Positions 1 through 64,000 of a DNA stretch of 64,000 nucleotides are shown here, one piece after another (the first letter of the stretch is position 1; every line of letters begins with the position of its first letter). The DNA is taken from contig NW_020312602.1 in assembly GCF_002999335.1 (NCBI RefSeq), positions 124,001 to 188,000 of the forward strand, in the 5' to 3' direction. The position numbers and the translations under genes were made by a program. The notes beneath the pieces are model-generated. The model saw nothing but the letters and a program-made list of their open reading frames with translations, ran no database searches and was not told the origin of the DNA. The DNA is from Cyclospora cayetanensis. Its lineage: Eukaryota; Apicomplexa; Conoidasida; Eucoccidiorida; Eimeriidae.

Positions 1-1
1 C

Positions 2-949
2 ACGGCTTCATCGATGTTTGTCGGCGGCCCAGAGGACATTCCAATTGAGGGGGATGAGTTCGAAAAATCCAAGCCGAGAGTACTTTCCATCGCGGGATAC
101 AGCTTGCTTTCCCTGATTGCCCATTTTTTCGTTCAAGATGTAAGAAAGATTGTTTCTACGCCATCATGTGTCTCATTCACCCAGCTGCTTAGGTAGGAGG
201 AGCCTTGGCCATGGCAATTCTCGGCGGCTTGCTGTATTATTACTGTAGGAAGCCAACTCATCTTAGCATCACGCTGGCATTAGGCATGAGTAAGTACTGA
301 CATTAGAGGCGCTTGCGCCAGAGCTTAGTGAGCTCGTAAAGTACAGGCCTGGCAATACTATTCATGAGCGGCTTTATCTGGTTCAGTATCTTGTTGTCCA
401 CGCATCTAGTAAGCTGCATTATACAACGTGAACGACGGTTGATATGCAGTTCGTTTACTGAACAGCAAGTGTGGCTAGCAGACACCGTTACAAAACTAGA
501 GTAAGCATACAAAGAACGCGAGGATGCAGAATCAAAAACAATATTTGAGTGCAGGCTCATTGTGTATGTGCTTGACTTTTGCGCCTCTTGTCTGGCGTTG
601 TTCCAGCTCCAGTATGTCTTCGACTCGCCAACCTACCGTAGGTCGCTATCTGATTGATCGCAAGTCAAGATGAATCCCAAAGAATAATGTGTACCAATAG
701 GTGGACCGCGTTCTTTCCTTCCACGATGGGCTGAACCTGCTACTCGTAGCGACGGTTGGAGGGGGTGGTCTCCATTTCAGGTACACGGTACTGCATTACT
801 CAAAGCAACTTGGCCTTATAAGCAACGCGATCAGGGAGAAGGGCAGCGCCTTGGAGGATGGCAGTAACATTGCTCGCGTCTGTACTAAGACGAATGGCTG
901 CCCCAGCTGGGAAGCACTTGGGAACTCAAGTCAAGACAGACATCTGTAA
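2..949 (+). CDS. 3' end of a small membrane protein, function unknown (partial at left edge)
   Basis: The gene enters from the left edge. A phase-consistent model is exons 2-139, 193-289, 466-500, 701-780 and 835-949, with GT-AG boundaries at each junction and a TAA stop at 947-949. The first exon ends in a hydrophobic stretch (VLSIAGYSLLSLIAHFF), and the second opens with a glycine/alanine-rich one (VGGALAMAILGGLLYYY). Together these look like two membrane passes. A third, weaker hydrophobic stretch (LNLLLVATVGGGGLHF) lies in exon 4. The tail of about 38 residues is polar and carries two cysteines. I do not recognise the family. It converges on the HIP gene, whose stop lies 180 bp away. The 35-nt third exon is the least certain part; it is supported because it repairs the phase between exons 2 and 4. 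Confidence 0.5.
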
Positions 950-1128
950 TATTCTTGAAATCACAAAGAACTTGTCCGACGGACGGTTGACTCCAAAATG
1001 CATTCATGTATAAAGTGGCTTGAGGTATCGATGGAACCAGGTTACTAATGGGGCAAGTTACCCAAATTATGATAATACACCCAAAGAATGCCGGGAATCC
1101 ATTTAAAGACGCATTTTTTGCTGAACCG

Positions 1129-3456
1129 CTAATGAGGAACGTTGAACCCCCCTGGCATTCCCCCCCCGAATTTGCGGGTTAGCTTGGAAATCGCTTCCGC
1201 AACATCGGGATCGTCCTTGTACTTCGACATGTTCGCGGGATTCGCCAAGATGTCTTGAAACGCCGCCATCATCTGCGAAGGCAATCGCAGCAGGACAGAA
1301 CGTCTATAGTCCATGCAAAACTAGGCAGAACAGGATCCCTCGTCGTAACTGAGTGCACGCCTTGTTCTCCTTGTACTCACCTTTGGATTGGAAAACACCT
1401 GTTGCAGGTCCGGATCATTCATGGAACCGAGAAGACCTCCTGTAGAAAACGAAGAAATAAAAGATTGCTTGCACTTGGCAATACAGCGTTTCCTAATGTC
1501 TGACTAAGCTACTGAGAAAAGCACAGGTGCTCCTGAGTCAGTATCCGAGCTTACCTAGTCCTCCCATGCCACCAGGCATACCTCCTGGCATTCCTCCTGA
1601 CATACCTCCTGGCATTCCTCCTGACATACCTCCTGGCATACCTCCTGGCATTCCTCCTGACATACCTCTTGGCATTCCTCCTGGCATACCTCCTGGCATT
1701 CCTCCTGGCATTCCTCCACAGCACGATCCGCCGTCTCTACAAAATTCTGAATCGCACAGTCGTGGAAAACCGATAATTGCATTTGTACCTCAGTATCGGG
1801 ATCTAGGTTCAACGGAGAAACCTCGTTTGCCTGCAAGCGATGATACTGAAAATAATCATAGGTTGCCTACCAGCTTCACGCTTCTTTTGCTCCTCGTAGG
1901 CTCTCTGGGCGCTTTCACGCTGTGCTCGAGCTCGTTTTTCGCGCTCTTTTCTTTCCTTCTACGCAGACCAGACAAGTTTCTGAGAGAGCTGCACGATTGG
2001 CACTCTTATCGCATATAAGGGCTACGGATGGGAGAATAAGCTCAGATATTTAGACTCACGTCTTCTCTCTTCCGCTGCACAGACCTCTCGTGCTCCTCGA
2101 TCTTCTTGTACTTCTGTTCTACGAGCTTCTGCATATCCCAAATGTTTTCATCATAATCTATCTGTGGACAAAAACCCGGAGAAGTAACGGCGTCTCCAAT
2201 GGATGTTGAATTCGAGATATGTGCTAGTTGTCAGAAGCAAACAATCAATCTGCCATACCTTTTGTCCCATTTCTATGTCGCTGTGAGCTTGTTTCCAGTT
2301 TCCCAGATACCTGCAGGAAGAAGCAGTGCCTACAACAACAACCCTGTCTATAACCAGAATAGCTCCTGTATACATACGGCAGTTGCGATGCAACACAGTG
2401 TGCTGTGGCTTGCCTGTTGGCGGTCCCACGAATCCTGTAAGCCCTTGCGTTGTCTGGGTTCAGTTTCAATGCCTCATCACAGTCCCTAGCTGCGGCTGCA
2501 AATCTCCTCTGCTTCAGCAGGGCCTCAGCTCTTCGCGTATATAAAAGTGCAGTAGGGTTGCCAATGAGCAATGCAGTTGTGTAGGAGTCAATCGCTTTCC
2601 CTATGTCACCAGCCTAAACACACAGGGGATCCCCTCCAGCAATACACGCGACCCTTTTACTGCAAATGTACAAAGCAGAAGGAAAAAGCATTGTGTGTTC
2701 ATGTGATAATTACTTCTAGAGCCTGCGTCGCTGCTTCCTTGGCCTTAGCAAGCTTGTCGTAGTCATCATCCGTAAGCTCCTTTTCTCCAGCAGGTGCAAG
2801 TTCGGGTGGTGGTATGGATTCCGGTGCAACAACTTCTTCGTCATTTAGGGATTCCACCTTAAACACTTCTTCTTCAGACTGCAAACATGAAAATATGTTC
2901 CCTCGTTCAGCCATATAAATGAACACTGAAATTATCCACAATGTCAATACAGAACCCCAGAATCCGTGTCGCCAGACGTATTTCACTCGACTGCAACATC
3001 GACCCACGAGGAACTGCGTATTTGACTGACTTCTGGTTCCTCAGGCTCCTCCTCTTCTGGTAGATCGGGGATTCTAGCGCCTAATGACCAAAGATATTCT
3101 TTGAAGAAGGCAAGCTCTGGCCGGTGAAGGATTTTTGGGTCGTTGCGTACTAGCGTCACGAACGCCTCCAACTCGGCAACTGTACAACAATTGCAAACCG
3201 TAGACCACTGCACGATGCCACTTTCACATATTCACGATGAAGGAAATCATCTAAAGGATAAACTCTGCACGCACTCTGCAGTATTTCACATTTAATAATG
3301 CAGCCCAGCACCTGGAGGCGTTATCTACAACAGAATCCGCAGCCAATTATCTATGCTCAAGGAAGCAAAACGCTTACATCAGCCCTTGCATATATAGCAT
3401 GCCGTTTGTGATAAGGAACATTGACACCTACTCTTCTCTTCCCCGAATGCTGCCAT
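1129..3456 (-). CDS. ST13: HIP, Hsc70-interacting protein (ST13-like co-chaperone)
   Basis: Cytosolic co-chaperone that binds the Hsp70 ATPase domain and stabilises its ADP state. Ten exons read in phase: 3432-3456, 3031-3179, 2714-2878, 2414-2613, 2259-2310, 2060-2161, 1871-1958, 1555-1746, 1381-1439 and 1129-1272, giving 391 residues. In order they encode the N-terminal HIP dimerisation segment ([14 protein letters not shown]), an acidic linker, TPR repeats ([20 protein letters not shown] and the following [20 protein letters not shown]), a charged helix, about 14 Gly-Gly-Met-Pro-like repeats, and the C-terminal STI1/DP domain with the family motif [15 protein letters not shown]. Start choice: the ATG at 3456 opens an 8-codon exon whose phase fits and whose product aligns with the family N-terminus. 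The intron after 2414 uses a GC donor. Length matches animal ST13 (about 370 residues). Confidence 0.93.
1569..1725 (-). repeat. 12-bp coding minisatellite encoding GGMP repeats in HIP
   Basis: About 14 imperfect copies of a 12-bp unit. On the minus strand they encode Gly-Gly-Met-Pro, with some Gly-Gly-Met-Ser. GGMP repeats are a known feature of HIP proteins between the charged helix and the C-terminal domain, so the array is coding and sits in the expected place. Confidence 0.9.
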
Positions 3457-5082
3457 TGTCTCTCTAAATCACCACGATCGAACGGGGTGCCCTCAGGCTG
3501 GCAGTTGTGGCAATCCGGTACACAGCAGAGAAGGACTCTCTATCTGCAGTTAATAAAAGACGTATCTAGTCCATAATCTGTGAGTGAATTGAAAGAACTC
3601 CGAGTGGTTATGGCAGAAGGATAGCTGTGAATCTTGTGACATGTGCGGCTTTGGGGCTTGGCCACTGCGGCGCCGCTGTGTGATAGACCACACACCAAAG
3701 TCTCACGCATGAGGTCGGGGATTGAGCAATATCTGTGCAATATAGGAAGCTAAACAAGCTGGAGAGATGCAGTGTTGAGCTGGTCCCCACTAAGTAAGGC
3801 GCGGAGAATCACGCCAAACCGTCGGCAGACCCCGTGGGGGTTATGTCTCACGCTAAAATGATAAAATAAGGCGATCTCACGCAAACAGCTGTCGCTTTTT
3901 TCTGTGCTACCTGGTGAAGGCGGGGTTTAAGCTTTCTGCTAGTTTACTTTGGGATAGACTTTTCCGGGGCATGCAGAACAATACGTCAGTCGTGTACATG
4001 TAGTTCCACCCATCCACATACAAAACCTGCATATTGCATACGATGTCCTGTGAATAAGGAAGCTCGATTGCATGTCCGATCTCGGGCCTTCCTTCCATAT
4101 TACTCGTGTATCAAATACATCCGATGCCTTACTGAGGCAGTGCACTGGCTGCAAAATAATCTTATAGGCACCTCGATCCACCTGAAACCACTTCTTCGAA
4201 GATGTGTGGGAGCAAAATTTCTTTTCGTTTCGATGAGGCCTTCAAGCAGAGGTTTTCTTTACATTATTTAGGCAGTGTCATTTTACTGCACCGACTGAAA
4301 TGAGCTATTGATGACGAATAACGCAAAACAGCACCACTCACCAGGCCTCCGTAGAAAGGGTAGCCAAGAATCGTAGGCAAGTTTACAATAAATAAGATGC
4401 AAATGCTCATGGAGGATTCTTTGGAAGTGGAAGCAACCGGAATGCCAAACGAATACCTGTGTACTAGCTCCATCGAAATCTGTAGAGTAAAAAAGATGAA
4501 AGTGGCCTGAAGCGTGCCGTAGAGAGTAAACGGGGGTGCATCAGAGTAAGTACAGATCATCCCCCTTTGTGTTGCCCTTGATGCGTTCTACAAGAACGCA
4601 AGCATTGTGAAGGGTCAGTTGGAAAATTCAAGAAATCGGCACTAAGTAGTAGTAGGAATTCTCAGGCTTGCACTTCAGCAGCTTGAGGAATCAGATCGGT
4701 ATCAATCTTCTATGTTCCGCATTGTACGTGCTAGTACAACTCTCTCGCTCACTATCATCGGCGTTTACATTCTATCGCCACCGAAGCCACCCGGCTGCAA
4801 ATGGAATATATTTCACCTCGTTGGTGAAACCCAAGCCCCAAATCCCCAGTGCCTATCCCTGTCTGCGCCTACGCAGTTCTTGCTCACTATCCACTCTTTT
4901 ACTCATTTGACGCAAAGCGCTACGCTCGTCTATGTCCCTGCAATGCAGCCTATCCACCCTGTTGTTATCTATAGCTGATCTATACGGCCTGACGCAAAGA
5001 ACCAGAAAAGTGGCGAAGGGGGCGTTAGGCGAAACGACGCGCACCTAGGCAAGTTCTCTTCGCTTCTGTGAAGGGGTACACT
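3457..5082. other. Intergenic region upstream of HIP, possible unassigned exons
   Basis: No convincing gene. On the minus strand, 4264-4560 is open and encodes hydrophobic stretches (SICILFIVNLPTILGYPFYG) ending at a good donor (CTG then GTGAGT). The stretch 3907-4181 is open in two frames at once. These could be exons of a small membrane protein, but I found no start, no chain of compatible phases and no family resemblance. The HIP promoter should lie in 3457-3800. Confidence 0.3.
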
Positions 5083-8000
5083 TCAGCCTACAGAAGCCTG
5101 TTGCTTTAGCTGCCCCGATTGCCTGATTTGCTGCGTTGCACGTTTCTCTCTGGCCGCCTGCAGGAGTCGATGTAGGCGGTTCGCATGGCGGCGAGCTGCC
5201 GTAATTTGCTCCACAAGTGGGGCACTCAGGGCCTTCGTTGCAGCACCAGTGAACCCTCCGGAAAAATCCTGCGGCAGCCCAAACGCATCAGTGGGGCGAA
5301 TATTACTTTGCCTTCGAAGTGCTCCGATTTTTACGGAAGGTTAGAACCCGCTTTCCCCTCTCACGATGGCGGACGGCCCCTGCTGCCACCCTTGAACTGT
5401 AGACAAAGCGCAGTACTCTACAAACGCGGGCGAACTCCCCCGTTCCGTAGCACAGGCAACCACTCCATAGTCAAGAGCACATTCGCAAAAAGGCATGTAC
5501 GGCGGATCCAGGCCCGGGTAGCGGAAAAGATGGCCTTGATAAGGTGTGATGATGCGCAGTGACGCACTTGGGAGTTCTCGAGCTCCGCTTTGATCGCATC
5601 GAGCGCCTGAACAAGTCGTGTCCTCTTCTTGTCCTGAGCAGCAGCGAGCACGACTTGTAGCGCCCCTCCGTCGTGAGCTATTTTTCTATGGGGAGATGAG
5701 CGTTCTCACCATCATTACTCTAAGAGCTCAGATGCAAGGCACGCCGAGGGGCAACGCTGTAAGTGGTGTGTGTTCTAAGACTCTAGACACACCTCTGGCA
5801 ACGTTGTGCTGTAGAAGTGCCGCAGCAACTCTCCCAAGCGGGCCTGTCGGGTTCTCACTGCATTTACCGTGGCCAGCTCATAGTCCACTGAGGCAAAAAT
5901 ACAAGAAATGAAGCAGGAAGCACCCGAGACTGGAGACGTGTATGAAACAGCACAGCAGCGGAGGTCCTATGCATGCCCTAAATATGAGATAGCGTTTTGA
6001 ACTCCTTCGCGCAGAGGGAAGGCCGGAGCCGCGGCAAGTGTCAACTGCGTTCTGTTGGAAAGGAGCTTTCGGAGTAAAAAAAGAAAAGCACAGCAAGAGC
6101 AAGGCGACCAAGGGAGCCCGCGGCAGGGATGTCTGGTTTGGCCTTACGCGTTGCAACCTGAGCTGCCTTATCCTTTTGGCACAGTTTCGTGTTGAAGACG
6201 AACATATAGCGCCCAGTCTCGTAGACTGCTGCCACCTCCTCTGCCTGTAGCCAGCACCCGCAGCACCGGCCAAAAAATTGCAGTCTACATGGGATCATCG
6301 CGGATCGGAGGTCCTTGCATCAGCCTCTGCCTTTTGAATTTAGCGACGCAGTTCGCTTCGCTTTGCACCAAACTGCATTTTCCTAGGGCTCCCCAAAGGG
6401 AATTTCTCGTGGCTGCCTAACGAAGCAGACTGTGTACGGCTTACAGCCTGGAGAGCGCCTTTGTTCCTCTCGTTTGCTCGCTCTTTCTGCGCCCACAGCC
6501 AGGCATGCGCAGCCTTGGCTTCTTGCGCGGCTTGAGCGTTCTCTGCTGTGGCCGTGTCTGTGTCTGCTGCGTTTGCGGCGCCCTTGCCTCGTGGCGCTCC
6601 GGCTGTTGCCTCTGCTGCTGCTGCTGCTGCTGTAGCTGAGGAAGGGCCCCCCCTGACGGCTTCCGCAGAAGCCGCTGGAGACATGCCCTTAGAGACGCGA
6701 GAACCAGCGGCGTAGAGCTGCCGCCTGCTCACTTCAAGAGTCTGGTATCTGGCGGGTGCAGCGTCCTGCAAGGCCAGTTGCAGCGACACGTGTCAGCATA
6801 CCAATTAGCTGCTACTCTGCATGTGTGTAGCGAGCTACGAAAGGAGCGCACAAGATCCTTCTGAACCCTCTAGCAAGCAAGGGCCGAAGACCTCCCATAC
6901 GCTCAACGCAAGGCTCACGTTCAGCTCTTCAAGGCGCAGTGACGCCAGCAACGGCGCTTCTTCTTCCAAGACTCCGTAACCCACTGCAGCCGCAGCAGCA
7001 GCAGCAGCAGCAGCAGCCACACGGTGACAGCCACCCCCCTTCCCGCTATGCAGTGGCTGGACGGAAGAAGAGGCCCCCAGCAGAGAAAGCGTTAGTGGGT
7101 GTGCGCAGGGGTAAAGACGCCGGGGGAAGCCAACGTCAGTGGCAACAAGTCTCCATGTAGGACTCACGAGTGGCTGCTTCGCTCGCGGGTACTGCTGGAA
7201 TGCTCATATTAGCCCCTGCAGAGGTTCTGGGGTGTTTCTTGCGCTGCTCCTGCTGCAGTAGCAGCTGCAGCTTCTCTTGAGGGCCGGTCGTATCGCTGAT
7301 GGCTGCGGCAGCTGCTGCTGGCTGCAGCAGTTGCTGCAACAGGAGGCGCTGAGAGTGACGGTTGAAGCGACTCACGAGGCAGCCGACGCTTGCAGTGGCA
7401 GTCGCATCACCAGAGGGAGCCGCAGCAGACCCTAAAGAAGGCGGCACGGGTAGCTCCGCGAGATCACCTGCCAAAGACGACAAACCATCTGGCAGTCCAA
7501 AGCCCCTCACCCGTAAGTCGGCATCCGAGAGTAGCGTCCTCTCTATCCCTGGTAGCGATAGTGTATCACGTGCTGAGAGGGGCTGCAGCCACGTTCGCAT
7601 ACATACATATTATACACACGCACACATACACATTACATATTATACGCACACATACATATTATACACACACACACATACATATTATACGCACACATACATA
7701 TTATACACACACACACATACATATTATACACACACACATACATATTATACAGACACATACATATTATACAGACACACTGCAAAAAGCAAAGCAGGAGGCT
7801 CAACAACCCCCACAGAAGCGCTCACGGCACATACGGGGAACCACTGCAGCCAGGCTGCGCCTGGTGCTGCAGTGGTTCCCCGTATGTGCCAAGACAGACA
7901 GCAAAGTCGGCAGCAGCAAGGGCAGCCTCTGCATGCAGCACAGGTGAACGCGAAGCATGCAGCACAACAAGCCGTGGGAGCCGCCACCAGCTGCAGCAGC

Positions 8001-8318
8001 ACAAGAAGGGGTAGCAACTCTGGCTGGCTGATATAGCTTTACCGTTTCCTTCAAAAACGCCGCCACAAAAGCCGAAGCCTCTGCATCGTCTGACTCCTTC
8101 TGCCTCTCAGGGAGGCCGATGCCTCTCTGGAAGTACTGTGAGCGAAAGATGCGACCCCAGAAGCGGTCAGCAGCCATACGCCCTAAGAAACCAGAGCAGC
8201 AATGCACGAGGACACCTCGAGGTACAAGTATAAGTGTATATATATATATGTATGTATGTGTGTGTGTATGCATACATGAATGTACAGCATATGCACCCGT
8301 ACAAGCACATATGTAAAT

Positions 8319-8380
<62 letters not shown>

Positions 8381-11124
8381 ATGAACGCATGGCAGGTTAA
8401 CGTCCTATCTAGGAAGGACTGGTTGTTCTGAGCAGAACGCTTGGCAGCAGTTGTTGCTGCTTCAGTTGTTGCTGCTTCAGTTGTTGCTGCTGCTGCCGTG
8501 TCTCCGAGCACCGTTCTAGCGGCAGGCTGAATTCTCGAGCGGGAGGAATAGCAGCAAGGCACTGGTGGGCTCAGTGCTGCGTCTGCAGGCTTGCCTGTTT
8601 CTACGAGGGCAGCGTGCGCAGTCCTGATGGTGGAGTCTTCCTTCAGGATCTGACTAAGCATTTGCTCGCTGCAGTCGACTACCAGCTCTGCAGGCAAGCC
8701 TGCCTGTCCAGACTGGGGAGGCCCCATATGATACTGCGGAGGTCGTGACAAGAAGGAGGCGGAGACAGCCTCAGCTGCGCAGCCAGTACAAGCAGCGGCG
8801 TAGCGCCAAGACCACTATATGCGCAGCGAGAGCAGCAGCAGTGAAAGCTCCCTCTGTCTTCACGACAACGCGGCACTAAGAAATAGACGGTGGCAGCAGT
8901 GGCGAGGGCAGAGAAAGCAGCAGTGAAATCTCCCTCTGTCTCCACGACAACGAGGCACTAAGAAATAGACGGTGGCAGCAGTAGCAAGGGCAGCGAGAGC
9001 AGCAGTGACAGCTCCCTCTGTCTTCACGACAACGAGGCACTAAGAAAAAGACGGTGGCAGCAGTAGCAAGGGCAGCGAGAGCAGCAGTGACAGCTCCCTC
9101 TGTCTTCACGACAACGAGGCACTAAGAAAAAGACGGTAGCAGCAGTAGCAAGGGCAGCGAAAGCAGCAGTGACAGCTTTCTCTCTCTCCACGACAACGAG
9201 GCACTAAGAAAAAGACGGCAGCAGCAGTGGCATCTCCTCTCCACAACGACAGGGCACTTCCTGCCTCAGAAACGAGGCAGCAGTAGCGGTGGCAGCAGGA
9301 TCAAAGGCAGCAGTGCCACCACTACCACCCCCGTGGCGTCAGACAGCAGCGCAGAAAATTTTGAAGCCGCGATGCGACTGCCTTGCAAGCGCCAGACGAC
9401 GCGGAGAATTGTGCCATAGGGTAAGAGAAGTATTACGTGCTGGTTGGGGTTGGAGAGCTTGCAGCTGCTGCTGATGCAGCCTCCAGAATTCACTGTCCGA
9501 TAAGCCCCCATGGGAAGTGGCATCTACACTCTGATGCGCGTCAGGCGGTCCTACAAGCGCCTGATAGACTGCCATTAGCTCTCGATTTTGCTGCAGCAAC
9601 TGCTGCTGGAACTGCTGCAGCTGTTCAGACTCCTGTTGTCGTTGCTGCTGCAACAGCTTCTCGAGACTCGGTGGTTCGGGAGGTGAAAGAGGGGCAGCTG
9701 CTGTAGCAGCAGACGGTTCTAGGAAAGCAGCACTGATGTCACACGAGCGCAGAAGCAGCCGCAGCGGCAGCGTAAGCGAATCGAAGCATCACAGAGCTTC
9801 TTGGCAAAAAATAGAGGCGTCGCTCAACGCACGCGGATCGAGAGACACACCCATTACGCGCAAGACTGCCGTCTGCCAGACACACCTGGAGGAGGCACCT
9901 GCGACTCCTGATGCCGAAGACTTTTGACGAAGAGTTCTCTGTGAAGAGAGGCCTCCTGGTGGGAGCTGCTGTCTGTCAGTCGCTGCTGGTGCTGCTGCAG
10001 ATGCGCCTTCTGCCTTTGCTGCACTGCCTGCAGCCTCGGATTCTTGCCGATCGCTTTGAGGCCCCTCCAATTGCTGCAGCTGTGCCTGCTGCTGTTGCAA
10101 TTGTTGTTGCTGCTGTTGCTGCAGCTGCTGCTGCCGCAGATCTTCCTGCTGCAATAAGGCCGGCGCGATTCGCAGCGGAGTCTCTGCGGGAAGCTGCAGC
10201 AGCTGCAGCAGCAGTGGTACTTCCAAGGGGCATAGCTGCATCGTACAAAGAGGCAAAAGTGCTGCGCACATCAGCCTCTCGGCAAAATCACAGCCTTCAA
10301 CATCCCTCCTTCCTTCAGCACGCGTTCCGCATGAGCCTCCCTCCCCCTGCTCCTCAACCCCCACAACTGTAGCGGCAGCGACAGAAGCTCCTACAGCAGA
10401 AAAAAAAGCCAACTTACAAGGCTGCTGCTGGATTGGACAGTTCTTGACGCGGAGGCTAACGTCTGCAGAGAGCGGCAGCAGAGCTCCATCTTCTCGCGAA
10501 CTCCCAAGAAGTCAACAACCACAGACTGCACTGCCATTCCCGTCCCCCCCCCAGCCGCCTCTGCAGCAGCAGCAGCAGCTGCTGTGGGAACGAAATACGA
10601 CATGCGCGCCTGAACAGCAGGTAAGAAACAGCACCAACGCATGTCGTGTTAGCGCGAGCACCAGATTTGCTGCTGCATACGTGCGGCGCCCTGAAGGAAG
10701 GCGGGGAGACAGCGAGGCAGGCAGAACCAGTGGCACACACAAAGGCGAAAAAGTAAGCAAGGGCAGCAGGAAACAGCAGCAGGAGGCATTTAAGAACCTT
10801 TGCGGCTTTCTTTGAGCGCTCAGTTGCAGTCCACGCGGCCAGAGGAAACTGCAGCAGCAGCTCCCAGCAAGAGGAGCTGCTGCTGCTACTGCTGGGAATG
10901 CTGGCACTAGCGTCGCCCTCGCCATCAGCGCTTTTGCTAGGGCTCCCTTTATGCGATGCGAAAAGCAGACGCTTGGCAGATAACACGATGACTCCCTCCC
11001 TGCCCAGTGCCTTCACGGGCTCAAAGCGCCAGCAGCAAACCTCTGGAGCCTGCGGCTGCAGCTCTTCCTGCAATCGCTGCTGGGGAGCGTCTTGTGGACA
11101 CGCCATTGTTGCAGCTAAAGGCAT
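5083..11124 (-). CDS. TFB1: TFIIH core subunit p62 / Tfb1 (GTF2H1 homologue)
   Basis: Structural subunit of TFIIH, acting in RNA polymerase II initiation and nucleotide excision repair. Identified exons: 10798-11124 and 10418-10609 (N-terminal PH-like domain), a poly-Gln linker about 9918-10370 (limits uncertain), 9437-9732 (BSD1, LSDSEFWRLHQ), 8379-8733, 8043-8182 (BSD2, FWGRIFRSQYFQR), 7168-7582 (SRFNRHSQRLL, matching the RFNHHS block of human p62), 6919-6983, 6445-6765, 6148-6244, 5568-5677 and 5083-5268. The last exon has a C-terminal helix (APLVEQITAARRHANRLHRL) matching the end of human p62. From 8733 to the stop every phase agrees. One short exon between BSD1 and 8733 is probably missing from my model. 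I chose the ATG at 11124; 11106 is the alternative. The frame stays open upstream to 11256. Divergent from PGS1. Confidence 0.88.
7604..7788. repeat. Microsatellite of about 21-bp CA/TATTA units in a p62 intron
   Basis: Repeated units of the form CATACATATTATACACACACA with length variation in the CA part. The array lies in the intron between the BSD2 exon (ends 8043) and the next exon (starts 7582), so it is not coding. Low-complexity reading frames across it are artefacts. Confidence 0.9.
7826..7890. repeat. Perfect 24-bp inverted repeat (hairpin) in a p62 intron
   Basis: Arms 7826-7849 and 7867-7890 are exact reverse complements (24 of 24). Inside the 17-nt spacer a further 6-bp stem (7850-7855 with 7859-7864) closes on a 3-nt loop, leaving a 2-nt bulge. 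The whole could fold as about 30 base pairs in DNA or pre-mRNA. No flanking direct repeat or coding content was seen. Confidence 0.9.
8234..8374. repeat. TA/TG-rich tract and 55-bp (CA)n microsatellite touching a splice donor
   Basis: A TATATA/TGTATG tract (about 8236-8275) is followed by an uninterrupted CA run at 8320-8374. On the minus strand the run reads (TG)n directly downstream of the p62 splice donor (GTGAGT, first base at 8378). The donor is therefore the upstream end of the repeat. Confidence 0.9.
8800..9230. repeat. 82-bp tandem minisatellite in a p62 intron
   Basis: About five head-to-tail copies with period 82-83 bp. The block CTCCCTCTGTC recurs at about 8848, 8930, 9012 and 9094, and a diverged copy lies near 9177. 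Each copy also contains GGCACTAAGAAA, which on the minus strand looks like a pyrimidine tract plus acceptor (TTTCTTAG). The array lies between the BSD1 exon and the exon starting at 8733. Confidence 0.85.
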
Positions 11125-11256
11125 CGACTGCTGCTCAAACTTGCGGCTGCGGGCGGTGCAGCAGCTTCCGCTGCTCTTAGCGAAGGCAGCAGCAGCCAAG
11201 CACCCGCAGCGCTTTTTGCTGTCTTCGCTACTGCTATGGCGCCTGTTAATGCACAA

Positions 11257-12141
11257 TCAGGCTGCAATATTCCGCCAGAAAGCATGGCATGCAGCAGTAG
11301 AATGCGCTGCCGCGGCAAACAGGCAGCCTGAGCCCAAGCCGTCTTGCTGCAAGCAGAGATATACACTGTGGCCTTCTGCTTTCTTGTAGCGACCACACAG
11401 CCACTAGTTTGCCGCCATTAGGCGTTGCTCCTGAAAACACCTCTTCTGGCATTACTTTTCGTGTCGCAGTACTCTCAGATAGGAGGGAGCCTTTCTCCGG
11501 TAAAAAAGTTCCCCGGGTTCGGGGGGCCCCCCGGCAGGGGGCCCCTTCCTCGTGCCTCGTTCCGTCTTCCCTTCCTGGATGAGAAAAGCCTACACAGATA
11601 TTCATTGGACCGTGTTGCTAGGGTGCTGTACTGTCAGAATAATTCGGCATTTAACGGGCGTAAAATTCTCTACTTTCCCGTCGTGAGGCTAACAAGCGCG
11701 CTATCAACTGCGCTAACAAACCCGCATAAATCTGCCGATCCGAGCACTGAGATCCTCGAGAACCTTGATTATTTTTCTCTAGAGCAGCTGCGCTACGTCG
11801 GGGGCCTTGCCGCTTCAGCAGCACGCAGCGTATGTCTGTAGGAGCTGTCGAGGCACAGCTGCCAGAGAGCCGCCGTGGTCTAAGCTTCACTTCGGATGCG
11901 TCTCCAGCGGCAAGGCAGCTGCAACGCCGTGCTAGGAAGGCGGCAGCAGTGCAGTAGTAGCAGTACAGGAGTGTATTAGCAGCGTTAGTAGCAGCAGTAG
12001 TAGTGGTAGAGAAGCAACCTTGCGCCTTCTAGGGTGAGGAGAGTTCTCCCAAGGTGTCTAGCAGGGCAGCATTCATAGAGCTGTGGCAGCAGTGGCAAGG
12101 GCGAATCAGGCGCCGCTGAGGCACGCGGCGTTCTTGGGCTG
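11257..12141. other. Divergent intergenic region between p62 and PGS1
   Basis: About 0.9 kb separates the two divergently transcribed genes and should hold both promoters. It includes a GC-rich palindromic patch near 11518-11550 (GGGGCCCCCC and GGGGGCCCC blocks). A 138-codon open stretch on the plus strand (11425-11841) starts only with TTG and resembles no family, so I do not call it a gene. Confidence 0.4.
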
Positions 12142-14262
12142 ATGCACAGCTTCTGTACAGCTGCACTCCACACTGCGCCTTCTGGTGCAGCTGTTGGCTG
12201 CTTACCGAAGGCAGCGTTTAGACGCTTCTTCTGCAGCAGCTCCTCTTTGACGCCTCCTCCGCTTTCGGAAGGAGGCGCGGAGGCGGTGCCAGCAGCTCAG
12301 CTCCACGTTCCCGTGTCTCCTCGCTGTGTGAGCATCGTACATGGCCCGGAGGGGCTTTACTCCGCTGTGGAGGGTTGTATTCAGCTTGCGAGACGGCGCT
12401 TATTGCTTTCAGCGCTCTACATTGGCACGGGCAGTAAGGAGAGACGGCTGCTGCGTCGTCTACAGGATGCGAAGGAGCAGCATCCGCAGCTACAAGTGCG
12501 CCTGCTGGTGGACTTTTTGCGCAGCACACGGTCGGGAAGCTCCGGGGGAGATGGACCGGCAGCGTTGCTGCTGCCGCTTGTATCCAAGAGGCAACAGCAG
12601 AGCGACGGGGGTAGCTCGAGCGAAGTGTTTCTTTTCTGCAACCCCTTGACATGCAGCAGCAACAGCCGCAACCCAGTTCTCCAAGGGCTGCACAAGCTGC
12701 TGTGCACGCTGCTGCCTCACAGACACCGCGAGGCCTTGGGAACGCAGCACATGAAGTGCGTCGTGAGCGACGATTTGGTGCTGCTGACAGGCGCAAACTT
12801 CAGTGAGGACTACTTTGTCAACCGAACGGACCGGTGCATTCTCATCCGTTCCAGGTCACTTGCAGACGCAGTGGATCGGGTTCTCGCGGCTGCGCAAGCG
12901 CACGCTTTCAAGCTGCTCCCCCATGCACACCGGCAGCTACCCACCGACTCCTCAAGGTCCAACGCGCCGGAGGACGTTCGGAGACATAACAACACGCTCC
13001 ACATTGGGAACGTTACATGTTGCTGGCCAGCAACTAATCCCTCAGAAATGCCGCAGGCGAACCCCACGACATTCCGCCAGAGCCTCGCCAGCTCCTTGAG
13101 GGCTGCAATGGCCAACAGCAACCAGCGCAGCAGAGAGTGCACATACACCAGCAGCAACCCCTCTAGCGCCTGCTTGGTATCTCTGGCAGTGCAGGCTGGA
13201 TTCACGTTTCCGCCGATTCAGGGTCAGGAAATGCTGCTGGATCGGGTGTGCTCCATCGCAGCCAACTCTATTGCCGCGGCTGCAGCAGCAGGCTCTGCAT
13301 CCTCCGGAGGAATGAGAGGCCTGCTGGAACGGAGGGGCGTAAATGCCACAGGAGGAGAAGAAGATTCATTGCACGGAGAGCACGTTACAGCCCCTACTGG
13401 CCTGCGCGTGATCCTCGCGTCTCCCTACTTGAACTTTACTGCTGCATTTCTGCAACGGCTGAAGCAGTTGCTGAAGCAAATGCGTCATGCATCATTAGCC
13501 GGCGCTGCGGCCCCTGGCAGCAGCAGGAGTAGTGACAGCGACACCAACAACGTGCAGCCTCGGCTAATGTTGCTCACGGCGTCCCCGCAAGCCAACAGCT
13601 TTTACAAATCTCAAGGCCTATCATTCTGGATCCCTCCCGCCTACGCTGTTGCGGCGCATGCAACCGCGCGGGCTCTTGCCGTTTCAGCCACAGCGGCGGC
13701 ACCAGCACGCACTTCCACGGATCGTCCTCCGATGCAGCCGACGCTGCTGAACGGCCCCCTGATGCTATTGGAATATGCCCGACCCGCGTGGACCTTCCAC
13801 GCAAAGGGCATTTGGATCGTGGGGGACACCTTTACAACACACAGCAGCAATGCGAACGGCAGCAGCGGTGAGCGCACGAGTAGCTGTTGTGCTGCAGCTC
13901 CGCCATCTCCAGCCATCAACGCCACGCGTGTGTTGCTGCGTGAAAGCCTCGCGGGCCGTCTCAAAGGCCCTATCAGCTCTGGCAACAGCAGCGGTGGCAG
14001 TACCACCTGCACCGCTAAGGAATGGGCTGCTGTGTCACTGATCGGGAGCACAAATCTGAGTGCTCGCTCGTCCTGCCGCGATTTAGAGCTACTGGCGCTG
14101 TTGCGCACGACCGACAGGCGACTGCAGCTCGAGCAGCAGCAGGAGCTTGGGAAAGAATTGCTGCCCTTTTGTCTCCCCCTCAGCGAGGAAACGCTTAAAC
14201 GCAGGTTTCCCTCGTGGCTGAGCTTTGCGGTGACGCGGCTCGGACTTGGCTCGTTCCTCTAA
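12142..14262 (+). CDS. PGS1: CDP-diacylglycerol-glycerol-3-phosphate 3-phosphatidyltransferase (PGS1)
   Basis: Intronless, 706 codons. It makes phosphatidylglycerophosphate from CDP-diacylglycerol and glycerol-3-phosphate, the committed step towards cardiolipin in mitochondria. Two phospholipase-D-type motifs are visible. The first has H203, K205 and D210 (HMKCVVSDD), followed by LLTGANFSEDYF. The second starts at about H553 (FHAKGIWIVGD) and is followed by LIGSTNLSARSSCRDLE. The second lacks Asp at the canonical spacing, which from memory is also true of eukaryotic PGS1. The N-terminus (AAFRRFFCSSSS) is rich in Arg and Ser without early acidic residues, consistent with a mitochondrial presequence. 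It is longer than human PGS1 (about 556 residues) because of Ser/Asn/Ala-rich insertions typical of coccidian proteins. Confidence 0.9.
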   Translation: MHSFCTAALHTAPSGAAVGCLPKAAFRRFFCSSSSLTPPPLSEGGAEAVPAAQLHVPVSPRCVSIVHGPEGLYSAVEGCIQLARRRLLLSALYIGTGSKERRLLRRLQDAKEQHPQLQVRLLVDFLRSTRSGSSGGDGPAALLLPLVSKRQQQSDGGSSSEVFLFCNPLTCSSNSRNPVLQGLHKLLCTLLPHRHREALGTQHMKCVVSDDLVLLTGANFSEDYFVNRTDRCILIRSRSLADAVDRVLAAAQAHAFKLLPHAHRQLPTDSSRSNAPEDVRRHNNTLHIGNVTCCWPATNPSEMPQANPTTFRQSLASSLRAAMANSNQRSRECTYTSSNPSSACLVSLAVQAGFTFPPIQGQEMLLDRVCSIAANSIAAAAAAGSASSGGMRGLLERRGVNATGGEEDSLHGEHVTAPTGLRVILASPYLNFTAAFLQRLKQLLKQMRHASLAGAAAPGSSRSSDSDTNNVQPRLMLLTASPQANSFYKSQGLSFWIPPAYAVAAHATARALAVSATAAAPARTSTDRPPMQPTLLNGPLMLLEYARPAWTFHAKGIWIVGDTFTTHSSNANGSSGERTSSCCAAAPPSPAINATRVLLRESLAGRLKGPISSGNSSGGSTTCTAKEWAAVSLIGSTNLSARSSCRDLELLALLRTTDRRLQLEQQQELGKELLPFCLPLSEETLKRRFPSWLSFAVTRLGLGSFL

Positions 14263-14514
14263 GCTCTGAACATTTCGTCTAGCCTGCTACTGATGTGTCT
14301 GTAACTGACGTGCTCGCTGCTGCTACCGTGTGGGCCCCCCGATAGGGCTGTCCTTAGATATGAAAGGATAAATGGTGCTAGGAGGCTAGGCACACTTCAG
14401 ATGCTGAGCCGGGAGAGGTCGTACGCAGGGTTGAGGCAGTAGAAGCAAATGCGCAGGGCAGCACTCACCCTTCGCCTCCTACGGATATCCATCTGTTGGC
14501 CCCATATGTATTGC

Positions 14515-17500
14515 TCAGAATGTCGGAGATACCGGCGGCTGTTGCCGCTGAGGCGCTACTTCCTTACTCTTGATCCGTCGCTGCTGCTGCTGCTGCTTTG
14601 GCTTGGGCTTGAGTGAAGCTGGCGTAGGCTGCCTGGATGGCGTCTGAGGGCACGTTGAGAGGCCTCTTACTTGAGAGTTTTCCGCTGTGGCTTTCTCCGT
14701 GTCAGGGCCGTTGCTGTCTTCCCAAGGGGACAAGATGTTTTTGTGAGGGGTGCTGCGGTCGTTGCAGCTGCTCTCTGTAGAGGGGGAGGTACCGGCAAAG
14801 CAGGGGTCCTTCCGTAGGTCTTTCAGTTTTTCTGGCTGCAGCCGACACATGGCAGCAGCGGCAAGCGGGAAGATTCAGGTTTAAGTCTCGAGACGAGACA
14901 GGGCACAGTACGTGTAGAGGCAGCAGGCACGCAGACTGGGAGCTCTAGAGCTATCGTAACGGCGGACAGCACCGTGCAGAGAGAAAAAGTCTACCCTATC
15001 CCCTGGTAGGCGCAGCAAGAAAAAGTCTACCCTATCCCCTGGTAGGCGCAGCGAGAAAAAGTCTACCCTATCCCCTGGTAGGCGCAGCGAGAAAAAGTCT
15101 ACCCTAACCCCTCATAGCGGCAGCAGGCACTTCAACGCTGGAGTGCGACGCTCTTGACCAACGGGTGTTGCTTCCGGGTGAGTGGAAGAGAAGGAGCATC
15201 CGCCATCTCTCATCAGCTTGTGTCGAGGACCTCACTGAAATCATTTCTCTAAAGAAGACATTTGGATCCTGGGGCTCCTCAAGTTTAGCATAATTCGTAA
15301 CGCGGCAGCGCCGCACAGGATTTCGACGCAGTGGCTGGGGGGATGGCGTCTCCCTATGTGGCTGCTGTTGCTGCTGCTGCCGAGGCTTTTTTTGTGACAG
15401 CTTCGGCGCATGACGCTGACTCGGTGCCGTGTGGTTGTGTTTCTCAGTGTTATCTGGGCCTGCAGTTGGAGAAGGAGGAGCAGCAGCAGCGGCAGCAGCA
15501 GCAGAAGCACTGTCTTCTTCTTCCCCAGTATCGCTTCCGCTAGGGCTGCTGCTGGGAAGGGGCTGATAAGTGGGGTCGACAGCCTCCCCTTCGTCTTCAT
15601 TATGCCTCCTAGACTGCTCGCGAAGCGCCAAGGGAAGGCCTAGCCTGCGAGGCAGCGTCTGGGGCCTAGTGATCCCGCTGCAGTAGCTGCTGCAGCGACT
15701 TGATAAGAAGGCAGCCGGCCTTGTACGGCTGACTGTCTGCAAGCCGTTTGTAGTGCAGTGGACGCTGGTAACACTTCCGCCAGTCGGGATACAGGGAGAG
15801 GGGGACGGGGTGTCTTTGGCGCTCCTTCTAAGCCGGCAGACTGACCAAGGGAAGAGACAGAGCCCACACAGGATGACAGCTGCCCTCGCAGCAGTAGCAC
15901 AAATCGTATGGATCGCTGCAACGCCAGAAGCCGCAGCCAGCCCCACCACGCGTCTCGCAAGGTTGCGGCCCTTTTGGGGCCGTTGCAGCTTTTCTCCAAC
16001 CTGTGGCTGGTGCTGCAGCTGCTCTTGCTGCTGTTTCTGAAGGCGCAGCAGCACTGCCGTGTCTTTCGCCGCAACGCACTGCAGCAGCTGTTGCAGCTGC
16101 TGCTGCACCCGTGGCATTCTGGGGTCGCCAGCGGCTTGTGCCTCCCGCAGCTCCTCGCGTATTTTTGCCATCTGCTGCTGCATCAGTTGCAGCTGCTGCT
16201 GAAGCCGCTGCTCAGGGCTTCTGTACCCTCGGAAGCAGCGTATCCACAACAACGAGGAAGCCACCCAGCAAGCCCAGCGGATGAGCGATGTGCCATGAAG
16301 AGCAAGGCCAGCAGATGCGGATTCTGCTGCTTGTCGCAGCAACGTCTCTAGCAGGCCTTGCATGCTGCTGCTCTTTTCCGCGGCTTCCAAGGTGCTGCGG
16401 GGAGGCTCTCGGCGCTGTGTCAGCTCCAGCAGATACGGGGAGATGCCCTCGTGGTGCAGCACCACTTCTGCCGCGGCAGCCGCGCAAATGAGGCCCAATA
16501 TTCCAAGACGAGCTGCAGCAACTCTTCTGCTGGTTGTCAGCAGTACGGCAACGAAGGCTGCCGTGCCGTATACCACAAAAGCCTCCGCCTCACCCATCCA
16601 CTCCCCCACAGCCCTGTGGAAGGCTTTGAGCTGCTGCAGCACTGCAAATGAGTCCTCCAGCCCCTGCTGCAGCTGCTGCAACAGCTGCTGCAAGTAGTTC
16701 CCTCCCCGCAGCTGCTGAAGCTGCAGCTCCTGCTGCAGCCGCTCCAGGTGCTCCAGATGCTGCAGCTGCTCGTGCATGCGAGCCGTAGCGGCTTCAGACG
16801 CAGCGGAGAGCCGCATGGTCGCCTCCTCTGTCCTCCTCTGCCTCTCGGAGCTATGCAGAAAGAAGCAGATGTTGTCTGCAAAAGTCGCAGCAGCTGCCCA
16901 GCAGCAGCACTGAGGGCACCCGTGGAGCGCGCTGACGCACCAAGCGACGCCACAAGCAGCGAACACCGCAACCGTGGCACGTGCATCCACCAAAAACCCC
17001 GAGCCTCCGCGGAAGCCGTTTTCGCGGAATTTTCACTCCAGGCTCAGAAACCGAAGGATGCCCAGCAACACCCAACAGGGGCAGTCCGAATGTCTACACA
17101 CGGATGAGCTCACCAATATGATTTATTTGCTCTCGAACAAGAGCGAAAGTCCCAAAGCTCATTTTGCCGTGCTCCTGACAGGCAGCAGCCTGCCGCTGCG
17201 TCAGTGCAATGCAACGCCGATGGAGCTGCTGCTTTAGCTGTTGAAGTCTCTGCAGCTGCGCTGCGGGCGCATCCAGAGCCACATGTACTATCGCAGCTCT
17301 GTTTGCATCGGGGGTGGCTGCTGAATGCGATGCTGTTTGCCCTGTTTCACGGTTGAATCGGGAATCTGAATGCTCCCTGCCACCGTCCGCTTCTTCCCAC
17401 GCCTCGTCCTGCAGTTGTTGCTGCTGCTGCTGCAGCTGCTGCAGCACAGCGTCAAGCTGCACGCAAGGGTGACTTCGAGTTCTAGGTCCGTCTTCATCTT

Positions 17501-18159
17501 CTTCAGTTTGCCCGTACGGGGCTGCAAACCATCCAAACGCAAAGCCAAACAAGCCAAAAGACGGATTATTTTATATAAGACCTCTGTCTAAATCAAAGGA
17601 GGCCTAGAGACCCGTGTAAACACGAATAAGAGAGCGACAACGGTGGCGACATGCGGTACGTGAAGGAGCAGCATTAAATTAGCTTGTGCTACAGTATACA
17701 AGTCCGCTGCTTAAGTGCATGAGCAAACAAACCAATCCAATCCTGGGGGACTTCGTGCGGAAACAGGAAGCAGCCGTCCTTCGGCCCTGGAAAGGGCCGG
17801 CCGCTTCTGGTGTATATACACCGCATTCGAGTTAGAGCAATGAGCTCCCTAAAGGCCTCCCCTTTGCTGCTACAGGCGTCTTCGTGCGTTTGGTGCTGCA
17901 AAAGCATGAGCTGCTCGCTGACTTGCTGCCAACAGCTGGTAGCCGAACCCTTCTCTAGAGACTCCTTCATTAGTTGCGTGTAGGCAGCAGCGCCGCGTCT
18001 GATGACATCCTCGCCATCTTCGGCCCCTCCTTGTGCCACCAACTGAAGTGTTATTTGCGTTATTGCTGCCGCTGCTGCTGCTGATGTGACAAATCTTGAC
18101 CGAGCTGCGGCAGCAGATAAGGAGACTGCTGCATGTAGCAGCAACAGCAAGAGCATCAT
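14515..18159 (-). CDS. GEX1: KAR5/GEX1/Brambleberry-family nuclear fusion (karyogamy) protein
   Basis: Predicted nuclear-envelope/ER membrane protein needed for fusion of gamete nuclei. Phase-consistent exons: 17700-18159, 17114-17521, 15236-16875 and a probable last exon 14515-14835 (942 residues). If the donor at 15236 is not used, the frame ends at 15104 instead. Exon 1 has a signal peptide (MMLLLLLLHAAVSLSAAA) and the family's cysteine-containing domain (SCWQQV, then DACSSKGEAFRELIAL, then a Cys after RPFPGPKDG). Exon 2 is a Gln-rich coiled coil. The junction to exon 3 restores HIDNICFFL. Exon 3 has long coiled coils and then three hydrophobic segments, the first pair (AFVVYGTAAFVAVLLTTSRR...) matching the GEX1 transmembrane block. 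The cytosolic or nucleoplasmic tail is long and disordered. Confidence 0.82.
14976..15116. repeat. 36-bp tandem repeat, about four copies
   Basis: Units start at 14976, 15012, 15048 and 15084, each containing AAAAAGTCTACCCTATCCCC. The last copy is diverged (ACCCTAACCCCTCATAG). It lies in the last intron of the GEX1 gene, or in its 3' region if the intron is not spliced, and supplies the stop at 15104. The minus strand contains TAGGG blocks, but not regular telomeric repeats. Confidence 0.9.
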
Positions 18160-18914
18160 GGTGCATGGCAGTCTCGAAGTACATGGAGAGGCATCTCAGA
18201 GGCTTAATCATGCCTGCGCTAGGGATATACATTCACGAAATTCTTCTTGCCTAGGTGTTTCCAAATGAATGACCACCCTCTTATTAATGGCACTGAAGGC
18301 GAGACACTGGTCTGTCTGCTGTGGCGGGAAACAGCGCAAGCACAAACAAGCACGCTGCCTTCTGGACTGTGATTCTTACAGCGAAACCCTTTGATTCTTA
18401 TTCCTAGATTTGTCCAGGAACCCTACTCGCCAACTCTAGCTCTCCAGTGGATTACTTCGCTGCGTCCAGCCCCTGTCGGCAGCGGCCCCACAGCCGATAG
18501 AGACCAAGGGATTTGAAACGCCAGAGAAAGGAGGAAGGCTCTTTTGGTAGAGACAGGCAGACGAATATGTATTCATGGGCAAGGGCTCAAACCGTACGGC
18601 CTTCGCCTTTCCGCCCTTCACGCTGGACCAACGATCAGGCCGAACGGCACCTTGCGGAAGGACGACTACCATTAAGTACACATGCTGCACCATGCCAGTG
18701 AACAGATCCGAGGCCGCTAAAAAACTTTGCTCTTATCTGATGAATTCAACCTACTAAATGATAGGGACTCTATCAGAAAAATGCCGCAAACGCGTGCGCT
18801 TCTGCAGGAGCGATGCGAGGGCTGCGCTTCTCCTTTTCCGGTCCATTTCGATCGGCTGAGGCATTCGGCATTGTTCCACAGATCCTATCCGACGAATCAG
18901 AGCAGTTGATGCCT
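18160..18914. other. Intergenic region upstream of GEX1
   Basis: No supported gene. Several short open stretches occur on both strands, but none has splice-compatible neighbours or family resemblance. The GEX1 promoter should lie here. Confidence 0.4.
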
Positions 18915-19496
18915 TTATTCTCTCTGCGTGTCTTCGTGTTTGCCCGCTTCAACTGGTGCTTCTCCTTTACGAGCTCCTTCCCCGTACTTTCTTTCCCGTT
19001 CCCTCATCCCCTGTACTTCGCGTCTACTGCAAAGGCACAATCTTCCTGCGTAAGTAACTTCTCCTACTCATCCATGATGTCAAGCATGCTGTGCTTAGTT
19101 ATTACCCTGTATCGCTTTAGCTCCTTTTCCATCTCCTGTGTCAAGGTCACCTAAGGGTTGCTAGCACTCCAAGTCCACTTCGTGCCCACTTGGTGTTGCT
19201 GCCAGTTGCTTTTTCCACTTTTTGCTGCAGTGCATGACTCGCTGCATGTTTTTTGGACCCCCTGAACCTTGATTAGCCGCTCGTGGCCGTGCGATCGCTT
19301 GCTGCCCTGCGTACCCAGGCTCAGCCTGTGGTCTAACTCCAGGCGAGAATGCAAGAGCAACGCAGCAAATGATGAGATATCGCCAACAAACAATGAAATT
19401 AACCAAACCCGCCAGAACCGAAATGGCCGGAGCTTTGAGACTGGTTGGGTCCAGGCGAGCTGGCCCATTCGGCTTGCTTCCTTCCCTCTGAGCCAA
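18915..19496 (-). CDS. Single-pass membrane protein, 3' exons only, function unknown
   Basis: Three phase-compatible exons: 19338-19496, 19068-19150 and 18915-19026 (TAA stop at 18915-18917). They encode a hydrophilic lead, one strong membrane segment (NFIVCWRYLIICCVALAF), a charged helix (LTQEMEKELKRYRVITKHSM) and a lysine/glutamate-rich tail. The donor after 19338 (GTTAGA) is weak, and the last intron is only 41 nt. I could not find the 5' exons or a start. The architecture (short lead, one pass, charged tail) would suit a mitochondrial or ER membrane subunit, but that is a guess. Confidence 0.4.
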
Positions 19497-21247
19497 CTGC
19501 AATTTTCTACAGTTGACGATAAGCAAATAATCATGCGGAAGCTGGAATACGGAGAAATCCTTAATTTCAGTAACCTGTTGTTCTTTGCAGGGAGATACTA
19601 AAATTGTATCCTAAAAAACTGAGAGACAACCAAGCTAATCATTTGTTTGGCACGCAGGACTGCATCACCGAGTTAATGCCATACTTCAGTGAGCGTATAT
19701 GGGTCATCTTTAGAGCAACCTAGAGCATGAGATCTTCCCCTAAGCCTAGATGGTTAACTCAGCGGTGTTTGTCGGAGCAAAAGACACTCCTCGTAGGAGC
19801 CCTTGATACCCAAGCGAACCAAACAGTCCAATGTTGTAACTCGGAAGACTTCTTCAGCTCTTGTAGGGTATACAGCTTCACCAGGGTGGGAGGCGCAGCT
19901 CTGCTTTTCCCCTTACAAATTGTTCTTGCTATCACCATTGAGCGGTGGTCATACGTTGTCGTAAAATCAGCAAAGAACCAACCTTGAACAATACACTTCA
20001 GCTCACGGTCCTTTTACAGAGTAACAGAGGACACCCACATCGATGTTCAATCTGCGGGCAGTCAAGCACTCGAGTGTTCCTCAGGGTTCATCTCGCTGGC
20101 AAAACACGCAAAAACACGGTTTCAAAAAAGGCGCCGGATGTAGATTCCTTACACCGCAGCCCATATAGGTTGCGTGAATGATGGACACGCCAGCACCTAG
20201 ACACAGCTTCGCACTGCCGTAGTAGAACTTTTCTCCTCAGATCCTTCAGCATCACGGCCGTTGTGTTCCGGTTCGCCCCCCGCCGAGCTCCCAGTACACC
20301 TTTTCGCTCCTTACGGTGGTAACACACGACGCATGCGTCACAGGATTTATAGCTTGCGGGCAGCGACAAGGCAAAAGAAAGTTGCCGGACAACCGCTCTT
20401 TGTGGCCGCACGCCTCCCTTTATGACCTGGCACCTCTAAGTGCGTAAGACGACGCCTCAGTGCCAGCCTTCTGTTGTGCAGCTGAAGTGCCACACAAATC
20501 TTTTTGAGAGCAGCTAGAGACGCTACGACTTAGAACCCCCGTGATTATAGGCCGCTAGGCAAGCTAGATGGATGGGGGAAGAGCAGGACTGTCACAATGT
20601 ATATTCCCCCTCCCATCCAACGGCCACCGGCTCATCGGAGTGTCTCCCTAAGACTCACGAGACAAGCCTCTTTGCCGCTCTTTTCTGGGAATACCATAGC
20701 TTAGTAGCCTAGAGGAACAACTATATACGGTGCGGAAACGCCTCAGCGCGCTCATCTGTAGACGGGTTCAACGAATTGGGAAATTAAAAGCTCCCCGTTC
20801 CGAGAGGAGCAGCACTCGCACACTTGCAATCCGTCAGACAGCTACTGGTCAGCCGTCATGTGGCGGAAGTTCGGGAGGAATTGAAAAGTGACCATTTGCC
20901 AGACCAAGGCCGCCAAAATAAAGACCATGGGACGAGTACTCTGCACTCTACTGGAAGCTGCTCGTGGGAAAGGGCCATAAGGGCCAGATACCCGTGCATC
21001 TCTTGCCGCACCACTTCTCGCGGCAGTAAAGTGAAAGATAGGACAGCACACGCTGCTCTCACAACATAAGAATATCTACGAAGTGTGAAAGCAGGCAAAG
21101 AGGGCCGCTGCCGCAGCAGAGCCTATCCCCAATCCCTACGACGCCACCCCATCTACAGAGACTCCTTGCATGTAACCTCAGAAGAACGCCTGTTCTCCCG
21201 CCCCAAAATGGCAGAAGTGCTCCCTGGTGTGCAGAAAAGGCATGCTT
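19497..21247. other. Intergenic region, nothing certain
   Basis: No gene that I can support. A short minus-strand stretch at about 20845-20930 encodes a hydrophobic peptide beginning MVFILAALVWQMV, but no start context or upstream exon was found. The 5' exons of the gene ending at 18915 probably lie in 19500-20500. Confidence 0.3.
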
Positions 21248-23446
21248 TCAACGCGAACCCCCATTTGCTCGCTCTTCAGTAGCCGTTTCTTCTCTCTCTC
21301 GCTCTGAGGGTCTCTTGCTGCCAAGCCGCTCCTTAGTCGCTTCCTTGGCGTCTCCTGGATGTTTCAACTCCCAGCGTGAGCTTTCCTGAGGACGCCGGCG
21401 ATCTGAATTATGATGGCTTCGCCCTTCGCGATCCTCTTCTCTGGTCCAGCATCTCCCACGTTCTCCACCATTCCTCTCCTCGTACATGTTTCCTCGGCTC
21501 CTGTCTGCTTCAGCCATGTCTCTTTCCCGCCTATCTCGTGTCTCCCTCTCATCGGCTCTATCGCGATGACGCCTGCCACTGTCTTCATCATTTCGATCAC
21601 GGTTACGCCTACCACTGTCTTCATCATTTCGATCACGGTTACGCCTGCCACTGTCTTCATCATTTCGATCACGGTTACGCCTGCCACTGTCTTCATCATC
21701 TCTATCACGGTTACGCCTGCCACTGTCTTCATCATCTCTATCACGGTTACGCCTGCCACTGTCTTCATCATCTCTATCACGGTTACGCCTACCACTGTCT
21801 TCATCATCTCTATCACGGTTACGCCTACCACTGTCTTCATCATCTCTATCACGGTTACGCCTACCACTGTCTTCATCATCTCGATCACGATGACGCCTTC
21901 TTTCTTCTGCCACCAGCGTGCGCTCTCTCTCCCTAGCCCTCCTCTGCTCGCCAATGCTTTCCTCCTGTACTTTCTCACCGTGCCTGGCGTCTCCTGCCCT
22001 CCGCTCCCGATCGTCGCGTCGTGATTCCACAAGCCTCTCTCTTCCTTCCTCCCCTCTGCGTCTGCTCCTCTCCCCTCCATGCTCTTCACCATCATCTCGC
22101 CCTCTGCCGCTTCTGGAGGAGACTTCGCGATGCCTGTCTCCCCAGCCTTTTCCACGGACAGGAATCCGCCAACGTTCGTCTGCTGCATCGCGTTCGCGGC
22201 TGCCCTCTACTGGCCCCCTTCCCCCGCGCGCATGGCAGATTTCTCCTCTCAAAGGCTTCCCCTCTGCGTCGTCTTCATCTTCGCGCCTTCCCTTGCGACT
22301 TTGTAAAGGCTCGCCAGCAGCCCCCTGCACTGCCGTGTTCCCCGAGTGTCTCCACCGCTGGCTATTGCGCCTCATGTGCTCCCCTTCGCTGCTCGGATGA
22401 TCATGACTACGGCTACGCTTTACCCGACTCTCTAGCCTCGACTCCTGGTCGTCAGACAACAGAGGACTCTCCTCCCGCCTCTCTACCCCACCAAAAGAGG
22501 CCTCCCCACACAAACCACCTCCAGAGGATAACGCCGCTTCACGTTCCTGCGCTATCCGGCTCGCGTGCTCGGTCAGAGCGCGAAGCGAAGGCTGCTTCTC
22601 CAGCAACTCTCTCTTCACTGCAGGGTCCACGATCTCCTCCTTCTTCATGCGCTTTTGCACGAGCTCCTTCATCTTGTTCTTGCCGCTGGCATCGCTATCA
22701 CTGCTACTACTATCACTGCTGCTATTATCGCTGCTACTACTACTGCTGCTGCTGCTGCTACTGCTGCTGCTGCTGCTCGTACTGCTACTACTGATGCTGC
22801 GCTTTCTGTGCTTCTTTGCGGGCCGCTGTGCTTCCTTGTGCCGCCTACGCCGCTCTCTCATCTCTTTGATAGCTGCCTTTCGCTCTTCTATCATGCGCCG
22901 CTTTCGCTCTTCCCATTCTCTTTGCCTCTGCAGCTTAAGTTCTTTCTGCTTTTCCCAGTTGAATGCAGCCCCCACTTCGTGGCTGCTGGTTACTCCAAGG
23001 GCCGACGCAACCTGTTCGAGCTGCCGCTGCTTCCACGCTGCGCCTTCGTGAGTATCCATGGAGGGCTCCATCTGCAACAAGCTGCGGCCAAAGATGCCCT
23101 CCTGAGTACCCATACGGGAACCGAGCCGCTGGCTTTCTACATGAGCCTCTCGTGTGAGCTGCGAGCGCAGTGTATCGATCATCTTGTCGATTCTGGACGC
23201 CGACAGCCCCTGCTCCTCCAGTTTGGCCCTCTCGTGCATCAACTTCACCTCCACACGGCGAAGCTGCTCATGAAGTAGCAGGGCGGGGTCCGCCTGTCGC
23301 ACCTTAGGCTGGTCTATAGGCTTATGCCCGAGCTGGCCAAAGCCTGGCATGTCTGTCCTCCTCGGGCGGAGGTATCCGAGGTTTCGCTGTACATATCCAT
23401 TTGTGCCACTTCCCCTTGGGGTCTGCAGCCCAATGCCGTTATACAT
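21248..23446 (-). CDS. CWC21: CWC21/SRRM2-type spliceosome protein (cwf21 domain, RS/RD-rich)
   Basis: Intronless, 732 codons. It starts MYNGIGLQTPRGSGTNGYVQ, which is nearly the invariant start of SRRM2/Cwc21, so I use the ATG at 23446 rather than the in-frame extension upstream. Residues about 40-90 form the cwf21 helix pair (LLHEQLRRVEVKLMHERAKL), which in yeast contacts Prp8 and Snu114 near the catalytic centre. The rest is highly charged: a poly-Ser block (about 22680-22800), then Arg/Glu/Asp/Ser-rich sequence with ten tandem 12-residue units around 21540-21900. Yeast Cwc21 is only about 135 residues; the long charged tail makes this SRRM2-like. Nuclear. Confidence 0.92.
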   Translation of the reverse strand: MYNGIGLQTPRGSGTNGYVQRNLGYLRPRRTDMPGFGQLGHKPIDQPKVRQADPALLLHEQLRRVEVKLMHERAKLEEQGLSASRIDKMIDTLRSQLTREAHVESQRLGSRMGTQEGIFGRSLLQMEPSMDTHEGAAWKQRQLEQVASALGVTSSHEVGAAFNWEKQKELKLQRQREWEERKRRMIEERKAAIKEMRERRRRHKEAQRPAKKHRKRSISSSSTSSSSSSSSSSSSSSSSDNSSSDSSSSDSDASGKNKMKELVQKRMKKEEIVDPAVKRELLEKQPSLRALTEHASRIAQEREAALSSGGGLCGEASFGGVERREESPLLSDDQESRLESRVKRSRSHDHPSSEGEHMRRNSQRWRHSGNTAVQGAAGEPLQSRKGRREDEDDAEGKPLRGEICHARGGRGPVEGSRERDAADERWRIPVRGKGWGDRHREVSSRSGRGRDDGEEHGGERSRRRGEEGRERLVESRRDDRERRAGDARHGEKVQEESIGEQRRARERERTLVAEERRRHRDRDDEDSGRRNRDRDDEDSGRRNRDRDDEDSGRRNRDRDDEDSGRRNRDRDDEDSGRRNRDRDDEDSGRRNRDRNDEDSGRRNRDRNDEDSGRRNRDRNDEDSGRRHRDRADERETRDRRERDMAEADRSRGNMYEERNGGERGRCWTREEDREGRSHHNSDRRRPQESSRWELKHPGDAKEATKERLGSKRPSEREREETATEERANGGSR
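21540..21900 (-). repeat. 36-bp tandem repeat encoding RNRDRDDEDSGR units in CWC21
   Basis: Ten nearly identical 36-bp units, each encoding 12 residues. The first has His for Asn at position 2, and the three nearest the C-terminus change one Asp to Asn. The array is coding. The long open frame on the opposite strand is its shadow. Confidence 0.92.
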
Positions 23447-25736
23447 CTTCGCTAGAGAGAGAGAGACAGAGCGCCAGAGACACAACAAGAGAGAGAAAGA
23501 GAGGAAGACCAAAAGAATCCGGCGCGGGGTGGAGGGAACTGCCGCTGCCACCACTGCCCTGCGGCCAGCATTCAAAGACAAAAGTCCTGATTTCCCAATC
23601 TATAAAGGGACTATCCCGATAAGAAGCAGGAAAATACACGTATCAGTTCGCTTCGGGAGCAAGGCAGATCAACCGCCACACTGCAGCCAAGGTATGCATG
23701 TACCAGGGAAGCCGTGTTTTTAATCATGAGCAGATCTGCATAAAAGAGCAGCAAGCGACAAAAGCAAAGTACGAATGGCTTTAATTGAATCTAAATATGG
23801 AACAATGAAGTCAACTGCATCTTCTTCACAGCCATGCAGGTCCGACATGCATGCACTTGAGACCGAGCAGCCGCCAGGGGTGGCGCCAAATCTTTTTGCC
23901 CTTGCTGGCGGTCATACACTCCTTGGACCAGTGAGACGTAATGCACGTTTAACAGCCCTCAAAGCGAAAAAGGCGCTTCTGGCCTCAAGGAGAAGCCCAA
24001 ATGAGCCGTGCTCTGTAGGGATTCACATGAGAACAAATGCAGGGACCTCCTTCTGACCAGCAGGGGCATGGGCAGTCAGAAGATTTGTACTGACATTCAA
24101 TAGCACAATCTCACATTAACCACACATTTACAGGAACCTAACACCCAGGAAGGCCTGCTGGTTAAGCAGCACTGCTACTGTAGGGTTCATGGGAGCTCCC
24201 AAGTGATTTTCAGCGCTTCGTCGCGGGGCCTCTTGTAACTAAATAGAGGCTCTATAATTTTCCAAAGTGTGGCTTCTGTGTGATCGTAATGCCGGGTTCT
24301 GTAAATTCATTCGACTCCTTAACCCCTTGAGCACTCAAGAGAGGAGCGAGCGTTTTTCGCTGAACGGACTAGGTTTGTTGCGGTTGTATTACATGCTGTA
24401 GCCCAATTTTAGGTCTGAAAATTTCCCCACGATTTCCTTATGGCTGATTCACTGCACTAAAATGTGGGCACCCAAGGAGTACTGCTGTGCAGTGGCCTGT
24501 GGAAGTGGGCGGCAAATTGATCAGGAGAGCCGTATCGGTTGTTCTTCTATAGCCTAACTCTCTCCCCAGCACCACTTCTCGTCCTACGAGCTTTACTATA
24601 CGCAATCAACACTTTTGGCCTCCTGAGGTATCAGGACAGGGTAGGAAGCTTAGATCCCTGCCAAAAGTCGTCAAGAGGTGTATGCACGCAACGCCTCTAG
24701 GTTGGCCTTCCATGCCATGCGATGCACCCTTTGCAGAAGCCCTTCTTTCGTCCTCATCCTGAGTGTAGCATGAATTCTGTACTAAAGACTGCTGGCCAGT
24801 GGAACAGGGCCCTTTAGCACTCCGCCTATAGCGTATCATCTGTATCGCAGCCACGGGACCCTCATGGCGTCCCTTCCTTAGCGGTGGACCAATCTGATTC
24901 AGTAGGGCGTGCGTCGGCAACGTGCACTCTTCCCCACTCGTGCACCGAGCGGTCCGAAATGTATTAGTGCTGCCAATGCCGCGGGTGACCTGCTGCTATA
25001 AGTGGTTTGCTTCGGACTCAGGCGCAGCATATTGCATCCTATCCAGCTGGTCGCGCCAAGCTTACGGCGAGGCAGCAACTTCTTCTGTAGTATCACATGT
25101 AGCACTGCCTGCTCACGTTCTATGCCTGAATTTTGGAGAACTGTGGAGCCCTTGGTTTGCCGTGTTGATAGGATGACCAGGCAATGCAAGTTTTCCACCA
25201 ATAGTCCTATAAGAGTCTGGAAGGGTTGGTCTAAAAAAGACTATGGTGGAATTTTGGCCCTTCCGTGCACTCTCCTACATCAAACGTTGCAAAAAGTACG
25301 CCCCAAGGAAAAACTCCAGGCGAGAAGACATCGCTTCAAGACCCTCAAGGCCCTCATTATACTTAGCTCAAATCGTCTTCGTATTCGGAGTCCGAATATG
25401 CAACCGATGGCCACTGATGAAGCCCCGTAGGCGACACAAGTTGTGGGACTTCTGCTCGCCGCAAGAGGTCCGTCACCATGGACGCAATCTGGCACCACAG
25501 CAGCACATAGGGCCAGTCCAGTTCGCATAGGCTTTTCATCAATGAAGCTGGACAAAGCTTGTTTCGCCAAAGCCACGAGTGGAGCATGCGGGGTGTGGCT
25601 AAACAAGGCCCGTTGCGTTTGTCATCTGGCAATTGTGAACAAGCATGAGCCCCACTACATGCGGAGCTTCCAGTGATACTGAAGGCCCTGAAACAGCGTT
25701 TCTAGAGCTGCATTTGCAGCATGCGCAACGTCCGAA
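23447..25736. other. Intergenic region upstream of CWC21
   Basis: A GA-rich tract (about 23452-23515) sits immediately upstream of the CWC21 start and is probably its pyrimidine-rich 5' leader on the minus strand. A 93-codon ATG frame on the plus strand (23775-24056) and a minus-strand stretch at 25363-25632 (containing ELDWPYVLLWCQIASMVTDL) are open, but I could not link either to a family or to neighbouring exons. Confidence 0.35.
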
Positions 25737-28700
25737 CTAGTTGCCCATCAAGGCGTGAACTCGCGCAAGCTGAAGATACACAGGCATGTATCTATAGTTT
25801 GCATAGTGCAGACACACTGACCTGGCCGCCCCACTTGTTAACCTGCTCAGTCACCATCTGATTCAAATTGGCCACGGTACCCGCCAGTGCAAGGCCTCCG
25901 AATCCGCTAGAGGCCTGGAGGCGCGCCAGCATATCTTCGATATTTTCGACGTCTACCTCTGCCCTCCACAGCAGCTGATTGATGGACTTGAGTTTAACCA
26001 CCTACAAAAAAAGGGGACAGAAGCCAGCGCGGGCCCTCTAGCCGGCTCCCGTACTACCAAGAGCTATCTCGGTGCACACAACGCACGGTAACGCTCCGGC
26101 TGTAGCAGCTCATCACGCGAAAAAGAGAGAAGAGCCAGCTCTGTCTGTCTGCTCGTGGCACTGCTACCCCTCGGGCCCACACCAATGCCCCTATGTGGCT
26201 GGCGCGCTGCCCGTGACGCGTGTGGCGAAGCGCTGCTCTTACGTCCTCTTCAGGCAGTGTCGGGGGGGGTTCTGTTTCGCTTTTGGCTTCCACTCCAACT
26301 GCCGAGGCAGCCGCTGCGAGAGCCGAGGAGAGAAGCTGTTGCGCTTCCGCTGTTTGGGAGGCCGCGTGCTGCAGCAGTGTCGAAAGGCCCTCTTTCAACT
26401 GCTCCTGCACTGCATCGAGGTCTACAGAGCTGCCGGATGCCATCTTGAAGCGCTCTTCAAACGTCAGTCCGGGGGATCCCGACCGCGTGAGGACTTGGCC
26501 TCCCGATGAAATGGCAAGGATCGAAGAACTATCCAAGCCTTCTAGCGAAGGAGACAGGCGGCCTTCCTGGTCGGTACCCCGTGGAGACTCCTCGGATGCG
26601 GGGCTTGGTGCCTCACTGTTGCCGGGAGGGTTCAAGACTGTGCACTCCATGCAGGCTGAAGCCTCCACGCGCTCCTGCTGCAACCGCGTACTCTCAGCTT
26701 CTCTGTATTCTGCAGCAAGAGCAACAAGCAAAGTGACGACATACGCATTGTGTGATACTCTCTGCACTCGCTGCTAGACCTTTTATTAGTAGAGAGTCAG
26801 CCATCGAGGACGCATCGTGGACGCGTCTCTCCGTGCGGCGCGCAGAGACGACTCGACAGCAAGAGGGTCTACGCGCTACTGCAAGACTGTCTGCTGCACC
26901 ACACACACTTGAGCGCTGGTTTTCGCGAGCCTTTGCTACTGCGCAAGCTAGATTACTGTGCATTTAGGGTGCATGAAAATCGCTGCTGCCACGAGCAAAG
27001 AAAGAGGGCCCGCCGGCTCTGACCTCGCAACTCTGTTTTTGCTTGGGTAAGCACTTGCGTTACTTCTTTTACAAGCTCCAGCATACGCTCAAACTCCATA
27101 TCTTCATCGTCCACTTCAGCGCAATCCCCCAAGATGGTGGCGTACGCAGGGCCCTGAAGGAGCCATGCACCGAATGCGCAAGAGGGAGTATTGTTGCCTC
27201 GAGAATCGGCTCTTAAATGTGGGCTTTAATTGGGTATGCGGACGGCAGCCTGGCTCTTTAGAGAGATCAAGAAAGCCCAATTGAGGAGGGACGGCAGAAG
27301 TATTGTATGACGCTACGAGTTGTAGCTTCCGCTTACGGCGCCCACGAATACCGATAAATCTACGTTTGAGCGCACGATCGCCTTTCGGTCTAGGCCCCGC
27401 ATCTGCAAACGCAAGGAAAGCCGAGACAGTGAGCGTGGAGAGCTTCGAATCATTGTTCTCGAATTTCACAGTCCTACAGAGACTGCCATGCAGTAGCTCT
27501 CTGCCTGCGTGTCTCCCCTCTGAAGCTGGCGACCGTTGCACGGCACGGGGCGAGGCCTTCCAGCGCCAACGAACCTCCTCAGCCGCTGCGTCGAGCCGCT
27601 TCTTTTGCTCCTCGTATTTTCTGCAGCAAGAACAAAACCGCAGGGGAGGCGCAGGGAAGAGGGCTGACGTTGAAGAAAGCTCGTTGCGCTGCTTGCGTGC
27701 CCCGTGCCGATTCCAAGGGCGATGCGCCTCCCTGACGCTCTCACCTCTCGAGCTCCTCCGGGGGATGCCATGGCAAGTCCATGCAGTCTTGGAGACCAGC
27801 GCTTTCCTTGACCTCTGGCAGCTTTGTGAGTTGCACGGTTGTTTGACTCCGCTGCATCGCTTTCCTAAACGCGCAGCAAGGGCAAAGGCAAGAGGAGGGA
27901 CTGACACGAGCAGGACCACTTGCGGGAGCGAATGACGTTTGGCTCAGGGGGAGTCCGTACGTCGAGTGTTTCACGCATATTCTGTCATATACGTATACTC
28001 GACAAAAACGTTTGGGGAGTCCAGCGCAGAACTACAAGGGCCTGGAAGTGCTGCACCACAGAGCAGTCCCCCACCAGACTCCCAACGGCAGAACATACAA
28101 AAATCGCCGTGAATGCGAGAGGAGGTGCATCTTCGAAAGCTTGAGTCCTTTGTTTGCTGCAATAATCGCCTTGCACCCCGTTACCCAAGCGTCGAACTCG
28201 AACTCGTCTTTGCACGTCAGATCCAGGGTTCTTGCTTCTTCCAAAGTGGCATCAGGAAGCAACAAAGTCTCTGCGTATGCCCTTGAAGGCTCCCCGTCCC
28301 TAAACACGAGCGAAAAGCTCAAATGCGACAGCGTGGGTATTCTGTAACCCCCAAACGTTACGGACTTCTGACCGAGAACAAGCCCCTCCAAGTCTCCCAT
28401 GTGGACCATGGAGGCGTCTTTGCCCTTGCTGGCAGAGTACCAAAGCAGCCGCTGATGGTCAGTAGACAGCTGAAACTGTCGGAGGTGTGGATGCCCAAAC
28501 CGCGTGTGCTTCAGCAGGTTCGTGCCTGAGACGCGACAGAACGCACTAGCAGTGTATCGAGCAATGCTTCCTTCCATATGCCCAGCTTGCGACTGGCTCT
28601 CTGACTGCTGAACCCCCTCGCAGGAATCGCCCTTATTCAATCTACGATTTAAGCCAGCTGAAGGGGTTCTACGCGCCCTGGGAACGCTCCTAGCTAGCCA

Positions 28701-30667
28701 ACGGCGTCGGCCTTGCCTCTGCGCATTTGCAGGATCGCTTTTTGAGCCTCGATGTGACGCATTGGTTCTATAGCGACAGAGATCCTCCGCCACTTATCGC
28801 CGGTCAATTTCCTAAGGTTGGACAGCTCCGCGCGTTGCTGTGCATCCTCCGCTTCTGTGGAGTAGGGCTCTAGCAAGTAGGTGGCTCCGTCTGTCAGCGA
28901 TGGAAAGTCCTTTGAAAACATACGAGGGCCTAGCACTACGCGAACACGAACCTCAGAGCTACCTTTTTCGCCTTTCGAGCTTCCGTCTAGAGGACCGTTT
29001 GACTCGCTGCCTTGCCGAGAATTCCCCTCCGCCTCCTCCGCTGGAGGGGGCAGGTCAGAGCGCAAAGTCAGCGTTTTGACCCCCCGAAACAAATCATCGC
29101 CATCAACCTCGGCTCTGAGCACATGCAGCGCAGGAAAAAAAGTCGCCCGGCAAGATCCATGAATCTCACTCTTGCGAGATCGGAATGTGGATGCTGCGCC
29201 TACTGACACTCCACCTCTCGAGGAGGCGATGCATGCGCTGATCAAACCGCCAAAGGAAGGCCCTCCGCCCTAGGGCACGACTTCAAACCCGCATATCGTC
29301 TTTTTCGCAACGCACGAGTCTGGCAACGGGCGAATTTGCCTGAGGCAGAAGCCGGCTCCTGCTTTCGAAGATTCCGAGTCCTCTCCTTCATCCGCCATGA
29401 CGTCGCATGCACACAGCACTGACGTTTTCACGTCCTCTGCACAGGTGTCCAACGGCCACGAAACGGGCGTGTATACACCCTACGCACGACACACATGACA
29501 CCGCAGCAGTGCGTGCGAAATATGCATGCATGCACCAATGATGACGATATTTCGGAGAAAAGGCACGCGATTTGAGTCTTCAGTTGTAGGAGAGAGAGAG
29601 AGATCTAGTCGCCCCCCGTCAGACACCCCACTGACCTGTACTCCCTGGACCTCAGGCCAGGATACACGAGTGATATGCTAGAAGCTAGAAACCTCTTAGG
29701 AAATTAGAAAAGGGAACCTATGACTGTCAATAGGGTAGAGCGGCCATACCCTATAAACAACCCAAATACGGATCTTTCTGTAATCCTCAAGCTGGTGGCC
29801 GTTCACTCCTTCGGCAGTTTCGCGAGCTTCTTGCCCGATGTCTTCCCACGGCCTCAAGCCACTTTCAAAAGGCCAGTAAGAGGTATCACCCGATGCTTCA
29901 CCAAGTGGAGCTTTGTTCTTGTGTCTGTCAGCTCCTTGCGCCTTTGTGCAAAGCTCGGTCAGACGAGCTGACGGGGTACTCTGCGGAGGAACGGCGGCAC
30001 CAGAACTGGCAGCTCGCTCTCTCGTCTTCTCCTTATCAGCTGTGAGGTCCACGGCCGTGATATCACTGGTGGTCTGAAACGCAGTCGCTATAGCATGCAT
30101 GTCATCTTCATTAAACGCAAAGTTGTCCTCTACGAGTGTTCCTTCCCCCACAGCGTAGACTCCCTCCGGGAGCAGCGAGCTGCTGCCCTGGCCTGGTTCA
30201 GACTCCAAAGAAGGGACTGCTGTGTCTTCTGATGCACTGCGCTCCTCCTTTTCTCCCTTCCGAGCCTCCTCCAAGTTACTCGCTGCATGAGGAGTTGCGG
30301 GAAATTCCGCGTCGGCTAATTTTGGTGCACACAAATGCGCGTCTGCAGACGCAAAAGCCCCTGTAACCTGACTTTTAATCAACTCTTCACTGCAGCTGTC
30401 TCTATCGTTGTGGCTCTCGTTCTTCAGTGGAGCTGGGGGGATGCCCACTTTTTGCAAGGTATGGGTAAGCAGGTCCGACGATTCTCGGCATTCTGGTGCC
30501 TCTGCACTTTTCATGGTCCCCCACACCTCTTCGGAAGCCGTAAGCATAGATGGCGTGTCTTCATTTGCGTCGGACGCAGAGAGGAGGTCATTAGCAATGA
30601 GAGCCATAGCGTCAGACGCCTCCGTAGTGCCCACAGGCCGGTCGCCACATGCGCTCGGCTCTTCCAT
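25737..30667 (-). CDS. PH-like domain and coiled-coil protein, function unknown
   Basis: Multi-exon gene. The ATG at 30667 opens an acidic, low-complexity N-terminal exon of about 300 residues. Further exons lie about 29280-29440 and 28700-29200. The exon around 28150-28530 encodes a PH-like fold: HLRQFQLSTDHQRLLWYS, then FSLVFRD, then LDLTCKDEFEFDAWVTGCKA, which fits the last strand and C-terminal helix of PH domains of the plant PH-RCC1 type. Downstream exons (27500-27900, 27020-27120, 26200-26770, 25821-26000) are helical (EFERMLELVKEVTQVL; INQLLWRAEVDVENIEDML). The last exon is 25737-25769 (LARVHALMGN, stop), joined in phase 0 through a CAG/GTCAGT donor. It may bind phosphoinositides at a membrane or cytoskeletal structure. 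Internal exon limits are approximate. Confidence 0.65.
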
Positions 30668-33600
30668 AGACGCGCTCTCTCACGTCTCGTCAATGGCTAA
30701 AGGGGATGGATGTATGCGCCAGCACAAGCAAACGAGCACAGAAACACCGGAAATGCGCCGTACTTCAGAGGTCAGCGAGGCTGGTGTTCGCGCCCGCAGC
30801 TACACGCGGGTCGGCAGCGGTGGTGAACAAGCAGTTTCACGCTTTTTTTGGGTCGCTTAATGCTTTCACAAGCAGAATAGTCACGAATTTTAGCGTTCGC
30901 CGTCAGCAGAGAGCGATACACGCTTTTATCTTTGTATAGCAACTGATCATCGGCGCTGGTGGCCTACGGCACGCCCAGCTGTCGAGAGCTGGCAGGTCGC
31001 GGAGTCCAGAGAAGGCAGGGAGAAAGAACACACATGAGGCATTAAAGTCTTTGGTGATAGAAGCGTTAAGGGGAATTTAGCTCTCTTTTTGGGGAGCTGC
31101 AACGTGCGCACAAACGGTCATGCAGACATGCGTTCAGCAGTCGGCTGCGGCCGTCGGCTGGCCGAAGTTCTCAGGTTGTGCTACCTTGACTCCCAACACA
31201 TGTAGCCTTTGCACACTCTAATATTGTCTTGTAGGAGGCGCGAAACATTTAGCTGTCTCAAGATGCACACTCCCTCCACAACAACCCAGGTAATTCTTAG
31301 CGGAGTGGAGTTCCATTCTAAAATGCGACAGAATATTCGGCGACCGGCCAACGAAGCGTTTCGACCATAGAGGAACATGCCAGAAATATGTGTTCTTAAT
31401 AATTCAATCACCCATGAGCGCCGAAAGCAATGGGTCTTCCTTCGCTTGTGTACGGCCGTTGTCACTGGAGCGTAAGAAAATTGGATAGGCTATAAAGGGA
31501 AGTACAGACAGATGCGCAGACAGTGAGGAGCTAGTGCTGGGTGCACTTAGCTTTCGGTTAGAGCTTCTGGAGACCTCAGCTTTGACAAAGTACACAATAC
31601 GTGCAGTAGTAGCTTCTTGAGCTTCTGTTCGAATGGCAGGATTCAGAGCGAAGAGAATTATTGGGCGGCTATTTGGCTACCAACTGCAGTTGTCGTAATG
31701 CGTACATGTGCTACAGCTTCATGGAGTTGGCACTGAGAAGGTAGTGTAGCGCCTGGCTGCTTTCCCAGTGGTGAGCTACTCAGCTTCAAACTTTATGGAA
31801 CCATCTACCGTGAAACCGATAGAGATTGCAGGCAACTTATGGGGATTTTAGCCTTAGTAGTTTTATGCGTTAAAACAATAGAGCCGAGTGCCCTTGAAAG
31901 TACAAGACAATTGAAATCCAGCCTCCAACCACCGAACTCTTTGGGCACCTCTACCCATAAGGCTCTTTGCTCTGTGTGAATGGGTGTACGCAGTGTAGAC
32001 AGTACTATTGAAGGGGAACATAAAGGTTCCAACTTGCTTTTACATGTAAAGCTCTACCTGACGAAGTATTATTTCAGAAGGGCTTTTTTGTATTTACTTT
32101 GAAAGACATCTCAACTTCGCAGCGCCATTGGACTCTTGCGATGGGAATCTCTGCTATTTTGCTCTCCCTAAGTGTTTCTATCGCTTCAGACTTTTTCTGT
32201 GGCCTTAGTGATCGTGTCAAAAACCTGTGCTACCTTACAGATTTCCGAATTCGATGAACAGGCGGCACAGCAGTTTGTTCAAGCAGCTGCTTCCATGCCA
32301 TGGGTGAGACAGTTATATACAGCACCGCACCACCTAAACGATATGCTCCATTTTGATTAAACTAATCTTAGGCAGCGTAATGATGGTTTTTCTTGCGGTG
32401 ATTACAAGTGCACACTAGTGTGAGCTCTATTCCTACGGGAAATTCTGATCCTTTCATGAGATGCTTTCTCTGAATATCGGCAGAGCCTCTTCGGCGTAGG
32501 CACACAGAGAACGCGAAACTCGTGATGGGTCTTGAAAAATGTATTATTCATAGGCTCTTTATTGGGGATTACGCCCGCCTATTGCCAATGATTTTTAATG
32601 TTCAAAGCGAAATGCTCTTTAGGCAAATTTATTGCACGTTGCTTTATCAGGCGCATCCTGTATGCCAAGTGCAGAGATATATTCAGGTTCGCAAGACGGC
32701 GTCCACCACTTCCCGACTCCGTTTGAATGTAACCGCCGGTGGTGTAGCGCATTGTATTGAAGTAGCTAGTCATGGGGGATGCCAGTGCTATCCTTCCTAC
32801 GCCTCTCAGCAGTCAGTCAAAGCCATCAGTCCACACAAAACGCGAATGTGGTTTCCCCTTCAAGTGGTTGACTCAGCTCTGTGTGCGATTTGGAAAGTAC
32901 TATAAACGCAACAAACTTTTGCATCGGCATCTACTCACCAGTCTCCAAAAAATGGACAACAGACGCCCTCTATGGAGATCAGCAGCATACTATAAGTAAC
33001 TTCAGCCCTTTCCAGGTTGCACTGACTATGTCTTGCGCCATTTCATGCGCAAGCCTGCCCGAGGGCAGGTGACCTACCTCGTTGAAGGGGCCCAAGGTCG
33101 TTAACCATGGGTAGTAGCGACATTAAAAATACTTAAAGTGCGGCTAAACGGCTTGTTGACTCTGGAATGATCATGAGCTATGGCAAACGCTGCTGACTTC
33201 TTACGAATGCTGGGGCGGGAGTGCCCATTATCTCCTGTGAGGTGGCAGTTCTATGAAGGAGTTAGTGTTTACTGTCATGGAAAGCGACCAGGCCTCAGCC
33301 GCCAAAGGGAAACACGCCGAAAAATGCTATGTGGGAGAATAAATGGACAGCTTTTGGGTAAGGGTCCGTCTGCTGGATTTCGTTACAACAAGTGCCCATG
33401 AGCCAGCGCCCTATGGGCAGACAGATGCTCCCTACTGGACGTGCGCTGGCCCCCTGATGCCTCGAAATTCTTGCCAGTACGCAGGACGTTATGCCCAAAT
33501 TGTGTTTATTTAGGTCCTCAAGCGAACACAAAAGAGGAGCAGCCTTCTGACTGTCCCACACTGTCTTCGTACCAAGGTATATCCGAATAAAGGCCCAGCT

Positions 33601-33879
33601 ACAGCGCTCCTCTTCGTCCCCCTCTGGATGTCTTCTCTAATTTTTAGCACTATAAATCACAGCGATTGTTAATGATTATATACCTGTGTAGCATCAAGGC
33701 AAGGACATTTTCCTCGCCGTCGAAAACTGAGAGCCCCTCGAGTGGGAGGGCCCCTAGCCTCACGCTTCCCCTTGACAAATGGATCGGGGCGAAGCCAAGC
33801 AGAGGGATCGGCGTGAGGGTCACTCCACGGCTGTTGGAGGATTCGTGGTGGCCATAAGCAGCCTGGACTGCTCGTGGTG
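30668..33879. other. Gene-poor intergenic region, 3.2 kb
   Basis: No supportable gene on either strand. Open stretches are short, without coherent exon chains. It should contain the promoters of the PH-like gene (minus) and of the giant membrane protein (plus). Confidence 0.4.
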
Positions 33880-36800
33880 ATGATGGCGATGCACTGGACC
33901 CTCCTTCGCGTTCTTCTCTTGGCGGTCTTGGTGCCTGGACACCTGCCTCGGATCCTCCTCAGAGAGGGCGCTTTCCAAAGGGCCGTTTACGCTCAGGATG
34001 GAGAGACGCCGGGTGTCACCGAACCGTCAGAGAGCGCCGCTCTCAGAGGCGTCGATTCCCCCGAGCACGAGGCCCCCCTACCCTCTGTGGAAGACGTGTG
34101 CGGGGGATCCGAGGATCTAAGCGCCTGCGACTTCGTTAGAGATGGGATCTGCGTCATATCCGCGGGATATATGAGGCTGTGGCACCGCCGTCGACGATGG
34201 CGGGAGTCGGCGCCTCGCCGGGGGCCCCCAGAGCCACGCTGGGTCGAGGGTTTAAGGATTCGCAGCCAGGGAGACATTGAGGTGCGAGGCGCTGTTATTA
34301 AGTGCACGCAGTCAGCTCTTAGGGGAGAGGCCATTCCAGGAAAGCGGCGTCGACTCCGCGTCAGGGGGCCTTCAGGCTTTGCATGGGCCCCTAATTTTGC
34401 GAGGGGTGCCACGACAGTCCGAGGAGCCTCAGCCGCAAGACCCCCCCCCGATCAACGCATAGAACTATGCACGGTGGGCAGCATCCGACTCCTGGGAGGT
34501 GCACGGCTTCACTGCACCGAGACGTTGCTGTTTACGGGTGACTCCGTGACTGTGGCAGAGACGGCAGATATTACCGCCTCAGGCACCGTCCAGTTGAGGG
34601 GCCCTTCCCCTTACACCTCCCCAGATCCCGATGCAACCCTCGAGCTAGAACCTCTCTCTACGAACGCCCCCCTCGAGAATATCGCCAGACGGCTAAAGGC
34701 ACTCCTGGCCGTCGGGCGGATGCCTGGGGAGAAGGGCCCCTTGCCACAGGGGAATTCTTCCTTGCCTGCGACTGCCCCCATCTCCGGTCCAGCTTCACTC
34801 AGCGACGCTGCTCCACAAGAAGGAAAAAAGGGGGAGACCACCCAAAGGGTGCCTCAGCTGGAACCAACTTCAGAGGCTGAGCTGCGAGGTGGAAGCCATG
34901 GGGGCCTGGGAGGTGTTGCTACCGACCGTTGCGAAGCTACCGCCTTCAGTACGACTCTCTCGTGCCGCCTGGTGCCACTCAGCCCTTTCCGCAGTCTCTT
35001 AGCTAAAGCGCTTCCACCACAGACTTCAAGTCTCAAATGCGGGTTTTTCTCCCTGTGCGCGAGCCGCTTTCTGACTGCAGGCCACCCCTTGAAGGCTCCT
35101 CTTGAGGTGCGAGGCAACATGCTGCTGCCCCTCAGCAAGGGCGAGGCTGGCGTTCTGCACAGCAGCCGTGTGAGCAGCTCGAAACGCCCTCTACAGGATG
35201 CTTCTAGCGGGCAGCCCTCGCAGCACGACTCTGCCCTCCAACCCCCTAGAGGAGGAGGCCTCGTTGTCATTGTAGCGGCGCGGCATCTTGCTGTGGAGGG
35301 TCAGGTCAGTTCCTCGGGAGAGCCAGGGTGGGGATGTGGGGAGGAGCACTGGGAGCTCTCAGAGTCTGCGCATCAGAGCCACAGCGCGGTAGGCATCGCT
35401 GAGTCGAGGCCGGCGAGACGGAGCGCCGTTAGAGCGTTGAAATCTCTCATGCTCAGGCTGGTTAGCTTCTCCTCTGGACGCGTGACAGCGGCGGGAGCTC
35501 ACACGTCGAGGCGACCTGTAGCGACCTGCGCGGCTGGGGGGAGTGGGGGGTCGATAGTGCTAGTAGCGGAATCCTTGAGTTTCGCTAGCCACATGCGCAG
35601 TGGGAGGGTCACAGCCGCAGGAGGTGGCTGCTTAGGAGGGCGTCCGGGTAGAGGAGGCAAGCGCTCTGGCTCCGCCTCGGAGCACTCAAGCGCTTCCCCT
35701 CAGGAGTCTTCAGGAGCCGGCAGTTGGGAATGTGCAGCGGGGGGTGGGGGCCGCATTGCGATATATGCAGAGCAGCCGCACCCTCTGGACCCCGTGGTAC
35801 GTAGCCTTCAGGAGTCATTCACTTGGCACTTCCCTTCCGCGAATACTCGCGCTAATTCGCAGGCTGCAGCTGCATTCAGAAACCAAGGGCCGTTCTGAAC
35901 TCGTTTCTCTGTGATTTCTATTCCGCCGCGTCTCAGGTTTTGGCGCCTGGGGGTTGTGGCCTACGCAGCAACCGATTGGACCTCATGCCTTGTCTCTGCG
36001 GGGGAGGAGGAACCATCTTTTCGAGGGCTCATCGCCGGTTAGTTGTTGCGAACAAGCTAACGGCCATCGCCGCAGCTGCTGCCTCCCAGCCGAACGCGTG
36101 GGAATCCAACGGCACGCCAGCGGCGCCTCGTCCCTTGCGCAGCACGCACGAGACTGCCAATCAAGGGGGCCGTAACAGCCCAGTACTCGAAGGAGGCGAA
36201 GTCGCGGGCACACTGCTCGGGATCGCCTCTGTGGATGGAGCGCCGATGGGGGCTCCCTCTGGATTAGAAGCTCTTGCTGTCCTGAGTGTGCAGCCAACCC
36301 CATTGCCGGTGCCTCTTTACGCCCCTTCCATTACGCTTGCTGTGGAAGCAGCCGTGGTCACTTTTGGGAGTGTCTCAGCAGCCGTCGAGGCGCGAGGCTG
36401 GCATGAAGTGCCAAAAGGACCTGAAGCCTCTCGGCAGGAGACCTCTGAGAAAGGAGGGCCCCGGAAGGAGCCCAAGGTCGTTTTAGGGAGTCTGCTGCTG
36501 CATGGTGGCACTCGAGGTGTGTAAGGCACGAAGTTGCCAAGGGGGGATTGGGGGCTAACACGCGCAGTAAAGGCGTCGTCAACGCACTACGAGCACACCG
36601 CAAAGCTGCTCCCCGAGTTGCCCTAGGGGGCCCCCATGTGGGCCCCCCTTTGTACTCGCTGCGTCTCTGATGGCGCGAGCTGTTGGCTTACTACCTGCCT
36701 ACTTTTGTACGCCCGTGCAGGCTCTGCGCTACACGTCCTGGCGCCTCTCCATCTACACGCTGCAGAGGGAAGCATCCGCCTCCGTCAACGGAGTGCCCTA

Positions 36801-39800
36801 GTGCTGGCTCCCTGCGGCAGCAATGAGGCACAGCCGGCGAGCTCTCCTCTAGAGGGCCCCTGCAGCTCCGAGAGTCTCCCCCTTGCGGGGCGTCTCCTCG
36901 GGGTTGCCGTCGTTGTGTCAAGTGTAGCCTCTGTATCCGTCGGGGAGGGGGCAGCCATCCGGATCATTCCAGGACCTAGAGACTTTCTCTGCGGGGGGGA
37001 GACTGTTCCCGCAATCGCTGTTTCGCAGCAGCGATCCCTCGAAGCGACGAAAGCGTCAGGCATTGGTCTGCTCGCAGGAGAGCGGCTAATGCTGCATGGA
37101 AACCTTGTAGTGGCGGCCACACCGAGTGACTGCCTCCCTGTGCCCGTGAAGCAAACCACGGCGCTTCTCTTTGGAGGTCGTGAGGTGTCGGTGCGTGGGG
37201 AGCAGCAACTCGACAGGCTTGTTTTGCTTAGCCAGGGAACGGTCACCTTGGGGGGGAGCTGCACGGTGGGAGCCCCCAATCGCTGCACTGCGCGGCGCAC
37301 ACCGCTTTTCCGCAAGCCCTCTAACGGCACGGCCGTGAATCACAGTACCGTCTGCACTGCTGTGGAGGAGTACACTGCTGCCCAAGTGGCTCCTCAGCTG
37401 CAGGCAGCTGCTGCGGCAGATGGCGTGACTTCTCCGCCCTCCTTGTTGCACGGATACCAGGGCTGGCGGCTGCAGGGTGCCGACTCTTATCGGGACGCTG
37501 AACGAAGCAGTTCTGGTGCAAACTCGGCGGAAGCAGACGTCGCAGATCCCTTGGGAGTCGGCGTCAGCGACAGCTGCAGTGGACGCCCGCTTGCCGATTC
37601 GCGCATGGCGTTTGGTTGCTTGGGCAACACGCTGCCTGGCTTTGCACCACACGAGGCGTCCTGGAGCGACAGGCTCCTAAGAGCCGTTCGCCAGATTTCT
37701 CCAGAAGGCGGGCACCAAGGGAAGGCGCGAGAGTCACGCCGCCACGCTAAAGAGGAAGGCCTTTCGCAGGAGAGGGCGAATTCTCCGCCTAGAGGGGAGC
37801 AGCCGCACGGAGACGCTGCTGCCTCAGGGATTGCTTCCCTGGAAGACGGAGCCCCTGTGGGGTTTCCGGGAAAAGTGATGGTTGTAGAGGCTTTGAGCCC
37901 TCCCGTTCGCGAAGTTGCCAAACAGAGAAAGAAGCGTGGCTTCTGGAGAGGACTGGCTGCATTGCTTGAGCCCGAGGCCGCCTTCTCACCTCCCAAAGCT
38001 CCCTCCGCAGAGGGCATTCACCGTTCGTCGCTTCGCTCTCCAGCGTCTGAGAGTGAAGCAGCGACAGAGGGCGCAGAGGCATCAGCCTCGGCCGGGCGTG
38101 ATTCCCCACTGAAGACGCCTCAACGGAGTCTTGAGGGAATGCAGTCTGATGAGGGGGCATCTGAATCCTCTGAAACATCGGCGTTTTCTTCCTTGCGATG
38201 GCCCTCACAAACGCCGTTCGCCTCCTTGGAGCAGGAGCCCTTCCCACTGACTTCGCGGGTGTCGCCTGCTGCCGCTGCTCTTGGAGGCGAAGATGCCCCT
38301 CGCCTGAACGATGGGGTCGCAGCGTCGGCAACTTTGGCAGATGTTGAACTTCTTCAGGCAGGTTCAGTTCCTTGGGGTCACCTGGACGCAACTATTTTTG
38401 CAAGGGACGGTGTCGTGCTGGAGGCGGGGGCATCCCTTGTCGGGGGAGCTCTTTTAGTATGTGGAGGTCATGGCAATACACAGCTTCAGGGAACGATCGA
38501 CGCAAGCCGCCGCGGCTGTCAACCGGTTCACGGTGAGCGTCCGACGCCAAATAGTGCCTTGCTTCTGAGTCAGCAAGAAAAACGCGGATTCCTGGGGCCT
38601 GCTGACATCTCTGTCTAGCACACCCATATGTGCACTCCCTTTTTCGAGGCGCTGCAGGCTGATGCCCTGGAACGCGAGTCTTTGTTAGAGTGCTCTCCCG
38701 ACGTTCTTGTTGCTCCAGGTTACAGCAAGAGGGAAGACGGATCTTTGCATGTCCTCTGCATGGTAGTCTGTGCAGCGGAAATGCGAGCTGCTGGCTCTTT
38801 GCCGACGTTGCGGTGTGCCCGTGTCTGTTGTCTCAGGGCCTGGTGCTGGAAGCCGAGGCGTTGCTCTAGATTCGCCTTCAACAAGCAGCGAAGCTGCCAA
38901 TTCCCAGAATATAGCCGTGGAGTCTGCGCTGTTGTGTGGGGGAGGAGGTGGGGCGCACGTGGGGTCTGGAGGAGACGGCGTCCACGCGGTAACTGGATTT
39001 CCTTGTAGGGGTAGTGGGGGCGTCGGCTATGACCGAGAGCTCGTGTCGAAGTTGCAAAGGATCCTCCCTTCTTCTAAAGCTGCCGCAGCACAGGAGGCCT
39101 CTGTTGGGGGGGAGCGTCTTAGGGCTTTTGCGTCGACAGCGAGCGCCTCAGGGGGTGGAGGGGACGTCGCAAGAGCTGGGAGTGGAGGAGGAGTTGTATG
39201 GGTTCAGGGGCAGGTCGTTACAGTAGAGGGCCAGATTTTGGCTGATGGTGGAGGGGGCGAGCTGATGCAAGATGCCATCATAGACGTTGAAGTGGACCCC
39301 GAGAAATGCACACCCCTTGCTCCCCCGGTTGGTGAGGCGCAAAGGGGGTCCTCAGAAAGCGCAGGCGACTCCGGCCTCTCAGCCTTAGCTGCGGCTGCTG
39401 CCGTTTCAACGGGTGCTGCCGCGTGGAACGGCGTGGGCACCAAGGTGGGGGAGGGGTCTTTCTCGAGCGGGGCGCTATCCCAATCAAACGTCCATGACGG
39501 AGTACTGTTGTCGTCTACGAGACCAGCGCAAAAAAGGTCACGCTCCGAGGAGGATGATAAGGCTACCCTCGGGAGCCCCTTCACAAGGGACAGCGTTTCG
39601 TGCCAGCTCTCCGGTATTTTGTCTGACCCTGCACAACTTGGGCAGGGTGGCGGGGCAGGAGGCTCCGTAGTCATTGAGACGGCAATTCTCCTGGGGGGGG
39701 GCACAGTGTCTGCGCAGGGCGGCTCAGGAGGCCGCTGCACCGGGGGTGGAGGCGGGGGAGGAGCCATCGACTTTCTATGGGACATAGCTTTCTTCACCTG

Positions 39801-42800
39801 GCCAGAACGCCTGCCTCCAGAACCGGATCTGCGGCTGCCAAAGAGCCACGGCTTCGACGTTAGCAGCCAGCTCGCTGCGGAAGCGGAAGCGAAAGCGGGT
39901 GCCTTGCAGGGGCACCAGGGTGGGAGCGCCTTCATCCCGTGGATTCGCCCTTTGAACTTTGCGGCTGGTTTCAGCGGATCGCTGCTCGTCAATGGGGGGC
40001 GTAGCGACCCCTCGACGGCTTGCGGGCCCCTGCAGCTGCCTCTAGGCTACTCTGGCTCTCCTGGAGAGGTGCGAAGCGCGTTGGGATGCCCCCCTGGTCA
40101 CGCCGGCTGGCGGTGCAGCCCTTGCCCAGTAGGATATTTCTCTCTTGGAGGAGGAGATGCTTGCCTCAGCTGCACAAACAAGCCGTCGGACGCGGCATTC
40201 TACACGCGAGAGGGCGTGCGCGACCCCCAGTGCCCGTTTGCGTGTGCGGAGGGCTATCCAGACGCCGCTGTCAACCCCCGCTGCCTGCCTCTTTTCCGCT
40301 TCGTATTGGACGCTCTGCTTTCCTTCGCCGTCCTGCTTCCCATGGGCGCTGTGTGTGTGATTCTCTTGGGCCTTGCAGCCCTCATAAGGGAGATGGCGCG
40401 GCGACGCAGCCAACAGGGCTGGGGTTATGGAGCTCTCTTCGGATCCCCCAGATCCTCGATCCCTGTTTATGTTGGGGCACTGGAAAGCGGCGTCACAGCC
40501 GCTGGGTTTGGAGGGGTGCAGCCGTCTCCTTCGAGTTCCTTGGGGTTTCTTGGTGGGTCTACCGAAGAGAGACGGATGCACTTGGCGGTACATCACCTTA
40601 CCCTGGAGGACCTGCCCTTCCACGTTCTGCGCATCTATCTACATGGCCGCAATTCCCCTGACTCTCCTTGGGGCTTGGATGGGCAGCCTCCCTCGTTTCT
40701 GGAGCCTCTCATAATCCCCCACCGATTTGCTGGGTTCGCTGCAGCAGCGAACTCCCTTTGCGGTTTCAGCCGTTCGTTTGTGTGTCTGTACGGCGCCCTG
40801 TCTTTCCTTTATCCCCCTCTGGCGGCGCTGCTTCTCCGGAGAGCAAGAAGCCGCAGAGCAGACAAACTGATTGCACTCTGCAGCACTCTCTCTGGAGGGC
40901 CTTCAGGAGCGAGTGACGGTGGATCGCCAGGTGCCTTGCCTTGGGGGCGGCGTGGCCCTCCGTGGCGATGGTTTCTGGATCTGCTGCGTTTCGCGAGAGG
41001 TAGCAGCCAACGTCGAGGCATTGGGGTGTCTGCTACGGCGTCGTTCTGGCGCAGCATCCGCGCGCGAGAGCTGTCCTTCGCCCTGAAGTTCGGCTGCGAC
41101 CCAGACTGCACACTGGGGTTCGTGGATGTGCTGGACCTCGATCGAAACATTTTGGATTACCGTTGCTCTCCGCAACTCCCTCTGGTTCTGCTGACTCAGG
41201 GGGACGGTCGGACTGTGCCCTTCACACTTGCCAGGGGAATTCGAGAACCAGGGGCACCCAGATCGGCTCGAGGGCTCCGCCAAGCAGATGAAAAAGGCAC
41301 CCCGGCGGATCCCTTACAAGGTGCTCTTGAGGAGCTGGCTTCGCCCTGGGTGTGGGCCTGCATTGTCGACTTTTTTAGCGAGAAAGTAAAAGAACTTACG
41401 ACGGAAGAACTGGGTGCCCTCAGAGCCCTTAGAAACCTTGAAACTGATGACGGCCGGAGGGGTGCCAAGGGCGGCGCTGATTACCAAGTGGGGGGTTCCC
41501 AGGAGGTCGGCAAGTGTATGGGCACTTCTCTGCCTTCGAATCCGCCAGAGACGCGCACAGCAGTCCCCAATGTCTCGAGCCCCTTTTCGAGGTGTGGGAG
41601 GTGTGGGAAGTTACAGTTGCCTTCGGCTTGTGCATCCTCGGGAGGCGGTGGGCCTCTCGGCATGCTTATGGGGGGCCCTCTCTACGCCCTTCGCACTGTT
41701 GCGCGACTCTGTGAAGGCATTCGGCTGATGAGCAACAGACTCCTCAAGCCCCATGGCATTAGCGCTGCCGTCGTCTTCCTGGAGAGTCGTGGGTTTGTTA
41801 GCAGAACAGACGGGGTCCGAAGAGCAACGGGCATTCCGCAGGAAATCGCCGCCTTTCATTCCAGAGTGCCGAAGCGGAGCTCTAGGAGGCCTCCACTGCC
41901 CAACGATGAGCGTCAAAGATGCAGAGGCTTGCCAGCGCTTTCTTCTGGAAAGAGAGGGGCCGTCTCTGGCGACGCCGTACCGCCTGCACCGTGGGGGCCG
42001 CTAGGTGGCCGTCGGTTGTTGCTTCGAGCAGCTTCATCCCCGTCTGCTCTCCTTGACAGTCTGAGGCGTAACGGCGGCACCCAAGAAGACAAGGATGCGG
42101 CCTTTGAGGCCACGTTTAGCGGAGGCTCTCTAGGAGCCGACTCTCTTACAGGGCGAAGGGACAGTCGCCACGATGTGGAGCGAGGGGGTTCTACTGCTTC
42201 CTTTGAAGCCTTGGGGTCGGGACCGCAGCAGGGACGGCCAAGCTACTGCGATCAGCGTTGGGGAGAGGGTGTTGTTACTGTGGAGAGAGAGGCGGCGCTT
42301 GCCCTCGTTATTACGGAGGAAGCTTCGGAGTCTGGCGCGGAGGTACAGCAGGGAGCTCCGAGCGCGCGGGAAAGGGGCGTCACATGGGATGCAAGTACCC
42401 AGGCAGTTGCAGTCCCTTGCTTTCCCCCCGCTTCTTCTACAGCAGTAACCTCCCCCCTGGACCCCCGCCGACTGTCACCAGGCAATCCTCCTCTAGCCCC
42501 CTACACCGCTGCAGCGGCCACGGCGCTCCAAAAGTCTATCCCCTACTGGGGAGCAGGGCTAGCGCTTCCAGTTCCGCAGACTTCTGGCGGCTCTGGTGGT
42601 CCGCCTACCTTGCGGCAGGCATTCGACAGATCGGTGCTTCCCTCGCCGAAGCAGCAGGTGCCAGGCAGCAAAAGAGGCCTCCGAAGAGTTGTGAGCCCGT
42701 TCAGTGAGCTCTCCTCCCCCCAGTCGCATGCAACCAGTCCAGTTTCTCCCCGAGAGCGTGCGGAGGATGGCACGAGGGTGACCCACCATAAGGAGGCTGG

Positions 42801-44307
42801 GGGGCCTGCAAAGTGTCTAGTCATGTGTCTTGCTGACGCTGCGAGGCGATCAGCTGGGGCAGATGCCCAACACCTCAGGGATGCGGTGGAGGCGCTTCAG
42901 AAGAGCGCTCGTGCCAAGCTTGGGACTGTGCCTCAGAGCAGCGCTACAGCGGTACACCCTGAGAGCTCGGCGGAAGTCTCGCGAATCACAACAATGAGCG
43001 CGGCAGAGCCCGAAGCAGAGGGTGCGCGGCCCGCAGTAGAGCCGCACGAGACTCTTGCGCCGCAAAGAAGTATTCTGCGCCCTCTACCACTACTACAGCT
43101 TGCATGGAGGCGGCTCCGCTTTCGCAGCTCTCCCACAGAGATGGCGAGGCAAGTCGAAAGCTCTCCTCTTTATACCCATGCGCATGCCACCCCTAGATAG
43201 ACGTTCGTCAGGGCGTGGCCTGACACCAGCCGCACTAGCACATTGAAATTCTATCTCCGCCTGCGAGAATGAGTGCGGCCGTTTGCATTTAATTCTTCGT
43301 GGGTGCTTTTCCCTGGTTCTAGGGGTGGCGGGGGAGCTGTATTTTCTTGCGCGCTTCATTCCACAGAGTCAGGCCTGGGTTGTTTCGATGTTTTTGCACC
43401 CTTTCGGGTCTTTCCTCAGGATCTACGTCTTGGCGGGGGCCCTGGTGCTCCATATTCTTCACATGGCGGCGACTGGCATCTATTTGTTTGGGCTCAAGAA
43501 CACCTCGTTTGCTGTGGCATGGCCACAGCCGTTCCCAAGGGCCGAGTCGGCGCATGGAAGCACGCCCTCCTGGGTACTGCCTGTGAACTCCTTTTGGTTT
43601 CAGGGGAATAACCAACAGACTGTGAATCCTAGCCTCCTGGTCGTCTCGCCTCCAATGGAGGGACCTGGTTTGGGGACTTCTCCTGCTGCGACTGCCGTGG
43701 CGAAGTGGGCAAGCCTTACACACCCCCTTGGCGCCTCCTCGTGGGGCCTCCTCGCTCTTGCGCTCAGCCTTCCCCCCTTGGCCGACCTCCTCTGTTGGAG
43801 CGTTGGCTTCTGGTTCTTCCTATCGGGAGACGTCAGGCAACAGCAGCTCTTCTCCATGACGGTCGCCGCAACAATGCCGAAGCACATCGTCGGTATGTGT
43901 GCAGGCAATGCCCTTCAAGGCATTTCGTTCGGACGCATGGGCTGTGAAGTTTCGTAGTCACGAGTAGCCACAAGCTTTCACCACTGGCACAGTTCACACG
44001 TGCGCAGTATGCTCCATTTTTGCTGAGAGTGGAGCCTACGTTTGCGCTTGTTCCTGTCGTTTACGCAGTGTATCTCTTCTTCCTTGTGAATGGGGCATCT
44101 CTGCGCGTCGCATTCTTCGGAATGGTGGAGTTGCTTGCCGTGGCGGCGCTAAAACTACTCCTGTGCACCTTGGGTAAGACGTCTTCTCTACGCAGCTCTT
44201 CGAATTTCCAGTCCATTCCTACCAAAATGTTTCCCTTTGCATGCGCTCGTTAATAAGCGGAGCTGGTGAATGAACCATCTTACCCACCCGTTTGGCGCAC
44301 CCTTTGA
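33880..44307 (+). CDS. Giant secreted-entry transmembrane protein resembling large plant glycine-rich membrane proteins (DUF8003-type)
   Basis: Exons 33880-35796, 35937-36516, 36721-38532, 38837-43152, about 43268-43892, 44069-44173 and 44258-44307; about 3,100 residues. The first four agree in phase; the end of exon 4 and the start of exon 5 are uncertain. The ATG at 33880 gives a signal peptide (WTLLRVLLLAVLVPGHLP). The ectodomain alternates glycine-rich patches (GGGGGAHVGSGGDGVHAVTG; GGSGGRCTGGGGGGGAIDF) with long disordered inserts. A Cys-rich GCC2/GCC3-like motif (CPPGHAGWRCSPCPVGYF) precedes a membrane segment (LDALLSFAVLLPMGAVCVIL). Next comes a cytosolic domain (SFALKFGCDPDCTLGFVDVL; LVLLTQGDGRTVPFTL) resembling the plant block FGGDGSYMAPFSL, then several C-terminal membrane segments. 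Order and motifs match Arabidopsis At5g11700/At5g47020-type proteins. Function unknown. Confidence 0.72.
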
Positions 44308-44792
44308 TGGCCATGAGCAAGCTCGTGCGTGATTGTGCAGCCGCCATGTACGCCTCCCGAATTGAAAGCCCTGAAAGCCCTTCCTCCACCTCCACGAAGG
44401 AGTCGGATTTGCTCTCCTCAATTGCCAAAGTGCGACAAAGCCTCTGCAAAAATTGAGGGGCAGATATGCTAGTGTGATTCTCTCCTCTGAATAATTTAAT
44501 GCCCGTCATCGTGCATGCCATTGTAGCTCCTGAAAAATTTGACTTAGTTCTGTCCCTCATGCCATGAGTCAGTTGTGCACGGAACCTTCATAACCAGCAT
44601 TCCATTGCAACAAACGTTCATTACCTGCATGCATGCCCGAAGGCCTTTGTGGTTGTCGTCTGCAGGAATGCGAAGAGGCCGCCGATGTTTGTAACTGTCA
44701 TCCGTTCGAGGGGTGTAGTTGAGGGGCCAACTTGTTAGTTTGAACTTTAGATACCTTTTGATCCCAAGGTAATTTGGTATTTCCGCGTACAT
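44219..44792 (-). CDS. Small hypothetical protein (about 130 residues, two exons)
   Basis: Exons 44625-44792 (ATG at 44792) and 44219-44443 join in phase 0 through a CAG/GTAATG donor and a TTTTTGCAG acceptor. The product is basic and helical (GIKRYLKFKLTSWPLNYTPR; EEGLSGLSIREAYMAAAQSR). An upstream exon near 44830-44960 is possible (open frame containing ECLCHVPTQAPYGLTWLKC). I do not recognise the family. Its 3' end overlaps my last predicted exon of the giant membrane gene by 50 bp on the opposite strand, so one of the two ends is likely mis-modelled. Confidence 0.45.
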
Positions 44793-46704
44793 ATGCTAAA
44801 CTGTTTCAGAGGTAGCACTCTGTCAGTGTTCCCCCCGAGGCGATTGCCCTTCAACTTTGCCATGCACTTTAGCCAGGTCAATCCGTATGGCGCTTGTGTA
44901 GGGACGTGACACAGGCACTCCATTGTTATGCTGGGCCCGGCAGTACACTGTCCAAGGGTCGGAACAGCAGTTTTCACTTTAAGGATTACTCTTTCTTAAA
45001 CTGCACATCTCTATTTTTGTGTATCTTGCCCTCAAAGAATTTGAGAGATGTTTGCTGCGGGAATGGTACGGCTCATTACCCAGCAGCTGGACTATACTCT
45101 CAAAGCAGTTTATAATCTTGTTGCAGTGGGCAGCGACCCTTGGTTGCGCCCGGTGCAGTTGCGACATGCAAGTCTCCCATACAGCGGCCTAGCCTCTACT
45201 CCACCAGAATACAGAATATTATGCTTGTTTTTCCCCTACGATTATTTCGTAACTGATCTATAGCCTGCTCAACGCGGTTTCAGCGCTTTGTTGAAAACGT
45301 GCCTTCATATCGAATGATATAACTTCATAGAAACGGATAAATCTTGGGAGGTCCTTAGACTCTATCCACATATGCAAACACAAGGAACTATTCAGGTTGT
45401 ACAGAACTGTGGACTGAGAGGAGCAAGGCGACGATATCCCAAGGCAACAGTTTCATGGGCAAGGGTGAAATCCTAACCATATTTGTATGGGGCAATGCAC
45501 AGAAGTTCTCATTAATTCTCACGTCTGTGGCCAGAAAACGATCGGTAGTCACTTCACCAGAGCGTGAAATGTGACTACCAGGCGAATTCCCTGGTGGCGC
45601 CTTCAGAACTATTTGCTCTCTATTACCTTCCTACCACTTCCACATTTGTCAAAGGGAATGATCTGCAAGGTCTTTTTGCTCCTCCGTTGTTCCACCTACG
45701 TGTGTATAAATATGCTTGCATACATGTGTTCACATTGTGGAGAGTGGAGAGCGGCAAAAGCAAGGACTTCAGCCTTCCAGCCATGAAACAGCAAAGCCAC
45801 AACCATTCAAGGTGAACACTAGTAAGCGTGGTCCGCCAAGTGCTACAAGCAGCTGAACTCCCTTAGGTCCTCCGAGTAGCAAACGCCCTTGTAGAACTGG
45901 CTTGAACCAGGATAGATCCGACTAGATCGCCTTTGTATTTAGATGAATTTAGGCCTGTGTAGTTCAGTAGATCAGTGGAAGTTTACAGTGGAACATCGAA
46001 TCACCAGGGCAGCACCATCATGGTTGCCTGGCATTGCGCTGATGAGGCTGTGTCTCAGGAAAAAAAGAGTGCGATGCACATAATGCGGTTCGTAGATGGA
46101 GTGTATTCATTAGCACTGTCGAGGTTTTGCAATCCTATTGAGCGATCTGCGGACCTGCTAGGGCACCTCCGCAAGGAGATGAAAGGGTGCAGCGGAATTG
46201 GCGGCAACGGTACTAGGCAAGAGAACCATCAATCTCCGGCGAGATTTTCTACCGGCATTACATTTCATCCCAGTTGCACATTTCGCCACTTGTGATCAAC
46301 CCTTTCATTGACGCAGCGGTCGAAGCTGCGCAAGTGGAATGTACCAGCGGCCCCGCAGGAACCCCCCCTTAAGACATTCTGACACACGGGCGAACAAGGC
46401 CTCCTCCCGCCATCCGAGCTGCAATTTTGTTGAGCGACCTAGATAAAATAGTGCTTCTCGAAGCAGCCGGCTCCGCCAGGTCTCGAACAGCCACAGCCTG
46501 CTTGGGTAGCCCCGTTAGCTGTCTTACGGTTTCACGCCGTCTGCTGGCGCACTGAACAACGAACGAGCCTTTCAGTGTCGCCTGGCATTAGGCGTGCTGG
46601 TAGCCTTTACTGGGGGTTCTAGATTACAGGAGCAATGTGCTATTTCCTTGGTGGCTCCCAATAAAGTCCCTAACGGGGCATTCCGTGGATAGTACAGCCC
46701 CGCG
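44793..46704. other. Intergenic region upstream of the Dug3-Dug2 fusion gene
   Basis: Apart from the possible extra exon near 44830-44960, I see no gene. A 106-codon plus-strand frame (45975-46295) has no family resemblance. The fusion gene's promoter should lie just upstream of 46705. Confidence 0.35.
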
Positions 46705-49700
46705 ATGTGCCGACTAACAGCCATCATTACCAGGGGGGACCCAATTCTCCTCGCAGATATTCTTACAAGGCCCCGAAGAAGCATCATTCAACAGTCGTTC
46801 AACTGTCAGGTGAGACAAGGAGCTGTCAGGCTGCGAAACGCCCATCTGGGCATCCACTGTACTGAGTAGGTACAACACTGTGCGTCAAGCATCAGGTCCT
46901 CTGTATTGACACCTAGTGATCCTGGAGTTACTCCGTATGCCGGTTCTGCGTGCGAGACAGGAGCGCCTGCCTCAAAGCGATATTCGGAGCGCGTATCAGA
47001 AGGCCTCACTCAACGGCGATGGCTTTGGAGTCGGCTGGTATGTTACCGACCGTGCTGAACGTGCCCGCTCAGCCGAAAACCTGTGCCTCCTACGAAGCTG
47101 CGGTGAGAGTCGCGACAGCGCTATAGGGGCAACAGTACCCGATCGTGACACCAGAGCAAAGGACAATGGGGCCTCATTGGATGACGGAGGAGCATGTGTA
47201 TTTACCTCCTTGAAGCCTGCATGGGCAGACAGGAACCTCTACAACCTTGCCGAAAAGGTATATATATATTTATGCTACTGGCTGCTTTCGGCTTATGCCT
47301 GTGTATGATGCAAGAGCCAGTGACCCTTGCGTTCTGGTGGCAGGACCCCTGCAGAGAATGGTCTTAGAGGCGTTTCTTTGGCATTCTCTCTCCACACACG
47401 AGCACACGTTCGCATGTCGAAATCGCTTTGTGGAGCGAATACGCCGTGTTTTAGTGCAACGGGGACTCCGCTTGCCGTTGCCACAAAGCCAGCTAGACCC
47501 CGTTAGGTGTCTCCGGCAACCTTGCCGGCATTATGCATCTCTCTCTGGAATGCAGCGCTTCTTTAGGTGGTCCTATGTGCTTGGCTATCGACACAGATTT
47601 CAAGCCGCCTGTTTTTCGCTCATGTTCGAGCGGCAAGCAGCACCCTCGGCGTGTCACAATGCACAACATGCACTGGTGGACTGCCTCCCTGGGCAGTAGC
47701 GAACGGCAGTGTTAGCACCGAGCTCTGCTGCCATCCGTTCCGCTGTGGACGCTTCCTTTTCATGCACAATGGCAGCGTCGGTGGCTTCAACCAAATTCGT
47801 CGGTAGGCCTATCCTTAGGCTCTGCTTTCTGCGGCGTAGCGAGCCCATTGCGACAGCAACCCGGAGATAACGCTCCCAGTTGTACATGTGGAAAGAGAGA
47901 TATTCGGGGAGAGTTGTTGTGTGCAGCCACCCCATTGTGATTGCTGCCCTAAGGGCACAGCCGGTAAGGGGTTCCGAGTCGGCTGTGCGAGCGTTCGGTG
48001 GACGTACTGCCCCCAGACGTGGCCTGCTGTGCATTTTCGCTGCAGCGACCTTCTGAGTCTTCTGCCCGATCCCATGTTTTCCTTTGCAATAACCAACAGC
48101 TGTATCGACAGCGCGTGTCTGTTCGCGGTCTTTCTGGCACTGCTGCCCAACATGCCCACAGAGCCCTCAAGCCATTCCGCCATGAAGGAGGCCGTGGAAC
48201 GCATGATTTCCGCGATCTGCTGGTTCCTTGACAAGGAAAAGATAGAGGAAACGACGCTGATCAACATCGTTGTGTCGGATGGGGAAAGCATTGTAGCCAC
48301 CAGATTCGTAACGAACGCTCAAGAAGTGGCCTACGGTAAGCGCGAGTGCCGCGAGGAAGTGGCTGCTCTCCGTCTGCACTCTACCTGCTGCGATAAGAGC
48401 TGGCATCAAAAAGCGGGAGGGGGGGGAGGGGTGCGGCTGCGTCGACAGCACAACGCGAGGCTCCCCAGCAGAGTCGGGGGTTCAAGAGCTGCCTTTGCCG
48501 AAGGTGCACTGTACACGTGGGGAAAGTCCCCCAGAAGAAACGCATGCACACACCTAAATTGTGGAGGATTTCTGCAATTGCAGAATCGGGGAAGTCGTCT
48601 ACTGTGCCGAGTTTCACGGGAGAAACCAGCCCTGCGATGCCAGCAAGCCTCTACTTCGCCACGGGGACGGCCTGGCAGCAGCAGGAGGAGACTTTGGGGG
48701 AGTTCCGCATGACTCATAGAGATAAGAGGTATACCCTGGCAACAACAGGCTCCATCAGCCTTCACCAAAAAAGACGCTTCTCGCCTGATGCGCGCCTATC
48801 TCATCTTTCTTCTCGCCCTCTTGCCTTCCTTCTGGATCCCCAGGAACTCTGTTCTCTGGGTGCAGTAGATTCTGCACGGAGCGACGTGCAACCACCATCC
48901 CCACGTGCAGCCAATCGAGAGCTGTGCACAGCAAAGACTGGTGGTAAAACGCACGCTTTCTCTGGCTGTGCGTGTCCTTTGTGCAGGACGGATATTTGCA
49001 TCGTCACCAGCGAGCCGCTGACTTCGAATCCGGAGGACTGGATGCCTGTGCCCCGCAACACCATGATTCTGATAACGCCGTCCATCGACTTACTACTCTA
49101 TCCGATTGCAAGCGTCGGCTATTTGCCCCCCCTGTTGCGGCGACGTCGGAGGTCGATCTCTGCGGTGTTCCCTGCGGATAGCTGCGGGTCCTTCGACAAA
49201 CAGCTCAGCCTGCGGTCGAGCCTAGCAGCTTCCCTCGCGAGTCGACTGGAGGGGGAGTTCAGCTCCTTGCAGGAGATGCTATTGGGAACTCCTAGTGCGG
49301 TCCATGCGATTTCGGAGGCGCTGCCAGTGAAAATGCTGCTTTCCTTGAAATCGGTTTTCCGCCAGATTGCCGCGGAGGGGCAGTCTTACGAAGGGGGGGC
49401 TGGCGAAGAGGGAGGAGTGAAGGCTTGGAACGCACTAGAAATGCGGCTAAACGCCTTCGAGCAACAGTTGCGTGCAGCGCAAGCACAGGGGCGGGGGGGG
49501 TCCGAAACTGAAGGCAGTCCTCATCTTCGCAGTGTACCTGCCTCGCCCCCAGGGATGCCCTCTCTTCCAGCTACAAGCTTGCAGCAAGCAGCAGCCTTCT
49601 CGTCGGACAGCGTGGGAAGCAGTCAGCAGTGCTACGAGCTGATTGCGGGCACCTGTGCAATCTTGTGTCTGGAATCCATAATGGTGCATGTCGCCAAACG

Positions 49701-52700
49701 GGGTGGCGGGCAGCGGGAAGCGTCTCTTTGGGGGGAGCAGTCCCCGCCATCGCTGCCTGTGGCAGCGAAGTCCTTTGTTTTCGCGGGTATGCAGAGCGGC
49801 GACGTTGTCGTGTACGATGCAATCAGCTCGTCTGTGGCGCCCATATCCTTCCACGCACACGTGGGAGGCGTGCTAGCCATGGCCGTCCACGTCTACACAT
49901 GGACAGCAGGATCTGTGCGCTCAGCACGCACCGTTCCGTGTGCAAGCTGCGGCGCAGCCCTGCCCGAAGTGTTTCTGGTGACGGGAGGCAGTGACACGTC
50001 TTTAGCCGTGTGGGATCTCTCGCCCCTCCTTTTTGGAGGTCACGAGCCTCGCCTTCTGAGCGGCACACAGGTACTTCTTGACGGTCCAAGAGTGTCTATT
50101 GCACCCGAAGACTTGCTGGCCGTCCGTCTCACGTTTCTTCCTCACCAAGGCGATGTGCTCTCCCTGCTGGTCAAGCGTGTCTCCGAGGGTGCGGCGCGGG
50201 AGACAAGCTGCAGCATGCACGACCCCTTTACCCGAGTCTGCACGATTAGCGCCTGCGACGCCTGCGTTCCTGGGGTTCGCGCAGCGATGCGGCTCGAGGG
50301 AGGAGCCAGCGGAGCGAACGAGGACCTCTCCCCGTCCCCTATATCCACCTTTTGGATGCCCAGTCTCCACAAGGTGCAGCCGAATCCCTTCCTAGAGGAC
50401 TCCGGGAAAAAGGTTCTCCTCTTTATTGGCTTTCAATCCACCAAGATCGGCGCCATGCGCCTCAGCGACTTGCTAAGGTACTTCCGTCACACCCAGGTGA
50501 TGGTCTCCGTGCTCGCGAATGCAGTATCCTTCCAGCCCACGCAGCAGCAGGCACTGCCCCTCCGCGTATCCCGAGACTTCGAGCTAAAGACTCTCGCTTC
50601 GGGGCAGCTCAGAGTCATGTTTTCCGGCGAGCAGGAACGGGAGTCTCTGCGCTCCCTCTTCACCCGAGAACCGACGCATCTGGCCGGACTGTCGCGCAGC
50701 GTTCCTCCTTCCCCCCCGAGCGACAGTACCTGTGCAGTCTCCCCTTTGGGGGCAGCCGGCTTGGCAGCTGATGCCTCCTTCCGGTCGTTGCTCTCCACTT
50801 TCGCGCGCAATCTTCGGAATGTCACGCTGCATGCGTCGCACTCGGCAACGACTTTCTGGCCCGCCAAAAGCGGCCACTCCTCAGGGCGCCTCAGGTGTCT
50901 CTACCCCCCAACGGGCACCATCTACTATTTCGAGGCTCCCCACGAGCTCGAAGTCCCTCTGCCAGAAGGCGCTGCAGCCTCGGCATCTCCAGGCACGTAC
51001 AGAGTAGTGAGCAGCACCTCCAGTCTGAAGATCGTGGCGCAACCCTCTCAAGAAAACGGAGAAAGACTCAAGATCGAGATGCGGTTTCTGCCGCTCGAGC
51101 AGTCCGGCGTGAAGCGTCAGACGTCGCACCAGTCCTTAGTGGGGCCTTGGCTAGACGAGAGTGGTCACAACGGCTTTGTGGAGTGCCTCACAAGCTGCGG
51201 CAAGGTTATTTGCAGCGGCGGAGGTGACGGCCGACTCCTCCTATGGAGCGAAAGCGGTCGTCTCGTGGGCGAGCTGTCTGGACACCACGGAGGGGTGCTC
51301 TGCGTCGCATACACAGAGGCATCCGTGGACGCTCTCTGCAAGGATCTGAGTGGCGGGGAACCGAGGGAACGATTGCAGGATGGCCCCCCTTCGCAGGCGG
51401 ATGCTCCCCAGAGCACTGATGAGGAGTCTCAGTGTCTCCAAGGACTGCTGTTCAGCGGCAGCCGAGACACCAGCATTCGTGTGTGGGCTCTCGAGCAGCT
51501 GGTGTGCATGCAAACCCTGAATGCGCACACCTCGGAGGTCCTGGCTCTTGCTGCCGACGCCTCCCGCAACATACTCATTAGCGGCTCTGCGAACGGCGAG
51601 CTGTTCGTGTGGCAGCTGGACCTGCTGGTAGTGGCCTTCCGCCTTAGTCTGAATGTATCGCCGTCTTTCGACGCGGACAGAGGATATTTCTCCACACCTA
51701 GCGAAGCTCGGAACGCGCTCATTCACGGGGGTTCCTCCGGCAGCCAGCAGGCAGGCGTATCTTTCACAGATCTGTTGCTCGTGTCCGACGCGTCCATGCT
51801 GGACGTTGAAGACGACCACGAGACTCCCGCAATATCGCCTCGAGCTAGCAAGCCGCAAAGAAGCACAATACGCGGAGGTCTTCAGCTGTGGGCAGGGCGG
51901 GGAGACGGCAAACTGGGAGTCTGGACCCTAAACGAGACAGATGTGCTCGAGGACGCGTCTGTGGGAGAGCTCGAGGAGCCGTTTTTCCACCCTAAGGGCA
52001 CGGCAGGCTTCGCCAAGGGTGGCCTCTCCGAAGGATTGCTGTCCGAATGTGAAGGGGCACCTGCGACAGACGCAAGTGAGCGTTTGCTGCGTGCAGACAG
52101 GCGCAAGGGACAGCCCAGTGAGGGTGCAGGGACGCTTGCTCAGATTGCATCCTCAAAGGACGCGGTCGCACAGATCCAACGTAGCCTTTCAAGTCGCATC
52201 GGCAACATGGTCATCACCTCCGGAGCGTCCATGCCCTCTTTGCCCTTACTCAAGAGTGCAACTGGACTGGAGCCGCGAAGGAGCGACTTTCTGTCTCTGC
52301 TTGGACACCTCGTGGCATGCAAGTCGGTATCCGCCTCGAAGAATCCCCTGCACTTCAGCGGCTGTATAGCGGCTGCAAAGTTTGTCGCCCAGCTGTTCGA
52401 GCAGGCACTAGGAGCCACCGTGGAAATCGTATGGCCCCGTCAATCAGGTGTAACCTCCGAATTTCACGGGGATGAGGGTGCGAATCGGCCGCATCCTGTC
52501 GTGTTCGGACGCCTCGGCACGAATCCACAACACCCCACCATTGTGTTTTACTCGCATTATGACGTTGTATCACCCGGAGAAAGCCCCGCCTTCGGTGCCT
52601 CGACCGCTGCAGAGTGTCCTGACACCCCGTCATCGTCTCCCTTAGCCAGCTCCGGATCTCCCTCCCCGAACCGCCCCGCTACAGACTTCTGGCGAGCTGC

Positions 52701-55700
52701 CACTGCGCCATATTTAGGCCCTCGGAGCAGCTGTGAAGCCTCAGGCACCACCGAGCAACTGAGACACCCTGCGCACCGCTCCAACAAACCACTTTCAGAG
52801 TGGAGTGGAACGGGGTGGCTCACAAATCCGTGGAAGATTCACTGCAAAGACGGCTACATCTACGGGCGCGGAGTTACGGACAACAAAGGCCCCATCATTT
52901 GTTCACTCCTCGCGGTAAAGCACTTTATTTCTGAATGGAGACGCAAACACAAAGCTCGACATGCTGCTCATCAACAGCCTCAACCACGAGACACAGGGGA
53001 CGCCGCTTCTGGCCAAGACCCCCTAACCGCCAGAAGTGCCCCTGCAGTGCCATTCAACTTCGTTTGGATCTGCGAAGGCGACGAAGAGAACGGTAGCATA
53101 GGTACGTGCTTTTCAAGTATTATTCCCCGTTCGCGGCATTAGAACGCTTGAGCCGCCCCTTCACGGAATAGCGCTCCGCTCTTCGGGAAGTGTACAACAG
53201 GAAATTCAGATAGGGCCTCTCTAGTCCTCACAATGTGCACCCTGTTGCCGCCTAGTGGATTTTCCCTTCTTGTACGATCTATGCCTGCACGTATGCAGAC
53301 ATGTATGGATGTAAACATGTATGGATGTACACATGTATGGATGTAAACATGTATGGATGTAAACATGTATGGATGTATGGAACTGCTCTGTGGAAGGTGT
53401 GACGAGACGTGCTCGCAGGCACACGTTGTGTGTTTCCGGCATGTCTGCTATGGCCTTTATACATGCCGAGGGGGCACCAACTTTGGGGCTGGCATGCATG
53501 TCGGCTAAAATCGTGTGGCTGGCATGGCGTTTGCTCAGGTCTGGCGGATGCGGTGGCGCAAAAGGCCAGTTGGCTACATGGAGCTCGTTTTCTCATCTGC
53601 AACAACAGTTACTGGGCAGACGACACCACGCCCTGTCTTGTGTGCGTCCTGTATATACAGCTTCTTTTGCCTTTTTTGCCGTCCTTTATGGCTTGCAGGT
53701 GTAAGGCACGTTTCTTTTGTAGGACCCCAGGGCATCCACACTTCTACACTGCCTGTTTTGGGGATTTCTTGTTGTTTCGCGTGCTGCTGTTCTCATGTGA
53801 ACAGCTACGGCATGCGCGGGGTGCTGGATATTCGCGTGGAAGCCACAAGCGGCTCCGACTTCAGCGGCTATCACTCGGGGGTGCATGGTGGCGTTGTGGA
53901 AGAACCCATGCAGGCAAGTAAATGTTTCGGGGTTCGATTGCACTGCAGCTCGTGTCAGTTGCGCGAGGGTATATGTAGGGAGGCGGATAGTGTCTCCCCC
54001 TCCACATATATATATGTACATATGTATGTATATTTGTGTGTATGTAGGGTGCTATTACACCTATGGAGCTGTCTCGCAGAACTCTCGGAGACAGACGCAC
54101 GCTCACACAGCCTCCCTGTGGTGTGCGTGTGACTGTGAGCGCAGAGTCTGGTGCATCTGCTGGGCTGCATAGCGGACCCTGCCACTGGACGTGTGACGGT
54201 GCCTCGATTCTACGACTCCGTGTTGCCTCCAGATCCTACTGAGGTGAGCAGCCAAGCGGCGATTCGGAGAAGGTTTGCGGTGCGGCTTTTTCAGCGTGAT
54301 TGTGGCTCTTACGGATGCCTGCGCTTTCTCCGTAGAATGCATTGCACTGCGATTTCTCAGCTCGAGCGCATAAAGATAGCGGCCGCGTCAGTGACTCCGG
54401 AGTGCCGCCGGCAGGTTGAATTCAGGAAGGCTAAGGATCTCCAAGAGGTTTTTAGAACAAGGTACACCCCATCTCAACCTTAGTTGGCGAGGGGGCAGTC
54501 AGACTCAGGCTGCAGGCGCTGTAGTGCTCCTGCCCTTCCAGCTTCCTCGTTTCTCTTTCGCTGTGCAGAGAGAGACGCCAGAGGCTTCTGGCTGGCGCTT
54601 TCTCGTGTGATCTGTTAGGGGGGGGAACCGCGTCCTTCTGATGTACATACAAAACGGGATTGCAGCACGGTGCTGTATGGCGCTGCTGAGTGCCTCCTTT
54701 GCGTTCAGCTGGTTAGAACCTTCCCTCTCGCTTCTGGGTATCAACACCTCCTTGAAGGGGAAATGCGCGCACGTCGGGGGGGCTATGCGCGTCATCCCTT
54801 CCACGGCTTGTGCCGAAATCAGTCTGCGTCTCGTGCCACAGCAAGTAGGGCCAGTGGCATCCTCTTCCTGCTCTCCCTCTCTTGGCTCTAGTCTGCAAAA
54901 GAGATAATTTTGAGACTCTCAAATTGCGGCAGCACCATTTCCCATAGGTGAGCCACTCGGAAGTCGCCCATTTTCTTTTTTTTCAGAGTCCGAAGGAAGT
55001 ATTTGCTCTCGTCCGCAATTACTTGGAGGAATCGTTTGCGAAGATTTCTTGCACGAGCAAGCTGACTGTGCAGTGCCTCCGACAAGGCCGCTCCTGGCGC
55101 GCGGACTTGGAGGCTCCACGAACGCGTGCGCTTTACGGAGCAGCGCATGCAGCCATTAAAGAGGTAATACTTATGCTGTGTCTGTCTGTTGCCTGAAAAG
55201 CATGGACTTGGCTCAAGAAAGGGGGGGAGGGCAGGGCAGAGTTTTTTTTAAAGGAAGATGCAGCACGTCTGCAATTTATTTCCGCAGTCAGCCCCTTCAT
55301 ACATCTGTTCTCGGGGTTTTACTGAGAAGGAGCTTTCTCGAAACTCCTAGATTGTAACGCTGGTGCATAGAAACTAATTTGTTTTTCTGCAGGTCTGGGG
55401 TGTAGACCCTCTGTACGTGCGGGAAGGCGGCTCTATGCCTGCCATTCCCTTCCTCGCTGACTCCCTGCGCAAACTTACAGGACCTCATGGATCCCATGGG
55501 GGTCTTGAAGAAGTAGCTATTTGTCAGCTGCCGTTTGGTCAGGCTAGCGATAATGCGCACTTGCCGAACGAGCGCCTGGGAATCCGACAGGTTGAGAAGG
55601 TGAGTGAGCATGTGTGGAATTCGCAGTTGGCCGGCAGACGAGTAACTACTCGTTACTTGGGGTAATAAGGGGAGCAGTTGCTTTTAGAGAAAGGCTTAAT

Positions 55701-55864
55701 GACGCCCTAGTATTGCTTCAGTAGGCTCAGTCCGATGTGACGCATGCTTGTGCATTGCGCGCGCTGCTCAGGGGGTCGATGTGCTGGCTTGCACTCTGGA
55801 ATATCTTGCGGCTCGACTGGCGGGGGAAGGTTCATTAGCATCTCCGTCTCCTAGGATGTATTAA
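46705..55864 (+). CDS. DUG3-DUG2: Dug3-Dug2 fusion: class II glutamine amidotransferase + WD40 + M20 metallopeptidase
   Basis: Thirteen exons, every junction phase-checked: 46705-46809, 46961-47257, 47597-47802, 48046-48335, 48584-53101, 53539-53641, 53805-53913, 54145-54243, 54361-54461, 54709-54844, 54987-55163, 55393-55599 and 55772-55864; 2,146 residues. Residues 1-475 match yeast Dug3: MCRLTAI with Cys-2 as Ntn nucleophile, NGDGFGVGWY, FAHVRA, FMHNGSVGGF, SEPLTSNPEDW. Residues about 695-1420 carry WD40 repeats (LLLWSESG, IRVWALEQL, LFVWQLDLL). Residues 1530-2146 are an M20 peptidase: H1624/D1626 (HYDVV), D1732 (GVTDNKGP), E1800-E1801 (EGDEENGS), H2103 (SDNAHLPNER). WD40-M20 is the Dug2 layout. 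In yeast, separate Dug2 and Dug3 cleave the gamma-glutamyl bond of glutathione. Exons 4 and 5 both lie inside the Dug3 part, and exon 5 runs unbroken from it through WD40 into M20. A 63-nt intron inside exon 3 is possible. Intron 7 has a GC donor. Probably cytosolic. Confidence 0.92.
53299..53378. repeat. 16-bp tandem repeat, five copies, in an intron of the Dug fusion gene
   Basis: Five copies of ACATGTATGGATGTAA with one or two substitutions, at 53299, 53315, 53331, 53347 and 53363. The array lies in the intron between exons 5 and 6. Open frames through it are spurious. Confidence 0.92.
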
Positions 55865-56043
55865 TGCATTAAAGGAATTGGGTGATTTTATACGTATTTG
55901 TTCCACCAGGTTGTTTTCCAGCAGTGCTCAAAACTTTCCCGTCATCAGCTCCCGCTAAAACAAGTGGCTGCTTCACGCGGCTATTGAGAATGTGGACAAG
56001 CAATCCAGGACCGTTTAAATTCCTGGTATAATAGTAACCGATT

Positions 56044-59019
56044 TTATGAAGGCTCTTCTTGTTTCATGTTTGGGAGGGAGCCAGTATTTGCATGGGCTTC
56101 GGCCCCCGCAGTGTTTGCCCCTAGAACTGCGGTGTGCAGACGCCTCGGCTTTTCCCCCGAAGCTGCGCTTAGATGGTAACTCTGAAGCATCCTCCGAAAG
56201 TTTACAAGGGCAACGCGCTTCACCATTGAAAGGCTCTTGTCGCGCTTCTTCGCATTAGGAGCCTCTTTCTTGATTTTCGCGCTGCCATGTGGCAACCGAC
56301 CGCAGCTCAGTGTACATGGTGCAACTGTGAGAATGCTTCCCGGCGTCCGCATATTCTCCGGGATACTGCATGAACCACCGTGCTTCGCTGGCACGAATTC
56401 GCGATACGATGTAATGGGCTGGCTTGTGTCTGGCTCGCAGCTGTTGCATTCGTTGGGATCTTTTGGGGTGTAGTGAAAAGCGCATTGCTTTGGCATAGCG
56501 AGATACGTCATTAGCCGGCATGTGAAAACTTCTGGATCACGCGGCATGCTGCTGGTGGTAAGCCACAGGTAAAAGTTTCCACCGTCTTGCATAGCCGCCT
56601 GCTCGCCAAGGATAACTGGCAAGGCCATCCAGTGGGGTCTGGTGTTGTTGTGCTTCTTGTTATCCGGGGAACTGGCATCCGTGTGTGTGCCAGAGGGAGC
56701 GATAAAGGATCGCGCCCATACTTGTGCAGATTCAGAGCCAGGGTAGAGTTGCGAAGCACCGACTTTGCAGCTTTTAATGCCACCGAAAGAGTTTGCCATA
56801 AATGAGCAGTTGCCGATTACCTTTTGGCCTAAATCCTCCTCCGCGAAGTAGAGCGCTACGTTTGTCGCCTGTGAGGTGACAGGCGAAGGCAGAATATGCG
56901 ATAGTCGTGAAATCCTACCTTTGCGGAGCACCTCAGCGTGCTGCTGGGAGAGGGTGCTGGACAAGATACTCATGCCCTTAGGGACCGTAATATCTATTTT
57001 GTCGCATTCAAGTGTAGGCAAGAAGAATATCCAAGCTCTTGTTGCTTTCCCAAACTCGGGGTTTTCCAGATAAACAGAACAATCCTCGCATGCCTGAGTA
57101 TTGCACTTTCGTGCAGTTACCAAAGGCTCTTTGTCGGCTTTGCACGGTATTTGGAATGTATCCGGGTACAGCTTTTCGCCGAGCCAACGCGGGATGCCGT
57201 TCGCAACTTGGACAATAGATGTAATATTGCCAAACCCGCCGCACGGAAACGGACATACGCCCCAGGGGAAAGAAGCTGGCATTGTCCTGCTATTGATTTC
57301 TTCCACTCTGCATCCCATCTGCGCCGGGCACGGTGCTTTGAACCTGTCGTCACACGGCGTCAAGCTAACAACGGCTTTCAGCCTTTCAGACCAGCCTGCT
57401 CTGGTGATGTCATCCCAAGGATACAACTTGCTACACGAGTGACCCCATCCAGCGCCTTGGATCAACACCCGGCGAATGCTGACCTTGAATGCTTCGCCGT
57501 CCTTAGCACCACAGTTTCTTGTGCAGCTGCTAAGGAGTTCCCACCCCAAAAGCTGGCAGCTAAGGCTACAGGCTTCTGTTTGACACCTCCGCTTTAATAT
57601 TGCTCCTCCGCAGTGTTCCTCGCTAGGCCCCGCGAATAGCATACGAGTCCAGATTTCGTACCCTTCATTGCATGTAGTGCTACAAGGAGTTTCTTGCTTC
57701 CACTCGCTCCAGACGCATCTGTATCTTGCGATGAGCCTTGTGTCTTCAAAATGTTTGGTAACTGCATGACCTCCAGTAAAGCGAAAGGTTGCGAACCACG
57801 ACTGCGGAATCTCCGTCGTTGCCTTAGTGGACGGCAGGCTAGTGCTTATAGCAAAGTAATGCTTTCCCAGTGGGAGGTCTCGCGAAGTATCAGCACTTGA
57901 TACTACCAAGAACGTTGCTTCTCCCCCATGCTTCCGCTTATCGTGTGGCAGCCGTAAGCTGCACCTTAAGGGGGGCATGGTTGGGTCGGCAGAACGACAG
58001 AGTGTCGTATCACTGGCCTTCTCCTCAATCGTATACCCAGCTGGGATCGCTAGGACAATAAAAGCAATATCCTTAGAATCGTGCGTTTCTGTAGGGAACG
58101 TGTATTGGATGTCTAGCTGCGATCCAAGCGAGCCTGGATCTATGGCTACTCGAAAATCGTTATCCATTGTGTCGAGAAGCTGATTATTATCGGGCATGTG
58201 CACAGCTGAGCCTGCCGGTTCCAGATATTTATCCATCGTACCGAAGGTGAAATGCGCGGTTGCCCCTTCAGCTGAATTCCTAGCGGATGCCTCGTGCTCT
58301 GCCGTGACTCCCCTTACATTTGCCTCTGTAGTTCCTCCCTGCATCGAAGACTCTGAATCTCTGACTTTAAGATCCTCGATTTTCCATTTTGTTCGTTCTT
58401 TGTTTGCAAAGGTACCTGGACTCGTTGACAGCTTCGCAGATGATTTCAGCTCAAGCATGGATCCACCGAAGAGGACTTCCTGGGTTGGATTGCCAGCTTG
58501 GTCAGAATAGTTGCGCCAGGGCATTCGAGTTGCACTTGCGTGTTCGGTTGCTAGAGCATTGCCAAGCGCGTTTCCTGGTACTCCTGATCTGTAGGGTTGT
58601 AGCTGTATGTTGAGCCATGTGGTATCGGAGCTCTCGTGGCGTGTAATACGAGATAGCTTTTCCAGTATCTCGCTGTATTCACGTGCGGCTACATTTTCGC
58701 CTTCCCAAGGGGCACTCTTTTCTTCAGAACTGCCAACCACATCGAGCTCTCTAAGTGTATTCCTCCACGGGACGAAACTTTCAAAAGCTTTGGATGTGTC
58801 GCTTTCCTGAGGTTGAAAGCCTTGCTCTGTGCTTGGTAATACAAAGTTGTATTCATGGTCCTGAGCTGCGTTGCCTAGAATTCCTAGATACAAGCCTAGC
58901 AACGGTGCAGTAGACAATACGAACGCAAACGAAAAATGCCAGCTGAATTTGAGCTTACTTCCACAGTCCACCCGGCGACTTTCAATAAAGAAGGAGAAGG
59001 GGTACAGCAATGCCCTCAT
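56044..59019 (-). CDS. Thrombospondin type-1 domain protein, membrane-anchored or secreted
   Basis: Intronless, 991 codons, ATG at 59019. A hydrophobic segment (AFVLSTAPLLGLYLGILG) at about residues 31-50 would be an uncleaved anchor or an internal signal. The first 400 residues are low in cysteine. From about residue 435 come TSP1-type modules: WSEWKQETPCSTTC with CGG, then WELLSSCTRNCG, then PWGVCPFPCGGFGN. A CTLSCG motif follows near the C-terminus, within a larger cysteine-rich region. There is no C-terminal membrane segment; the tail is short and polar. In apicomplexans, TSP1 proteins are commonly microneme or surface adhesins, and that is the likely role here by analogy. It is convergent with the Dug fusion gene, 180 bp from its stop. 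Confidence 0.85.
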   Translation of the reverse strand: MRALLYPFSFFIESRRVDCGSKLKFSWHFSFAFVLSTAPLLGLYLGILGNAAQDHEYNFVLPSTEQGFQPQESDTSKAFESFVPWRNTLRELDVVGSSEEKSAPWEGENVAAREYSEILEKLSRITRHESSDTTWLNIQLQPYRSGVPGNALGNALATEHASATRMPWRNYSDQAGNPTQEVLFGGSMLELKSSAKLSTSPGTFANKERTKWKIEDLKVRDSESSMQGGTTEANVRGVTAEHEASARNSAEGATAHFTFGTMDKYLEPAGSAVHMPDNNQLLDTMDNDFRVAIDPGSLGSQLDIQYTFPTETHDSKDIAFIVLAIPAGYTIEEKASDTTLCRSADPTMPPLRCSLRLPHDKRKHGGEATFLVVSSADTSRDLPLGKHYFAISTSLPSTKATTEIPQSWFATFRFTGGHAVTKHFEDTRLIARYRCVWSEWKQETPCSTTCNEGYEIWTRMLFAGPSEEHCGGAILKRRCQTEACSLSCQLLGWELLSSCTRNCGAKDGEAFKVSIRRVLIQGAGWGHSCSKLYPWDDITRAGWSERLKAVVSLTPCDDRFKAPCPAQMGCRVEEINSRTMPASFPWGVCPFPCGGFGNITSIVQVANGIPRWLGEKLYPDTFQIPCKADKEPLVTARKCNTQACEDCSVYLENPEFGKATRAWIFFLPTLECDKIDITVPKGMSILSSTLSQQHAEVLRKGRISRLSHILPSPVTSQATNVALYFAEEDLGQKVIGNCSFMANSFGGIKSCKVGASQLYPGSESAQVWARSFIAPSGTHTDASSPDNKKHNNTRPHWMALPVILGEQAAMQDGGNFYLWLTTSSMPRDPEVFTCRLMTYLAMPKQCAFHYTPKDPNECNSCEPDTSQPITSYREFVPAKHGGSCSIPENMRTPGSILTVAPCTLSCGRLPHGSAKIKKEAPNAKKRDKSLSMVKRVALVNFRRMLQSYHLSAASGEKPRRLHTAVLGANTAGAEAHANTGSLPNMKQEEPS

Positions 59020-62000
59020 CTGCCCTTCTCAGGCCTTCAAGATTTCGGAGGAAGACCTCACAGCAGAAAGAGACTCTAGCAAGTGGTTCAGGGGGCTGCA
59101 GTGCAGCCGACGGATATCGACCGCATTGAAACCTGGGGTTGGACGACATATGATTCGACCAGAAATCACAAATGAAAACTTCGAGCAACCAAAAAAGAGG
59201 CAGACGCGCTTAGTTCGCTTGTTGCAAGGAAGGAGTCAAAGCACAGCACCAGTACTGGCGGCCTGAGATCCCTCAATAAACAAATTACCCATGGAGTCAC
59301 AGACGTACCACAAAAAAAATCAAGGGGAAGCTGTCTTCCGCGTCTGGTGAACAGATGTTCCAGGGTTAAAGAGGATCTGGGGATATCGGCCGCCCAAGCC
59401 CTCACTCATGGGATCCGTGCTGGGAAGCTGACTTGTACTTCCATTCAGCCCATTGCTCTAAAGCCAGGGTATAGCCTTGAATCATTCTAATATATGCACC
59501 AAGATATATTGGCTAGTTTCAATGAAAATTCATCCTTCCCGAATTTTTGTTGTATAGGAGCATTGTGCCATGCTGCGAATGGTGAGCTAATCAATCCTAG
59601 AGCAGCAGAGGGTGCCTTCGGGTGCCTGAAGGCGAGTACCTACAAGCCTCTGTCCATACATAATAATATTCATGCGAGGCGGATTGTGTTGCTTTTATCC
59701 TACGCATAGGCGTGAAAGCGATGTAATAATAAGCTTGCATCTAATCAATGGTTGGGGAACGTAGTGTTCCGCATGTGGCCTGAACTAAACACTATTGACA
59801 AAACATAAAAAAGTAGGCGGGTTTCCGAAAGTAGAGTGGCTCTTTTGAGGAGAAAAAGCAAGATCTTTGATAGAAAGATGATTTTTCGGGGACCCAGTAT
59901 CGCGCAGTGCAGGCATGGAATAGACAGTACGTGACTTTCCCCCACAAAGGGACTGCTTATAGGAACAAAGTTCACGAGGATAAGAGCATACAAGTCGAGA
60001 AAGTATGGCACTGACTGATTTATTCCGTCGATATCCAGGGTACTGATATTGAATGCTGTCCTCGAGCATCCTCAGGCAGTGCGTTAGCATAACCAGATGT
60101 GCTGTTCGTCGCGAACAAAATAGACTAGCAAGTTCTCTTCAGGAAACTGCAGCTGCATGGTGGCTCTGCACTTAGCTGGGCGCAGGCCTTGACACTGGCC
60201 TTTTCTATCACGCCCGACGTATACCTGTTCAATAGCTCCTTGAGGACTTTTGCACTAGGTAAATTCGAAAACAGCTTGCTGAACTACCTCAGGCTCATCA
60301 ACCCATCACGTCCACGCAATATAACCAGTGACAAACAACAAACAGTACGACGCACTCTCAAGGACGATGCGTGGCTGACCACTTTTTGCCTTGGCTGGAC
60401 TAGAGTGGGTCTGTGCTGCTTCAACCCTATCCGTGAAAGAGCAGCAGTTAACATCATGGGCTGTGTTGAAACTGCATGGCTTTTTTCTGTACTCATGCAA
60501 ACTGTGCTAGCGATCCAAACAGTCGGCAAGTTGTACAAACCAACGGCTTGCAAGCTAACCGTCGCAGCAAGCCAGAATATGCTACCTAAGCTTTGTAACA
60601 GCATAACCTTTATATCGAGGAGCACCCTTGGATTTTTGCCAGTCTTGAATACAAAAAATTCGCACGCTAGTAGCTGTCTTCATTAAACTCACAACAGGCT
60701 GAGTGACCAACATGCTTCGCAATAGAGCCTTAAAGCATCTTCTTTGAGAGCCAGCCTTTGCCTCACATGGAGGATGGGCGGGGAAAGTCGTACTTGAACA
60801 ATATCAACTACACTACTCATAGAATCCGAAGAGTCATTGAGGTATTGACTATTGGTGTGTCTATTCGTGCTTTCCTTTTACTGTAGAGTGTTGTTAGCTC
60901 GATGCAAGAATGTGCAATTTTGTAGCAGTGTGCCCTAGATATCATTTGCAACCAAGTGCAAATCCGGAGTGCATGAAGATTGCAGCTATGCGGAACCTAG
61001 CTGCCCCTCTGCACTAATGTCGAGGTCTCTGAGTGGCGCAGACAGGGGAAAGAGAGCATTTTTCGGTGGAAACCGATAACTTTCTATCAACTGTGTTTTG
61101 AGCCTGTAGTTCAGTGTTCTCCTATGGTGATTCTAAAGGGAGCGTTTAATTTGGTGGCATTGCATCTTTGATGCAACTGCTGCCCGTTCTCCCAGTGGCT
61201 ATAAACTGAATAAGAAATCAGGCTTCTTGTGAGCAAACAACACTCGTTTGAGTTCCACCAGACAACTGGGTGCCTTTGTTGCATGGTTTGGGTGGCAGCA
61301 GTAAAAACAAACGAACTCTATGGCGATGGATGTTGACGGCCGTGCAGAGCCTGTTGAGACTCAATAAGCTGGCCCCCAAGCCGATGTAAACTTATTCTTT
61401 TTACAGCTAATGCAAAGGTATGAGGATTCAGCAGAAACGTGCCTACGGATGCATTGATGAGGCCTTGCCTACCAGAAATGCATGACAGCATTGAGGATAG
61501 GCAATTTCTCGAATACTCATCTGCTCGTTGGAGATGTTCAGCGCTTTGTAGCATTTAAATGAAGAAACACGAGTTTTGATGAGATCATGCTTATGAAATG
61601 GAGAATAAAATTGATGTAGGCTGTTTTCATGTGGAGTAAGTCGTCCGCCCGGAGGAATGACCACAGTAGAGACCTTTTTTTGTAGCTGTGACAAATTTGG
61701 TACATGCCGATATCAGTATAGCATCAAGTTTTGGGAGAATTGAGAAAGCTGGAGCAAGGAATCTATCGATTTATCAGTGAATAGAGCGCTATAGAAGCTA
61801 GGTTTCCAAAAACCATAACGTAGACAAATGGCTGCTATATCAGTGGTTTATTCCAGGTGTAAACGGATAGTCACGTCAAGGGGTCGCCGGATGGGCAGCA
61901 CTCCAGTGATCAAGAGGCCGACTACTAATTGTTCTACAACCGATGGAATTTGGGGAATTTTAATAGTGAATGAGCACAAACCTAGGTCTTTGGCTGAGAA

Positions 62001-62940
62001 GAAAGAGCCGAACTAAGATTTTGGCAGTCGGGGCTGAATCAGCTGTCCCTAGCCCACAACTAGAGGCATCAGCAAATCTCAGGGAGAGCGCTTGCTTCTA
62101 GTCAGTCCTAGACAGTGCCAAAAGAATTCACTTTCTCCTCGTGTAAAAACTTGTGTCACATAAGCAAATGTTCAAGTGCATGGATGAAGTTAAAGACCGT
62201 GGACAGTGGTTTGGGTCTAGAGGAAGCATGTCGATTGGCAAAAGATATGCCACACTAGGGAAATGAAAAACCTTTTACGCAGGCTGCGACTCAGTGATTA
62301 GGGCTAAAAGGATAGGAAGTCGCAGTGAGGGGCCGAGTACAGCTTTCTTTTGTGCTGACACAAGCTCGCTGGTTTGGTGAATTGGTAGCGTTGGATAAAG
62401 CTTGGTGAGCGATGGCTCTGTTTTTCGAGGAAACGGCCCAAAAGCGCAATTTGCCTCTGCACTTGTTAGTGCAGTCTTCAAACCTCAGGCTTGCTGGGGG
62501 CCAGCAGGGCGGCACTATCCTCAAGGCTGAGGTAGTTGAATGCCTAATACATGTAATAAAGTCCATTAGCATGATCGGTGACTGCCATGCTAGATCAGGG
62601 CACTACGGCATAATACTTATTATGCCATGAGCGTGCAGGTTGGTGAGCCAAGAAACTTTAGGAAAGTCAACTCCTGCTCTCCTCAACAATGTTCGTTCCA
62701 TCTATGATGCGCCGGCTAAAAATCGGTGCTTCTACAAGACGAGGCCGAAACCCCAGGCGGGCGGCTCAGGAGCACAGTAAGCTATGACGGTTCTGAGCAC
62801 GCACCTTATCCTCGTAGCTCCATGACCAATTTATTATTTCGATCATTTTTCGGAATCCTAGCCGAGGAACACAAGGAATGAACAAATTTCCAGGAACTCG
62901 CAGATGGCCACCTGCTGACCGCTGGCGGGCTGCATCGCGC
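59020..62940. other. Gene-poor region with possible decayed retroelement sequence
   Basis: No intact gene. AT content rises relative to the coding blocks and open frames are short. Apart from the possible RNase H remnant at about 59950-60560, I see nothing I can name. The promoter of the TSP1 gene should be at 59020-59400. Confidence 0.4.
59950..60560 (-). pseudogene. Possible decayed Ty3/gypsy RNase H remnant
   Basis: Minus-strand reading gives short stretches resembling the RNase H part of gypsy polyproteins. One contains QHRPTLVQPRQKVVSHASS, where the family has a pattern around HRPIAYASR. Further on, RMLEDSIQYQYPG and SAILSRL stand where the family has the Y.PG...DALSR block. Stops and frame changes interrupt it. 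It is on the opposite strand to the reverse transcriptase remnant at 63 kb, so it would be a separate insertion. The resemblance is weak and could be chance. Confidence 0.3.
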
Positions 62941-62954
62941 TTATTCCAGGGTCA

Positions 62955-63525
62955 GCCGCAAGCTATGTTCCGCTGTATCGGAAGCTTCACGACTAAGCAA
63001 TCGACAGACAATTCGCTGAAGTAACGAAGCGCAGGAATAGACCAATGCCTTCGGGAATAAAGTGTTGTTGGTGCCGTAAAGGGACGGAAGGTAGAGCATG
63101 TGCTAACTTCAAGCTCCTGAACAGGGTCACTGCAAAGAAGAGGTTCTCAATACATCATATTGGCGATACGATTGCCAAGCTGCACGTATCAATAGTCTAC
63201 ACGGCACTTGGCGTCACATACGCTTTCGTACAAATCCCCATTCACCCAGGTCGCAAGCACAACAGTGATCTCTTCACCCGCACTCGCAGACTCGCATGTA
63301 CCTGTATGCCAACTTTGAACTCGCGAATGCCCCAGCTGAATTACAGCAGCAAGTCAATCAGAAATTTTCTGACCCTATTAGGGAGGGCTGGATGTCTGTC
63401 TAATATTAGCGCATAAGTATTCAACCGAGACACTCAAGAGCACCTAGATCACCAACGGCGTACTCGTGAGCTGTCGATGGATGAGCAGTGGTATTCGAAG
63501 AGGCGCCACTGTTTCTTCTTATGAG
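62955..63525 (+). pseudogene. Decayed Ty3/gypsy reverse transcriptase fragment
   Basis: Three frames in succession carry the order of blocks expected in a gypsy reverse transcriptase. First comes the YRKLHD region with an in-frame stop, followed by IDRQFAEV. Next is the palm entry (ANFKLLNRVTAKKRF, then HHIGDTIAKL, then FVQIPIHPGRKH). A shifted frame then gives ELANAPAELQQQVNQKFSD, and another shift gives FNRDTQEHLDHQRRTREL, matching the region after the catalytic YLDD. The catalytic aspartates themselves are not readable. The element continues towards the right edge or is truncated there; no LTR was recognised. Confidence 0.7.
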
Positions 63526-64000
63526 AGCAGCTGTGTTCTTATGAGTCCTTCTTCGGGGTACAGGAAGTGAGCCACATCCGGCAACATGAATACAACCAAG
63601 GAGGGACACTTGCCGTTACGCAAAGGCACGGACGTTCTGAAGTCCTATAGGCTCACATCTTACCATCTAAATGCATTTCCTGGTTTTGCTGAAATCCATG
63701 TTTTCCTGAGTGCTTTACTTTAGAGAAAAACACAACGTATGACCAGGACAGACAAGGCTGGTGCTGTATCAAGGATGTTTATCGCCCGCCCCACTTTTTG
63801 TTTAGTACTCGCGCAGTTCAATTAGGTGCGTCATTTTTTCCTAACGAACAAAGCCAGTGACATATATTGTTCTAAATTCTTTCAGCATGCTCATGGCTCT
63901 CCAAAGCATCAAACAATTGCTTATTCATTGCAATGGCTTGAACAAAACAGAGCGACGACACTCAGTGAGGCAAAAAGAACAGTTTGCTGTGTACTGCACC

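Follow-up and report, generated by a model that had tools for sequence, protein, structure and literature searches.

The locus at positions 46705 to 55864 (forward strand) of the window, the 64,000-nucleotide stretch of Cyclospora cayetanensis DNA analysed here, raises the question of whether the two partners of the yeast (Dug2p-Dug3p)2 complex can be carried by one polypeptide in a coccidian, and of what such a polypeptide would do. Papers published from 2019 to 2022 call the Dug2/Dug3 pathway fungus-restricted or fungus-specific (PMC7340319, PMC9012958, PMC6508711). In the open-licence literature, we found no report of Dug3 or the DUG pathway in Toxoplasma or other apicomplexa, of a protein combining GATase, WD40 and M20 domains in Toxoplasma, or of glutathione together with GGT in Cyclospora, nor any paper on Toxoplasma glutathione degradation (PMC7948507 included) with the Dug3-Dug2 enzyme in its title. 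Based on the sequence comparisons presented here, the Dug2/Dug3 enzyme family is not confined to fungi.

The Dug3-WD40-M20 fusion in this Cyclospora gene is real. The spliced model, from the ATG at 46705 to the TAA ending at 55864, encodes an in-phase protein of 2060 residues whose sole stop is the terminal one, and which comprises Dug3 (a class-II glutamine amidotransferase, or GATase; approximately residues 1-393), a WD40 propeller and an M20 domain (approximately 1434-2046), in agreement with the single gene, the limits and the domain order given in the preliminary description. Exon 1 (46705-46809) carries the Dug3 start, MCRLTAI, with Cys-2 as the predicted nucleophile (46708-46710), and is followed, still within Dug3, by exon 2 (46961-47257; NGDGFGVGWY and FTSLKPAW motifs and an insert), exon 3 (47597-47802; AHVRAA with Arg145, CHPF, and MHNG with Asn192 and Gly193), exon 4 (48046-48335; the IDS motif with the predicted catalytic Asp224, and Ala where the fungal/bacterial TDSE has Glu) and exon 5 (48584-48728; SLYFATGT). 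Next comes a stop-free, phase-2 stretch of 258 nt with GT/AG ends (48729-48986), which could be read in frame and is likely an intron. The database counterpart of this gene, P0001 (LOC34624195; 98% identical to the window model), has it spliced out, and because of this the exon total is likely 14, instead of the 13 counted before. The unbroken 4.5-kb exon 5 (48584-53101) proposed earlier therefore likely contains an intron, while its essential part stands, since the 4.1-kb exon 6 still spans the end of Dug3, the WD40 domain and the beginning of M20.

Exon 6 (48987-53101; 4115 nt) starts within Dug3 (RTDICIVTSEPLT) and comprises the Dug3 end (TDICIVTSEPLT..DWMPVP), a predicted helical linker, the whole WD40 propeller (49609-51957) and the first half of M20, within which it stops. 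The motifs named in the preliminary description (the MCR start with Cys-2, HYD, TDNKG and DEE) are all present, the last three in this exon (HYD at 52555-52563, the Asp of TDNKG at 52879-52881 and EE at 53083-53088). The remainder of M20 is encoded by exon 7 (53539-53641; NSYW, with Asn1742 at 53604-53606), exon 8 (53805-53913; YGMRGV and HSGVHGG, with His1777), exon 9 (54145-54243), exon 10 (54361-54461), exon 11 (54709-54844; WLEPSLSL), exon 12 (54987-55163) and exon 13 (55393-55599; REGGSMP with Glu1972, and SDNAHLPNE with His2017, an M20 metal ligand), and exon 14 (55772-55864) supplies the C-terminus and the TAA stop. Exon 10 is skipped in P0001; its equivalent is kept in five of eight relatives (P0004, P0005, P0006, Toxoplasma P0016 and Blabericola P0021), and a pattern search gave no match in the remaining three. 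The database names P0001 an 'uncharacterized protein', and several coccidian entries are called 'WD domain-containing protein' or 'hypothetical protein'.

The GATase domain is divergent, and the Pfam GATase models are weak on it: GATase_6 scores 17.4 bits against a cut-off of 27, and GATase_4, searched against all six frames of the genome, gave no match. Pfam WD40 and M20 match in WD40-then-M20 order (with one propeller in the predicted model). The Dug3 profile matches, the Cys directly after the start Met falls in an alignment column (C2), and the GATase residues R145, N192, G193 and D224 are present, each in a column that does not vary among the lettered rows of the 41-row GATase alignment. 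A Dug3 protein query recovered the gene exon by exon and found no second Dug3 locus in the genome. With one in-phase gene and a single Dug3 locus detected, the arrangement is not the two-gene, two-polypeptide form of fungi.

Taken together with homology, which makes the earlier proposal of a glutathione or gamma-glutamyl-peptide hydrolase likely, these features lead us to regard the gene, with good though not full confidence, as encoding a single-chain Dug3-Dug2 enzyme, predicted to split glutathione by hydrolysis at its gamma-glutamyl bond, giving glutamate and Cys-Gly, like yeast (Dug2-Dug3)2. The yeast complex shares with it the three domains, the GATase residues, the WD40-M20 pairing and an Asp-to-Asn change in M20, but is encoded by two genes, whereas here one polypeptide carries long inserts and a replaced TDSE Glu. 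In the predicted mechanism, Met1 would be removed and Cys2 would then attack the gamma-glutamyl carbonyl, with the glutamyl group held by Arg145, Asn192-Gly193 and Asp224. The WD40 propeller, which in yeast reportedly binds Dug3p, would hold the GATase in cis, while M20, short of one metal-ligand Asp, may act as a platform for dimerisation, and perhaps for substrate binding, with no peptidase function; a homodimer of the single chain would be the equivalent of (Dug2-Dug3)2.

An alternative, which we find unlikely, is that the chain is not mainly a glutathione hydrolase, being instead a gamma-glutamyl amidohydrolase of another substrate (EgtC-like, or a gamma-Glu-dipeptide enzyme) or a gamma-glutamyl transferase. 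EgtC, which serves ergothioneine synthesis as a gamma-glutamyl amidohydrolase, has a related class-II GATase domain; its substrate is a gamma-glutamyl sulfoxide, and it is not known to use glutathione. Its family model (TIGR03442) does match P0001 (109.5 bits, 1.6e-31), yet covers the GATase part only and reaches about half of the cut-off of 218.65. The GATase domain of the relative P0020 matches solved EgtC (E about 0.005), but its best solved match is another class-II protein, 3mdn. The alternative also draws on the Glu two residues past the catalytic Asp, which is present in 9/9 fungi and 5/5 bacteria and is Ala, Val or Ile in 20 of the 22 fused rows; with this residue replaced in most fused rows, substrate preference could differ from that in yeast. 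Moreover, the yeast complex itself is described as transferring the gamma-glutamyl group to peptides and amino acids and cutting gamma-Glu-Met (PMC6508711, PMC7617739). Against it stands the WD40-M20 portion, which is the partner part of the yeast glutathione enzyme.

A second alternative keeps M20 as a working dipeptidase, with gamma-Glu removed first and Cys-Gly cut afterwards by the same protein, as a one-protein degradosome; we hold it to be quite unlikely. Several observations are in its favour: the nearest solved relatives of the domain are the dipeptidases CNDP2 and DUG1; H1538, D1646, E1715 and H2017, as well as E1714, are present (we take the first four to bind metal and the last to be the catalytic Glu); and, among the Dug2-type M20 rows, all 42 retain four metal-ligand columns (His, Asp, Glu, His) as well as the histidine of HSG, and 39/42 the general-base Glu. 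However, Asn1742 (in NSYW) occupies the site of a metal-ligand Asp, and this site is Asn in all 42 rows, fungal ones included; in the four closest solved peptidase sequences, among them CNDP2, DUG1 and CN1, it is Asp (SDNYW/SDNLW). Because of this uniform replacement, the label 'M20 peptidase', used in the preliminary description, is probably wrong as to function, and we reject active peptidase as the main function of the domain. The general-base Glu is itself lost in 3/42 rows. Dug2p itself reportedly lacks peptidase activity, its WD40 and M20 parts being said (Kaur and co-workers, in 2012) to bind Dug3p and to dimerise. In addition, Cys-Gly is cut in yeast by a peptidase of its own, Dug1 (PMC7617739). 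The dipeptidase alternative would gain from the fact that no Dug1-like gene was found in the Cyclospora genome with the yeast DUG1 query, a weak negative in that the query also missed the M20 exons of the window gene itself.

The genomic context bears on the fate of the products. Genes for glutathione synthesis and a ChaC gene are present, while GGT and 5-oxoprolinase, which we looked for in the genome, were not detected. The presence of ChaC speaks against the implication, drawn previously, that the fused enzyme is the sole route of cysteine supply. A second M20 gene (C189) was considered as a Dug1 candidate and rejected, given its motifs HACGHDAH and QPAEEGG, which are those of an M20D-like amidohydrolase. 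For the single-chain Dug3-Dug2 enzyme, the Cys-Gly released would likely be handed to the M17 leucine aminopeptidase encoded in the same genome.

The architecture is not, as had been supposed, a coccidian speciality. Among the matches listed, the Dug3-WD40-M20 order occurs in 29 near-complete proteins (one being the window gene), and the reverse order never, in lineages that include coccidia, a gregarine, chromerids, green algae, an amoebozoan (Planoprotostelium), probably Euglena, and others. Among sister species, the same single chain is present in Eimeria, Toxoplasma, Hammondia, Neospora and Besnoitia. Two fused relatives come from transcript-assembly-like entries (Blabericola NODE_478_length_8196 and EG_transcript_716, the latter probably Euglena by its entry name). 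The green algal, Planoprotostelium and probable Euglena proteins have the same one-chain domain order and are shorter (1228-1815 aa) than the Cyclospora chain; we found no description of the function of these proteins in the open-licence literature, and databases label them, among other things, 'Glutamine amidotransferase type-2 domain-containing protein' or 'Cys-Gly metallodipeptidase DUG1'. A Euglena paper assigns one contig to 'GSH degradosome proteins', with no fusion mentioned in that passage (PMC6351624). Dug3 is missing from all 24 named fungal Dug2 proteins among the matches listed. No entry named Plasmodium, Cryptosporidium, Theileria or Babesia is among the listed matches, two of the lists giving 120 of 152 and 120 of 988.

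Some relatives are incomplete. Three Eimeria-like proteins (P0011, P0013, P0014) have no Dug3, and seven others (P0008, P0009, P0010, P0012, P0045, P0055, P0065) retain its C-terminal part only; these ten are read here, short of proof, as cut gene models or fragments and not as separate Dug2 genes. P0042 (which has no start Met) and P0053 also have no Dug3.

In the Dug3 tree, built with the window model and 21 of the 29 near-complete fused proteins, the fused algal/amoebal and coccidian proteins form one clade (support 87/95). Of five bacterial loci tried, the tree omits three (L006-L008) that yielded no row under the selection rule; L011 was not included. A contig search with the Planoprotostelium protein, with the few patterns used, found six bacterial loci matching in the Dug3 part only. 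The fused rows hold together with only 70/83 in the WD40+M20 tree (which, relative to the M20-only set, omits P0005, P0046, P0059, P0072, P0083, P0084 and P0088 and adds P0045), and the fused fragment P0055 joins the fungi weakly (66/70) in the M20-only tree. A recent transfer of the gene from fungi into coccidia, followed by fusion, would accord with the two-protein system being known in fungi and called fungus-specific, but it is very improbable: for each half, the tree separates fungi and groups the coccidian sequence with fused algal/amoebal proteins, and a clade of alveolate and fungal Dug3 is rejected (AU p 0.0066). A clade uniting fungi with Planoprotostelium is not rejected (AU p 0.274). 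A wrong joining of neighbouring Dug3 and Dug2 genes, suggested by a Dug3 part split over several short exons with exon 6 as the only bridge, is hardly credible, since that exon is one stop-free frame from Dug3 into M20 and the same order recurs in the 29 listed proteins across many lineages, two in transcript-assembly-like entries, as the original argument against a joining artefact held.

We infer that the fusion arose long ago within eukaryotes and not recently in coccidia. A bolder history would make the single chain the original eukaryotic form and the fungal Dug2/Dug3 pair its fission product, with M20 a former Cys-Gly dipeptidase that the Asp-to-Asn change turned into a clamp, reading Cys-Gly and offering glutathione to the GATase. 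We put this forward as possible but doubtful, its odds being lowered because Dug3-only entries also occur outside fungi: Spongospora P0247 (320 aa, without WD40-M20), which branches outside the fused clade, and, among the 120 of 988 matches listed, Durusdinium P0246 (398 aa, outside the tree set) and entries marked partial from Guillardia and Nannochloropsis.

That both parts of the enzyme occur as one polypeptide in coccidia, chromerids, green algae and an amoeba points to a general eukaryotic toolkit. For structural and kinetic work, a single chain is a simpler object than a yeast complex of two proteins, and the Asn found without exception at the M20 site offers a handle on why an amidotransferase needs a 'peptidase' domain. 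For the coccidia themselves, the fused enzyme predicts how cysteine and glutamate may be regained from glutathione where GGT is undetected, and, if the single-chain-first history were true, coccidia without detected GGT and 5-oxoprolinase would depend on this enzyme as their only return of glutamate from glutathione.

The gene at 46705-55864 (+) encodes both the class-II amidotransferase Dug3 and a Dug2-like WD40-M20 protein, as the preliminary description had claimed, since its exon 6 (48987-53101, 4115 nt) begins within Dug3 and ends within M20. The closest match is the database protein model of the same gene of Cyclospora cayetanensis, an apicomplexan of the coccidia (P0001, LOC34624195), 98% identical over its full length and annotated as "uncharacterized". 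Within the limits first proposed, we built a 14-exon model, whose spliced product is in phase, 2060 residues long and has a single, terminal stop. The remaining exons (all on the + strand) lie at 46705-46809, 46961-47257, 47597-47802, 48046-48335 and 48584-48728 (exons 1 to 5), and at 53539-53641, 53805-53913, 54145-54243, 54361-54461, 54709-54844, 54987-55163, 55393-55599 and 55772-55864 (exons 7 to 14). All introns are GT-AG bar the one after 53913 (exons 8/9), which from 53914 is apparently of the GC-AG type (CAG/GCAAGT). A tandem array (53299-53377) of the 16-bp unit ACATGTATGGATGTAA, with 4.9 copies and 96% matches, lies in the intron that follows exon 6.

The gene had been read as 13 exons, with an unbroken exon 5 (48584-53101). 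This exon is likely two, because 48729-48986 (258 nt, in frame and stop-free) is missing from P0001; the open frame 48397-53142 (1581 codons) contains this likely intron, whose excision gives the junction ..THRDKR-TDICIVTSEPL... Exon 10 is skipped by P0001, and its counterpart was recognized in five of eight relatives checked (P0004, P0005, P0006, P0016 from Toxoplasma and P0021 from Blabericola); a pattern search did not find it in P0002, P0003 and P0007. The public annotation is probably wrong at 54361-54461.

Elsewhere in the window, the adjoining 994-codon open frame 56044-59028 (-), with a weak, below cut-off TSP1_spondin (thrombospondin-type) match, resembles a cysteine-rich protein of the secreted or surface kind. 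In the 727-codon frame 12079-14262 (+) two matches pass the cut-off, one to a PLD-like domain and one to the phospholipase D active-site motif. The frame at 21248-23599 (-, 783 codons) has a cwf21 domain above cut-off, a borderline DUF1877 match and 9.7 tandem copies of a 36-bp unit (21549-21898). The frames 38767-43200 (+, 1477 codons), 33817-35898 and 36627-38618 had no Pfam match at 0.001.

Across 41 aligned Dug3 domains, no lettered row departs from Arg145, Asn192, Gly193 or Asp224, and Cys2 is invariant in 36 of 36, with gaps in the other five rows. The start MCR is found in 22 of the 29 near-complete fused proteins; the other seven, with a later start or an N-terminal extension, may be gene-model errors. 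Two positions after Asp224, all fungal (9/9) and bacterial (5/5) rows carry Glu. Of the 22 fused rows just two do so; the other 20 have Ala, Val or Ile.

The M20 half had been taken for a peptidase, a reading which the alignment of 42 M20 domains (25 fused, 11 fungal and six others without Dug3) argues against. His1538, Asp1540, Asp1646, Glu1715, His1777, Glu1972, Asp2014, His2017 and Glu2021 are invariant, and Glu1714 is conserved in 39 rows. The Asn1742 column, however, is Asn in 42/42 rows, whereas the solved structures of CNDP2 (2zof, 4ruh), DUG1 (4g1p) and CN1 (3dlj) have the Asp of SDNYW/SDNLW, a metal ligand. As this replacement is common to all Dug2-type rows examined, in an otherwise strongly conserved site, it should impair the two-metal peptidase site, in agreement with the lack of peptidase activity that Kaur reportedly described for Dug2p in 2012. 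The M20 part of the fusion is probably a non-peptidase.

The fusion had been proposed for coccidia; Cyclospora, Eimeria and Toxoplasma do share the domain order, but its distribution is wider. Among the matches listed (one list holding 120 of 152), 29 proteins have Dug3 before M20 with most of both present, among them coccidia (Cyclospora, Eimeria species, Hammondia, Toxoplasma, Besnoitia, Neospora), other alveolates (Chromera, Vitrella, the gregarine Blabericola), green algae (Chlorella, Prototheca, Auxenochlorella, Volvox), the amoebozoan Planoprotostelium and EG_transcript_716, by its name probably from Euglena gracilis. The latter and the Blabericola entry (NODE_478_length_8196_cov_107) appear from their names to be transcript assemblies, in which case both halves would be on one RNA there. 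Seven further listed proteins have merely the C-terminal part of Dug3 ahead of M20, and none has the reverse order. M20 without Dug3 occurs in 33 listed matches (24 named fungi and nine others, including three Eimeria-like), and Dug3 without WD40-M20, outside fungi and bacteria, in Spongospora (P0247, 320 aa) and Durusdinium (398 aa), with Dug3-only entries from Guillardia and Nannochloropsis marked partial.

In passages of the literature, Dug2p/3p members "are restricted to fungi" (PMC7340319), the Dug pathway is termed fungus-specific or fungal-specific (PMC9012958, PMC6508711) and, for Euglena, a single contig is given for the degradosome proteins (PMC6351624). Searches of the open-licence literature found no paper on the Dug3-WD40-M20 combination in Toxoplasma, Apicomplexa or Cyclospora, nor one describing a single-chain enzyme. 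The domain content is already visible in databases, given that several relatives carry the UniRef name "Glutamine amidotransferase type-2 domain-containing protein".

The Dug3 and WD40-M20 halves show largely the same history, as expected if they travelled together. The Dug3 tree (41 rows, rooted on five bacterial rows) contains a fungal clade (100/99) and a second clade (87/95) of the fused rows and four Dug3-only entries (Guillardia, Guillardia-like, Nannochloropsis and one alveolate-like transcript), with the alveolates grouped at 100/99. A single clade of alveolates and fungi was rejected (AU p 0.0066); one of fungi and the amoebozoan is compatible with the data (AU p 0.274). The WD40+M20 tree (36 rows) separates fungi from the rest at 100/100 and groups all fused rows at 70/83. 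Since Amoebozoa, Alveolata, green algae and probably also Euglena have fused forms, the simplest reading would be that the fusion is ancient and was split again in fungi, although the key branch is moderately supported and this reading leaves the Spongospora protein unaccounted for. P0247, which branches outside the fused clade in the Dug3 tree, and P0055, a fused fragment (947 aa, long branch) that the M20-only tree joins, with weak support, to the fungal Dug2 proteins, both matter for whether the fused or the split form came first.

Six-frame, exon-by-exon searches of the 43.2-Mb genome gave matches to GCL, glutathione synthetase, ChaC and M17 aminopeptidase, and all seven matches of a Dug3 query fall inside this gene. 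The GCL and glutathione synthetase searches were positive in 0/14 control genomes, yet positive here. Neither gamma-glutamyltransferase (two models; an intron-rich gene could escape) nor the 5-oxoprolinase halves PF02538 and PF01968 were detected in the whole genome, with searches that score in 6 to 8 of the 14 controls. GCL, ChaC and M17 were each recovered as several pieces, so multi-exon genes are detectable in this assembly; the ChaC gene (L016, G000:C330:154500-158500) gave three exon matches. A second M20 gene (L015, G000:C189:5500-10800) has the motifs HACGHDAH and QPAEEGG, which are of the amidohydrolase type rather than of a Dug1-like dipeptidase.

The fusion enzyme is predicted to convert glutathione into glutamate and Cys-Gly, and ChaC, as an alternative branch, into 5-oxoproline and Cys-Gly; with no 5-oxoprolinase detected, the searches reveal no path by which this 5-oxoproline could be recycled to glutamate. 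Cys-Gly would then be split by the M17 aminopeptidase, a reaction that a passage of PMC7948507 describes for Plasmodium M17 enzymes with Mn. The initial observation is right in substance: judged by its sequence, the gene encodes a known enzyme in single-chain form, with a predicted activity and a distribution that extends beyond the coccidia.
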